Below, in pieces: positions 1-64,000 of a stretch of DNA of 64,000 nucleotides. Below the pieces are notes generated by a model. That model did no database searches. It had not been told where the DNA came from and was given only the letters and a program-made list of their open reading frames with translations. Made by a program: the position numbers and the translations under genes. Origin of the DNA: Mactra quadrangularis (lineage: Eukaryota > Mollusca > Bivalvia > Venerida > Mactridae); NCBI GenBank assembly GCA_025267735.1, contig CM046303.1, positions 18,218,403 to 18,282,402 on the forward strand. Direction: 5' to 3'. The stretch's first letter is position 1, and each line of letters opens with the position of its first letter.

Positions 1-1365
1 GTTTGTAAGTTATTTTGTTTTCAGTTTAATGTTACAAATTGTTATAATAGTACCGCAGTGAAGTTGGAGTGCATATTCATGATAGAATCCCCTCCCCTCC
101 ATTTTAGATATTCTGTACTAAAACAACAACAAGTTTGTTGAGGTAGATTAGGAGTGTATTTTTGCATGGTGGGAATGTGGTAGGCTGTTGATAATTGTTA
201 GATAAATAAATGTAGTACTAACAGTTTAACTCATATTATATAAGTCAGTATATTGGTACTTCTCTCTTTCTCTTTCCTTCAACTCTCCAAATATGATTTG
301 CAGCAATTTTGTTCTTGAAAAATTTATTTTAATTTCTTTTGCTAAACTCATGACAAGGTTGTTTTTAAGATTTTTAAATGATTTTGTACATGTGCTTTAT
401 TGTTATATGTTTATATTTTAAGATATAAACTTGCATTTTTTATTTTGATTTGTTACTATTTTTATTTTTATGATATTTTTGTGTACTTTTTGGTCTTGGT
501 ATTTTAATATATAAAACAAATAAATTTCTCTTGCAGCATTGTAAGCAGAGCACTATTTTTGATAGCTAACTACTCAATATACAGTTTCTGAATTTCAGAT
601 ATACACTTTGCATCTTGTAGCTTTTGGTATTTACATAACAGTGATAATATCTTACATAAATTTGCATAGATACCAGCAACATTGATCACTTCATTGTTTG
701 TAAATATGAAAGTTTTGGTTTGTACTTTAAGAGTGACTTTAGTAGTCTTTAAATATCTTATTAAGTTTTATGGTTTCTTTAAACACAGGTAATGTTGACC
801 AATTTAAATGTTTCTACTGTGTGTTGGTCCAGTTGCTGTGGAATTAAGGATTTATTAGTGTTATTACTTGAACAAAGTAAAGAAAAGAAAACATATTTTT
901 CTAGCAATAAAGTTGATCAATGTTATTTGGTTAAATTTGCAACACTTGCCATGATAGTTATAACTACACTGTATATATAAGGCATAAACTATTGTATTTT
1001 CCTGTCTATAAGTTGAGTCATGTACACTGGCACTTATTGATACCTCAACATTGTACCCAAATATGTTATACTTTTAGCCACAAAATAAATTTTGAAAATT
1101 TGATTTTAGGGTTGACAAGGGTAAAAATTAAGGTAAAGTGTTAAAATTTTAAAAACATCATAAGTACTCCACTTATGTATGCGAAAATTGACTTATATAT
1201 GGGAAAATGTGATACTGCATTGTATGCATTTAAAATATATACAGCTTAGGGGCTTCATGGACACTTCCTGACATGGTTCATGTCAGAATTCCACAATCTA
1301 TTATAGACAATGAATGAATGCAGCCTTAACATAATTTTTTGTTAACTATTTTTTCATCTGTATAG
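1..1365 (+). other. OGDH intron (5' part outside window)
   Basis: AT-rich intronic sequence upstream of the first visible OGDH exon. No open frame with OGDH similarity or convincing splice sites was seen. The short frame at 792-980 has no recognisable domain. The stretch around 1000-1260, with repeated 'ctataagt/cttatata' words, looks like a decayed dispersed repeat. Confidence 0.6.
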
Positions 1366-1447
1366 TTACGCGGTCATCATTCGGCAGATCTCGACCCATT
1401 AGGTATCAATAAGCCCTCGATGGAAAACCTGGAACCTAGCACCTTTG
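1366..1447 (+). CDS. OGDH: OGDH exon a (RGHH and regulatory segment)
   Basis: Acceptor tatag, donor gtaaga. It reads [14 protein letters not shown] followed by [13 protein letters not shown] and ends in phase 1. RGHH..LDPLGI is a strong OGDH signature. The residues after LDPLGI are not the DADLDSSVP-type calcium motif of the main vertebrate isoform (see findings). Confidence 0.93.
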
Positions 1448-4400
1448 GTAAGATCTTGATTTCTTTTCAGTTTTAGCATGGCTCTTTAATATGGTGTGCA
1501 CTTCTGTGAAGTTTCTTTTGCGAATATAACATTGGCATGCTTGGACAAATAGTACATACATTAATTTTACTGTGGCTCTTAATTGCTAAAAATATCATTC
1601 TTACTGTGCTTGAAATTTTTACATATTTATTTATACTATTATTGATGTAACATTGTTAAGTTAAAGTTCTTTCTGTTGTTATGCTTATATAATTATTATT
1701 ATAGCAAAGGCATGGATAATGTCATTCGTGAAAACTGATCTCTATTGAAAACCTGCTGCTTAGATTTTTACATTATTAACTTATTGTTGGAGTGTGTAGA
1801 TTTAGATTTTTGGGTTTAATACTTTAGTTTAGTAATGATGTGTTATATTTTTGTTGTGTTAAAGGCTCTTTAGTTCTTGGAATTTTCCGCATATAGACCA
1901 TATTGATTTATTCTCTTAACAAATTTCCATATTACGTTTGATAATGGTGTCTTTCCATTGAATATTTTTGAATCCCAAATCATACTGTAGGTTACTTTAT
2001 ATTCATTGTTTTACAAATGAGACCTAAACCTTTCTCTTCGTTTGATAAAGTGGAATTTTCAATTTGTTAATTTTGTTTGCTGTTAGTGACTCTTGCCTTC
2101 TTTGTCTAGTGATTTAAGTCATGGTTATGGTATATATAACTTGATTTTTTATGCATTATTGAAAAGAAGGATTTATCATTTTGATAGTTATTTCAAAAAT
2201 TGACAAAAATAGTCAAGAAATTTCATGCTGAGCTCAGAATGAGTTACATTCATTCCCCTATAACCTTACTATGATTGTGCTTTCAATTTATAAACAAGTT
2301 TTCCATAACTAGCTTAAAATATTATATTCTTTTTGAACTTGAGTGACTGATCTGGTGCAGTCAAAATATTGAATATAGAATTACAATATTTGGATATATG
2401 TATAGAAAAATCTGTGTCAAGCGTTTGTAAGAATAATTATGTGAACAACCTAAACTTTAGCTTGCTAGGTCTATTTGATTTTTGATTGATATATACCCAC
2501 ACTAAGTACTATTGAACATGTTTAAAACCTTATTGATTATAATTTAATAATATGCGAGTATAATACATAATATTTTTTTTATTTCTAATGTTAAAGTAGG
2601 ATTAACTTAACTTTAGAACATTTAATGTTGATGTAAAATTCTTCAATGTTAAATCAGTATTTAATGTTTTAATTTGTTCTTAAGAAAGAATTTAACTCTT
2701 GGGGGTATTTGTCATTAGCAAGTGTACAAGTCAAGTAAATTTAAAGAGTATAAAAACCAATTTTCCATGTCTCTGTGTCTACGTCTGCACATAATGCATA
2801 CTTATGGAGGGGATGCACCCTCGGTATAATCATCAAATCTCTGTGTATACATCAGCCGTCCGGCTATCTCAGTTGGTAGCGCACAAGTCTACTGATCGAG
2901 AGGTCATGGGTTTGGTTCCCGGGCGGGGCATACTTTTGTGGAGCTTGGTCATGAAATTATTTGTATAGCCATTCTCTCTCCTACCAATGATTTTTACTTA
3001 TGTAGGGCAGTTGTCGGTCACTGATGAAAGTATGCACTTAGTTGTTGGTTAACAGCTAAATCCAGAGATTTAGCCTTTCCAGGAGGAGTGAGTAGGTTGA
3101 CTGACTGCCTTTATATGATCTATACAATGTGTTACAACGGCGTTAAACCCAACAAAAACAAACAAACTGTATAAATTCCCCATTCAGTTTCCATGTTAAT
3201 CAAACAAATGTGGAAACCACTCTCCATGACTCAGCATTCTTATCATCTGCTTTATTTTTGTTTTCATTTTGAATCATCAATAGTAAAAAGTCTCATGTTT
3301 GTTGATCAATCTATACTTTAATGTCTTCCTATCACAGCTGCATTGTGCACCAATTAGTGGAAATGCAATTTAATGGCCACACATTTCACTGCTTTTATTG
3401 CTGCATTGAAAGTGAATACATGTACTTTAAAAGCTCCTCCAGCTTTCAATGTGTTCAATTTGTTCAGACACAAAGACAAAGATAAGTTTAATTTTTTTTT
3501 AGAAGGCATTAAATTGTTGAATAAATTAAGGTAGCTGTATAAAGGAGAAATATATTTTGCATTTTTTTTCACTGTAAAAGTAACTGCTATTTTTTGTTAT
3601 ATTTGTTCGGATTTTAATCCATATTATGTTTATTCATATGGATATGTTACAATGTATATAAAGGCTCCCATATTATTGAAAGTCAAGTTGTTTCAAGATT
3701 TTTTTATAGCTTAAAGAAGTGCATTTCCATAATTTGGTTTAACTAAATTTGATTTTTTTGTAAAATTTCTAAAATGTCTAACACTGTTCATTAACTAATG
3801 TTTTTTCCTGTAATTAAGTTGTCATCTATGAGTTTCTCTGTTTGGTAGAAATTTAAGTTAACATCCTTTTTCAAACAGTAAAGCCATCTTCCAGTGGTTA
3901 TGGTTCCTGGATTAAAATCACTGTAACCTCTGACAGACATGGCATTTGTTCAAGACCAGCTACTAACCATAGTGCATTTTGTGATTATTTTGGCAGCTTC
4001 ATAAATAAGATTTGAATCTAGGACTGGCAAAACATGTCCAGAACAATAGACTGTCTGTGTCAAGTGACCCTGGCTGTTAAATATGTGTTTGAAATCCAAA
4101 AATGCAAGGCTCTTTTATTTGCTTTAAAAACTAGGAACCAGGGTCCATAGCGCAGTTGGTAGTGCGCTGGGAATTGGAATCTCGCGTCCCGAAGGGGGCA
4201 CAGGTTGGAATCCCACCCGAGGAGGTTATACCTTTCCATGAAAAATGACAATAATGTTGATTTTCCTCCATTGGTTAGATAATATGGAGAAGTTTCTGGC
4301 CTTGTGGAAGGGTAGGTGAGTACTGGTTATAGACAAGGGTCCAGGAAAGCTAGGTTAGGTGCCCTGGACTCCTTAAAATGACATAAATTGTGTTGACACG

Positions 4401-7400
4401 GCATTAAAAACCAGTAAAAGAAAACCCAAACAAAAACTAGAACAATTTATCCTGTGAAAAAAGCTAACTGTTTAGAAAGAATAATTATAACATTTTAACC
4501 AGTCCTCTGGGAATTTGCTCTTATAAATTATTAACCAGTAAGTGGTTTTGTCAAGGCCTGTTAAGTGTTATGTTACTATGATTTATAGAGTGCCATGAAT
4601 TAATAAACTTGATCCAAATACTAAATGAAATATTATACTATAATGTATACTCAATCATGAGTCCATGGTCATCTGATTCATGCATTGCTCTGATGGAAAC
4701 AGGCAATGAAAGCTCTTGTAAGTTCAATAGGGTTGTGATTTAGCTTATACATGTATACCCATGAATGTATTAAACAACCTGTTGTCTAAAGCAGCCATGT
4801 TTTTGCTTTTGCAGTCTGACTTCTTAACACAGGTTTAACTGTAGTATAATTTATTTTTGTTATATTCTACCAAACAGAGAAGCACTGATGTGACTCCGTA
4901 CCATGTCATACTATGTTATCTATCATGGATGCTCTAGATGGGGTATTGTGATCATTTTGGTCATCATAATTATGCCCCTCAACGCTGACATCACTTTGTT
5001 GTGATTGTTCTGAAGCTCTGGCTTTGAAACTCTGCAACTAGTTTATGCACTCTGCTCCTTTTTCTGTTTTCACTGCCAATTTCTGAGTTATAGAACTATC
5101 ACTCTTGTAATCGCTTAATTGTTTCATGTCTGTAGCATATGTTATTGCTCTGCAAGCTTTTCTAGCAATATGCCACATGAAAGTGCCATAAAATAACACT
5201 GTGGCATTTCTTTCTGTGGGTCAGTAGGCATTGGTTATTTGGGCAGTTCTCTGGAGGATTCCATTGGCATAGTTATTGCAGGATATTTTTATTTACCATA
5301 TTTACATTATTTTTTTTTATGATTTCTGTTCAAATTTCCTCTCTCAGACAAGTGCCTCTGACCTTGCTGGGGTTACAACTTTGAGTTAGCACTTTCTTTG
5401 AGTGGTGATGATAGAAGTGTCACAAAACAGAAACTCTCATCATCTTTAAGTGTATGATAGATCTAGTTTTAATATAAATTTCTTTTTCCTTTAGCTCATA
5501 ATCATGTTATTAGTAAGTACTTCACTTTCATTGAAGATGCCAACACACATGACAGCCAAAATTGAACATGCATTTTCATATTTGATTATTTTGCACTTTG
5601 GTTGCACTTTAACCAGTTTATCTTTGGAAACATTTGAATAATGCCTTTTATGATTTGTTGGTTTCTTCATTCACACTTTTAGTAAAGTGGTAAAAATTTG
5701 ACATTGCTGTGACATCTCTTCTAGTGAATATTTTTTGGCATTTCTGGAGCTAACTGCCTATGGGTGTTGCTTCATTGCATATAAAGCTGCTTTTTTCAGC
5801 TTTGCAGCAGTTTTGCTTCTACCTTGCAGAAACACCAAGATAGTGGCCAAAAAAAAAGATTGAAATGTTAGGAATGAAAAATAAATAAAGCAATGCTTAT
5901 CTTGCTTATTGAATTTAAGCGCTCAAACTTGTATTAAAATGCATGTATGAATTCATGGCTATATGTAGACACTGCTTTGTTATTTTACATCATTAAAAGG
6001 AGGCTAGACAATGGATAAATCATCACAGTTATCCTTGTTGCATTAACTTTACTTGTTCTGCATAATGTGCTTTGATTTAATGGTTGCATTAACTGAAAGG
6101 ATTGGGACTTGGTGCTTTTAGCTGCTAAACGTTAATTACTGGAATTGGTGAGATCTGAGTTAAAGTATGAATTTGGAACTATTTTTACTATTATCTGTCA
6201 TGTTACTTAGACCATAATCTTATTAGAGTTAGAAATTTTAAATAATGATAAAATAAAGAAAATCAACTATTAGTATTTGAGATGATATATGTTAAGTGGG
6301 CATTTGTTACCAAATACATGTAGGTATTTTTATACACTTGTATATAATATTGAAAAATTTAATACATCATGTCAACTACATCATAAATAAATGCTTAGAA
6401 TTTATGAGTAGGGTGTCATTTTAGAGAAGTCATTATGTAAAACATGTTTGATGCTTTTTGCATTTTTTTGGTTAAAAGTTACTTTACTAATAACTAAAAA
6501 GGAAAGCCATAAATTACAAAATTTGTTATTCCTATGTCATTTCTTTCTTGACTATTTTGCTCACCTCTTTTGCATTGTTGCAGACTAAGTTTTTACATAT
6601 TAAGATCAGTTATTGTCAACAAAAGAAAAGGGCTATCTGAGCATGCTTTAATTTTTCATCCATTATTTTTGAACAATTTTGGAAAGTTTAAATATGGATA
6701 AATAGTCTGATTATTTTTGATTTATTGATAGTTATTAAATTAGGCTTGATCCATAGCTAATGAGTGAAGGTTTTCAGGAATGGTTCAGAAGTCCAGAAAT
6801 TTTGTGAATAGTGATAGGCTTCATGCAAAACTTAAAAAAAGCTGCTGTAATTTCTAGATTTTAAAAAACAGTTGAACCTTTCCCCATTAAAGCATACCTA
6901 TATGGTAAACTTATGTAGTTGAAACCATGCTAGAGTAGAATATAAGGGCACTGCCCTCCCCATTTTTCTCCTTTATTCCTATCCTCCCATCAGTCCCCAA
7001 AACAAAAGTTACAAGAAAATTATATCCCACTGATGCACCCCATCCTTAATGTCTGACTTCATGCTAGACTTTAACTTTAAAGTTTAACATCACATCAGAT
7101 CCTTAGGTGGAACAATATGTAACTGATCTTGTAATATCTTGGTTTATGCTATCTTTGTCTCTTACGCTAACATAACTTGTATGATAAGTGTCAAGATGAC
7201 TGTAATATCATTTGCATATAGCAAAAATGTAAAATATTGAATGATTTATAGCTTAGTGTAGAAAATGGTTTGCAATGTCTGGTACATATGTACATAGACT
7301 TTGTATATATGTACAATGTATGTTTGTAAGATTTATATGTAATGTAGTTGTCATTTGTAATTTGGCTTCCCTTTCCCTTGCCATGGTCATGCATTATGTG

Positions 7401-10400
7401 TTTCTTTGTTGCCATGGAAATGCCATAGGGATTAATTATTTGTTTTTGTTGCATTGGGATTGCATTATTTGTCTCCGTTGTCATAATGATGCATAATTTG
7501 TTGTCATTGCCATTGTAATGCATTATTAGTTTTTTTTGTTGCCATTGTAATTTATTATCTGTTGCCATGACAATGTATATTTGTAGTGTTACTGTATTCA
7601 AGTGTCTCAGTGTCTCATATCATTGTGTATTGTGTCGTTAGTGTTGCTTTTAGTTATTTAGCTGTCATCATTTAAGATAGTATATGACATTGACAACTAC
7701 CTGAGTATTTCCCTTTGTATGAGTGACCTGCAGTTGCATTGCTAGTTTGAATTTTATAACTTTTCTCAGTATTTTGTATATTTAAATATGTGTATATTTT
7801 AATGCATTAGCATTTTAGGCCTGTTTTGTAAACATAACTTTTTCAATTGTTTAGCATCATGTAAATTCTTGAATATTAAAGTTGAAATATTTATTCAAGT
7901 GAATGTTTATGATTATGATTCTTAGATATTAAAGTGACAACTACTTGTAATGTTTAATTTTAATACAATTGTTTGATATGATTACTGAACCTTGTAAGAA
8001 GACTCTTGTTTTTGTAGTTTTTAGCTCGACTTTATGTAGTAATGTAGAGCTCTCCTACTCGCCCCGGTGTCCACGTCTGCGTTCGCGTCCACATTTCTGA
8101 TTAAAGTTTTTGTGCAGTAAAATACTTTCTTCCATATCTTTGTTATTTCTTTAGATACTAACTTCAAACTTTAAATATATGTTCCTTAATAATCCTTATT
8201 ATCATCCACATGTTACGTGACAAGGTTCATAACTCCAAATGTATTTTTTTCAATATTTTCTTCCCTTGAACTTAAAAATTTATTTTAAAAAATATTTGTT
8301 TTTACTGCAACTGTTTTATTTCTTTAGATTTTGACTTTAAACTTTAAATATATGTTCCTTATTATCAACCATATCTCATGTGACAAGGTTGATAACTCCT
8401 CATACATTTTTGCAGAGTTATCCCCCCTTGAACTTATAGTTTTCTTTAAAAAATATTTGTTTTTACTGCAACTGTTTTATTTCTTTAGGTATTGACTTCA
8501 AACTTTAAATATATGTTCCTTTATTATCAACCACATCTCATGTGACAAGAAACATAACTCCAAATACATTTTTTTCAAAATTGTCCTCCATGAACTTAAA
8601 ATTTTCTTTATTTTTTTTATTTATTTATTTACTTTAAATTTGTTAAGGTTATATTTTCAAATTTTAAAATATGTATGTTCCTTAGCATCAACCACATCTT
8701 CTGTGACAAATAGTTACTAAGTCGAGCATGCTGTCTCCTCTGACAGCTCTTGTTTGCAAATAGTGTAAATAAAAATAGTTAGATGCAGTCATTAAAATAT
8801 TTGTTTTTAATATAGATATACATTTGTATTTGCAATTAAAAATTAAGATCGTGTGATAAAGTTTTAAGATATTTTTAAGCAATAATGCATACATTTTGAC
8901 CAATTTAGTTTGTTATTAGTCTGGAACAGAATAATACTGAGATGGTAATGGTAGTATATATAATATCAGGAAAATGAATTCACTAACCTGTTTGTAGTTC
9001 TGTTATAATGTTTTTATTTTTATTACTCTTGAACTAATTGTACCATGTAGTTTTTAACAATATTTTACTTCATACTAATACTGTTTGTATTATGTTTATG
9101 TTCAAATCTGTAATAAGGGGAAAGAAGGGGACTTTTTTGGCATGATGCCAGAGATTGTTATATGCTTATGAGCTCAGCCTCAAACTCATCTCAGATTCTT
9201 GATTCTAAATGCTAGACATTATCGAAGAAAGAATCCAAATTGACTGTATTGTCATTTGGACTATGATTTTGATTGCATTCAATCTCAAAAATGCCAGTAT
9301 TGTGCCATACAATTTCATTGATTAAATTTAAATTTGAATTTTAAGCTGGGTTAGAAGCTGCGATTAAAAACAACAACATGATAATGTTGGGTACAGGTAT
9401 ATATATTAAGTGGCTATTACTTTATGACAATTCTAATATTGTTACACGTTGGTTATGCTGCATCATCTTGACTGAAAATGTCTGATTGGATGAGATTATG
9501 TGATGATAGAGCATGGTGGGTGGAACCATGGCCTGTCATGAAATTAGAGCATAAAAGCCATTTTCTTTGTCTAGGACTTAGTTATTGAAGAGTAAACAAG
9601 TTCTGGTAAAAGAAAATAGTCCAGGAAAGCTTAGTTAGGTGAGCTGACTGTTAATTCCATGTTATATATCAGCTCTTCATTTAGAAACAATAATAAGTGA
9701 TGTCATTGTGATGCTGTTATGAAACATTGTTATATATCACCCGTTTTAGCCTTTTGTGCCCGATTTAGGACATTCCTGGGTGTGTACATGTAGAGTGTTG
9801 ATAAACAGCGTATAATGAAATAAAGAAATGAATGAAAGAACATTTTCATATAGTGATGACATTGTTAAAACAGATATATGTATGTACATTGTATAATGAT
9901 GGAAATAACTTTAATATTTCAGATGAAGAAGATTTAAATCGTGTGTTTCGTCTTCCTGATACAACATACATTGGTGGAAAAGAACCTGCTTTACCTTTAA
10001 AAGAAATAATAAATAGATTAAAGGTAATATAACCCCCTCCTCCATTATGAAATACCTTCAACTACAGTGCCATACATATGAAACCTTAACACTTGAGCAG
10101 GGACCAGGGAATTCGCCGAAGTCAATCGGTCCAAAGCCGTCCGAGTACCGGATACGGGTTTTAACGTGTACCGTACGGACCCGACCATTTACTGTACTTT
10201 GTTCACGACCATGTTAGTACTTTTTTTGCTCCCTTTTATTAGGAAGGCATACGATACATTGGCATTGCGCATGCGCAAAAAAACGGGTCCAAAGTAAATG
10301 TCTCGCATTTAAGCGTCGTTCGCTAAATCAAGAAAGAAAACGTAAAATAATGTTAAGCTTTTTTAATTACACACGTAGATTAAAACGTTTCTCATACGAA

Positions 10401-13400
10401 GTGACGATCTAGCGTGGGTCTCGAAAATGTACGACATCTCATCACAATGGTTCAAGCGGTTTCTTTTAACACAAAAGATTATCAAATCGTGCATACTACA
10501 CCATTTATAGATAGTTTAATGACAAAACTGTTAGTTTTGAAAATTATATTCGTTGAATTTGGAATTTAATAGTAATCATTAATTTTGTTCACCAAAGAAG
10601 GAAGAAGTGTGGTTGAATTTTGATCATCAACAACTGTACCTTCGATTAATAAGAATTTGCGTAGATACATGTCCTAAGATAATTTCTTATTATTCACACC
10701 TCAATTTAAGACGTAAAAATAAATCATGAATCAAGTCAAACAAATTAAAGATTAAACGAATACATCAATCAGGAATTGACAACAAAAGCAATTAAATTGT
10801 TTTCTTTAATTATTCATAAAACATTCTTTATAAAAGATTATTGTTTTCTACAAGTTTACAGGTTTCAAACAGACCGATTGAAAAACGTAATCGGTTCGAT
10901 GGACACGATTAAGTAAGAACATATTCTTCTGCTGTTCTTCAAATTAATCGAGTGCAAATCAAGCGTACCTTGCTGTGCTCGATCAAAAAAAATATCACTG
11001 CCTCAACCCCACATGATACCTGTAACCATGGATACGTTATACAGGGTCCTTGATGTGTAACATGTGGACAATTAAGCAGGATATTACATCAGTAAACAGT
11101 GGGTTTTAGCAACTGATAGTTGTTTGATAATATTTTATCGATACGTTTTCTTGAAAATTACGGGAATTAATGGTTTGAGGTCAGAATTAGCGAATTTTTC
11201 CTGGACCGATTTTTTTAAGGATTTTGAAATCTCAATCGGTCCAAACTGAAAAAATCGGTCCAAAAACCGAAAAACCGGCGATTTCCTGGTCCCTGCACTT
11301 GAGTAAATGTTTGATTTGTTTTTAATTTTTTACCAAAACTTAAGAAATAAAAAACATTTTTTTTAATACATGCACTTGTTTAACAATAATAATTAGGGAT
11401 GGCAACGAGTATCCGGTTAACCGAGTACTCGATCGAACCTCTGAGTATCGGTTACCAAAATTGATAATCGAGTACTCGGATTTAAAAAAAATATATACCA
11501 TTTTAAATTGCTTCCCAAAGAAATTTTATTTTGCAAAACGAACCCTTCCGCGATTAAATGTTATCAAAACATCCTTTCAAAGGTGCGAAAGTCGATCTGA
11601 CAATTTGACATGTGTTTGTAATAAACAAAACAATTCAATCCTAACATCGTCCCAATGTCGGTCAACAAAATTGACACTCAGAAAATATCTATTTTTGTGA
11701 TTATAAAGATTGGCGTATCTAATTAGCCCTGAAATATGGAGATGTTCATGTATCTCCACAACTATCTCTTAAAAGTTAAATGCAATCAAAACATCCTTTT
11801 TGAGGTGTGAAAATGATATTGGAGCGATCAACAGTTTGACACGCGCTAATGATTGAACACTTAAGTCCCTTACGTCATTCCGCCTCTTATGATTTTAATT
11901 GCCTTTAATCATGTTACAGTTTGTACCAGAATTTGTTTTAAGGTATTTGCTTTGAAAACAGCAAAGGGCCGAATTGCTATTATGAATGTTAGATTAAAAT
12001 ATTTTAATAAAAAAAGATATTTGAAATGTTATACATGTTTTAAACTTGAATATGCATAGATTAAATGCTATAAAATATGATGTCGTTTAATTTCTTTGTT
12101 TATTGGTCTTTCTGAGTTACCTCCATTGCCCTGTAGTTCTTTTTATAGTTACAAATCGTTCTTATTGGAAACTAAAATTGATGGGATTTCCCAACTGAAA
12201 AAGATGTGTTTGTACATAATTCTTGATTTTGTTTGGTTTCATCGTGGTTTATACGTTACAAATAAAGATTACCAGTTGGGAAAGGACATTAACTTTAGTT
12301 TTGATTAATATCTATTCAATAAATAGAACATAGAAAACGAAAGTAGCATGCAGACGGTGTTGATTTTGATTGATAAATATTCGAAGATCTTTGAAAATTA
12401 TCCGAGTGACCGTGTACTCGATCGGAAAAATGACTGAGTACTAGAGTATTGGTTTTGATATTAATAATAATTGTTTAAAATACATCTGGAATGAATTTTA
12501 TTGTACATTTGCATTTATGAAAAACCAGCTTACAAGCATATAGGTAAATTCAGATGGCACTGGTTGTCAGGATTATATTGTATAAAAATGGAATTGTTCA
12601 ATGTTGGTAATCAATTTCTTTGTGTTACTTATTCTCCCTGGACCCATTTCTGAAAATTAGGGACATCATGACTGCAAAAATGAGATTTGTTCATGACTGT
12701 TTATTAATGGATTTGCCATTTGATTCACACTTAAGACTGTGTAAATCAATAATTCACAGATATTTTTGCTAACTTAGTAATGAGCAACCTTGCTAAACTT
12801 CCCATTTATAGATGTATACATATTGTTAGTAAAAATATTTCCAGATTGACAGATTTCATCTGTCGTTTGTCCAGTTAGTTTGTTAATATAGTCTGTATCA
12901 ATAAATTGTCATATGTACATTAGCCCTGCTGCTTTAAATACTGTCTACAGTATTTGTGTACTCACTATTTATAACAGAGTCTTTAAAATAGTGGGTTAAT
13001 TCTATCAGTTGTATTGGTTATTTATCAAGTCTGTTAAGAAGTAATATATTGATATATTTAATCTTTAAAGTTATAAGTTAAAACATTGGTATGCAGACTA
13101 TGTAACTATTTTAAGATGAATTGTATTCGTTATCTAATGCTGATATAGAAGCTTTATAGATAAACTTAATTGATCATGATTTTGAATTTTACAAGTTTGC
13201 TGTGGTTGTCCCAGACATAGGGTAGATTAGTTGTTATAACTTTGAATAAATAATGTGCTGATCAATCACAGTATTGATAAATAATCTGTTATCTCATACT
13301 GGGAAAAATGTCAGAAAAATCATAACCAAATATTGTCTTACTCTACAGAACTTTTAATCATTTTATTGATAGGTCTCTATTATCTGAGTGGTTTAAATCA

Positions 13401-16400
13401 CTTATAAATCACTGTTCTTGGACCTTACTGATGTTGTTATTTGTTTGAGGGAACTCTGTCTGTTTAGCTTGCTAGTCTGACCATGGTCACCACTATTGTG
13501 GTATACTGTAGATCCTTCAACAGTTGGTTGTTTTGATGTTTGTCATAATCCACTCGGGCCTGTGATCTTTGTGAATCATTCTTACCCACCAAATTCGTTA
13601 CTGCTGTATGATCTTCAGTATACCACTCAAACATCAATCAAAATTGATAGGCTAAATATCAGAACAGTCTAAATACAGGACAATATTGTTAAAAAAAAGC
13701 ATTTGGGACTTAAAAATGGTAAAAAAATCTTGTGATTTTTTTGCAGTAACCTAGGTGGCCTTTATAGTGGAACTTTACTGTAAAATATTATTTCTTTGTT
13801 TTTAGTTAAGTGCAGTAGAAGCTTACAAAACAACACAATGTCGGGACTGACAAGACTGCCCAGTATTCTCAATTGGACAGTTTTCTCAACTGTCCAGTTA
13901 GTGGTTTTCTCAACTTTTTTTATTTTCTCTGTTTACGAAATTCACAGCTTCCACTGTTTGTTTTACTTGTTATTATTGATATACTAATTGTGTATGTTTG
14001 TTATATATTTCAGTCTATATATTGTAATCATATTGGTGTAGAATTTATGTTTATAAATAATAGAGAACAGACAGATTGGATAAAGGAAAAATTTGAAACA
14101 CCCGGTATATTAAAATTTGAAAATGAGGAGAAACGTCTCATGTTAGCTCGTGTGATCAGGTCTCAGAGGTAAGACTTTATGTGGATACATTGTCAGTTAT
14201 CCCATGATGCATTACTTTGCTATGCTGTCTTATGTACCCTGGGCCATTTGGTTAGGAAAATCTTGTAATCATGAATATTTAATGAGTCAGTATCATTGGT
14301 TCTGCAAGAAAACCACTGTGGAAAATTAGCCAATGAAATGTTTTATAGATTTGGATTACCGTACAAAATGAGAAAATAAACATGCGAGTTGGTTTCTAAT
14401 TTAAGTAAGAAAATCCAAGTATGAAGTCATTGTTATTGAGGATTATTTTATTGTAACTCGCGATTTCATTGGAAGAAGTTTGGTCTTCTGTCTCATGCAT
14501 ATTCATGAAAAAGAGATTTTGCCAGTCAAATTGACCATGGTATGTATGGAATGTAATGGAAGATAGTACTGTGGTTGTCGATGATGATGTGGATAGTGAC
14601 CTTCTGTGATTGTAGGATTTCAAAAGTAATGGCCTAATGTGTCATGTTCCCATTTCCGTAAAGGTTTTTGCTCCTATCTAGCACCCTGAATAATTACGAG
14701 TGTTTTCCATGGATTGCTCTTGTTGTTTTGTAAAACAATGATCTTCCGTTGCAGAGAATAGTAAACTCTATGAAATAAAAATCAAAATATTTTTTTTATT
14801 GTTTTTCAAATCAAATCTGTTTTTGAAAAATTAAGTGAAATAATTTATTAAGTGTAGTAAATTAATTAAAGTATAGTTAAGATACTTTGAGTTATGCAAT
14901 AGTAATTTTAGTAGCAGTTTCTTTAAACTTAATGTACATATTCATTTTGTTCAATATAATTTTCCATTTCTTTAGATCATGTCCCATATTGGAAAATGTG
15001 TTTCATGTAGAAAGTTCTGTTTATTTTGATAATGTCTGACTTGATTCCTTTGAATTACATTGACATATATTTTCTGAGGAGAAATGTTTTGTAATACTGT
15101 CCTTATTGGTTTATTCCTTGAGGAACACATTTATTGATCTAGGATGATGATATTAAGGTCACCAAGAGAAGTACAGAGTTCTGTCATATTTGTTTCTGTA
15201 TTTTCTTTTTGATGTATTCTAAGAAGTAAAGCATTTTTATGATTGATTACAAAATTACTGTTTTCTCTCCAAATAAAGTGCAAGGATCTCTCCAGAGTAT
15301 TGATGCAATGCGCTCTCATGGCACATAGCTTAATGTTGTTATGCCGTAACATTGTCAATATGATAAATCATGTGGGACAGATTGAATGTATATGTTGACA
15401 TATTTATGGTCTAATTTTTAAATGAGTACTTGCATTATTATGTTAGTTAGCTTTTTTGGACTTATCTAGAAATATCTAGTTACATTTATATGGTTAGTTT
15501 GAGCACAGTTTAGGCAGTGTTGCCACACACTAGTTGTAGCCTTAACCGCTATGCTATTGTGGTTGATATTTTGCCAGCATTTTTTATCACTTTCTCCTCT
15601 GTAAGAATGATAATTATCTCCTCTCTTCTGTTGCAGGTTTGAAGAATTTTTAGCAAGAAAATGGTCATCAGAGAAAAGATTTGGGTTAGAAGGTTGTGAA
15701 GTATTAATACCTTGTATGAAAACTGTTATAGATAGTTCTAGTGCTTTAGGTGTTGAAAGCTTTGTTATTGGTATGCCACATAGGTAAGATAAGTGCTTGT
15801 AATAATAAATTTTATGGATTGTGACCCTTACAAGGGTTTGAATCTAAATGTTTTGACCTGGGATCCCAAAGGAACCCCTGGCTGGTCAGAAATTCAGTGA
15901 TTCCTCCTTAATGTTTGGAATTTCTCCAATAAAAGACAAAACTTTTGGATACAGATTAGCAGTTACTAATTGCAGTAAACAATTCATGGCTATTGTCAGG
16001 GACTCTCGGAATCCCTGGACACTGTTAGAGTCGAACACTGCCCTTACCCAAATAAGCTTACAACAAAAATCATTATATGCCTCTAGCAGAAATCATTTGT
16101 TTAATGTTTAACTCAGTACCCTTTTATATTTAATGAACTTTTAAGAAGTTTGTGGTCTTTTGAAAATAAAAAAGTTAGTTTTCTGAACTTTAATTGAATT
16201 TAAGTATTTTTGCAGCCTAAGAAAAGGTTGTGTCCCTATGTAAAAGCAGTTGAAAACAAATCATTTCATTTATTTCAGGATTTCAAAAGCTTTAAACTGT
16301 GACTCAATTATTAATTACCTTGTTGTCTTTATTACAGAGGACGTCTGAATGTATTAGCTAACGTATGTCGTAAACCATTAGAGAAGATATTCTGTCAGTT

Positions 16401-19400
16401 TGATTCTAAATTAGAAGCAGCAGACGAAGGTTCCGGTGATGTAAAATATCATCTTGGTCTGTCTGTAGAGCGTCTGAATCGTGTCACAAATAAGCAGATC
16501 AAAATAGCTGTTGTTGCTAACCCATCTCATCTGGAAGCTGTGAACCCTGTTGTACAAGGTAAAACCAGAGCTGAACAATTCTACAGAGGTGATACTGATG
16601 GCAGAAAAGTTAGTAATGTGTTTGTTGTTGTTTAATCTTTTTCTATTTTCATTAAGATATCGGTCTACAGTTTCATGTTTTGTAAAATAACATTTTCTAT
16701 AATTATAATGGGTAACAAAATAGACTAGCTTACATACAATCACTCATACTATTAAACAAATATGCAGTCACTCACTTTGTTTGTTTGAGCCAATACACAT
16801 TTTTCTCCTTGTAATTGTGGCTAGCTCACTTAACTAAACTATCCTGGACCCTTTTGTACCAGTACTCCTTTAACTTTTCATTAGCTTAAAAATCCATGTT
16901 ATTGTAACAGTTGTAATATGATTTAAACTAAACTAGGCTTAGAAAATCATTATATTTTTCTCACCAGACATATCTGCCCTCTGAAATGAATTAGATTCCC
17001 TCCATGTAAAAATGCTTTCTACTGTCCTGAGAACCTTTTTTGTTAACCAGAATATCATACTTATCATAAGCCGGATTTTTCAAGGAAAAATTTTGACTAA
17101 TTGCTTGGCGAAACATGGGTGGACGGGCGTCTGGGTCGTTAACAATTGCATTAAAGTTTTCAATTTAGCATATATCTCTGCCATTTACTGTCAGATCTTT
17201 ATGAAACTTCATACAATGATAACATACCATGTGATGAACATAATTAGACAGTAACCACAACTCTACCTTGCTTTATTATGGATTATTTCTCTTTGTAATA
17301 TTTGCATTTTTAAATCCGGCTTTAATGTGGTTTCCACGTTATATTTCTTATGTAATGACTGTTTATTTCAGGTAATGAGTATATTATTACATGGAGATGC
17401 AGCATTCTCTGGTCAAGGTGTTGTATATGAAACTATGCATCTAAGTGATTTACCAGCATATACTACACATGGTACTATACATATAGTAGCTAATAACCAG
17501 GTTAGTTAGCTATATATCATTAAAATACACCCCTCCCCCCCCCCCCTGGATCACTCTGTAGCACACAACTCTACAGATCTAGAAGTCATGGGTTCAATTC
17601 CTGGGCAACCATTCTTTTGTGGAGTTTAATCATAAAATAATTTCTATGGCCATACTCCCTTTATTGATTACTGATTCTAAATCATATAGGGCAGTTGTCA
17701 GCTTGTCAGCTACGGACTGAAGTATACATGGGCTTAGTTAATGGCAGCCTTCAGATGCTAGATTAAAAAAGCTTGGTGATTTTGGCAATACTTGTAGCCA
17801 TGTTAAAGAGTGACTCACTGATGTGATTGGGTTAGATATGTGCTAGATCTTATAAAATCAACTTATAATCACTACACTGTCTTCGGATGATACACCCAGT
17901 TTATGGAACTTCAATTGTATTATATTTCTCTACTTTAAAAGTTTATTTCATGGTCCCTCTTCTCTATATTTACAGATTGGTTTTACAACAGATCCAAGGT
18001 CATCTAGATCATCACCATATTGTACTGATGTGGCTAGAGTTGTTAATGCTCCTATATTTCATGTAAATGCTGATGATCCTGAGGCTGTTATGTATGTATC
18101 TAAAGTAGCTGCTGAATGGAGATCTACTTTCTCTAAAGATGTTGTCATTGATCTGGTAGGTATTTGTAGAGATTTTGTTATTGTTCTATATTGCTACAGT
18201 TAGGGTCCACTTTTGGGACAATCAAAATTAGTGGTCCTTAAAGTGGAATGATCTTAATATAGTGACTTTTTCTTTTGGGACTTGAAAATTGCAAAAATTG
18301 ATTAACTTTGCCGTTAGCACCATGTTCTTTATAGCCGATCTTGGTGATTGGATTTTATGGTTTCTAAACTTAATGAGGTTGATTCAGTGATTAAAAATAA
18401 CTTAAGGGTAAAAGGAATAGCATCAAATTTGAAATTCATGTACAAAGAGCTCTTGATTTTGCTTGAATATTAAGGAAATTGTCAGCTTTTGAAGGCTACG
18501 CAAATATTACATCATCAATTATAAATATTTCCTTTATTTGGCAGCCAATTAAAAAAATTGTTATCTTTTCTGTATCATTATTTTATTGTCAACATCATAA
18601 TCATCATCATCATTTTTATCATCAATTCATTCTTTATTACTCTAGGTATCTTACAGAAGAAATGGACATAATGAAATAGATGAACCCATGTTTACACAAC
18701 CTCTTATGTACAAACAAATTGCTAAAACACCTACTGTACTTGCACAATTTGCTGAAAAACTGATAAATGAAGGCATTGTAACACAACAAGAATATGAGGT
18801 AATATCAGTTCAGTTTAACTATGTATACATGTAGTAACAAAATTGAGCACTTTTCTAGATCATTATATCAAAAAAGGAGCGGGCGTGGCCGAGCAGTTAC
18901 AACGTTCGACTGGTAATCATTGGATAGCCAGCTCCTCATTTGTTTGAATCCCATCCAAAACCTACCCCATTGTTTTCTTGAGCAAGAAACATACTTAGCT
19001 CAGTACTGGGGGACCAGGAAGTGGACTTGAAAGGGATAAATCTAAGTTGTAAGAATTTGTTTCACAACCCAGCTTAAATGAAGAAGTATACCAAGAATTC
19101 TATTCTTTCTTAAAAACTGACATTCTCTTCTCTATGGGGATAATTTTTCAAAGTTTCACAAAAAGGTTTAACTTGCATTGGCTTACACTAGAACCAGGCT
19201 TGTTGAGTTACCATTGAATCAAGACTGCTTGAAAACTTTGTTAAGATTAACTTTGTTTCTCTATTTGATCTATGTAAAACTGTGTTTAACCTTGTTGGCT
19301 AAAAAGATGCCAAATGATAATTAACAAAATCCCAAAATAGAGATTACAGTTTTTTTCAGCTAGCATGGCTGAATCATTTAACCTTAAGTTTAGTGTAAGC

Positions 19401-22400
19401 TGACATGCATTAAGTTATAGGGATGATTTAATGAAGTTCTGTCATCCATTATTGGGCAGCGTTTCTGTTAAGATCCTTGAGTGAATTTTTGTCTATGATT
19501 TATGTAAGAGAGAAGCAGGAATTAAAACCAATATCATTGAAGTGCTATAGTAAACAAGAAATAAATTTGTCTGTAATTCTATCTCATTGAGTGTTAGATG
19601 CTATAAAATGTTCCATTTAGACATGTTAATGAATATTAATGGTTAATAAAACATGTAATTTATCTATGTCTACTTGATGGTTTATTACAGCATGTGCAGA
19701 CTGTTATACTGGTTAATTATAGTATTATTGTAGAACCACAATAAATGTGAATATATTGACAATTTATGAATGTCTGTGCTTTATAAATCATCTTGTTTCT
19801 ATACAAACTATACCTTATTGTAAATTTTTATTGACGTTTAATCAATTTCATAATTTCCTTCATTTACCATTTAAAGACTACACTCTGTTACTAGATTCTA
19901 AAAGTATAAAAACATTTGATTTATTTTGAAATTATCTCAATAATTTAGCAAAAAAAATAGTTTGATTTATTTAATGCACAATTTACTCTTATAATGTTTT
20001 TACTTTTATTGCTTTAAATTTAAGAAAATTGAAAATGGTATTTTAATGTCTTGAGTTTCATGGTTTTGTATGTTAATCAAATTTACATAAATTTTTCCCT
20101 ATCTGATCATTGGTCTATTGTTATCTATCTATCTATCAGTATGCATAGGAATAATTTTACATTCCATTTTGGCAGATGACAGTGGCATATTTTACTTCCT
20201 TGTGTAAAAAATTCTTTTTTTTTAAGTTTGATTTACACCTGAACATTTTTAGCATGTTTAACAGTTTATTGTCAATGTCATGAAATATGAAATAGATAAT
20301 TGGAGATTGACATTAATTTATAATTTTTAAACTAGGTTGCCCAGCTGGACAACCAGCTCTATATTTTACATTCCCAAACCTAATGTTTTCTTGCCTAAAC
20401 CCAAATATAGGTCATCAGGGACAATTGGACTCCGGTACCTTTAATGTTGAACCTTGTACATTAATATTTTTAAATTGTCCCATTAAAGGAAGAGGTAGCT
20501 AAATATGACAATATTTGTGAGGAAGCTTACAGATTGGCTAAGAAAGAGATCTCTATCTCTAATGCTGAATGGCTTGATTCACCCTGGGAAGGATTTTTCG
20601 ACAATCGTCAAGCTATGGTAGTACCTAAGACAGGTGTTAAAGAGGAAGTGTTAAAACATATTGGAGAAGTTTTTAGTACACCCCCTGAAAACTTCACTAT
20701 ACATAATGGTAAGTTGATCTTATATTGACAAATTACAGGGTGTAATACTGTGTGACTAATTGTTAAAAATCCAAGTTAAACAAAGTAAAGAAATGAAAAT
20801 CAATTTTTTTGCTGGGTTTGACGCTGTAGCAACACATTATAAAGGTCATAAAACAGTGGCCAGTCAACCTACTCACTTTTCCTGGAAAGACTAAATTTCT
20901 TGATTTAGCTGTTAATCAGTTATGATGTACATACTTCAGTCAGCCTCTGACAACTGCCCTACATGATTTAGAATCAGTGGTAAGAGAGAGAGAGTAGCAG
21001 AAGAAAGAATTTTATGACCAAACTACCAGGGTACCAGACATACTGATTCATCAGTATCTTTTATTGAATTTGTTGTGTTGCCTTTCTTTATCATTCTTCA
21101 TGAAATTTAATATTTTCAAAACTTTTAACTTCATCCAATTTATTTATAATGTATTGTATTTGCAGGTTTAAAGAGAATCTTAAAAGGTCATATGCAGATG
21201 GTAAATGATAACATGGCTGATTGGGCTCTTGGTGAGGCTTTAGCTTTCGGTTCCTTACTAAAAGAAGGTATTCATGTACGCCTCAGTGGACAAGATGTAG
21301 AAAGAGGAACTTTCAGGTATAGAGCAATTGACTTTGTTAGTTTTGTTGATTGTTTTTGTCCACCACTTGAGTTACATAAAAACACAATCCAGTGCTTGAA
21401 TTATGTATCCTTTAGTATTTGAAATTATAGATATGCTTGAACGAAGAATTAATCAGAACTTCGTGATCACAAATGATGTTTACCCATGTTTTGTGTCACT
21501 GTATAAATTCAACTATTGCTAGATGTTTAAAAAAACTAATAATGCAGTTATACTACTGTGTAAATGATGTCTCCTCTATTACAGTCAATTCATCATGGTA
21601 CTGATATACCTTTTTGTGGAGCGTGTTTTCTCTATATTAGTATGAAATGTGTAGTCATACTAGTTAAGCATTTGAATAGTAAAGAACTGCACCCTTATTT
21701 ATAGTTAAGCCTGCATCTCAATGATGCACTTTGTCACTTCTATCAGCCTATCTGTCCTATCTAAGTTCTAGAAATATGACTTATATGATATATATACATA
21801 TTTATACTTGCAGTCATCGCCATCATGTGTTACATAATCAAGTGTTAGATAAAGATACCTATGTATGTTTAAATCATTTATATAAAGGACAAGCACCATA
21901 TACTGTGGTCAATAGTTCTCTCTCAGAGTTTGGTGTATTGGGTAAGTAGAGATTCATAATTTGTATATTTGTATCCTATTGAATTAGACCTTGGTCTTGT
22001 TTCACATCATTTATCAAAATGAAATAGGTCTGTTTTCATCTCAGCAATGCAGAAATAATGAATACCAACATGGTTCTACTATTAATAATACAAGTTTTTA
22101 TAACAGAAACATACTAAATGAAGATATACCAGATTAGAGTCCATTGTTAGTAGATATTCTGTAATTAATTTATTAAGTCATGAAAAATTTCATTGAAATC
22201 AATTTCATTCTTAATAACTGTGAAAACTTTGTAAAATTAATTTACAAGCATTTTTACAGTCAGTAAAAAAGTGGAGCAAATTGACAAGTTACACAAATCT
22301 GAAATAAATAAAAACACTAAAATTGAAATTATGAGTAAGTTTATATTGTTATATTTCAGGATTTGAACTTGGATATTCTTTAACTAATCCTAATTCCTTG

Positions 22401-25400
22401 GTATTATGGGAAGCACAATTTGGTGACTTTGCTAATACAGCACAATGTATTATTGATCAGTTTATTAGTAGTGGTCAAGCTAAATGGGTTCGTCAGAATG
22501 GTATTGTTCTGCTTTTACCACATGGTTATGAAGGAATGGTAAGTGGGTTTTTCATTTTCTTAAACATGTGTTACTATTTATAGAAATGCTATAAGTGCAT
22601 TTTCTGGATTTCTTGGACAGTCATGTGATCGATCACTTTTCTATGCATACTGAATGCTTGTAATGGCAGAAACGACATCAAAGACTTTTACATACAAAAA
22701 CTTCTATTTTATTATAAAGATTTGATGTACAAAATGTAACAGTTAGGCAATCAGCCAGATAAGAGTTACACACTCAAGCTAAAGCTCATTAGGTATGATC
22801 CATACTAGTTACTAAGTTAGCCAATAATTGTTATCCTGTCTGCTTTTGTTGTGTATGTACATTTTATTTATATCATCAATAGAAGTAGAAGTTTGGAGTG
22901 GGCATGGCTTAGTAGTAATAACATTGGACTGGAAATATGGAATTCATTGAATGGCAAACTTGTATGGTGGTTCAACTCCCATGTAAAACTGTTTTTGGTG
23001 CTTTATTGAACAAAAAATGTGATCCTAGTGTAGTTGTTATCACTATGAATCTGGTGTTTAATTCTTGGTCATACTATTTCATGAATACAATGTATTTGAA
23101 AATAATATCCCTGTGCATTGGTTGAAGTTGTTAGCAGCCTTTATAATGTAAGTAAGTAAAAAATGTCCAAGACAGCTGGTTAGGTGAGCTAGTTTCAGAA
23201 TGTTAAAAATAGCAAAATATTCTAATAAAAATGTATATATTTTAGCAATTTTTATATTGATGTTTTCTATAGGGACCTGAACATTCAAGTGCAAGATTGG
23301 AGAGATTTTTACAGATGAGTAATGATGATCCTGACTATTTCCCTGTAAGTAATACAACTGTTTATATCTGTATATGTAGGGTAGTTTGATATAGTCTGTC
23401 AACACTGACCAGATACATCTTTGACATTGGGTCACTGGGGTGTGCAATTCCAATATTTTTCCTCTTGTCTACAGACAAATGAAAACTAAAAATCAACTTT
23501 TCCAGGATCAAAATGCTATTGCCTAGAAGTTTTATTCTCAAAAAGAAAAACTGATAACTATGATATTAAATGATTACTGTAAATTATAATAAAATAAGTG
23601 ACAATAACTTAGTTTATTATTAACTATGATTGAAACTTTGTGACATCTACAATATATTAGTTCATTTACAGCTAAATACTACTTGTCCTTTAAAAAGTGG
23701 GATAGAAATATTTACTTGTTGGCAGACATAAATGTATGAGTTGGACAAGTCCGGCATAGGAAATCCACACCCCTGTTGCCTTTTTATTCATTATTTCCAT
23801 AGTATTTTGTATTTAGAACATTTTGTGTTATGTTTACAGTTGTTAGTAGTTTGATTGTTGTTCTGTTCTGCTGACTGTGTTGTTGTTGATTGGTATTGTT
23901 GACTGGTGTTGTAAAGTTTGTTGTTTTCTTAATTTTGTTAGCACTTTAGGTTAACCATTTTATCAAATATAAAATTTAATGCTGTTTTTACTTGTAAGTC
24001 TTCCAATATATTAATCCAACAATGGCTTCAGTAAAGTCATATTTGTCAAAGAAGTTTTCCTGTAAATATAAATAAGCATTATTATAAAGTTTGTCATTCA
24101 AAATATTTAGTTTGATTTCATTAATATAAGATATAGGACTATGTTTTTCATTGTTAATGACTATGTCCTTAATATTATCCCAAATTAACAACATAAAATT
24201 CGACCCGTAACCCCTTGCCAATTGCAATCAACTAGAGCCATGTCGTTGCCATCAGGTTTCCTGTTGGACAATACCAGTGTGAAACATCTTTAAGCAATAA
24301 ATTTATGACAATAAGTAAGTAAAGTCTTTATTTGTAGTGGATAAAACATTTAACTAATACACATCAATTTTCAATGTGATCCACATAAGACAATCTAATG
24401 GTATGAACTGTGTTTAGTTTCAATTCTAATTTTCTATGAAATATTGCTGCTTTATGCTCAATATTTTTATAACTATTATTATTGTGATCTGGAATTGTCA
24501 GTTGCATGTTTGTTTATATAAGTAAAGTATATTTAGTTTTATATGTATTATGCAATTACTATAATTTGTAGACCAAAGTTAATGTATCTTATAACTATAA
24601 TTTGTTTTATTTATGGTGGCAGTTTCTTTATGAATGCTTTAAAGTTGAAAGTTAGCTAGATAGAGTTTAAATATTTCAGAAATATGATTCTCTCTCACAA
24701 AGTCAGGTATTGTGTATATTATATTTGTTCATGCATGTTACATTTTATCTTTCAGTTCTATTGTATAACTTGTTTGCTTTGTTCAGTCAAGCTAATGTTG
24801 CACTTTATTCTTTTAAGACTTATTTTAATGATGATTGGTTATTTTTTTCTTTTCTTACAATTTTTCGTGATTGTCAATGCTTCTCAGATTAATTTGAATG
24901 GAAACTTTTGATTTAAAACTAAGGTCATTGAATGCTGTTCTTCTCAAAATTGAATTTTGATCATGGAATTAAATTGTTGTTCTTTGTTCTATGTTAAATC
25001 CTTACCATGTGGAAGGAATAATAGATATTTTTGCCACCCGTAAAAAGTAAGGCTAACCTTTACATTTTGCAGTCTGACTTGACTTACCCTATACATAAAT
25101 TAAAAAAAATCTGTCTTGGCTGTTGACAAGTGGCTGCTTAACTTTTGCAATTAGAACTTAGATCTCCCTTAAAATGGTTTTGGGCTGTCCCAAGTTAAGT
25201 ACAAGACATGTCCATTATTAAAATGAAGTAGGTAAAGGGCTGATGACACAAGTCAGAGGTAAACAGATAAAACGTTCCTTATGTAAAAGATGAATGAAAC
25301 AGTTAAGACTGTTGTAATTGTAAAATATGTACTAAATTCTGGTAGTTGTTTGAAATAGTTAATACTGGGAAAATACTTGAAATTGTTATGTTGTTGTGGT

Positions 25401-28400
25401 GTTATGTATTGTTTTTATTTTATAAAATTTTGGTTTAGTTGTTGTAATTATAATTTTATATATTACCACAATATATTGGTGGTGATGTATGAAAAATTAA
25501 AAACTAACATTGGAATAGGATGGCGTATGTGAGAGGGGGATTTAGATGATAAAATAGTTTACATCTTATTTGTTCTATGGTATATTGAAGAATGTCTAAT
25601 GCAATCTCATGTTAGATTCGTTTAGTTTTAAGTAGGATTTTATCGACAAACACTCTAATTTCAAGTAATCATATTGTTTGGTTAGAAATAAATTCTATGC
25701 AAAATAGTTCTGTACAATCTAATACAATGGAGTACAAAGTAATACAATTTTTATGTATTACAAAACATACAGTGAGATGTGAAATCAATACACATTTTAT
25801 ATAAGCAAAACTTGCAGTGAAATACAAAACAATGCAAATTTGATAAAAGCTGTGCGTAACAATGAAGTACAGTGTATATTGATGTATGTATTTGAAGTCA
25901 TTACCAGGGAAATTATTGCACTGTCATAAATAAGCTTATTTAATACATTACAAACTAGGAATTTCCTCTGATTTTGTTTCATATGAGCAAAACAACATCA
26001 GCTTAAGTTTTAGATCCTATTTCTAGTATGTAAGAAGATATTTTGTCCATATTTGTTGTGGTTATTGTGCAAGGTATGAGCTACGTTATATGTAAGATTG
26101 TTATATTTTCTAACCTTCATTCTAGGGTGGACACAATGTAAGATTATGTATATTTTAACTATTCAGCTTTGTTATGGTAAAACATGGGGTTTGCTTAGTG
26201 TAAAAAAAATTGTCTATCCTTGATATAATACTGGAAAGCTTTACAAAACTGCTGCATTTCGTGGGTCTAGCACAAAACGGTCGTAACTCAATATAAGGAA
26301 GGAGAGAGTTACGACTGTTTTCGGTAAACCCAGGAATTTTAGAGGTCATTAGTTACAAATATCTGTCACCAACTGCTTGCTATGTGTTTAATACCAGTGA
26401 CTATGTGACTATAGTTGCTATCTATTTGCAAAGGATTATGGTTCTCAGCTTTAAGTTCAGAATTGAGTCAATGAGCACTAATGTTGGTGAATGGTTATTT
26501 ATATAGGATGAAGATTTTTGTATTTATAGTTTGAAATAGAATCCTGCTTTGAGAGATAAATACATTAAAGATACCATATAGAATGTGGTTTGTAAAGGCA
26601 GTATCTGGTGACCAATTTTCAAATCTTTAAGTACAGACTGTATTTGCTTTAAACATGTGAATGGGTCCGCTTCACCCTTAAAAGTTGTATGTAGCTCTGT
26701 TCTTATTTCTTATTATATATAAATGTTTCTTCTTTTAGATTTACAATTCTTGTTTTTTAACCATTGTTGCACATTTACATTGTTACTTCTTGAACTTGTA
26801 CTATCAAATTTATGCACTTAAATGTAGAAGTATTAGACAAAAATAATTTCATCACTTTTTTATACCCCCGCTTCGAAGAAGAGGCGGGTATACTGTTTTA
26901 CCCTTGTCCGTGCGTGTGTTCGTGCGTGCGTCCGTCTGTTACAAAATTTCCGTCGCAGTTTTCTCAGCAACTATAACATGCAGCAGCCTAATACTTTGCA
27001 TATTGCTTCATCCCATAGTCCCATGTGGTGTAAAGCGATTTCATGCTCCTTGCTCATCTACTTCCTGTTTGTCGCATATTTTTACATTTTGGCGGGGGTA
27101 TCACTAGTGAGCATTAGCTCACAGATTTACTTGTTTAAATTGTAAAACTACATTTCATTTTTATAAACTTATAAAATCATCACTTAAAGTATCCATGTTG
27201 TGGTTGTTAACATTATGCCTGATAATGACTGTGCTTGACTCACTACCTGAATGTCTTGTTTAAATGATCATAGTCTTGCTTATATAGTTGCATAAATGAC
27301 AAGGCTTTTAGTGATTATGAAATGTATAAAACTCCATATATTACTACCTATGTTTTAAATACTGAATCAGTGTCCATAGAAATGCAATCTTTGATTGGCC
27401 AATATTTAAAGAAAACAGATCTAAAATTAGACATTTTAAAGCATCGGTATCAGATTATGTTTTTACGATCTCTGAGATGATTTCCATCAGACTGTATTAT
27501 TGTACAAGTTTCATTGCTTCATACTGTGATAGAAAGCTCTTTAATATAAAATACTTGCTTTTGGTTCATTGGAATCTACCTGACATTGGTAAATGTGTAC
27601 TAACAAGAAGCATCTTTCATATACATGTACTTACATATTATACTGAAAAAAACTCACAATTTATTACATGAAGGGTATTTGTTAATTTTGGTGTGAGATA
27701 GATTTTTTATTTTCAACAAGTGAGCTCAGAAAACTTTTTCAATAGTGACATAGCCAAGAGTAAAAATGCCAATTTCTGAACTGATTAGTTAAAATGAACA
27801 ATCTTATTCCAATATTGACAAATATTCAGATTATTTCATGCCTTTTCTGTGTTCAGTCCAAGATATTCTTACACAAACATAACATGCTGTCAATTTATCA
27901 TCCTAGATGATGTCATTTTTCTTTAAAATGACACGAATTCAACATTACATTTTTCACTTTTATAAATTGTATAATTGTATTTTTAGACATACATTTTCAT
28001 TGAATAACCCTGCATTTCACAGTAATCCATGAAAGAAAATGGATTACTTTCATATTCAATATTAATTTCAGTTCTTAATCTTTATGTTTTGTTGCAGCAT
28101 TTATGTATTGGATATTTTGTTAAAATTTTTCTAGTTCTTGGAGTTGTTACAACTTTAAATCTTTATTGTATTTCATATTTCAATTTTGGCGTTGGACTCT
28201 AGATTATTTTTGTTTAAGTCATTTTATGATGTGACACCCTTCTGTTTAGTAAAAAGCATCTGTCTGCTTGATTTTGCGTACATTTTGCTAGGAATAAAGT
28301 AAAGTTTATCATGTTTTCACCCTTGAATTACATACACCTTAACATTGATGATGCTATGATGCATTTTATACCCATATATTTTAGTGTCACTATGGTAAAC

Positions 28401-31400
28401 ATATAGGTCTGAGGTTATAAAACTTAACAAATGTCCTCTGAACTTAAACTTACTATTTTTATTCTCAAGCTACTCTCTTTCTGTGGTGTGGCCATGAGTT
28501 AATTCATTGATGTATGAAATCAGTTGAATTTTTTTGAAGTTTTGAAATATAATTATTATCTTATTCTCAACATTTCTTTGAAACAAAACTGAGTGTTAAG
28601 CACAGAATCAGAACATTCATATGTCTTATACCCTCAAACACAATATTTGAGATAAAACAGTATAATATTCATATTCACATCAGTATCACCTAGCTCATGC
28701 TTCACAAAATTTCCCATAGTGAGATTGGTCTCATCTACATTGGTAATATCTTTGTGTCTGTAATTTATTAGATTGATTTATTTGTTTTGTCTCATCATTA
28801 AGATGTGAGATGTGTCTCATATAGTTTGTTTAGATATTTTCTGTGCTATGTTAAAAGAATATGATATTTTGTTGAAAATTTGCCATTAAGAGTTTGCCAT
28901 TTGGGAGAAATTTTGTGAAGCATTCTTGAACTCTATAATGAACTCAAATATTGTTGCCAAGGAGATTTATATATATTTTGCACTGGGTGAAATTGTATTT
29001 ATATGATTTGTATAACTAATATATTCAATGTTTCTATTTTACAGAAAGAAAGTGATGACTTTGATATACAACAATTACATGAGATAAACTGGTTTGTTGG
29101 TAATCTTACCACACCAGCTAATCTCTTCCATGCTCTGAGAAGACAAATATATCTACCATTCAGAAAACCTGTAAGTTTTGATTTTTTTCTCTTTATTCTT
29201 ATTATATTGTATCTACAACTTTATCAATCGACATAATTTGGAACTCTAATTAATGGGTTCTTTCATCCTTCTTTCACCAAAAGTAATAAGCATGAAATAT
29301 CAAAGTGTGGGTACCTGAGGGGGCAAAGGGCTGACTAGCAATATGTTTAGCAAACTGGCCACTGAGTGGGCCTATTGTCTCCTTCTTACCAGAGTGTGTC
29401 ATTTATTCATCTATTGGTAAACATCATACATATACATTGCAATGATTAGTTGTCTAGTACCTCTATCGTTGGCAACCACAGTACTTTCTTCCGTTACTCT
29501 CCATATGTACCATTGGCAATTTGACTGGCAAAATCTTATTTTCAAGAATATGCATGAGACAGGGGAGACTAATCTTTTTCCAATGAAATCACATGTTACA
29601 ATTAAATACTCTTCAATAACAATGACGTCATACTGCGATTTACTTACTTAAAATAGAGAGCAACGCACATGTTTATTTTCTCATTTTGAATGGTAAACGA
29701 AACCTTAGATATAAAACGTAATTTCATTGGCTAGTTTTCCGCAGTGGTTTCCTTGCGGAACCAATGAAACTGCCTCATTAATTATTCATGATTACGAGAT
29801 TTTCCTAACCAAATGGCCGACGGTACATAATGCAGCATAGCGGAGTAATGTATCGTGGGATAACCAACAATGTAGTTCCTCCAGAATCTTACATATTTAT
29901 TTTCTTACAGCTGGTATTGATGACACCTAAAAGTTTACTACGTTTACCTGAGGCTCGTTCTCCATTTAGTGAAATGGTTGAAGGTACATCATTTCAACGT
30001 ATGTATCCAGATACAGGTAAAGCTGCACAGAACCCTGCTGGTGTCAAGAAACTTATATTCTGTTCTGGTAAAGTCTACTATGATTTGGTTAAAGAAAGAG
30101 AAAAGATGGACATGGAATCTACTATTGCCATTGCTAGAGTTGAACAGGTGAGTTTTGTTTTTTAAGTAAATGGGGGCTTATAATTATAATAGTTCACATG
30201 AGAATGCAGTGCTCATGGTTAGCCATTTTGGTTGGTTGGTTCATTTAGTACAGTAGCAACATATATAACCATTTAGGTAATGGGCCAGCATTATATCTAT
30301 AAAGATTGCAAAATTTGTCCTTCACTGATATTCAATTGTTCACATACTAAATAGCCTGAATTTGACACAGAGAAACACGTTATGCAATACCCTACTTATG
30401 TAATTCTAGTTTTTTCCCATTTGTATCATTAAAAAAGTGAAAACTGCATTTATTTTAGTAAGAATATGCAGTCTTTTGTATGTCCTGAAGTGGAGGCAAA
30501 GTTCTATCTTTCCACAATGGAAACACATTGATTTAAACGCTTATAGATGTCATCAAAATTACATCACCAAGAATTACTTGTGCACTAAGTGTTTGAAAAG
30601 TTATAACACTTAAATTCACTTATTAAAGGAAGGGGCTGTTGCAAAAATCTTAAAGTATACTTCAACATGCAGGCTACAAAATGATGCAAAGGGAGAGCAT
30701 GCAGACTAGATTAGTCATCTATTTGTAATCAAGAAAACGTCAGAAAAGGAAGTCATGCAGCTGTCAGAATAATATTATCATCTATTATTAATTTCTATTT
30801 TATTCTACTCTTTAAATTTTCAGATATCACCATTCCCCTTTGACTTGGTGAAAGAAGAAGTATTAAAATATCCTGGCTGTAGATTAGCTTGGGTACAAGA
30901 AGAACATAAAAATATGGGAGCTTGGTTCTATGTAGAACCTCGTATGAGAACTGTTCTCAGAAAAATAGCTAGTACTGATCCCAGTTTGGCAGATATGGCA
31001 TTTAAAAAGTTTGAGTTAGTATCATTTTAGTTTGATTAGTTATATTTCTTAGTTGTTGTTTTTTTTTCAATTATAAAACTGAGCAGATTTATTTTTATAC
31101 TCCGAGTATAAGCATGATTTCTTGGTCAGTTGGTTTCTGGACATTAATTTTCAAAGCAAATATATAAAGCATTGCATTGAAATGTTAGGTGCCTTTATAT
31201 TAAGTCTCAAAACACAGGACAAGTTTGGAAAACATGGGAATAAAATCTATTACTTGGTCACCTTGACACAGTATCAGTTTTTGTTGTGGTATTTTATTCA
31301 TATAGAGGAAACGGACTATTTTGATGGAGTTGCTAACCCTCAAGATTTTTTCTGTTTCAGTATATGTCTGCATGTGGTGTTTTGTTATATTAACTTCAAT

Positions 31401-31985
31401 TTTTGGCAAAGCACAATGTGACCTGGCACTGTGGTTTTATCTTGACACAAGTTCTTTTACGCCTGAATAATTGATTATCACAGTTGTTAGATGACAAATG
31501 TTTTAAACATGAAGTTTCTATAATATCATTCATGTTGTGACAGTTAAGAAGAAACACTATATTTATTGAATATGACTTTTAATAAACAAGAAAAAACACC
31601 CTATAGTTATTGAATATGACTATAAACAAGTTGTCTATTTAATAACAACAATGTGTTGGTTATTATAGTCCTACCACTCTATTGTCTTTGAACATATTGT
31701 TGCATTAACATAGGATGTATGTTCTTATCCTAGGGAACAGATTATCAAAAACCTATTTTAGTCCTAAATCCTTTTACACTGGAATAAAAATAAGATTTTT
31801 GATAAAATGCTTCCTTGGTAATGAAGTTTAGTTCTCAATCATCATAAATTGTTACATTAATTTCTTGTATTTATATTTTCAGATACATTGGACGTTATCC
31901 GTCTGCTGCCTCAGCCACTGGTAACAAGAGTAAACATTTATGGGAGTTCTCTGAATTCATGAAACATGCTATGTCTCTTACCTAG
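1366..31985 (+). CDS. OGDH: 2-oxoglutarate dehydrogenase E1 (OGDH), 17 exons, 5' end missing
   Basis: Gene span. The exons encode 874 residues of the thiamine-diphosphate-dependent E1 subunit of the mitochondrial 2-oxoglutarate dehydrogenase complex, which decarboxylates 2-oxoglutarate and passes succinyl to the E2 lipoyl domain in the TCA cycle. Exons: 1366-1447, 9923-10023, 14014-14168, 15637-15783, 16338-16608, 17372-17500, 17976-18155, 18646-18798, 20489-20708, 21166-21316, 21814-21941, 22360-22538, 23273-23344, 29045-29170, 29911-30147, 30824-31014, 31883-31985. All junctions are AG/GT and all phases match. Recognisable blocks in order are [152 protein letters not shown] and [12 protein letters not shown]. 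The mitochondrial leader and N-terminal exons lie before the window. No frameshift or internal stop was found. OGDHL or DHTKD1 are alternatives; the sequence is much closer to OGDH/OGDHL, and invertebrates normally have one such gene. Confidence 0.97.
2855..3166 (+). repeat. tRNA-derived SINE, full length
   Basis: The head shows a box A-like ggctatctcagttggtagcg and a box B-like gggtttggttcccgggc, about 35 bp apart. A ~230-bp body follows, then the tail ggcgttaaacccaacaaaaa. The same tail occurs near 35140, and inverted at 20811, 55411 and 60590. The head may still have internal RNA polymerase III promoter function; this is inferred. Confidence 0.85.
4140..4436 (+). repeat. tRNA-derived SINE, second family
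   Basis: The head has tagcgcagttggtagtgcg (box A) and aggttggaatcccacc (box B). The body differs from the 2855 copy and contains tatggagaagtttctggcc and gtccaggaaagctaggttag. It matches the headless copy at 34948-35170. The tail is ggcattaaaaacc plus an A-rich run. Confidence 0.82.
7380..7578. repeat. degenerate ~30-bp tandem repeat
   Basis: About six imperfect units built on 'ttgttgccat..taatgcattatttg', each roughly 28-35 bp, in pure intron sequence. The overlapping frames at 7191-7601 and 7275-7496 are by-products of this repeat. Confidence 0.55.
8023..8752. repeat. dispersed repeat with ~160-175-bp internal subrepeats
   Basis: It opens with tagctcgactttatg and a short GC-richer segment (ctactcgccccggtgtcc). 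Three good copies and one poor copy of a subrepeat follow, marked by 'acttcaaactttaaatatat' near 8161, 8334 and 8495. It closes with taagtcgagcatgctgtctc. The gctcgact words at the two ends are inverted relative to each other, suggesting a transposable unit. Confidence 0.65.
9923..10023 (+). CDS. OGDH: OGDH exon b
   Basis: Acceptor tttcag, donor gtaata. It enters in phase 1 and leaves in phase 0. It reads [19 protein letters not shown] then [15 protein letters not shown], matching the ESDLDKVF..TTFIGGQ..LPLREII block of OGDH. Confidence 0.95.
10098..11295. mobile_element. non-autonomous hAT-type DNA transposon
   Basis: The ends are inverted: cagggaccaggga at the left and cctggtccctg at the right, with further subterminal inverted match (ttcgccg / cggcgat). 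Perfect 8-bp direct repeats CACTTGAG flank it at 10090-10097 and 11296-11303, as expected for hAT insertion. Subterminal 'atcggtccaaa' words occur at both ends, as in hAT transposase-binding arrays. No transposase frame is present, so it is a 1.2-kb derivative. It is GC-richer than the surrounding intron. Confidence 0.88.
11394..12452. mobile_element. decayed DNA transposon-like element
   Basis: The left end begins tagggatggcaacgagtatc and carries repeated gagtactcgatcg and taatcgagtactcgg words. The right part has the inverse-related gtgtactcgatcgg and gagtactagagtattgg. The ends are thus rich in inverted CGAGTACTCG-like motifs, but no clean target duplication was found. The interior frames (11461-11700, 12096-12308) show no known domain. 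Confidence 0.5.
14014..14168 (+). CDS. OGDH: OGDH exon c
   Basis: Acceptor tttcag, donor gtaaga. It enters in phase 0 and leaves in phase 2. It reads [16 protein letters not shown], then [10 protein letters not shown] and [15 protein letters not shown], the conserved [12 protein letters not shown] block. Confidence 0.97.
14196..14580 (+). repeat. dispersed ~390-bp repeat, copy 1
   Basis: From ttatcccatgatgcattac to about atagtactgtggttg. The reverse complement of 29469-29864 matches along its length; shared words include ggccatttggttaggaaaat, aaaccactg(t/c)ggaaaa and aaaatgagaaaataaacatg. It lies in the intron just after OGDH exon c. Confidence 0.8.
15637..15783 (+). CDS. OGDH: OGDH exon d
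   Basis: Acceptor ttgcag, donor gtaaga. It enters and leaves in phase 2 (147 nt). It reads [19 protein letters not shown], then [13 protein letters not shown] and VIGMPHR; the last is completed by the next exon to GMPHRGRLNV. Confidence 0.97.
16338..16608 (+). CDS. OGDH: OGDH exon e
   Basis: Acceptor attacag; donor gttagt, a variant donor used three times in this gene. It encodes [55 protein letters not shown] and [13 protein letters not shown], and leaves in phase 0. Confidence 0.97.
16815..16880 (-). repeat. SINE fragment, reverse
   Basis: The reverse complement reads gagtactggt..gggtccaggatag..tgagctagcc, a short decayed piece of the 4140-type SINE body. Confidence 0.5.
17372..17500 (+). 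CDS. OGDH: OGDH exon f (ThDP-binding region)
   Basis: Acceptor tttcag, donor gttagt; 129 nt, phase 0 to 0. It encodes [30 protein letters not shown] and [18 protein letters not shown]...NNQ is the thiamine-diphosphate/metal-binding motif, completed by IGFTTDP in the next exon. Confidence 0.97.
17532..17835 (+). repeat. decayed SINE with poly-C run
   Basis: A C-rich run (about 17530-17546) is followed by a worn tRNA-like head with box B catgggttcaattcctggg and a body related to the 2855 SINE (atagggcagttgtcagc). The 3' tail is lost. Confidence 0.65.
17976..18155 (+). CDS. OGDH: OGDH exon g
   Basis: Acceptor tacag, donor gtaggt; 180 nt, phase 0 to 0. It encodes [38 protein letters not shown] and [18 protein letters not shown]. 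Confidence 0.97.
18646..18798 (+). CDS. OGDH: OGDH exon h
   Basis: Acceptor tctag, donor gtaata; 153 nt, phase 0 to 0. It encodes [38 protein letters not shown] and a helical segment ending TQQEYE. Confidence 0.97.
18876..19085 (+). repeat. tRNA-derived SINE, third (Leu/Ser-like head)
   Basis: The head gggcgtggccgagcagttac and box B-like gtttgaatcccatcc indicate a type II (long variable arm) tRNA ancestor. The body contains cagtactgggggaccagg. A worn relative lies at 22893-23195. Confidence 0.7.
20489..20708 (+). CDS. OGDH: OGDH exon i
   Basis: Acceptor attaaag, donor gtaagt; phase 0 to 1. It encodes [49 protein letters not shown] and PPENFTIHN. WLDSPWxGFF is a family signature. Confidence 0.97.
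20804..21030 (-). repeat. 5'-truncated SINE
   Basis: On the minus strand it ends with the ...gctacagcgtcaaacccagc tail (plus-strand gctgggtttgacgctgtagc). It shares the 2855-family body (gacaactgccctacatgatt) and lacks the tRNA head. A short (AG)n run lies near 20981-20994. Confidence 0.75.
21166..21316 (+). CDS. OGDH: OGDH exon j
   Basis: Acceptor tgcag, donor gtatag; phase 1 to 2. It encodes [34 protein letters not shown] and [28 protein letters not shown] is diagnostic of this E1 family. Confidence 0.97.
21814..21941 (+). CDS. OGDH: OGDH exon k
   Basis: Acceptor ttgcag, donor gtaagt; phase 2 to 1. It encodes [37 protein letters not shown] and GVLG. Confidence 0.97.
22360..22538 (+). CDS. 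OGDH: OGDH exon l
   Basis: Acceptor tttcag, donor gtaagt; phase 1 to 0. It encodes [36 protein letters not shown] and [15 protein letters not shown], the core of the second (transketolase-type pyrimidine-binding) domain. Confidence 0.97.
22893..23195 (+). repeat. decayed tRNA-derived SINE
   Basis: A worn relative of the 18876 element: gggcatggcttagtagtaat head, box B-like ggttcaactcccatg, and an aagtaagtaaaaaatgtcc end. Similarity is low but collinear. Confidence 0.55.
23273..23344 (+). CDS. OGDH: OGDH exon m
   Basis: Acceptor ctatag, donor gtaagt; 72 nt, phase 0 to 0. It encodes [19 protein letters not shown] then [13 protein letters not shown] is invariant in the family. Confidence 0.96.
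23345..29044 (+). other. 5.7-kb OGDH intron
   Basis: AT-rich intron. It contains a MITE-like element (26861-27124), a degenerate segment near 25730-25880 and an unexplained minus-strand open frame at 23988-24227. No other exon-like signal was recognised. Confidence 0.65.
26861..27124. mobile_element. short MITE-like repeat
   Basis: The left end tatacccccgcttcgaagaa and the right end ttggcgggggtatcactag form an inverted pair around tacccccgc. The interior is rich in cgtgcgtgcgtccgtc words, GC-richer than the flanks, and has no coding content. Confidence 0.65.
29045..29170 (+). CDS. OGDH: OGDH exon n
   Basis: Acceptor ttacag, donor gtaagt; 126 nt, phase 0 to 0. It encodes [36 protein letters not shown] and LPFRKP. 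Confidence 0.96.
29469..29864 (-). repeat. dispersed ~390-bp repeat, copy 2 (inverted)
   Basis: Reverse-complement partner of 14196-14580. On the plus strand it runs from ggcaaccacagtactttctt to tgtatcgtgggataacc. It holds a palindromic tgacgtca and several ccaat/attgg words. It ends about 46 bp before OGDH exon o. Confidence 0.8.
29911..30147 (+). CDS. OGDH: OGDH exon o
   Basis: Acceptor ttacag, donor gtgagt; 237 nt, phase 0 to 0. It encodes [55 protein letters not shown] and IAIARVEQ. Confidence 0.97.
30824..31014 (+). CDS. OGDH: OGDH exon p
   Basis: Acceptor tttcag; donor gttagt, chosen over nearby options because it alone gives phase 2 into the last exon. It encodes [37 protein letters not shown] and RMRTVLRKI, then a longer linker than in vertebrate OGDH. 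Confidence 0.95.
31883..31985 (+). CDS. OGDH: OGDH terminal exon
   Basis: Acceptor tttcag. It reads [18 protein letters not shown] then [15 protein letters not shown] and stops at TAG (31983-31985). The GRxPSAxxATG block is the usual OGDH C-terminal signature. Confidence 0.96.
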
Positions 31986-34160
31986 ATTAGTGTTTGAAGT
32001 TTTCTACAAAAATATTGGAGAAAAAACAATAAACATACATAATTACCTATATATAAACTTTTAACATCAGGGATATTTCTCGATTTTTTAAAGGGACGGG
32101 GAATTTACTTGATTCAGAAATACAGAAAATCATCTTTTGTAGATTTGGAAGAAAATATTTGTTCTGTAATGTTTTATTTTCTAGGAATTATTTTATTGTT
32201 GACAAAATGAAATAAATCTTGTTATTTTGTTGATGTATGTCTGTGTTTAAATTGATTATAGACAATTAAAAGAGGAGTTACTAAATGTTTGTTTTCACCT
32301 GGTGATTTAAGGTTTGATTGTTTATGTTATACACATGTATTTAGATGCCAATATTAAATAGTTTAATCCTGTGATGTTATTTTTTGTTTCATTTCAACAT
32401 TTTTTTATCTATTAAGGGCTCAACATTAAAGGTGATCCTATTGCCTATAGCCGGTTATCCAACTGGGCAATCTAGTTTAAAAATTAATTTTTAGCCGTGT
32501 CAATTTTGTATTTATAATGTATCACCTTGATAATAAAATTTTAGATGAACATGTATGGTATAATCAATACACAATAGACTCCAAATGTTTTTTAGTTTCC
32601 TATCAATTCTTCACTATCAATCACTTAGTACATGTATCGTCAAATTAATGAGAAATTAGATGCATCATCAACACCTTGTTGAAAATGGCCTTTTATTTAT
32701 TTTATCTGCCTTGAGAAAATTTGCTCCATTTTTGTATACCCATCCATCAATGTTATGTATGTTTAAATGTCTGTTCAACAGCTTGTATTTTTTCGTAATT
32801 TTAAGTCAGTCTCAAGAAATCATAATACATATACCATAAAAGACAAGAAAACACTAAAAAAATTTGGCAGGATTTTATTTATTTTTGAATATTTGGATAT
32901 GGATTAAACTTCCAGATCTATTTTTCACAGTCGGTGAGAACTATTTCATCATGACAGCATTATATTTCTCCTAGATCTGACTTGCGTTCTTGTCTTGTCT
33001 TGTCCATTCTATTTGTCACATTGTTCATTTTGTTACTATATGTTTGTCCTACAGTTGTCTCCCCTCTTCCACATTTAGCATTGTGTTTGTTTAAACAGAT
33101 TTTGTACATAAGAAAAAACCGGTTATAGTCTAATTAAATAGCATTTTGATTTAAGTTAACTTTTTTTGTTTTACCTACATGTTTGTACATGTATAAGCAA
33201 TTGGATAAGAATGGACAGATTTTTATAATTCTATGATACATTTTATATTCAAGTTATGGAGTAAGTTTAACTTCCACAGATTTTTTGTATATTTTTTTCG
33301 TCTTTACAATTTAGTGATAGCTTTCTGGTATTGGGTATTTTTATTTTATCTTTTTTCTAAATTTTTGTTGAACCTATCACCAGCAGATCTTCACATTATT
33401 GGCAGCCTGATTGGCTTTACCTATTGTTTCTTTGTTAACTATGTTAAATTTTTTATAATGTGCCCTTGTAACTTGTTTATTCAAACTCTCCTGTTGCTAT
33501 GTTGAATAGGGCTTGATTTAACAAGCATGTAACTGAAGTGCCAACCATATTCTTCAATTTTAATTCATGGTAGCTTGTTTTACACTTGTTGTAGAAATTA
33601 TTTTGAGATAAAAAGCAAGATTTCTTTACTTGGCTATTCATGAAGATGTTTGTTCTAAATTTTCTTCAATGATGGGGATTAGGGATTGCATTCATGCAGA
33701 ATTTTCTTCCTAAATTTATATGTCTGTATGTAGTATAGATTAATTAAAAAAATCTTGTCTACCTGTATTTTGTCTCCATATAAGTTAATACCAATTTAAA
33801 CTTCTTGCTTGCATATTTGCTTATATTTTATCAAGGGACATTGGTCTTGGTGATATTTGCTTAGAAAGATTTTTGTTAACTACTTATACTGAAAACTTTG
33901 CTTGCCCTGATGTAAAAATAAATATGTAAATACATTTGTACAATGGTCTGTTATTATTATATAAAATACTTGGACACTGCAGTGAATTTTGTATTGATTG
34001 GATTTTTTAGTTTGTAAAATTGATAATTTTCTGTTAATGTTTCATGTGTTGATATGAAATGTTTAGAAATTATAAATTTTACCTGTTTTATACACATTTG
34101 ACTGCTATTTATTGAATTTTAGAAATAAATTTTCATGCTGTTACGAGAATGAATGATAAA
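31986..34160 (+). other. probable OGDH 3' UTR with several poly(A) signals
   Basis: Non-coding sequence after the stop. AATAAA hexamers lie at 32028-32033, 32211-32216, 33917-33922 and 34124-34129, so short and long 3' UTR forms are possible. Which site is used cannot be read from sequence. A repeat-like stretch with ggttatccaactgggcaatc lies near 32450-32475. Confidence 0.55.
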
Positions 34161-36070
34161 ATTATTGTCGTGTTTTGTTGTTTATTTTACCTCACTTGAA
34201 CCAACATTTATAGACCTCCAAAGTGTATACAGTGCCATCCAAAATTACCATATGACTTGTAAAAACTGGTTTTTCATATACATGACTAGTTTACATGTGT
34301 ACAATTAAATTTTATTTTAGATATACATGTGTATTTACACATTAGGTTAGTTATAATGGATTGTAACATTTGAAATATTATACTTTATACAATTGTAATC
34401 ATTAAACATGTTTAATTTTCAAGTATTGACAATAAATTAAAACAAATAATAACACTTATAAAAGTGTAAAGGTAATTATGGAGGGCCCTGTATGTTTTAC
34501 CCATAGTGTTAATGTTAAATTCTGACCAATCTTATACTGATACTGGGAACATGAAACCAATTTTTTAAAGCTTAAACTTAAGCATGGAAGAAGGTCAAAT
34601 TTTTGTAAATCCTGATATTTTAGGATTTTACCTGCTTTTATTTTAAAAAAAGATAGTTTCTAATACTGAACTTCAAAGTCCTGATAACTTCCATCCATGA
34701 TCTGTATCTCTCTCATTGTAAAATAACTGTAACTATCATTGTTTTAAAGATTAAGGACACTCTTAGGTTTGTAAGAGTTGAAATCCTGACAAAAAATTCT
34801 TTTTTTTTATCTTTTCTCGCTTAAATCATTGTCAGATTTCTTAAAACACAGACAAATATAACACAACAGATATATCTATCTTGTACATACTACCAATAAT
34901 CTGAGAAAGTTATAGATATGAAATTCTAGTGTGCACAACCTCAGATATACCTTTCCATGAAAATTTGACAATAATGTCTATTTTCCTCCATTAATAAGGT
35001 ATATGGAGAAGTTTCCAGCCTTGTGGAAGGGTAGATGAGTACTGGTTATAGACAAGTGTCCAGGAAAGCTAGGTTAGGTGTGTTGGATGCTGTAAAATTG
35101 CGCAGGACTCCATTATATGACTTATACAATGTGTTGCTACGGTGTTAAACCCAACAAAATAAATAAATACTATTAGAATGGTCACATTGTTTCATATTGA
35201 CAGGAGACAGATTAACACTGAAGAGGATCAGTTGTCTATTGGTAGGATGCAAGCTTAGAGAACAAAAGGCCCAAGTCTAAATCCCATTGTGACCATAATC
35301 AATTTACCTGCTTATAGGCATTTTTGTGACCAGAGAGAATATCACCGAAGACTGTACAGTTAGCTGAACATGCAAATGGTAGCAGATTTAAACCAACCTT
35401 CATTAATTACACTTCATTTAACTGATAGATTTTGCATGAACAACAGTACTGTTGTATTTGTATACAAGGTTTGAATGTTATAGTCTAGACTTTAAATAGT
35501 ATTTTTACTTAATATAAGTAATTGTATAAGGGGAAATGTTTAGTTTACACATTTAACTGCATGAAGCTTGCGAGCTAAAAAGGCAAATTAAATGCACTGT
35601 TTATGAGCTCTAGGTTATATTTTTCAAACAAAACCAGCTCCACATCAGATCAAATCCCATTGTAAACCAGCATCATTTCTTTAGAACATTGATTGTCTAG
35701 TTGATAAGGTAGCTAACTTGTGTCACTGTTACCCCTAACTGATATAGTCTCATAGGTTCAAGAACAGCTACAAAAACTTTTTTATGCACGCAAATAGACA
35801 TGCTGCAATGAAAATGAGTGGAAGTCTAGTACTGGTGAATTACAGGAATTATTGTTAGTTGACTTCTCTATCGCATATGAACGACTCTAGACTGTTGAAA
35901 AAGGGTAATAAAACAGATTCTAACCCATTACCATTTGTTTCAAGTAATGGTGCATCCTAGGAGTGATGGTTAAGTGTGTTGTCTAATTCACATGCCATGG
36001 GTCAAACTGTAGAAATGGGGCATAAAACAAACAGAAACAATCATTAAAAATATTAACACAAATCCAGATT
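34161..36070. other. OGDH-peflin convergent intergenic region
   Basis: Separates two genes that end toward each other. It contains a headless SINE (34948-35170). I see no exon or promoter element here. Confidence 0.5.
34948..35170 (+). repeat. 5'-truncated SINE
   Basis: The body is nearly collinear with the 4140 SINE (atatggagaagtttccagcc, gtccaggaaagctaggttag). It ends with the cggtgttaaacccaac tail and an A-rich run, linking that family to the 2855-type tail. Confidence 0.8.
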
Positions 36071-39000
36071 TAATTTCATCATTTATTTATTATCTCTGAT
36101 AATACAAGTACAAAAATCAAATACCAATAGTATTTTAAATTTGATATGAGTAATAATAATACATTATATAACGCCTAAAGCACTCACAAAGTCAAAATCA
36201 ATGTAATTCTAAACAGGCATACCTTAAATACTAGAATGTACATGTATTTCAAGTAAAGAAATATACAACTTAGGCTTACATACGTAACCAGATCAAAATA
36301 AGCAATTTATTTAATAAATTGATACATAATTATCATACAACTCAAACAGTAAATAATAGAAATAACTAGGGCCTAAAGCTGTAAAACTTGCAAACAATGT
36401 CCATGCTAAAAATCAGTACCTTTCTTAGATTATTTCTTTGTAGGAACTGGAATTGAAACACGTAATAAATAAATAAATTAATTAAAAGCAGTGTAAAAAT
36501 ATTTCTATAAAACTTAGATTAAGAACTTAATTTTATGTTTTACTGAATTAAGCTTAAGAGTAAAAATTTAAGTTTTGAGCATGTAGTTAATTCACAAGCT
36601 TCATAGCCTTAGGGCCTGGTCACTGGACATGTAGATAAAAAATGAAAATAATATTTTAACACATCTATAAAAGATCATGTATAGCATAATGATTCCCAAT
36701 ATACATTATTTGCTTTATATATATATGTTTCTCCCTAATTTACAAAAATCACACTTGACAAAAAAAATGAGCACAATTTGTTTTAATGTTTTTAACATCC
36801 GACCCCAGATGTATAAATTCTAGCATATTCCAAATGAGGTTAATATAAAGCTATCATTCTTCGTTTAACAATTAAGCTTAAGTAATTAAGCACAAGAATT
36901 ACCCTCAATAAAATAACATGCAGTCTTGTCAGCAAAGTTACACTTGGCACTGAGGAAAATGTAGTACATTGTACATTAGGGTACAGGGGTAATAAGTTAT
37001 TAATGTGTACAATGCAAATATAAGGAATAAATAAATAAACATTTAATGGACAATTAATTTTTTATCATGGCTTGGATATAGAATGAGATTCCCTCATTCA
37101 CATGTAATTAGAGGTACAGATTTGCAGTCACAAATTGTGATCAACAATTAATAGAAATTAAAATTTGCATTAGAACAGAGCAATGCTTAAGGAGTCCTGA
37201 CAGATCCCCAACTAAAGATCACAGGGATTTCTCCCAAGTTTATGGGATCCTTGGAATCAAGAGACACTGAAAGTGCCAGACCTAGCTTCAATGTTGTTTT
37301 CAAGAGTACTTGTATGTGTTATATCGATGTAATACTTGAGCTTTTCCTGCTACAACATTTTATTCAACAAGATATTGTTTGGACACGGAATATTGCTAGA
37401 CTTTTATTGGCTGATTAATAGTCATAGTAAAGGTGTTACCATGATTCAACAGTAAATACTACAGCAGTGATATATAAACATAGTGTATACACAAAGCTGC
37501 TAGGGAGTATACACGTTTGTACATGTATTTCCTGGTTTTAAAAAACATTATCTACATAGGCCTTGATCTCTAATATACCTGTACAATGTTGAGCAATAAT
37601 AATAAATATCATCTCTTAGCACAATAACAATAGAATGAGCACTACTTGATACAATAATATTCTTAACAATATAGCATACAAAAACATAGAGAAATAATTG
37701 ACTTTATCTTGAACTCAAGTTCATGATATTATCCATGTATGTACAAAAAATCTCAGAGCACAAAATTAGCTCTGTTGTTCTAAGCCACACTAATAGTCTT
37801 TGCAAGTCTTAGCCACACTAATATTTATTGTAAGTTTGATATGGTTTGATGCCCCTTTTTAACTACTGGAATCATATTAGACAAACTGTTCTTTAAACCA
37901 TCTTTCCTAGAATTCACCATTCTCCTAATACAACAGCTTACATTCTAACATTATAAGTAATAGTCATTGGCTATGCTTGAACTCACAGACACTCTATTAG
38001 TGAAAGGGTATGAGGATTTCAAAAAAGCAATCTTAACCTCTTAACCACAAAGCAAAAAGTTTTATTGTTCCAATGTGACCCCCCCTAACATAAACATGAG
38101 AGCCAGATTGAGTATAGTGAAAAACAAAACCAATACAAAACTTTAATATACTGATATATTCAAGTATTCTCATGAAACTCTAGGAAGTCTTACTTCTATT
38201 GATCCACATGGACTCTCAGAGCAAGAAAAAATACATCAAGTCTGAAACTTTGGAATTCTTTCAATTGTAACCACAGATCACTACAGAAATGGCACAAAAT
38301 TGTATAATATTCATAATGAATTCATAAGTCTCCATGAACCTTCCACATTAAGGCTAACAGTCATTGATGAAAAAGGTTAACACAAATTGAAATTATATAT
38401 AAACAATTTCTCATGACAAAGATAATTACTTTAAGCAAAATCAATTTCTGATTATTAAATGCTTATGGTATACAATATTTAATACATTTATTATAATGAT
38501 GTGAAAGTTGAATATTTTCAAAATCAAGAAATTCATAAATTGGGTGAAAATAACTGTTATGTAATTTCTAAAAAAATCATAACTTCATCCTGAAAACTCT
38601 ATTTAGTACAATTTATAAACCATGATATAAAGTAACAAAATACAATCTGTATATAAAAGCACACATATAAGAGATGACACAAACACAGTTCAAGAATGTA
38701 TTCACATCAGACATTCAAACATGATTAGTACAAAAATTAAATAATTAGCACTATAAGCTCCAATCTTAGTCATTGTAAAGTTTCAACATTCGCTGTTCAC
38801 CATAGAGTGTACATTGTACACAGAACATCATGAAACTACACAAAAATTGATGATAATTTACAATGTTGTATTGTTCATTTTTTCTCAACTGTCAAAATAT
38901 GAATAATGTCACAACCATGGTCTTAAATTTGTGACTATCCCAAAGCATGTTTAATTTTTTGTTTTAACACAAACACATGTGCTGTGTAAGTTTTCCACAT

Positions 39001-39278
39001 GTCCAAAAGAAAAACGAATACTTCAGCACTATTATTCCAGCAATATTATGCCGGCTTGCCAATACAATTTCTCCTTGCTTGGAGGAAATGTATATTGAGA
39101 ATACAAGTCTAAATCTAACTCATTAATTTACCATTAAATTATTCAAACTTTGACAGATTAGATATAACAAACTGTGTATTCATATACATGATATTGTGTA
39201 TACGTACAAATAAATCACAGATTTAAAGTAATGATGTGAAGTTTAGTAGAACAGAGCTGAATTTTTTCTCCATGATCC
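36071..39278 (-). other. probable long peflin 3' UTR
   Basis: About 3.2 kb of AT-rich sequence after the peflin stop. The far end has overlapping minus-strand AATAAA signals (plus-strand tttatt at 36082-36087 and 36086-36091). Assignment as UTR is inferred; a nearer poly(A) site is possible. Confidence 0.45.
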
Positions 39279-39311
39279 TCAAACTTTGATGTCTAGTGCC
39301 ATGTCCATGAA
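39279..39311 (-). CDS. PEF1: peflin terminal exon
   Basis: An 11-codon exon, too short for ORF calling. Acceptor ttgcag, then FMDMALDIKV and TGA. It continues SYEE from the previous exon in phase 0 and has the length and hydrophobic pattern of a penta-EF-hand C-terminus. Confidence 0.85.
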   Translation of the reverse strand, partial: FMDMALDIKV

Positions 39312-42300
39312 CTGCAACGAAGAATTGAATGATTGTGTGTAGTAAAACATGAGTAACCTTCCCTACAACTCCACACACAGACCTTTATATACTGTACATG
39401 CATATAGACATTTTCTGTATGTAAAATTAAGAGAAAGAATCAATGCTTTGGGTCATAAATCACCTATCTGGCTCCTTGAACTAATGTAGTGTCCAAAACC
39501 ATTTCTAAAAACTGAAAATATCAACCAAAATGAGTGCCAATCAAATTAAATTCTAAATAGTAAAAAAATGTAAGCCACATCTAATTCACACAAGAAATAA
39601 AGTATTGGTTTATCACAATAAAGTGAATTGAAATATTTTTCAATTATGTGACAAATTGAAGACAAAAAGTGTCATTATTCATGAGTAGAAGTACATAAAA
39701 CAGGACTGGCAAGTTTCAATGGATCACTTGAGGATATCTGCTGAATTTAGTCTCAAACAATTATGCCTTTTCTGATAACGTGACTTTCCATTATATTGTA
39801 AGAGGCTATGGAACTATCCAACATAAGAATTTGTAAATTTATTCAAGTTATTTATTCAAGAAAATTACACCAAAATGAAACTGTTTTAATGAGGAGTGGT
39901 TGGTCCTTTTCAGCTGATTTCATTACTCCATGTAGACAGTCCTGATTATAAGCTAGATTATATATATTATTGGTAATACTTAGTAAATAGTTCACCATAT
40001 ATAGCCATGCCAATAATTGTGCAGTAGCAGACTGACAATGTGTAAACAACATATCTCATTAAAGGTGTCAAGATATCAGTGATTACAAATGCCTACTAAT
40101 GTCAACAAAATCTACAAGCAAGAAATCAGGGAGTGATACATAAGTGCTTCTAGTTCAAGTATTCATCAAAATACATCTAAATGATAAATTGACTTCACAC
40201 TCCACACTATCAAATACTGGAGTCAGAAATATGTTACAATTTTAATCATTACTACTTGCTTAATATGTTTTTTTCATAACAATTGAATAAGCTGTCTTAC
40301 TGAATTAAGACACTAACTATGCTTTACAACATAGAAAGCACAGCATCAATGTTAGTATTAAGCAATTATCTGGTTGTTCATCTAAAACCAGTTATATTCT
40401 AAAAGCAAAACTACATTGTATGTCTATCTAAAACCAGTTATATTCTAAAAGCAAAACAACATTGTATGTCTATCTAAAACCAGTTATATTCTAAAAGCAA
40501 AACTACACTGTATGTCTATCTAAAACCAGTTATATTCTAAAAGCAAAACTACATCATATGTCTATCTAAAACCAGTTATATTCTAAAAGCAAAACTACAC
40601 TGTATGTCTATCTAAAACCAGTTATATTCTAAAAGCAAAACTACATTGTATGTCTATCTACAACCAGTTATATTCTAAAAGCAAAACTACATCGTATGTC
40701 TATCTAAAACCAGTTATATTCTAAAAGCAAAACTACATTGTATGTCTATCTAAAACCAGTTATATTCTAAAAGCAAAACTACATTGTATGTCTATCTAAC
40801 ATACTCTTACCTCTTCATAACTTATTCTAACAGTACCATTTTGTTGATGATCTTTAGCTCTAAATTTATCTGTTAGTGTTTTAAGCATCACACATGCTTG
40901 AATGAAATCATCAAACTGTATGTTCCGTGAACCTCTTCTATCAAATGTTCTTATAACAAGATCACAGAATTGTGGAGATCTGTTCAAAATAGAGATAAAA
41001 TGACTATCATTTGTTCTTTATGTGGATCTTACACCAATTTTGTTCAGTATAGTTCTGCTATAAAACACAAGTAGATAAACAAAAAAATTTTGCAAGAGCT
41101 TGCTGCCTCATTAAAAAAATTCTTATCAAGGCAGTAAGTAAACCTACTCATTGTGCATTGAATGGCTTGAATCTTTAAACAATTTTAAACATAATGCCTT
41201 CACTTAACACAATAGTAGGCAAAAGGATGGCCTAAGAAATATGTTGTGACTAAACTGTACCAAGTTACGAAAGTTCATCTGGGAATTTAACCCATAATTC
41301 ATACACCAACATACAGACAAACAATTGACAGAGCTAACTAAGGCATGATTAAAAGGGATATCAGTATAGCAAAATAGTAAACTAATAAAAAATATTTAAT
41401 TGTACATACAAATTATAGCCAAATGTCTGGAATGCTGTATTAAGTTCTCTAGCATCTATATTACCAGATCTATCTTGGTCAAACCTATAAAGAGAAATAA
41501 ATATACAGTATAACCTGCATTAACAGCCACCTGTAATAAGCGGTCACCTGCTGTAAGCAGCCAATCTGGCTTCCTCCCAATGAAAATCACTCTATTTTGC
41601 ACCTGTTATAAGCAGCCACCTGCTGTCTGTGGCTAGTGGTCACCCATTTCCTTAAAAATTGATCAATTTACCTGCATTAAGTGGTCACGATCAATTAAAT
41701 TTTAGAATTAACAAAGTGTCACCATCATTGTATAATGGTTCAGATGTGTGAAACGCCACCTAGTTAAGTCTTTAAACAGTCAAAATTTATCAACTAAGTG
41801 TCATCACATAAATTAAGACTTCTAATATACAACTGACATTGTCAGTTGTGCCCTTTTTGAAGATCATTTAATAAGAAACTGCATAATTAGTTATCTTAAA
41901 TAAAATTGGACAAATCAAATATATAATATATAGCTTATATCTAAATTTTTTATTTATTTTTTTTACAAATTTTGATTTAATTAATTGTTGTTTTCTTAAT
42001 TAAGATTATTTTGAATTAGTATTTACATAAATGTTATGGGTAAAGCCAGTAAAAATAATCACTCACTGCTGCTTGACTATTCAAAGCATTTTTATCTTAA
42101 CCTGGATTAAGTGGTCACCTGCTGTAAGCAGCCAATATTGTCACTTCCCTTCACTGGCTGCTTAATGCAGGTTATACTGTATATCATCTACTACTCAATT
42201 CAACAACTTTAATTTATGTTTGTAATAAAGCAGAATAACATGATACTATTCCCATTCCTTTTCTCCACTATACTCAGTTCAATTTTCACTTCTCCCAGTG

Positions 42301-45300
42301 ATGAATAGTTGCACTGAAACCTGCATTCCACTGATGCATCCCGTCCCTTTTTTATGAATCCAAACTTTTTTTTTGAGTTTTAGAACAACTGAATGTAATT
42401 TCACATCACATAATATCATGTGAATGTATCTCTATGTATTTCTTGTTGAGACACTAGAGTATCATTTAAACAGATATACAATCTTTTTAAAACAAATGAA
42501 AAGAGCACATACCTATCAAAACAAGCTTTCCAATCTTGAATGTACTTCCATAATGCTGAAAATTCATTAACGTCAATAGTTCCACTCCTATAAGATAAAA
42601 CCAAGATGATTATTACCATATCATAGTATCATGGTCAATAAGGTTCTTTTTGGCACTTCATGCAGATCTCCACAATTTTTTGTTATATTACAATGGTCAG
42701 TAGGCCATCTCACTTAACCTGAGAAGGGTTCGATATGTTTTAACCAGTATATAGTGCATACTTTTGTCAGGGGCTAACAAATGCCATTTTGATACACGGA
42801 TAGACAGTAGACTAGTTGTGAATCTAACACATGACTTCTGAATAGACATTTTTTTTGCAGCCAAACAGTCTCATAGAGTCTGACAAAAAATACCATAGTG
42901 ATTTTAACGAGTAGTTGTTGGTCAATTGGTCTACCTGGTAAACTAGCATTGAACATTTTGCTACCCTGACACTCTTTGTTGGACTCATTGTCTTCCTTAG
43001 CAATAAAAGTGAGCTTCTTTTTGTCCATGAAACTTTTGTCTTACAATCTATTCTTTTTTTAAATTTAAAAATCAACAAGCAGTCATTACCTTTAATATTC
43101 TAGAGCACATCTGCAATATTATGTTGTAAAAGAAATGCCAAAACTTATCAACTGGTCAGACTATATGCAGTTTTCACTGGCCTTAGTCAATTTTAACTAG
43201 TCTTGGGTTTGGAGCCAAGTTGAAAACTGGTGTGAACATAAAAGGTATCATGAAGAGTTACTCCTAGTTTTATCCTACCTATCTTTATCAAACATTCCAA
43301 TCATAAGTCTGCAAGTCTCTGGATTAAATGGTGACCAGTTGCCATTGTGAAGAGCTTGACGTAATTCGTCTGCTGTAATCTTTCCACTTCTGTCAGTATC
43401 AACAGCCTGAAGTATTATATAACAACATTAGTCGTAAGAATTAAAAATCAATACTTTTCAGGCAGGGTATTAGATTTATGGTGCTTGGCGTTGCTCTTCA
43501 TTAATTTTCATCTTTAATAAATTTCAGTCATAAAATAAAAGTCAACATAGTCACTGTCTCTGGATAGTTTGGATTACTCATCCAGTAATTTAAAACTGTT
43601 ATATTTGATACAATGGTAGGCTATAGAAACCAGTGACCACTGGATTAATAACCAGTCACACTACTAATTGAGATGACTAAGTCGACATCTTTTACATCAC
43701 AATACCTTTTTGAAAGTCAATGAATACACAAGCATTTATCGAACTACATATCATTGAAGGTTAATAAGTTATTTTGAAATCTGTATCCACTGTTGCACCA
43801 TTTTTGGATTTTAGGGCAACATAATACATGAACAGTTAATGATATAGTTAAACAACTACTTACCTGAAACCATCCCCAAAGTTCTGGACTGACACCAGGT
43901 GGTGGAGGGGCTGCCTGTCCACCATACCCTCCCATTCCTTGTTGTCCATATTGTGGTTGTTGACCATACCCACCATATTGTTGCTGCTGACCATATGCAG
44001 GAGGTTGACCACCATACCCTTGAGGAGGTGCTCCACCATACTGTCCACCTGGAGTTCCATATTGTCCTGGTGGTGCCTGACCCGGGGGAGCACCATATTG
44101 ACCCCTTGGTGGTTGTCCAGGAGCACCATACTGACCAGGGGCACCTTGAGGAGGTGGTTGTCCATATTGACCAGGTGGTCTGTATCCTTGTTGTTGAGTC
44201 GGAGGTTGGCCATATCCTTGCCCTGGCTGACCATATAACTGATTACTTGGTGGAGCTCCTGGTGGTTGGTACCCTTGTGGTGCACCATAACCACCCTGAA
44301 ATATTTTAAACACAACATTAACATTTTAACTGCAGTGAAAGCCTAGTAATATTGTCCTCTTTCAGAGAGGACCTAGTCTGCCTCATACTCAGAGTCAAGA
44401 ATCTATGACAACAGAAAATTTGTTTTCCTTGTCAACCCCATATGGCAAGGCTGCAGTTACTGAGTTAGGGAAGTTTCATGATAAAGTTTTATTTCAACTT
44501 TTAGGCATTAAAACCATGTTAATTTCTGGTATTATTTAACTGACAGATGTATTTACTGCTGTGACTTAACAAACTGTTGTCACATGTAGTATCCCGGTAC
44601 AACCTATTTTTGGACAGCTAACTTCGTCTCGGAAATTGAAAACGGATGATTATCATCATTGAAAGACGAATATTAGTCGGATTAGTTGAGGATTGTTGAA
44701 TAAAATAACATATTTCATCGAACCAATACATTATTCAGTCTTGCATCCAGGATGAACCCAGAGAGGGGGAGATCCCCCACCGATTTTCAAAAAGGGGGGA
44801 GTGAAAAGTTGGAATGCACAACAATGATTGTTGGATTCTAAATGTCTCGTCAGTGTTGATGTTCTTTAATAAGTACACCCGGCTGTAAACGGTTTTTCTT
44901 ACGCGATTTTAAACAAAGCTCACAAAACATACCCAAACCATGCTCGTAATTTAGCCAAGAGTAAGTCTTTTTCACGATTCCTGAAAATTCGGTTCGAACG
45001 TTATGCGTTTTTTTCGTGACGGGGCTGCTCCCACACGGAGACGAAGATTCATGCATCCGCTATTCCATATTTGAAGAAGTACATGGCTGTGGTCCGATCT
45101 CTATACCCGACTTGATAAAAGTCTGTTATCCGTTTAGGTGACATAATCCAAAACAGAATTTATCTTACTTCAAAACTATACCGCGTTTGAAATTTTTACA
45201 CGATATAAGCCACATGTTCACATGGCCGGGATATTGCTCAATAGCACATATCCCTCTACCCGATAAATGACGTCATTTTACAGACTGAGTTACTTTCTCT

Positions 45301-46205
45301 AGATCTAGGGTATTTCCGTGAGTAAAGAAGGGAGTGAACCAGACTAGCTACAATTACGTCATTCGGGAATTTCCCAGGTAAACGGTAGAGATCGAAAGGA
45401 TTTTCGGAACTGATCATTTGCAAGTACTTCCCAGAGGATTTTTTTCTTCTGAAATGCAATTTAGTTGCGTACGAACCTATGCATAGCGGGAGATTATTTC
45501 TGATTGTGCGGGATTGAGATTAAAAACAGCGGGATTCGCGCGATCGCGCGCCCTAGATGCAACACTGATTATTTGGCCGGTATTTCGCGGAAAAGACGGT
45601 TTTTACAGGGGTAAGACTAGGGGACGGACCCGTGTCGTACTTACCATTTTCCCTGCGTTATACTAGAAACTAGCTTGAATATGATAAAAAGTTGTAAATT
45701 TGTTGTAAAAAACTTAGACTTTTTGGATAGATAAATGTCTTCTGTATCGAAAATTGAAGACCTGATGAGAATATTCGAAAAAATAATGGAATTATGCATG
45801 TTTCTGTGACACAAGGGTTAATTTTCATAATTTTGATGTTGGACCCCTTGTATATATTATAGGTATAAATGGTTATCGTTAGGAATCCCTGTGTTAGTAA
45901 AGGCACCCGAATCCCATGGACCGTATTCCACTCTACTTTCCAGGACGGGTCTCCATTGCTCTTCTTCGTACGCATGCCCAACCGGGTTTAATTAAAACTT
46001 AATTGCACAGTCATAGCAGTCATGACTAATATTCTTATGATTCCATTTCTAAACAATATAAAATATAGACCAGCATGACCAGGGCAGTAGACAAGTTACC
46101 GATCAAAATGCACGTCGAAATCACCATTTACAAGGTATTTACATTTTTCTTCGAAGTAATTATGTTACTTACATATTGTTGAGGCGGTTGTCCTCCCCAA
46201 GACAT
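39279..46205 (-). CDS. PEF1: peflin (penta-EF-hand protein), complete, 7 exons
   Basis: Gene span, minus strand. Exons in coding order: 46205-46173, 44295-43864, 43406-43279, 42587-42513, 41484-41410, 40979-40811, 39311-39279. This gives 945 nt including the stop, or 314 residues; human peflin is somewhat shorter. All junctions are AG/GT and phases agree. The first ~155 residues are Gly/Pro/Gln/Tyr-rich (QYGAPG, GYGQP, PPGQ motifs). The penta-EF-hand domain follows, with loops DTDRSGKITADE, DKDRSGTIDVNE, DQDRSGNIDARE, and the degenerate DRRGSRNIQFDD and DHQQNGTVRISYEE. The linkers NWSPFNPETC, FSALWKYIQDWK and FGYNLSPQF match peflin better than ALG-2 or sorcin. In vertebrates peflin heterodimerises with PDCD6/ALG-2 through the fifth EF-hand and tunes ER export and Ca2+-dependent membrane traffic. 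It is intact here. Confidence 0.94.
40381..40794 (-). repeat. 46-bp x 9 minisatellite
   Basis: Nine consecutive 46-bp units on the plus strand (tctaaaaccagttatattct...tgtatgtcta). They differ at only a few positions (ttg/ctg/tca/tcg before tatg, one taca for taaa, one aaca for acta). The array ends 16 bp before the exon boundary at 40811 and lies inside the last peflin intron. Confidence 0.97.
40811..40979 (-). CDS. PEF1: peflin exon 6 (EF4-EF5)
   Basis: Acceptor aacag, donor gtaaga. It enters in phase 2 (completing Leu of GYNL) and leaves in phase 0. It encodes SPQFCDLVIRTFDRRGS, IQFDDFIQACVMLKTLTDKF and NGTVRISYEE. These are the fourth and fifth EF-hands, the dimerising end. Confidence 0.95.
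41410..41484 (-). CDS. PEF1: peflin exon 5 (EF3)
   Basis: 75 nt, phase 2 to 2. Acceptor ttatag, donor gtatgt. It encodes FDQDRSGNIDARELN then TAFQTFGYN. The loop has canonical acidic positions. Confidence 0.93.
41501..42184. mobile_element. 684-bp MITE with 23-bp perfect terminal inverted repeats
   Basis: Left atatacagtataacctgcat(taa) and right ttaatgcaggttatactgta(tat) are exact inverted repeats. The outermost TA/TATA bases are compatible with a TA-type target duplication. Inside, ggtcacctgctgtaagcagc occurs near both ends in direct orientation. There is no coding frame. It lies in the peflin intron between exons 4 and 5. Confidence 0.88.
42513..42587 (-). CDS. PEF1: peflin exon 4 (EF2)
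   Basis: 75 nt, phase 2 to 2. Acceptor ttatag, donor gtatgt. It encodes (R)SGTIDVNEFSALWKYIQDWK then ACFDR. ID(V)xxFSALWK is typical of peflin and its relatives. Confidence 0.95.
43279..43406 (-). CDS. PEF1: peflin exon 3 (EF1)
   Basis: 128 nt, phase 0 to 2. Acceptor ttcag, donor gtagga. It encodes AVDTDRSGKITADELRQAL, HNGNWSPFNPETCRLMIGM and FDKD. NWSxFNxETC is a peflin signature. Confidence 0.96.
43864..44295 (-). CDS. PEF1: peflin exon 2 (Gly/Pro/Gln/Tyr-rich)
   Basis: 432 nt, phase 0 to 0. Acceptor ttcag, donor gtaagt. It encodes 144 residues of low-complexity GQYGAPG, GYGQPP and YGQQ repeats, ending PPPPGVSPELWGWFQ. Long open frames on the other strand and in other frames here are shadows of the repeat composition. 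Confidence 0.95.
44296..46172 (-). other. peflin first intron
   Basis: A 1.9-kb intron that is GC-richer than the rest of the window at 44750-45660. It has a gggggagatccccc palindrome (44764-44779), a tgacgtca and several CpG-rich words (cgcgatcgcgcg). It may be an old element or an intronic regulatory block. No recognised coding sequence. Confidence 0.5.
46173..46205 (-). CDS. PEF1: peflin first exon
   Basis: 33 nt: MSWGGQPPQQY, then donor gtaagt in phase 0. The ATG at 46205-46203 is chosen because it gives a short Gly/Pro/Gln start that continues into GGYGAPQGY. No upstream in-frame extension was seen. Confidence 0.9.
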
Positions 46206-48462
46206 TTTGTTTGTAAACAGAATATACGAAAAATGAGTTGTTTGCTGATGATTTCAAAATTAGCTTCTCACAGGAAGTTGATGAAACTGAACGCCTTCAA
46301 TTAGAAGAGTTTAGGTAAAGGATAAAGACCAAATTGGTCCGGTCCCGTTCATAAACGTGCTTTTGGTTCAGAACATACAGATGTGTTCCTTTTGGTTAGG
46401 AGTGTTAACGTTTAATAAGAAAATAAATGTAAAATCAAAATTATCTTATGTTGATAGTTATGCACTATGTGGTTCTAAAATAGAGAAGCTATTCCAATCA
46501 TTGGGCGATCCAATGTCAAGATACACCATAGCTTCGCTCCGATTTATATCAATGTTCAATAATGTATCTTTTCCACTTACATCACTTACCTTGCTCCGTA
46601 TAACCATTAACATGATTTTTAAGCTTTAGTTACTTCTTATCTTAAAGTATAAAAGTGTATTTTGGCCTAAAACCCATAGCAGGCAGTCACCACTTAGTGA
46701 ACTTAGTGAAAATATCGTCAGCAAAATTAAATTTCAAAATTGTTGTTCAAAACAAGGAACCTATACATGTAATACTGTTTATATAGGGTAATGTAATGTG
46801 TATATATGGTCCATGTTTTATCCCCAATTATGTATTACCATTACAGCAAAAAAGATATACAGAGCATGGTTGACCACAAAATGACACTTGACATTACTCA
46901 AAGGGTGTATGGTTTATCCATGTAGCCCCATGATTCTTAGTCAAACTTGCTTAGTTACTTTATGGCCAATTTAGTAAACTGCATGGGTGAGCGGGAAAAT
47001 ATAAAAGAAGGCAACCATTAGAGAGTTATAATTTATTTAAAATGTCTAAAAGGAAACGAAGGACTATACATACAAATTAAAATAATACATACCCGGTATA
47101 TATATTATCTGCACAGATACAAAGAAATGACATTAGACTTTGAAAACTTTTCTTTCAGTACATTATAAAGACATCAAAACATACAATCAAGGATGACAGC
47201 AAACATATTTTTTTCTTTAGCAACACAAAACTTCAGCACTTTATAATTTTTTTTCGTATTTAGATTAAACTCAGTGTAACAACACTAAATGTTATAAACT
47301 ATCAGCCAAGACATTTTTCTATCACCAGACCTTTCTTGACAAGCTAAAGAAGCCTACAACTTTTCTCTACACGGAGACAAACAGACTAAATGCTGGATTT
47401 TACTAACTACTATCTGCTACAAGCAGGAATAACATTACATAATTACAATGTTTCTTCTTATTGAAAGTTCATCTACTAATTAAAGTAGCAATATTTTTTT
47501 CAATTGAATCACAGATTAATATTACTATCATAAAAGTTTCGGATACTAAGATTTTTTGGATTCACATTCAGCAGCTGCCTCACCAAACCAGATCTTTTTT
47601 TTCAAACCAGTAGGTCTACTAACCCTTCCACTAAAAGTTGACAACTTCTCCATTTACTAAGGAAAATTGGTGAGTAAAACTTGCAGTGGCCGATAGTCAA
47701 ACAATGGACCACATGATTTGTATTCCTGAACTTTATCATTGCATCGTGGTCATAGCAACAACAATTGTTGTATACATGTTAAAAGATACATGTACTCCTC
47801 TTTGATACACATGTAATACAAAAATTACAATAAAAAATGAATTGATATATAAATACATATAAAAGCCTGAGTATGGGTACACAGTACTAATAAGAAATAG
47901 TATATAGTTAGCACAGCCAACTTGTAAACTAATAGCATGGACCTAAATTAAGTAGGTCCATGCTATGATTCTATGATTCAAAAGAAATACAATGTAAGCC
48001 TTTCACTAACTGTAAACTGAGTAAAAAATAAAATAATTGATCTGTTTAGTTCAATATGTAGTTTTATACAGAATGTCTTACCACAAGAAGTCTTAAGTCA
48101 AAATATAAAGTAAAAAATGTCCAATATTTCCCTCTACATCAATTACTAATACAATGTAGGTTTCAATGGCACTAAATATTATTAAACCATTATGAATATA
48201 GTATCAAAGTTATTTTATACCTTTCAAACATTCTCAGACTGATTGTTTTTACTATAAATATACCTATAATGTTTTTTTCGTGATTTTTTTGTAAAAAAAC
48301 CCCAAACAGAGCTACAAGTAAAACAAGTTAACATGTTTTTGACGCGTTAAAGATGCGTTAAAAAACTAAAACTAAAACAAGGCATGCCATATAAGGTGAA
48401 TTTAACAGAGACAGTATTATATAAAATAATAATATCATTTCAATTTTCTTTTATCTATTTAT
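46206..48462. other. peflin upstream region / protease 3' UTR
   Basis: The region next to 46205 should hold the peflin promoter; no TATA box stands out. The part up to 48462 should include the protease 3' UTR: a minus-strand AATAAA (plus-strand tttatt at 47032-47037) would end it. The plus-strand frame at 46357-46629 has no recognisable domain. Confidence 0.45.
47932..47966. repeat. perfect 14-bp inverted repeat (hairpin)
   Basis: atagcatggaccta and taggtccatgctat flank a 7-nt loop. It lies in the presumed protease 3' UTR and would form a stable stem in RNA. Confidence 0.8.
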
Positions 48463-48767
48463 CTATTTTCTTGAGTACTGTTTGATTATTGACTTTATCC
48501 ATGGAATAAACTCAGTAACTTTAGCGTAAACACCCGTGTAATTGGCTAAAGCACATTGTTGTGTGCCATGTGATATAGCACCCATGACTGTATAGCGTCC
48601 ATTTATGTCACATACAAGTGGCCCACCTGAATCACCTTCACATGTATCAATACCACCTTTAAGATGTCCAGAACAGAACATTTTATTAGTTACATGTTTA
48701 AATATTCTTTTACACACTCCATCATCAATCAAAGGAACTTCGACTGAATGTAGTAAATTCGGAAAAC
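48463..48767 (-). CDS. protease S1 exon 4 (catalytic Ser), stop
   Basis: Acceptor tttcag, phase 1 in. It encodes [47 protein letters not shown] and [19 protein letters not shown], ending IKQYSRK. GDSGGP is the nucleophile motif, D of GIDTC the S1-pocket acid, and the Gly residues of SHG and TGVY suit a trypsin-like pocket. Confidence 0.95.
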
Positions 48768-51700
48768 CTGAAACATAAAAATATATTATAAATATCTCTT
48801 TTCCACTGTACATCTACACGGCCCCTAAAATCTTTGGACAAAATCTGTCATTATATAATGTTTCTTACATACTTAGTTCTGTATTTCGTTAGAGATATTT
48901 TTCGCAAATATAAAATAACATAATCCGTCCACAAGATGACATACATCACTTATCATCCAGGATGATATCTTTTTAACAATGTAAATATAAAAAAATCGTA
49001 TTTTCACTGAATAACGCTATGTTTCACCAAAAAGCCAGAAAGATAATGTGATATTTACCATGTCCAGTTTTCCCCCATCCTGATACATGACATTTTTTAC
49101 CCGATGTATATTCCTCATTAACATGTGGAAGACATGCTGGTTGTACATAATCATTAAACTTTATACCAGAACCCAATAAAGGGCTTATCTTTAACAATGC
49201 TATGTCATAGTTATAAATCTTCACTGAAAATATACAAAAAATAATGAGTACTTTTAACGGTTAAATGACGTTGCAAATATGAGGAAAGGTCAGTTTGACA
49301 TTTATTCAGATTGGGAAGCAACCCATACATGAGAAGAAATGCTCTGATAGATAAGGTAAAGCAATTGAAGTTTCAACTTTTGTGCATTTCTGTACTTGCA
49401 GTAAACATAAATAATAATAGGGTTAGACACATTGTATAACACATGCTCATGACTGAGGCAATCTAGAGGGCAATAATTAACCCAATGTGATGATATGATC
49501 AAATAAGCCAGTTACTTCAAGTTACTGAATGCCCAGTTATAAAAATCTGAGCGAAAAAGTCAAGCATGAGAGTTTCGTCTTGAAAGGTGCTAATACATAC
49601 CGTCATATGAAGGATGCAATATAATTTGTTCCAGTTTGAATTCTTGTTCATATTCATCATCTACCTTGTTGTTATGGTCACCAGTTCTTACAGCTATCAA
49701 TTCTTTTCTTTTATCACTACAATAATCAAGAAAACATCATTGTTTTCATACAGAAATTTAGAAATCATTTTATGTAACTACAATGTATATCATTGTCATG
49801 ATACTTTGGGGTATTTTGTTAAATAATAAAGCTGTTTCATTGATTAAAGCAAGAGATTTCTACTGAGATCAAGCTAATAAAATTTTGGTTGTTCTCAAAG
49901 CACAGACTGGCTTTCTTGAAATATACATGCATGCTTTAGGTTATTTTACATGCTTATATGCTTAAATATCTTCTTATTGACGAAAATTTAAGTTCTAACA
50001 TTAAGTTTTAATGGAAAAGGAGTTGTCACCAAGCTTCATGAATATTCAAGTCAATGAAGCTTAAAGAAGACATATACATGTATAGTGTCTTTAGTGGATC
50101 TGAACTGTGCCGGCCCCTCTAAGTATGAGTCATGTCTCACAAAAAGATTAAATGTTATTTCTTCATAACGGTACAGTTTTTATACTAGTATAAAACAGAA
50201 ATGTTGAAATTCATAAACATCTGACATACCTGAAGCAATGTGCTGCACTAAGAATCCATTCTGGACTTAATATAGTTCCACCACACAAGTGACTGTAGTT
50301 TCCTTTTTTTTAGTTTATCGTATGTTCCTACACCAGCTTGCCATGGGTAAAAACCTTTAGCTGCTTCAGACCCTCCAATAACACGCGGAGCTAATTCTTC
50401 CTTTTTACGTTCTGACTCCCCCATCTTCTTCCTTGATGATTGTTTCAGTGGTCTTAAACCTTATATAGAAAATACTTTATACATTACACCAGTCTGGGAA
50501 ATAAATTGGTGAAGGTTGTCAAGAAAAATCACATTAAAATTTGGACTTTCAAAACTTTATTTCGGGCAACCGAGTTTACAAACAAGATAAGTGCTTGCTG
50601 CTTCAATGACCGGTTTGGACAACCACTTTTGCATCTTAATTTCATTGACTGTTAGGCTCACAAAATTAGTCATAAATTTGAAATCTCAAATTCAGAACTA
50701 CGCAAGCTGTAGGTTGCCAAAAAACGTCGTTCAAAACTATACTAGAAAGTAATATTAACACCATTACAGGTCAAAATAGTATTTCACTTATTCTCATGTA
50801 AAACACTTTAATAATAGACATGCAGGTCGTTTACTTTACAGTTATAGCAAATGCTTTTAAGCAGTAAACTTTTCAACTGAAAGGGATAACAGTAATATGT
50901 TCTCAGATACATGTTTTTAATGTTTTAAGTCACAATTTAATGGTATTTTAAACTGATGGAGTTTTATAACCATATTCAACTATTTGTCCTTTATCGATAA
51001 GCCAAGAAGGCTAGCGTGCTATATAGAAATAAGACATTGGTACTTAATCTAATATAACTCGAATTTAAAACTATTTCTCATTCTATCCCATTCAGTTTCG
51101 AATAAATCAATTCAACCCCTTTCTTATGGTATATATTTTTTTAAATTAAAAATAAAAAGTTGGGGGAATTTTGAGTTAAACCTACTATGAATTTCAATAC
51201 GAAATGCAATTTTTTACCTCAACATTGGCAATATTTTGTGTAATTTCTTTTTTGCTATTTAAAAATCATTTCTATCCCATTCGGATTCAATAATTACCTT
51301 TTTTGTTTTTGAAATCAGTGGTCCAGGTTTTATAATTTTTGAAGAATATTTAGTTAGGGGAAATAGCGATTAGTTTAGCGAGTTTCGTTTTTTTTCTTTT
51401 ATTCGGGAAATTCCGCTTTGTTATACGAAAACAGGCAAAGATATTCGAACGACCAATAGCATACGACTCTTTATCGCGACCGACCAGCGGTCAATTATAT
51501 AATTTGTTATCTAGCATTATAATCAGAGCCACAATATGAAGACATATTTTTCAACAGTAAACTTAAAAACTAATTGCTTCACAAGCATGAAGTTATCGAC
51601 ATGCATTATAAGAGATAACATTTACTGCTCAAACCATTGTGCATTCTACATTTCAGTTCGACTAAGTGTCCATAGTGGAGTACTAATATAGTTAGATAGA

Positions 51701-54700
51701 TAGATTTATATCGGCATAGAATAGATACAATGGTACAGCATAAAATTCTTGTACATGATATGCACACCAACGCCAAGGATAACACAAGAAAGAGAAACTC
51801 TTATTTTCATTGTGGTCCTTGGGTTGGCGCAAGACAAAGAGAGGCAAACGATCAAAATAGTATAATGAAAGGTATAAATATAGATGTGTCATTAATTAAT
51901 ATCACATAATTGATAACTTTGCAAATAAGATCATAAAATAAATTAACACAAATTTAACACTCATTAAATCCTGAAAGAGCTAGATATTATCACAGACAAT
52001 TGGAACAATTAGTATAAAGGCAGTGCAAAATAAAAATTTATTTAAATTCAGAAATATATACAGCCGAAACATCATCAGTTATAACAATATGGGTTTTTAA
52101 AAAAGATAAATGAACTTAAAATAATTTCAAATTACTTGAAAGGTATTGTTTGATAGAAGATTTAAATGAATGAAAGTTATTTAATTGTATTAAAAAAGGT
52201 TGTAGACTGTGCCATAATTTGGCACCAAAATAAACAAAGGCTTTAACCATAACTTTTTACTTTAGGTAAAGCGTATGCACCTTTTTGACTGAGCTTTGTA
52301 CTGAAAGAATGTATGTTCCTTAGTGGCAAAAAAGTGGTTTTGTAAGAAGAGGGGAGCTAACCCATGTTTTACTTTTATATGATCACAAAATATTCATTTA
52401 TATGTATAAATATCTTGTTAGAGGTGTTTGAAATATAAAAATGTATATTTTCATTGCAGTCGAAGTAGAGTTACTTTAAATAAAGGGGCTTTACAGGTAG
52501 ATTATAAGATTTTTACTCTTTCGTCTATGAAAATAAGTGAATGTGACAAGATTAAAAAGTATTTTTTTTCCATTTTAAGTTTACTTGTTACAAAAGTTAA
52601 AAATCGTTTGGAATTGTATAATTCGTTATTTGTTTCTTATTTTTACGCAAGTTATGCAGTAAAATACTTATTTAAGAAGTAGAAAATACATTATCTAATT
52701 TCATCAAAAGATACTGTTTAAATGATTAATTGAAGAACTTCACCTTTAGCTGGTTTCCATTACAAGAGAATTGATAAAATGACTAATAAAATCATGTGAT
52801 TTTCAGCTCATAAAACATAAACAAATACGCAATACGCATAGCTGAGAAAAAATACAAAAATACTGTTGCCTGTGCATGTATTTACTCGTCTATTTTGCCA
52901 ACTCACACATTTTAATAAAGTTTAAAAACAAAACCTTTGCCCTTTCTTCATATTATTTTTATCAATGTATTATCTGGGCTTCATTATTTGCAGAAAGCAT
53001 TTTCTCTTTTTCATTATTTCTGGTACGACCTATGCATTGATGAAATTTATTACACTCTTTATTGGACCCCTATTGGTGCGTTTATCAACATTCAAGCGGA
53101 TTTCGTTTTTATGCAAGGACCATGTAAACAGAGTCCTTGTTTTATGACAGAATACTGCTATTATTATTACACCATCCAGGTCGTAAAACATATACAGGGA
53201 AGCGAGGATGATATTAGAATTTAATGTTTAAACAATGAATCTGTGAAAGGCTATCTGTCTTTTTTGGGGCTGTTTCTGTGAAGTGTTAAAAAGATTTTAA
53301 CTAATAAAAATTGCCGGTGTTTAGAATTTGAAGGTTAAAGCATCTATTCTCATCAATGATTGATGTTCCAGATATGTGTCTTTATATGAAAATATCTATA
53401 CTATTAAATTTGCGAGTTTCCTGTTTTGTGGAAGAAACTGCGCAACTTTGAATAAATCATTTGTTTGTCGCTGGAGCACATATATACCGGCATACCAAGT
53501 TGACAATTCTTTTTTGACAAAGCCTCTTGGTATTTGCAAAAACTGCCAAAATTCAACAAAAAATGTTTTTTTTGTGTCTAAAAATTGATAAAACTAAAAA
53601 TAGACACGTCAAACCAAACTCCCCGCAGCGGTTATCTCCCTTTATCAAATCAATAATTAAGTAGCAAAGCGTGACTTAAGCACTGTGAGGAGTTTGCTAA
53701 AGCCCGTGCTTGCAAGGGCTCCCACCTAGTATTACATATTTTTAGCGTTTTTATAATCAGCTATTGTGTTCAAAATTGCCCATCAGAGTTATAGCGTCTA
53801 TTAAGTGTACACGTTATATATGCATGTTGATTGATGTTTTTAATTTTCCTAATTGAAATAATTATTTATGTTTATTATAAGTATTTATATGTTGCAAATG
53901 TAAATACATAAACGGTGTTGTGGAAATTATATGTATGATACATTGTTTATAAATTTTAATTCTTTTCATTTTAAGGAAACGTTAATAAAACTCAATGGAA
54001 TAAATTTTTATTCTTATCGCGCACTTCATGGTTTGTTATTTATAAGCTTACATTGTGTAATTTGATATATCAAATGTTGGTAATAGACGTCATGCAGCGT
54101 CTATCACGTGATATATTGATGGGGTTGATCATTTTTTTATCAATTTATGATCACAGCAGGGTGGCATATCGGAAATTTCCGAACATTACCGAGTGCAACA
54201 ACGGAGGCTTGGATGATTATCGATTTATCGAGTAGTCAAATCAGTAAGTTACGAAAGGGAAAAAAGTTGGACATGTTTCAGATGTTTAACAAATCTATAA
54301 AAACATGTTCTTGTCAATATTCACGAAGATTTCATCATCACTAAAGATAGTTTCATAACCATCAAATAAAATATTTCATATTATGCACTTATAAAAAAGT
54401 AATCCTCATAGCAAATATATTGAATCCAATTCTTGGTTGCACAAATTATAAATACAATTATCTCACCACAAGTAAATAAACCAAAGACATCGTCATCATT
54501 TCCAGATTGACCTACATTTGATTCAAGGTCGCCTTCATTAAAACATTCCACACCAGCATCTTCTTCATGTCCACAATTATTGATACCCCACTCAGCATGA
54601 TTACATTGTGAGATAGATGATTCCTGACCATTACAATCTACATCATCCAACAATATACGCAGACTGTCACTGCCAGGTCCATAAAAACCTTCAATCTTAG

Positions 54701-57700
54701 CTGAACCATTACTGTATAAGATAAAAGATAAAGAAGTTTTAATTTATTTCCCATATTATCAACAAATAATGCAAGTTATAGAGGCATTGTGGTACTAACA
54801 GTGTATTGACTGACAAATACTTACCTGACTGCTTTTACTCTACCTTCCTAATGAGCAAGGAAGCTCCTAAAACTTTTGTATTTTGATTGTCTTTGGTATG
54901 ACCAAGCAAGGATCCAACCTGATATTTCCTGGACCTCAAGCAAACACTCTACCACTAGTCAGTACAATGGACAGTAAGAAATACTGATATAATAAATATA
55001 GTTCATTAAATAGCTATATATTGTTAAAGTAATACAACGTCAAACTTAATCAGTGTACGACTTTGGTTTTGACTTGTTTAAAAGTTGGCCTGGCCTCAAA
55101 TTGTATATCAGTTTTGCAGGTAGCAAATTTTAAGACAGACAATATTTGCAAAAGAGTTGGACCACAGCTTCACATGTTTGGCTAACAATTTTATTTCAGC
55201 ATAGCCGACTCAACAACTTAAATGTGTCTGCCCAAAACTAGTCAAACAACATGTAGATAAAGACACAGGCTACTGGCATAAAACAGTCCCCACAACAAAT
55301 ATTGTATACAAACGTATATATATATGTTTGTATACAATATTTTTGTGGAGACTGTTTTACGCCGGCGGCCTGTGGATAGAGAAGATTTTACATTAGCCTG
55401 TTGGTTTGTTTGTTGGGTTTAACGCCGTAGCAACACATTGTATATGTCATATCAAACACTCTTGATTAAGGTGTTAACCAACTACTAAGCATATACCTTC
55501 TTCAGTGACTGACAACTGCCCTACATAATAAAAAATCATTGGTAGGAAGGAAAATGGCTGTAGAATTAATTTCATGACCAAACTCCATGAAAGTATGTTC
55601 CGTTCAGAATCAAACCCACGACCCTTTAATCAGTGGCATTGCAGAGACTGATAGACTTGACTTACTTGTATCCCAACATTCTACAAACAGTGAAAGCATC
55701 ACTATCATCCCATCCATCATCACATATAGTACCACGTTCACCATTATATATCACCTCAACCCGACCTGACGATGATGTCGGACCATCTACTAGTTCTATA
55801 ATAACATCATCAGATGAAACTGAAATACATCAAGTCATGTTTTATTATTATATTCATAAGAACTACCAAGGAAATTAAACATTCAGTGACGGATCAACAG
55901 TGATCAATAGCAATGATGTTGTAGCTTTGTGGTCTATTTTAAAATCTAGCAATGAACCCCTGTCTTGATGTAAAAAGAACATACAAAAAATTTCGGGTAC
56001 AATTGTGTACATTATCTCCTTTTTCATCGGAACAATCAGGTAAACAATTACATGTTCCATCACAGACATCACAAGGATCAATACATACACCATTATTACA
56101 TGAATATTTATCACTTGATCAGGCTGTAAATATAATATATAAAATGTAATATTTTAATAAATATAATTAAATGACAATGCATATTGAGTCATTCCTAAGT
56201 TTTTTTTAAATCAAATAGCCATTTAAATAAGTCTTTATTGAAAATATCTAACTGGAAGTCTTTTGCATTGAATATATTATTCAATTCATTTTCCCATCAG
56301 AAATATTTAACAGTGTGTTTATCATTGGAAATACAATACAAATAGAGTTAGTCATTGTTGTCATGGTTAACTTTGCCACAGAGTGACCTTGATCTTTGAG
56401 CAATGGTTCTGGAGAAAGTGTTTGAAATCCTAAATTACAAACAAAATTATGGTCCCAACATGAAATTGCTAACAGACGGACAGACATGTGGTCATACAAT
56501 GTATACCATAACTAAATATGACCCTTCTAGTGTATAACAACGAGTTAATAGCAACTGCTACCTGGTAATTCATTGTCATAATCAAACATCGGTGTATACA
56601 GGTGATATCACCAATATTTGCCAAGCTTGTAATTGCTAAAATATCTTTTATTTTCGTTGAGATTTTTATACAAACCTTCCTGTGTATTACAAGATACACC
56701 AGCCACCTCAAATGAATTACAATCATGATTTTTCCATCCAGTATGTTCACATTCTGTGATAGAATCTTCTATACCTATACAATTAACTTCATCTAGGAAG
56801 AAATCACCACTTCCTGAACCATACTTAGAACGATTGGATGCTTTAGCTGACACTCTGTAAATTCAATAAAGAAGATACACTGTATACAGTTCCCTTAAAA
56901 ATCTCTTGGACAAATTATTAATTTGAAATAAAAAAGTGATCACGAATACTGCAAGTCAATTTACTACACTTAAAACTTATTCATGTAAACTAATTAATAC
57001 TGATTTTGGAATTTATAGATATCTCTATATTTTTGAAGGTAAATATGCATTGGTTTTCACAAAAACAGGATTTTGATCAAGCACAATTGGAGGGTGCTGT
57101 ATCGTAAGCTAATTAATTTTTTAACAATTATTTTTAGATAATGAACGCAGCTTTAAAATTTTACTCTTGATAAACTAGAACAGTTACAACACATTTCATT
57201 TGACTTAGGTGTCAAATATGGGCATGATAAGACCAAAGCCTATGAGCCAAACCTTTTAAGCTTAGTCAATCTGCTATTAATGCATGTTTTACCAAAGGAT
57301 ATAAAACAACACAAAAATCTGATTTTACAAAAAATGAATAAAATGGACAATCATCTAAACCTGACTTTAAAAAAACACAAACTGCCTTTTGGAGACAGTT
57401 GCCAATGTAGAAAAATCATAGATAACCCTACCCATTATATCCTAACATATTACAGACTACAGCGGCATCATTATCATCCCACCTATCATCACATATCACA
57501 CCCCATTCACCAAGATATTTGATTTCAACACGTCCAGAGTGTTCACTGTCTCCATCAACCAATCTTATTTCTATAGACAAGACAAGACACATTTTATTCT
57601 AGAAAATTAAGGCCATCGGCCCAAAATTCAGCAATACAATATGTGGTTATGTTAGCGTATAGTAATATATCTGGATAAAATATGAAATTACTGATTTACA

Positions 57701-60700
57701 TGTAATTCATAATAATTATTGATGAAAATTAGGGCAACTGACCACAAATACAACATTACAGTATACAAATTTGTGTTGTTATGTTGATTTAAAGTTTAAA
57801 AATAATACAATATATAAATTATTTAACTACTTAATAATGCATATACAAATGTATAAGAAAACTATGATATACTTGTCTCTTCTACACCTGTTACATCATA
57901 CATAGACTTGGTAAAATTGTTAAGTAACACATGACTTGACATTCAGGGTTGTCTAATTGACACTGACTAGCAATATTTGGGTTTGGGCATCTTGTTACTG
58001 CTAGTAAACTTTAGGAAGTAAACACATAGCTGGTTGTCCAATCTGGCAAACTGGTTTGAAAATACATGTTAGGCCTTGCTATGTAAGGTACTTCAAGCTT
58101 TATATCTATTATTTCTATACTAGGACGAAAAAGAAACGCCGGGTACATAAAATATGCAACACATATTTTATTGCTTGGCCTAAAATAATGAAAATCGGTC
58201 AGATTTATGTGTTGTTCGCTGTCGAACGGTACACACGTTTAAAACTACACAATACCATACCTCTTCGCACCATGAGAGGCACGTGCTCAAATGCAAGATT
58301 CCAATGCAGGGTAAGGTCATTGAGTGTGCCCAAGGAAATGTTCAGTCTATTTGATACTGTTCAAGTATTCAGATCGATTTTTCAACGTTTACTTCAAATT
58401 GAGCTATTTGCATCAATGCCGCGATTGTCGGAAGTCGAGCGAGGACAAGCTATAGCAATGTTTGTGCAGGGTCAAGGCCAACAGCAGGTTGCTGCATATT
58501 TTTGTGTGCATATTCGAACTATTGAACGTCTTGTTCAACGTCTGCGAGTGACGGGGAGGGTCAACGACCGACCGCGAAGTGGACGTCCGCGCGTCACGAC
58601 GCCACGTCAGGATCGGTTTATGACACTTTCTCACTTACGTAATCGCCATCTCACAGCTAGCGAAACTGCAAATAACACTATAGGCAGTCATAATCGCCAT
58701 ATTCATCCCGAAACAGTTCGAAACCGCTTACGCAACAGTGGCCTAAGAGCCCGACGTCCCTATGTCGGTCTGCCGCTAACTCCTGTGCGTCGCCAACGCC
58801 GTTTGGCTTGGTTACAAGCACACTCAACACGAAATTTTCCTATGAGGCAATGGAGACGGGTATTCTTGAACGGGCTCCCACCTAGTATTACTTATTTTTA
58901 GTGTTTTTATAATCAGCTATTGTGTTCAAAATTGCCCATCAGAGTTATAGCGTCTATTAAGTGTACACGTTATACATGTATATGCATGTTGATTGATGTT
59001 TTTAATTTTCCTAATTGGAATAATTATTTATGTTTATTATAAGAATTTATATGTTGCAAATGGTAATACATAAACGGTGTTGTGGAAATTATATGTATGA
59101 TACATTGTTCATAAATTTTGATTCTTTTCATTTTAAGGAAACGTTAATAAAACTCAATGGAATAAATTTTTATTCTTATCGCGCACTTCATGGTTTGTTA
59201 TTTATAAGCTTACATGAAAAAAACTACATTGTGTAATTTGATATATCAAATGTTGGTAATAGACGTCATGCAGCGTCTATCACGTGATATATTGATGGGG
59301 TTGATCATTTCTTTATCAATTTATGATCACAGCAGGGTGGCATATCGGAAATTTCCGAACATTACCGAGTGCAACAACGGAGGCTTGGATGATTATCGAT
59401 TTATCGAGTAGTCAAATCAGTAAGTTACGAAAGGGAAAAAAGTTGGACATGTTTCAGATGTTTAACAAATCTACAAAAACATGTTCTTGTCAATATTCAC
59501 GAAGATTTCATCATCACTAAAGATAGTTTCATAACCATCAAATAAAATATTTCATATTATGCACTTATAAAAAAGTAATCCTCATAGCAAATATATTGAA
59601 TCCAATTCTTGGTTGCACAAATTATAAATACAATTATCTCACCACAAGTAAATAAACCAAAGACATCGTCATCATTTCCAGATTGACCTACATTTGATTC
59701 AAGGTCGCCTTCATTAAAACATTCCACACCAGCATCTTCTTCATGTCCACAATTATTGATACCCCACCCAGCATGATTACATTGTGAGATAGATGATTCC
59801 TGACCATTACAATCTACATCATCCAACAATATACGCAGACTGTCACTGCCAGGTCCATAAAAACCTTCAATCTTAGCTGAACCATTACTGTATAAGATAA
59901 AAGATAAAGAAGTTTTAATTTATTTCCCATATTATCAACAAATAATGCAAGTTATAGAGGCATTGTGGTACTAACAGTGTATTGACTGACAAATACTTAC
60001 CTGACTGCTTTTACTTTATCTTCATAATGAGCAAGGAAGCTCCTAAAACTTTTGTATTTTGATTGTCTTTGGTATGACCAAGCAAAGTTCCAACCTGATA
60101 TTTCCTGGACCTCAAGCAAACACTCTACCACTAGACAGTACAATTGACAGTAAGAAATACTGATATAATAAATATAGTTCATTAAATAGCTATATATTGT
60201 TAAAGTAATACAACGTCAAACTTAATCAGTGTACGACTTTGGTTTTGACTTGTTTAAAAGTTGGCCTGGCCTCAAATTGTATATCAGTTTTGCAGGTAGC
60301 AAATTTTAAGACAGACAATATTTGCAAAAGAGTTGGACCACAGCTTCACATTTTTGGCTAACAATTTTATTTCAGCATTGCCGACTCAACAACTTAAATG
60401 TGTCTGCCCAAAACTAGTCAAACAACAAGTAGATAAAGACACAGGCTACTGGCATAAAACAGTCCCCACAACAAATATTGTATACAAACGTATATATATA
60501 TATGTTTGTATACAATATTTTTGTGGAGACTGTTTTACGCCGGCGGCCTGTGGATAGAGAAGATTTTACATTAGCCTGTTGGTTTGTTTGTTGGGTTTAA
60601 CGCCGTAGCAACACATTGTATATGTCATATCAAACACTCTTGATTAAGGTGTTAACCAACTACTAAGCACATACCTTCTTCAGTGACTGACAACTGCCCT

Positions 60701-63700
60701 ACATAATAAAAAATCATTGGTAGGAAGGAAAATGGCTGTAGAATTAATTTCATGACCAAACTCCATGAAAGTATGTTCCGTTCAGAATCAAACCCACGAC
60801 CCTTTAATCAGTGGCATTGCAGAGACTGATAGACTTGACTTACTTGTATCCCAACATTCTACAAACAGTGAAAGCATCACTATCATCCCATCCATCATCA
60901 CATATAGTACCACGTTCACCATTATATATCACCTCAACCCGACCTGACGATGATGTCGGACCATCTACTAGTTCTATAATAACATCATCAGATGAAACTG
61001 AAATACATTAAGTCATGTTTTATTATTATATTCATAAGAACTATCAAGGAAATTAAACATTCAGTGACGGATCAACAGTGATCAATAGCAATGATGTTGT
61101 AGCTTTGTGGTCTATTTTAAAATCTAGCAATGAACCCCTGTCTTGATGTAAAAAGAACATACAAAAAATTTCGGGTACAATTGTGTACATTATCTCCTTT
61201 TTCATCGGAACAATCAGGTAAACAATTACATGTTCCATCACAGACATCACTAGGATCAATACATACACCATTATTACATGAATATTTATCACTTGATCAG
61301 GCTGTAAATATAATATATAAAATGTAATATTTTAATAAATATAATTAAATGACAATGCATATTGAGTCATTTCTAAGTTTTTTTAATCAAATTGCCATTT
61401 AAATAAGTCTTTATTGAAAATATCTAACTGGAAGTCTTTTGCATTGAATATATTATTCAATTCATTTTCCCATCAGAAATATTTAACAGTGTGTTTATCA
61501 TTGGAAATACAATACAAATAGAGTTAGTCAATGTTGTCATGGTTAACTTTGCCACAGAGTGACCTTGATCTTTAAGCAATGGTTCTGGAGAAAGTGTTTG
61601 AAATCCTAAATTACTAACAAAATTATGGTCCCAACATGAAATTGCTAACAGACGGACAGACAGACAGGTGGTCATACAATGTATACCATAACTAAATATG
61701 ACCCTTCTAGTGTATAACAATGAGTTAATAGCAACTGCTACCTGGTAATTCATTGTCATAATCAAACATCGGTGTATACAGGTGATATCACCAATATTTG
61801 CCAAGCTTATAATTGCTAAAATATCTTTTATTTTCGTTGAGATATTTATACAAACCTTCCTGTGTATTACAAGATACACCAGCCACCTCAAATGAATTAC
61901 AATCATGATTTTTCCATCCAGTATGTTCACATTCTGTGATAGAATCTTCTATACCTATACAATTAACTTCATCTAGGAAGAAATCACCACTTCCTGAACC
62001 ATACTTAGAACGATTGGATGCTTTAGCTGACACTCTGTAAATTCAATAAAGAAGATACACTGTATACAGTTCCCTTAAAAATCTCTTGGACAAATTATTA
62101 ATTTGAAATAAAAAAGTGATCACGAATACTGCAAGTCAATTTACTACACTTAAAACTTATTCATGTAAACTAATTAATACTGATTTTGGAATTTATAGAT
62201 ATCTCTATATTTTTGAAGGTAAATATGCATTGGTTTTCACAAAAACAGGATTTTGATCAAGCACAATAGGAGGGTGCTGTATCGTAAGCTAATTAATTTT
62301 TTAACAATTTTTTTTAGATAATGAACGCAGCTTTAAAATTTTACTCTTGATAAACTAAAATAGTTACAACACATTTCATTTGACTTAGGTGTCAAAAATG
62401 GGCATGATAAGACCAAAGCCTATGAGCCAAACCTTTTAAGCTTAGTCAATCTGCTATTAATGCATGATTTACCAAAGGATATAAAACAACACAAAGATCT
62501 GATTTTACAAAAAATGAATAAAATGGACAATCATCTAAACCTGACTTTAAAAAAACCTTTTGGAGACAGCTGCCAATGTAGAAAAATCATTGATAACCCT
62601 ACCCATTATATCCTAACATATTACAGACTACAGCGGCATCATTATCATCCCACCTATCATCACATTTCACACCCCATTCACCAAGATATTTGATTTCAAC
62701 ACGTCCAGATTGTTCACTGTCTCCATCAACCAATCTTATTTCTATAGACAAGACAAGACAAATTTTATTCTAGAAAATTATGGCCATCGGCCCAAAATTC
62801 AGCAATACAATATGTGGTTATGTTAGCGTATAGTAATATATCTGGATAAAATATGAAATTACTGATCTACATGTAATTCATAATAATTATTAATGAAAAT
62901 TAGGGCAACTGGCCACAAATACAACATTACAGTATACAAATTTGTGTTGTTATGTTGATTTAAAGTTTAAAAATAATACAATATATGAATTATTTAACTA
63001 CTTAATAATGCATATACAAATGTATAAGAAAACTATGATATACTTGTCTCTTCTACACCTGTTACATCATACATAAACTGGGTAAAATTGTTAAGTAACA
63101 CATGACTTGACATTTAGGGTTGTCTAATTGACACTGACTAGCAATATTTGGGTTTGGGCATCTTGTTACTGCTAGTAAACTTTAGGAAGTAAACACATAG
63201 CTGGTTGTCCAATCTGGCATACTGGTTTGAAAATACATGTTAGGCCTTGCAATGTAAGGTACATCAAGCCTAATATCTATTATTTCTAGTTCATCACAGC
63301 AGCTGTCAGTTATCCCACTGACTTTCAATAGACTGGTCTTAAGTATTAATCCAAAGCTTTTAACAAAGTATTAATCACATACCCTTGTCTGCAGCGAAAT
63401 TTTGCTCTTCATGGTGCAGAGGAAGTCAGAAGGATGGCAATAGAAAACATTTTATGACTGAAATCCATGAAAGTTCGTATTTCACAGTAATTCAAATCTG
63501 CAGACCCTAGGATCATAGCTACCAAGTGAGCTAACCAGCGAGCTTTGTAAAACAAGAATGATTCATGATGATGTCATTTCCTAAATCCATCAAAGCCAAA
63601 TATTGTGAGCTTTATAAATGAGTAATTTGCTAAGTTTTCAAATGAGCCAGTCTTAAAGTTTGTAAATATGGAAGTAAAAACGATTTATCCTTCTTTTCAA

Positions 63701-64000
63701 AATTAAAAAAAAAAGTTAATGCAGAATTATTCGCGCATTAAATAGCAACAGTGACTCTCCAACAGATTTTACCTCATGCCCAGTTCAAACATCAACAATA
63801 TCCTGTTAAATCTTATAAATTGAGTAGTCTTCCATTGAAAATGAAGTTGGAAGTCTTACTTTGACTATTTATTAAAGGGAAGTAATTCACGTTCAATATA
63901 TAACATAAACATAGATTATCTCCCTTACCACAATCCTTTTCATCACTAGAATCTCCACAATCATCGATATTATTACATACATTAGATGTTGATATGCATT
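48463..64000 (-). CDS. LDLa-SRCR(x4)-trypsin-like mosaic serine protease, 5' partial
   Basis: Gene span, minus strand. Exons in coding order: LDLa 64000-63929 (partial); SRCR 62741-62603 + 62034-61856; [LDLa-like 61301-61163]; SRCR 60997-60844 + 59887-59643; SRCR 57570-57432 + 56854-56676; [LDLa-like 56123-55985]; SRCR 55819-55666 + 54711-54467; S1 protease 50459-50230, 49716-49601, 49223-49059, 48767-48463. With the bracketed exons left out, all phases agree. Each SRCR domain has six cysteines and two exons, as in group A. The S1 domain has RVIGG, SAAHC, YDIALLK and GDSGGPL, and an Asp six residues before the catalytic Ser, which predicts trypsin-like cleavage. Secretion is inferred because the 5' end is outside the window. 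The architecture is close to neurotrypsin (SRCR repeats + S1) and Drosophila Tequila. The A8 run at 50304-50311 shifts the frame in the His exon, so this may be a damaged gene or contain a sequence error. Confidence 0.88.
49059..49223 (-). CDS. protease S1 exon 3 (catalytic Asp)
   Basis: Acceptor tttcag, donor gtaaat, phase 1 to 1. It encodes [34 protein letters not shown] and [21 protein letters not shown] carries the charge-relay Asp. Confidence 0.95.
49601..49716 (-). CDS. protease S1 exon 2
   Basis: 116 nt, phase 2 to 1. Acceptor tgtag, donor gtatgt. It encodes [32 protein letters not shown]. LxVRxGDHN...LHPxYD is the usual segment between His and Asp in S1 proteases. It is too short to show as a long frame. 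Confidence 0.9.
50230..50459 (-). CDS. protease S1 exon 1 (activation site, catalytic His), frameshifted
   Basis: Acceptor ataag, donor gtatgt. The first frame gives [30 protein letters not shown] and [12 protein letters not shown] second frame gives [14 protein letters not shown] and ILSAAHCF. The switch falls at an A8 run (plus-strand T8, 50304-50311). The exon is 230 nt, whereas 229 nt would keep frame from the SRCR exon into the next S1 exon. R-VIGG is the zymogen cleavage site. Confidence 0.85.
50460..54466 (-). other. 4-kb protease intron
   Basis: Joins the last SRCR exon to the S1 domain. It contains a LINE 3' remnant (51688-52400) and the left edge of the tandem duplication (53716). 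No further exon was recognised; plus-strand frames at 52428-52682 and 52937-53224 have no known domain. Confidence 0.6.
51688..52400 (-). mobile_element. 3' remnant of a LINE (non-LTR retrotransposon)
   Basis: On the minus strand, about 52400-52116 reads as a worn reverse-transcriptase C-terminus: [13 protein letters not shown], then after a frame break [15 protein letters not shown] and [15 protein letters not shown], then TAA at 52118-52116. A ~400-bp 3' UTR follows and ends in a (TCTA)n tail at 51690-51705. It is 5' truncated with a stop/frameshift, so inactive. Confidence 0.72.
54467..54711 (-). CDS. SRCR domain C-half exon, copy A (joins S1)
   Basis: 245 nt, phase 2 to 1. Acceptor tacag, donor gtgaga. 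It encodes [56 protein letters not shown], then an acidic linker ending GLFTC. It continues into the S1 exon as TCGLRPL in frame. Confidence 0.92.
55264..55374. repeat. long near-perfect palindrome, copy A
   Basis: Arms of about 50 bp (cacaggc..ggc.taaaacagtc.ccaca..aatattgtatacaaac) flank an AT-dinucleotide centre. The mate is at 60440-60552. Probably a foldback element or MITE inside the duplicated intron. Confidence 0.8.
55403..55660 (-). repeat. inverted SINE, copy A
   Basis: The plus strand starts ttgtttgttgggtttaacgc (tail), passes gacaactgccctacataat, and ends at the box B complement atcaaacccacgacc. It is a 2855-family SINE in minus orientation, ending a few bases from the splice donor of the SRCR exon at 55666. 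Confidence 0.85.
55666..55819 (-). CDS. SRCR domain N-half exon, copy A (second SRCR)
   Basis: 154 nt, phase 1 to 2. Acceptor tttcag, donor gtaagt. It encodes [40 protein letters not shown] and [10 protein letters not shown]. [20 protein letters not shown] is the SRCR signature. Confidence 0.95.
55985..56123 (-). pseudogene. decayed LDLa-like exon, copy A
   Basis: Between ttacag and gtatgt, 139 nt. It reads [35 protein letters not shown] and NVHNC, an LDL-receptor class A pattern with extra Cys. Entering in phase 1 from the SRCR exon gives a TGA at 56121-56119 where the first LDLa Cys should be. The exit phase (2) does not fit the next exon (needs 1). The intact LDLa exon at 63929 exits in phase 1. 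Skipping this exon restores frame. Confidence 0.7.
56676..56854 (-). CDS. SRCR domain C-half exon, copy A (first SRCR)
   Basis: 179 nt, phase 2 to 1. Acceptor ttacag, donor gtttgt. It encodes [54 protein letters not shown] and NTQE. Confidence 0.93.
57432..57570 (-). CDS. SRCR domain N-half exon, copy A (first SRCR)
   Basis: 139 nt, phase 1 to 2. Acceptor ctatag, donor gtaggg. It encodes [39 protein letters not shown] and NMLGYN. Its polypyrimidine tract is the end of a LINE-like 3' tail (see 57571-57950). Confidence 0.93.
57571..57950 (-). mobile_element. LINE 3' tail, copy A
   Basis: The minus strand ends ...gggccgatggccttaatttt, aataaaatgtg and a short (TGTCT)n-like tail directly at the splice acceptor. 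A second related piece (gaaaattagggcaactgacc) lies about 150 bp upstream. No coding part remains. A repeat is likely; the LINE class is inferred from the tail structure. Confidence 0.5.
58118..58871 (+). mobile_element. Tc1/mariner-like element, 5' part, at the duplication junction
   Basis: Begins next to TA with actaggacgaaaaagaaacg (presumed terminal inverted repeat and leader) and runs into a transposase frame from 58416. It stops exactly where copy B of the tandem duplication starts. The 3' half and the other terminal repeat are absent. Confidence 0.8.
58416..58871 (+). pseudogene. Tc1/mariner-like transposase, N-terminal fragment
   Basis: The ATG at 58416 gives 152 codons of element-derived sequence: [58 protein letters not shown], then the second DNA-binding half with [19 protein letters not shown], and [12 protein letters not shown]...WRRV. 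This is the bipartite helix-turn-helix region with a GRPR-like hinge. The frame then runs into flanking DNA and stops at 58901. The break comes just before the first catalytic Asp (usually V-L-F-x-D-E in this family), so the fragment cannot transpose. The start is chosen at MPRLS because that is typical; the longer upstream frame to 58056 is leader and flank. Confidence 0.85.
59643..59887 (-). CDS. SRCR domain C-half exon, copy B
   Basis: 245 nt, same boundaries as 54467-54711. It differs by NHAGWG for NHAEWG. The exit phase 1 (TGT G|) matches the entry of the copy A SRCR exon at 57570 and reads TCEIRLVDG across the junction. Confidence 0.9.
60440..60552. repeat. long near-perfect palindrome, copy B
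   Basis: Same element as 55264-55374, with one extra TA in the centre. Confidence 0.8.
60580..60838 (-). repeat. inverted SINE, copy B
   Basis: Copy of 55403-55660, same orientation and position relative to the SRCR exon. Confidence 0.85.
60844..60997 (-). CDS. SRCR domain N-half exon, copy B (second SRCR)
   Basis: 154 nt, phase 1 to 2. It matches copy A with [12 protein letters not shown] and [10 protein letters not shown]; no amino acid change was noticed. Confidence 0.93.
61163..61301 (-). pseudogene. decayed LDLa-like exon, copy B
   Basis: 139 nt. It has the same TGA (61299-61297) and the same 3' phase mismatch as copy A, so both defects predate the duplication. Codon differences from copy A are minor (ctagga for caagga on the plus strand). 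Confidence 0.7.
61856..62034 (-). CDS. SRCR domain C-half exon, copy B (first SRCR)
   Basis: 179 nt, phase 2 to 1. It encodes the same [28 protein letters not shown] block as copy A, ending NTQE. Confidence 0.92.
62603..62741 (-). CDS. SRCR domain N-half exon, copy B (first SRCR)
   Basis: 139 nt, phase 1 to 2. It differs from copy A by DSEQSG for DSEHSG and GVKCDD for GVICDD. It is the first SRCR after the LDLa exon at 63929, with which its phase agrees. Confidence 0.92.
62742..63120 (-). mobile_element. LINE 3' tail, copy B
   Basis: Copy of 57571-57950, again ending in a (TGTCT)-like tract at the acceptor of the SRCR exon. Confidence 0.5.
63300..63555 (-). repeat. decayed tRNA-derived SINE
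   Basis: The reverse complement shows a worn head (cgctggttagctcacttggt; box B-like agatttgaattactg) and a body with tttcatggatttcagtc. It lies between the duplication and the LDLa exon. Confidence 0.55.
63929..64000 (-). CDS. LDL-receptor class A exon (partial, window edge)
   Basis: Donor gtaagg, exit phase 1. The minus strand reads [20 protein letters not shown] then KDC, matching the C-terminal two thirds of an LDLa module, whose calcium-binding acidic residues (D..D..DE) are present. The rest lies beyond the window. It provides the intact comparison for the two decayed LDLa-like exons. Confidence 0.82.

What the first reader, a model, noticed from the sequence alone, without database searches (positions are those of the whole stretch)
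58118..58871. Truncated Tc1/mariner element exactly fills the duplication junction
The element starts next to TA where copy A ends (after tatttcta) and is cut where copy B begins (gggctccc). Copy B's own right edge has no element. This fits a break within a newly inserted transposon repaired by invading gggctccc 4.4 kb away, or aberrant transposition, creating the tandem duplication. A transposon end at a duplication breakpoint is direct evidence for mechanism.
Basis: partly seen in the sequence, partly recalled or inferred. Interest (0 to 1): 0.75.

Follow-up and report, generated by a model that had tools for sequence, protein, structure and literature searches.

The report
Tandem duplication joined through two transposons
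A 4.4 kb piece of a gene was copied side by side in what is probably a bivalve, and the seam lies in the middle of one jumping gene and the tail palindrome of another, which shows fairly clearly how the copy was made but is one more example of a known kind of accident.

Summary
Copy A (53709-58117) and copy B (58865-63288) are a direct tandem duplication with 61 substitutions in 4398 aligned sites. The 750 bp between them are the left half of a DD34E Tc1-type transposon; at least nine other copies lie in the same genome. New here: (1) paralogous genes downstream carry the unit once, without the Tc1, so the single copy is ancestral. (2) Copy B's right edge matches the unoccupied TA site of the two paralogs that cover it, so B came from a chromosome without the Tc1. 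(3) Copy B's left edge lies inside a second transposon, a 335 bp non-autonomous Helitron (53395-53729), at the centre of its 3' terminal palindrome. (4) The two elements share only CTT at the seam, not gggctccc. Best reading: a Tc1-bearing chromatid, broken near the Tc1 midpoint, was joined by microhomology or template switch to the Helitron palindrome of a Tc1-free chromatid 5.16 kb upstream. Two SRCR domains are doubled in frame. A larger duplication followed by Tc1 insertion and deletion is not excluded. Misassembly is unlikely but untested by reads. The seam does not look like a transposase product. A clear instance of a known kind.

The parts
53395..53729 (+). Non-autonomous Helitron (TC...CTAG, 335 bp), the element that holds the left breakpoint; nested in a dispersed repeat
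   Evidence: 40 of 40 scored matches (itself included; 2064 candidates, only 40 scored) at 95-100% start at query 1 and reach at least 335; ends and 3' palindrome seen in 7 of 7 other copies read; absent from this site in paralogous gene 1
53702..53719 (+). 3' terminal palindrome of the Helitron, GCCCGTGC-TT-GCAAGGGC (one mispair in this copy); its centre (53709-53711, CTT) is the left breakpoint
   Evidence: sequence; family form GCCCGTGC-TT-GCACGGGC in 6 of 7 other copies; palindrome scan
53709..58117 (.). Copy A of the duplicated unit
58118..58867 (+). Left half of a Tc1-family transposon, cut at nt 748 of about 1525 (counted from CTAGG), before the first catalytic D
58416..58865 (+). Open frame for the DNA-binding half of the transposase (HTH_Tnp_Tc3_2), which runs on across the seam and stops in copy B at 58901
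58865..58867 (.). CTT, shared by the Tc1 (ATTCTT|CACC in intact copies) and the Helitron palindrome centre (GTGCTT|GCA): 3-nt microhomology of the seam
58868..58871 (.). GAAC: either the Helitron arm GCAC with one change, or a Tc1-derived filler (TTGAACGGG occurs about 92 bp further on in 6 of 7 other copies read)
   Evidence: the pattern GGTATTCTTGAACGGGAT with up to one mismatch has no match other than the seam itself
58865..63288 (.). Copy B of the duplicated unit
63287..63288 (.). Unoccupied TA target in copy B, equivalent to the Tc1 insertion site of copy A
   Evidence: same ATTTCTAGTT in paralogs 2 and 3
54467..57570 (-). Copy A exons of two SRCR domains: 57432-57570, 56676-56854, 55666-55819, 54467-54711 (717 bp, in frame)
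   Evidence: splice sites and translation; Pfam SRCR in six-frame reading
59643..62741 (-). Copy B exons of the same two SRCR domains: 62603-62741, 61856-62034, 60844-60997, 59643-59887 (717 bp, in frame)

Best explanation
A real tandem duplication made by one non-homologous exchange or template switch between two chromatids that differed by a Tc1 insertion. The chromatid that carried the Tc1 (ancestor of copy A) was broken or stalled near the Tc1 midpoint. Its end was joined, through the 3-nt microhomology CTT, to the centre of the 3' palindrome of a Helitron on a chromatid without the Tc1, 5.16 kb upstream, and continued through copy B and on past the empty TA site. Shown: both breakpoints lie in transposons, the single copy is ancestral, B's Tc1 site equals that of the paralogs, the seam has no long homology, and the predicted coding frame is kept. 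Inferred: the break in the Tc1, the partner being the homologue (or a sister not carrying the insertion), and the pathway (polymerase-theta end joining or replicative template switching). Part of the 1.4% A-B divergence may then be allelic divergence that existed before the duplication.
For: Duplication and edges. Tc1 family, intact ends and cut point. Paralogs 2 and 3 run through the position of the right edge without Tc1 and without a second unit. Paralog 1 lacks the Helitron at the left-edge position. Helitron identity. The cut lies at 0.49 of the element; Tan et al. 2021 (PMC8277862, section 8 read) report internal TE breakpoints and microhomology of median 2 bp for TIR-transposon duplications in animals. 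Searches with 53500-54500 and 62801-63800 found no third copy of the unit or right flank at 90% or more, apart from short dispersed repeats (40 candidates scored in each).
Against: A 3-nt overlap is weak: for two random sequences at least that much is expected in roughly 5% of joins (own arithmetic, equal base use). No allele without the duplication and no reciprocal product were available. The seam reads GAAC where the Helitron family has GCAC or GCAA, so the exact join is ambiguous by up to 7 nt. The folded single strand of the window's Helitron end does not take the simple palindrome as its best structure. A later deletion inside a larger duplication gives the same sequence.
Confidence: 0.6

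Rival explanations
1. Three steps: an older, larger tandem duplication; then insertion of the Tc1 in copy A; then a deletion from the Tc1 midpoint to the Helitron palindrome of copy B, which trimmed both copies to the present edges.
For: Needs only ordinary events; the deletion explains at once why the element is truncated exactly where B begins. Internal deletion is seen in this family: L031 joins nt 111 to nt 939 with a 4-nt overlap, L005 is 1469 bp long against 1523-1528 in five others.
Against: One event more than the best explanation; no trace of a larger duplication in the window outside 53709-63288. Neither point is strong.
Confidence: 0.2
2. Tc1 excision left a double-strand break; the gap was refilled from a sister copy of the Tc1, synthesis stopped at nt 750, switched to the Helitron palindrome on the homologue, and ran through the unit to the other side of the break.
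For: This is the excision-driven form of the gap-filling model of PMC8277862 (passages and section 8 read); it predicts the left Tc1 end intact, the right end missing and copy B without an element.
Against: No excision footprint is recognised; that paper finds breaks within the element, not excision, the better fit in animals. It needs two templates.
Confidence: 0.1
3. False duplication: two haplotypes, one with the Tc1 and one without, placed in tandem by the assembler.
For: A-B divergence of 1.4% is in the range of allelic divergence in bivalves (recalled, no call); B looks like the Tc1-free allele; false duplications occur in published assemblies (PMC9516828, search listing only).
Against: No N in the window; the seam is a base-level join of a Tc1 interior to a Helitron palindrome with only CTT in common, which offers no overlap for an assembler to use (inference); no stray haplotig of either edge among the scored candidates.
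Confidence: 0.07
4. Alternative transposition (reversed-ends transposition) as described for maize Ac, which makes tandem direct duplications directly.
For: Transposon at the junction of a tandem direct duplication (PMC3744419, abstract read).
Against: That mechanism uses transposon termini and leaves target site duplications at the new junction; here the join is at the Tc1 midpoint and inside the Helitron, and the only Tc1 of this family in 193.6 kb is the window's own.
Confidence: 0.02

Closest known systems
Pack-TIR / gap-filling duplications by TIR transposons in animals (Tan et al. 2021, PMC8277862)
   Same: Break inside a Tc1/mariner-type element, microhomology of a few nt, source of the copied DNA within 15 kb, template switching
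   Different: A Pack-TIR keeps both transposon ends with the copied piece between them; here the right half is lost and the copied 4.4 kb piece runs on into flanking gene sequence, giving a tandem duplication
Microhomology-mediated tandem duplication (FoSTeS/MMBIR or theta end joining; classes recalled)
   Same: Non-homologous seam with 3 nt of microhomology
   Different: Both breakpoints fall in DNA transposons, one at the centre of a terminal palindrome
Tandem direct duplications by reversed-ends transposition, maize Ac (PMC3744419, abstract)
   Same: Class II transposon at the junction of a tandem duplication
   Different: No terminus, no target duplication and no second element at the seam
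Tc1 family of IS630-Tc1-mariner
   Same: TIR CTAGGACGAAAAAGAAACGCCGG, TA at both ends, HTH domains, DD34E in intact copies
   Different: The window copy is a 5' half without any catalytic residue

Membership tests
Tc1 (DD34E) transposon family | Terminal inverted repeats flanked by TA | tested here: met
   Six of six copies read for both flanks (L002, L004-L008) have TIRs and TA on both sides; the window copy has the left end only
Tc1 (DD34E) transposon family | HTH transposase with D, D, 34 residues, E | tested here: met
   Pfam PF01498 in the window piece; the script found spacing 34 in 3 of 6 copies (L002, L004, L005); L006 (T in place of the I that the script looked for before E), L007 (longest frame shifts away after the second D) and L008 (longest frame ends before the second D) gave none. 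The window piece itself ends before the first D
Helitron | 5' TC, 3' CTRR, palindrome about 10 nt before the 3' end | tested here: met
   TCTATAYTAT...GCCCGTGC-TT-GCAMGGGC-TCCCAYCTAG in the window and 7 of 7 other copies read; the defining motifs are recalled
Helitron | Insertion between A and T without target duplication | tested here: met
   T on the right in 7 of 7, A on the left in 5 of 7 and T in 2 of 7 other copies. At the window site A|T; the surrounding dispersed repeat reads A|T there in 4 of 4 copies L013-L016, paralog 1 reads A|A
Helitron | Rep-helicase of an autonomous partner | not tested
   no search made
Pack-TIR | Copied DNA enclosed between both ends of one TIR transposon | tested here: not met
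   No right half of the Tc1 in the 193.6 kb examined
Reversed-ends transposition duplication | Junction made of transposon termini with target site duplication | tested here: not met
   Seam at the Tc1 midpoint and the Helitron palindrome
NAHR tandem duplication | Long homology shared by the two breakpoints | tested here: not met
   Only CTT shared; no self-BLAST hit of the element to the left flank at E 1e-5
Microhomology-mediated duplication | Short overlap of a few nt at a non-homologous seam | tested here: met
   CTT, 3 nt; the pathway itself cannot be tested with sequence alone

The most novel reading that the evidence does not exclude
Helitron terminal palindromes act as recurrent break or template-switch sites, so that abundant Helitrons seed tandem duplications at the centre of their 3' hairpin. 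Besides copy B, two other places in this genome hold only the last 21 and 24 nt of this Helitron joined to DNA without other Helitron sequence nearby (L052, L054), and two more copies have internal deletions ending in the palindrome (L050, L053).
Probability: 0.12. Interest if true: 0.6.

Novelty: new member of a known kind. Interest (0 to 1): 0.38.

Why it matters
Tandem exon duplications lengthen SRCR proteins, but their seams are often erased with time (general knowledge). Here the seam, the ancestral single-copy state (paralogs as outgroups) and both broken transposons can all be read, so that Helitron insertion and Tc1 insertion are shown to precede the present seam. It illustrates that a duplication bounded by a transposon need not be made by its transposase, and that a tandem pair can be born already divergent if the two halves come from different homologues.

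Tried and rejected
Rejected: gggctccc as microhomology (the intact Tc1 copies read do not have it there). Rejected: the Tc1 as a late insertion exactly at an existing seam (the match of A to B ends at the Tc1 terminus because B is the empty site). Rejected: NAHR. Not claimed: a hot spot at the palindrome centre. A pattern for Helitron 3' arms lacking the 5' arm found 3 places including B; the same test 3-4 nt upstream found 2 and just outside the palindrome 0. The patterns differ in how easily AT-rich DNA passes them. A further control (asked) and the count of full palindromes did not complete. Single-strand DNA folding of the window's Helitron end gave z -2.05, 9 of 200 shuffles folding as well, and its best fold is not the simple palindrome, which speaks against leaning on a hairpin in this copy. 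Only two of nine further places were read with wider flanks (L031, L032): both have other repeat arrays nearby, none with an edge at the Tc1, so that check is incomplete.

The Tc1-derived filler reading is kept as a variant, not rejected: in 20000 mononucleotide shuffles of the lost half of L002 the 9-mer TTGAACGGG appeared in 0.25%, but the 7-mer GAACGGG in 4% and the 6-mer TTGAAC in 19%; the test was made after the fact.

Full report
What is there. The 64 kb window (GC 31.7%, no N) lies at C11:18218403-18282402 of a 979 Mb genome in 447 contigs. The nearest named transposase relatives are from the scallop Ylistrum balloti (84 and 83% identity; an unnamed one is 92%), and neurotrypsin-like proteins of bivalves are among the hits of the host gene, so I take it to be a bivalve (inference). 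Two direct copies, A 53709-58117 and B 58865-63288, differ by 61 substitutions in 4398 aligned sites (1.39%; 28 transitions, 33 transversions) and six indels.

The element. 58118-58867 is the left half of a Tc1-family transposon. In the same genome eight other places match it at 94-98% over its whole length and one at 99% over its first 111 bp; 40 of 850 candidates were scored and the tool says such counts are lower bounds. Of these nine, eight keep both ends (six read, two) and L003 lacks its right end in the stretch fetched. In six of six read for both flanks (L002, L004-L008) TA stands next to CTAGG and CCTAG. Full copies are 1523-1528 bp (five read; L005 is 1469) and the script found a DD34E spacing in 3 of 6 frames examined. 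The window copy stops after CTT in FF|TDES, before all catalytic residues. It has 11 private substitutions in 748, the eight other copies compared 0.4-1.7% (L031 left out), so it is not visibly younger than its relatives. The window has TTTCTATACTAGG where a plain insertion of CTAGG at the TA of TTTCTAGTT would give TTTCTACTAGG; one extra TA is unexplained.

The outgroups. Downstream on the same chromosome, at window coordinates of about 98-111 kb, 131-152 kb and 170-187 kb, lie three paralogous genes, 71-96% alike by segment (matches of 150 bp or more). They show the segments of the unit once; the one addition is a further SRCR-exon-like match of 150 bp, 73% alike, in paralog 2 (146807-146955). 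Paralogs 2 and 3 run without interruption across the position of B's right edge and read ATTTCTAGTTT there, as B does (ATTTCTAGTTC), with no Tc1 and no footprint. Paralog 1 covers only the left part of the unit, to 55942. So the single copy is ancestral, and the Tc1 site in B looks as if never occupied.

The left edge. Paralog 1 passes from the equivalent of 53394 to that of 53733 with three bases between. Paralog 2 has about 1.5 kb of other DNA at this place and no match to the Helitron there; paralog 3 does not cover it. In the window 335 bp, 53395-53729, begin TCTATACTATTAAA, end CTAG and carry the 3' palindrome GCCCGTGC-TT-GCAAGGGC: a non-autonomous Helitron (family motifs recalled). Forty of 40 scored genomic matches, the window's own included, start at its first base and reach its last (2064 candidates). 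Seven others read in full have the same ends; 6 of 7 have GCACGGGC and 1 of 7 GCAAGGGC as the 3' arm. The Helitron sits inside a dispersed repeat whose copies are more divergent, 79-85%. Copy B keeps only the Helitron's last 14-21 bp. The seam reads TATT-CTT-GAACGGGCTCCCACCTAG. CTT is shared with the Helitron, where it is the centre of the palindrome (53709-53711). GAAC differs by one base from the family arm GCAC; alternatively it is filler, since TTGAACGGG occurs about 92 bp further on in 6 of 7 other Tc1 copies. No other place in the genome has GGTATTCTTGAACGGGAT within one mismatch except the seam itself. Positions within 3 bp of a palindrome centre of this kind make up 2.9% of the window, 0.08% if GC-rich; this was asked after the fact.

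Is the palindrome a hot spot? Helitron 3' arms without the 5' arm occur at three places: B, an internal deletion (L050) and a 21-nt stub on other DNA (L052). A control 3-4 nt upstream gave two, an internal deletion (L053) and a 24-nt stub (L054), and a control just outside the palindrome none. The numbers are too small and the patterns unequal, and the best single-strand fold of the window's Helitron end is not the simple palindrome, so I do not claim it.

Mechanism. Because B's target site equals the empty sites of the paralogs, B descends from a chromatid without the Tc1, while A carried it. The simplest path is one join: left of the Tc1 midpoint on one chromatid, right of the Helitron palindrome centre on the other, with CTT in common. 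That gives exactly Helitron, A, half Tc1, Helitron stub, B, flank. Tan et al. 2021 (PMC8277862; abstract, passages and section 8 read) describe breaks inside TIR transposons, microhomology of median 2 bp and nearby donors in animals; the present case differs in losing the right transposon half. Reversed-ends transposition (PMC3744419, abstract) does not fit an internal cut.

Age and direction. With paralogs as outgroup, of 61 differences 15 are derived in A, 27 in B, 7 are ambiguous and 12 have no outgroup (15 against 27, p 0.09). Coding exons differ at 3 of 717 sites, other sites at 58 of 3681 (p 0.013); all three exon changes alter the protein. Some of this divergence may be older than the duplication.

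Effect on the gene. Each copy holds four predicted exons on the - strand, with AG/GT sites, 717 bp together and thus in frame, coding two SRCR domains. A trypsin-like domain on the same strand lies at about 48.4-49.3 kb (recognised by eye); that it belongs to the same gene is inferred from the shared strand and the same order in the paralogs. The duplicated gene would code four SRCR domains in this stretch instead of two. Expression was not tested.

Artefact. There is no N, searches with 53500-54500 and 62801-63800 found no third copy at high identity among the 40 candidates scored in each, apart from short dispersed repeats, and the seam has no overlap that an assembler could use. Without reads a small chance remains.

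Literature. Searches for tandem duplication with Helitron, breakpoint and microhomology (7 papers), for Helitron, hairpin, double-strand break and tandem duplication (3 papers), and for SRCR with bivalve, tandem duplication and transposable element (1 paper) listed no title or abstract opening that reports this locus or this configuration; they cover open-licence papers only, and of the papers listed I opened only the two named above.

Noticed in passing
L052 (C16:15998155-15998181, - strand) and L054 (C18:22973235-22973265, - strand): Only the last 21 and 24 nt of the Helitron (3' part of the palindrome plus CTAG) joined to DNA without other Helitron sequence in the fetched stretch: orphan 3' stubs like the one at the left edge of copy B.
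   Followed up: partly
window 98000-187000 (C11, beyond the window end; L018-L029): Three further paralogs of the SRCR/protease gene in tandem, two of them with an inverted larger Helitron of the same end sequences at the equivalent of 50676-50680.
   Followed up: partly
window 55264-55374 and 60440-60552: A nearly self-complementary element of about 111 bp (MITE-like palindrome) in each copy.
   Followed up: no
window 56010-56123 and 61188-61301, - strand (approximate): LDLa-like exon in each copy; read by eye, the frame that codes the domain meets a TGA just after the likely acceptor, so the exon may be dead or spliced otherwise.
   Followed up: no
L031 (C9:28917650-28918348): Internally deleted Tc1 of the same family: nt 1-111 joined to 939-1530 with a 4-nt overlap, both ends kept.
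   Followed up: partly
window 40380-40799: Tandem repeat with a 92-bp period, copies about 97% alike.
   Followed up: no
window 8143-8709: Tandem array, copies about 74-78% alike.
   Followed up: no
window 62813-63040 (and its copy A equivalent): Short dispersed repeat, 87-95% alike at 36 of the 40 places scored.
   Followed up: no
window 14186-14585 and 29465-29874: Inverted repeat pair, 84% alike over 410 bp.
   Followed up: no
window 58110-58122: One TA more than expected at the Tc1 insertion site (TTTCTATACTAGG); either the terminal TA belongs to the element or the target allele had an extra TA.
   Followed up: partly
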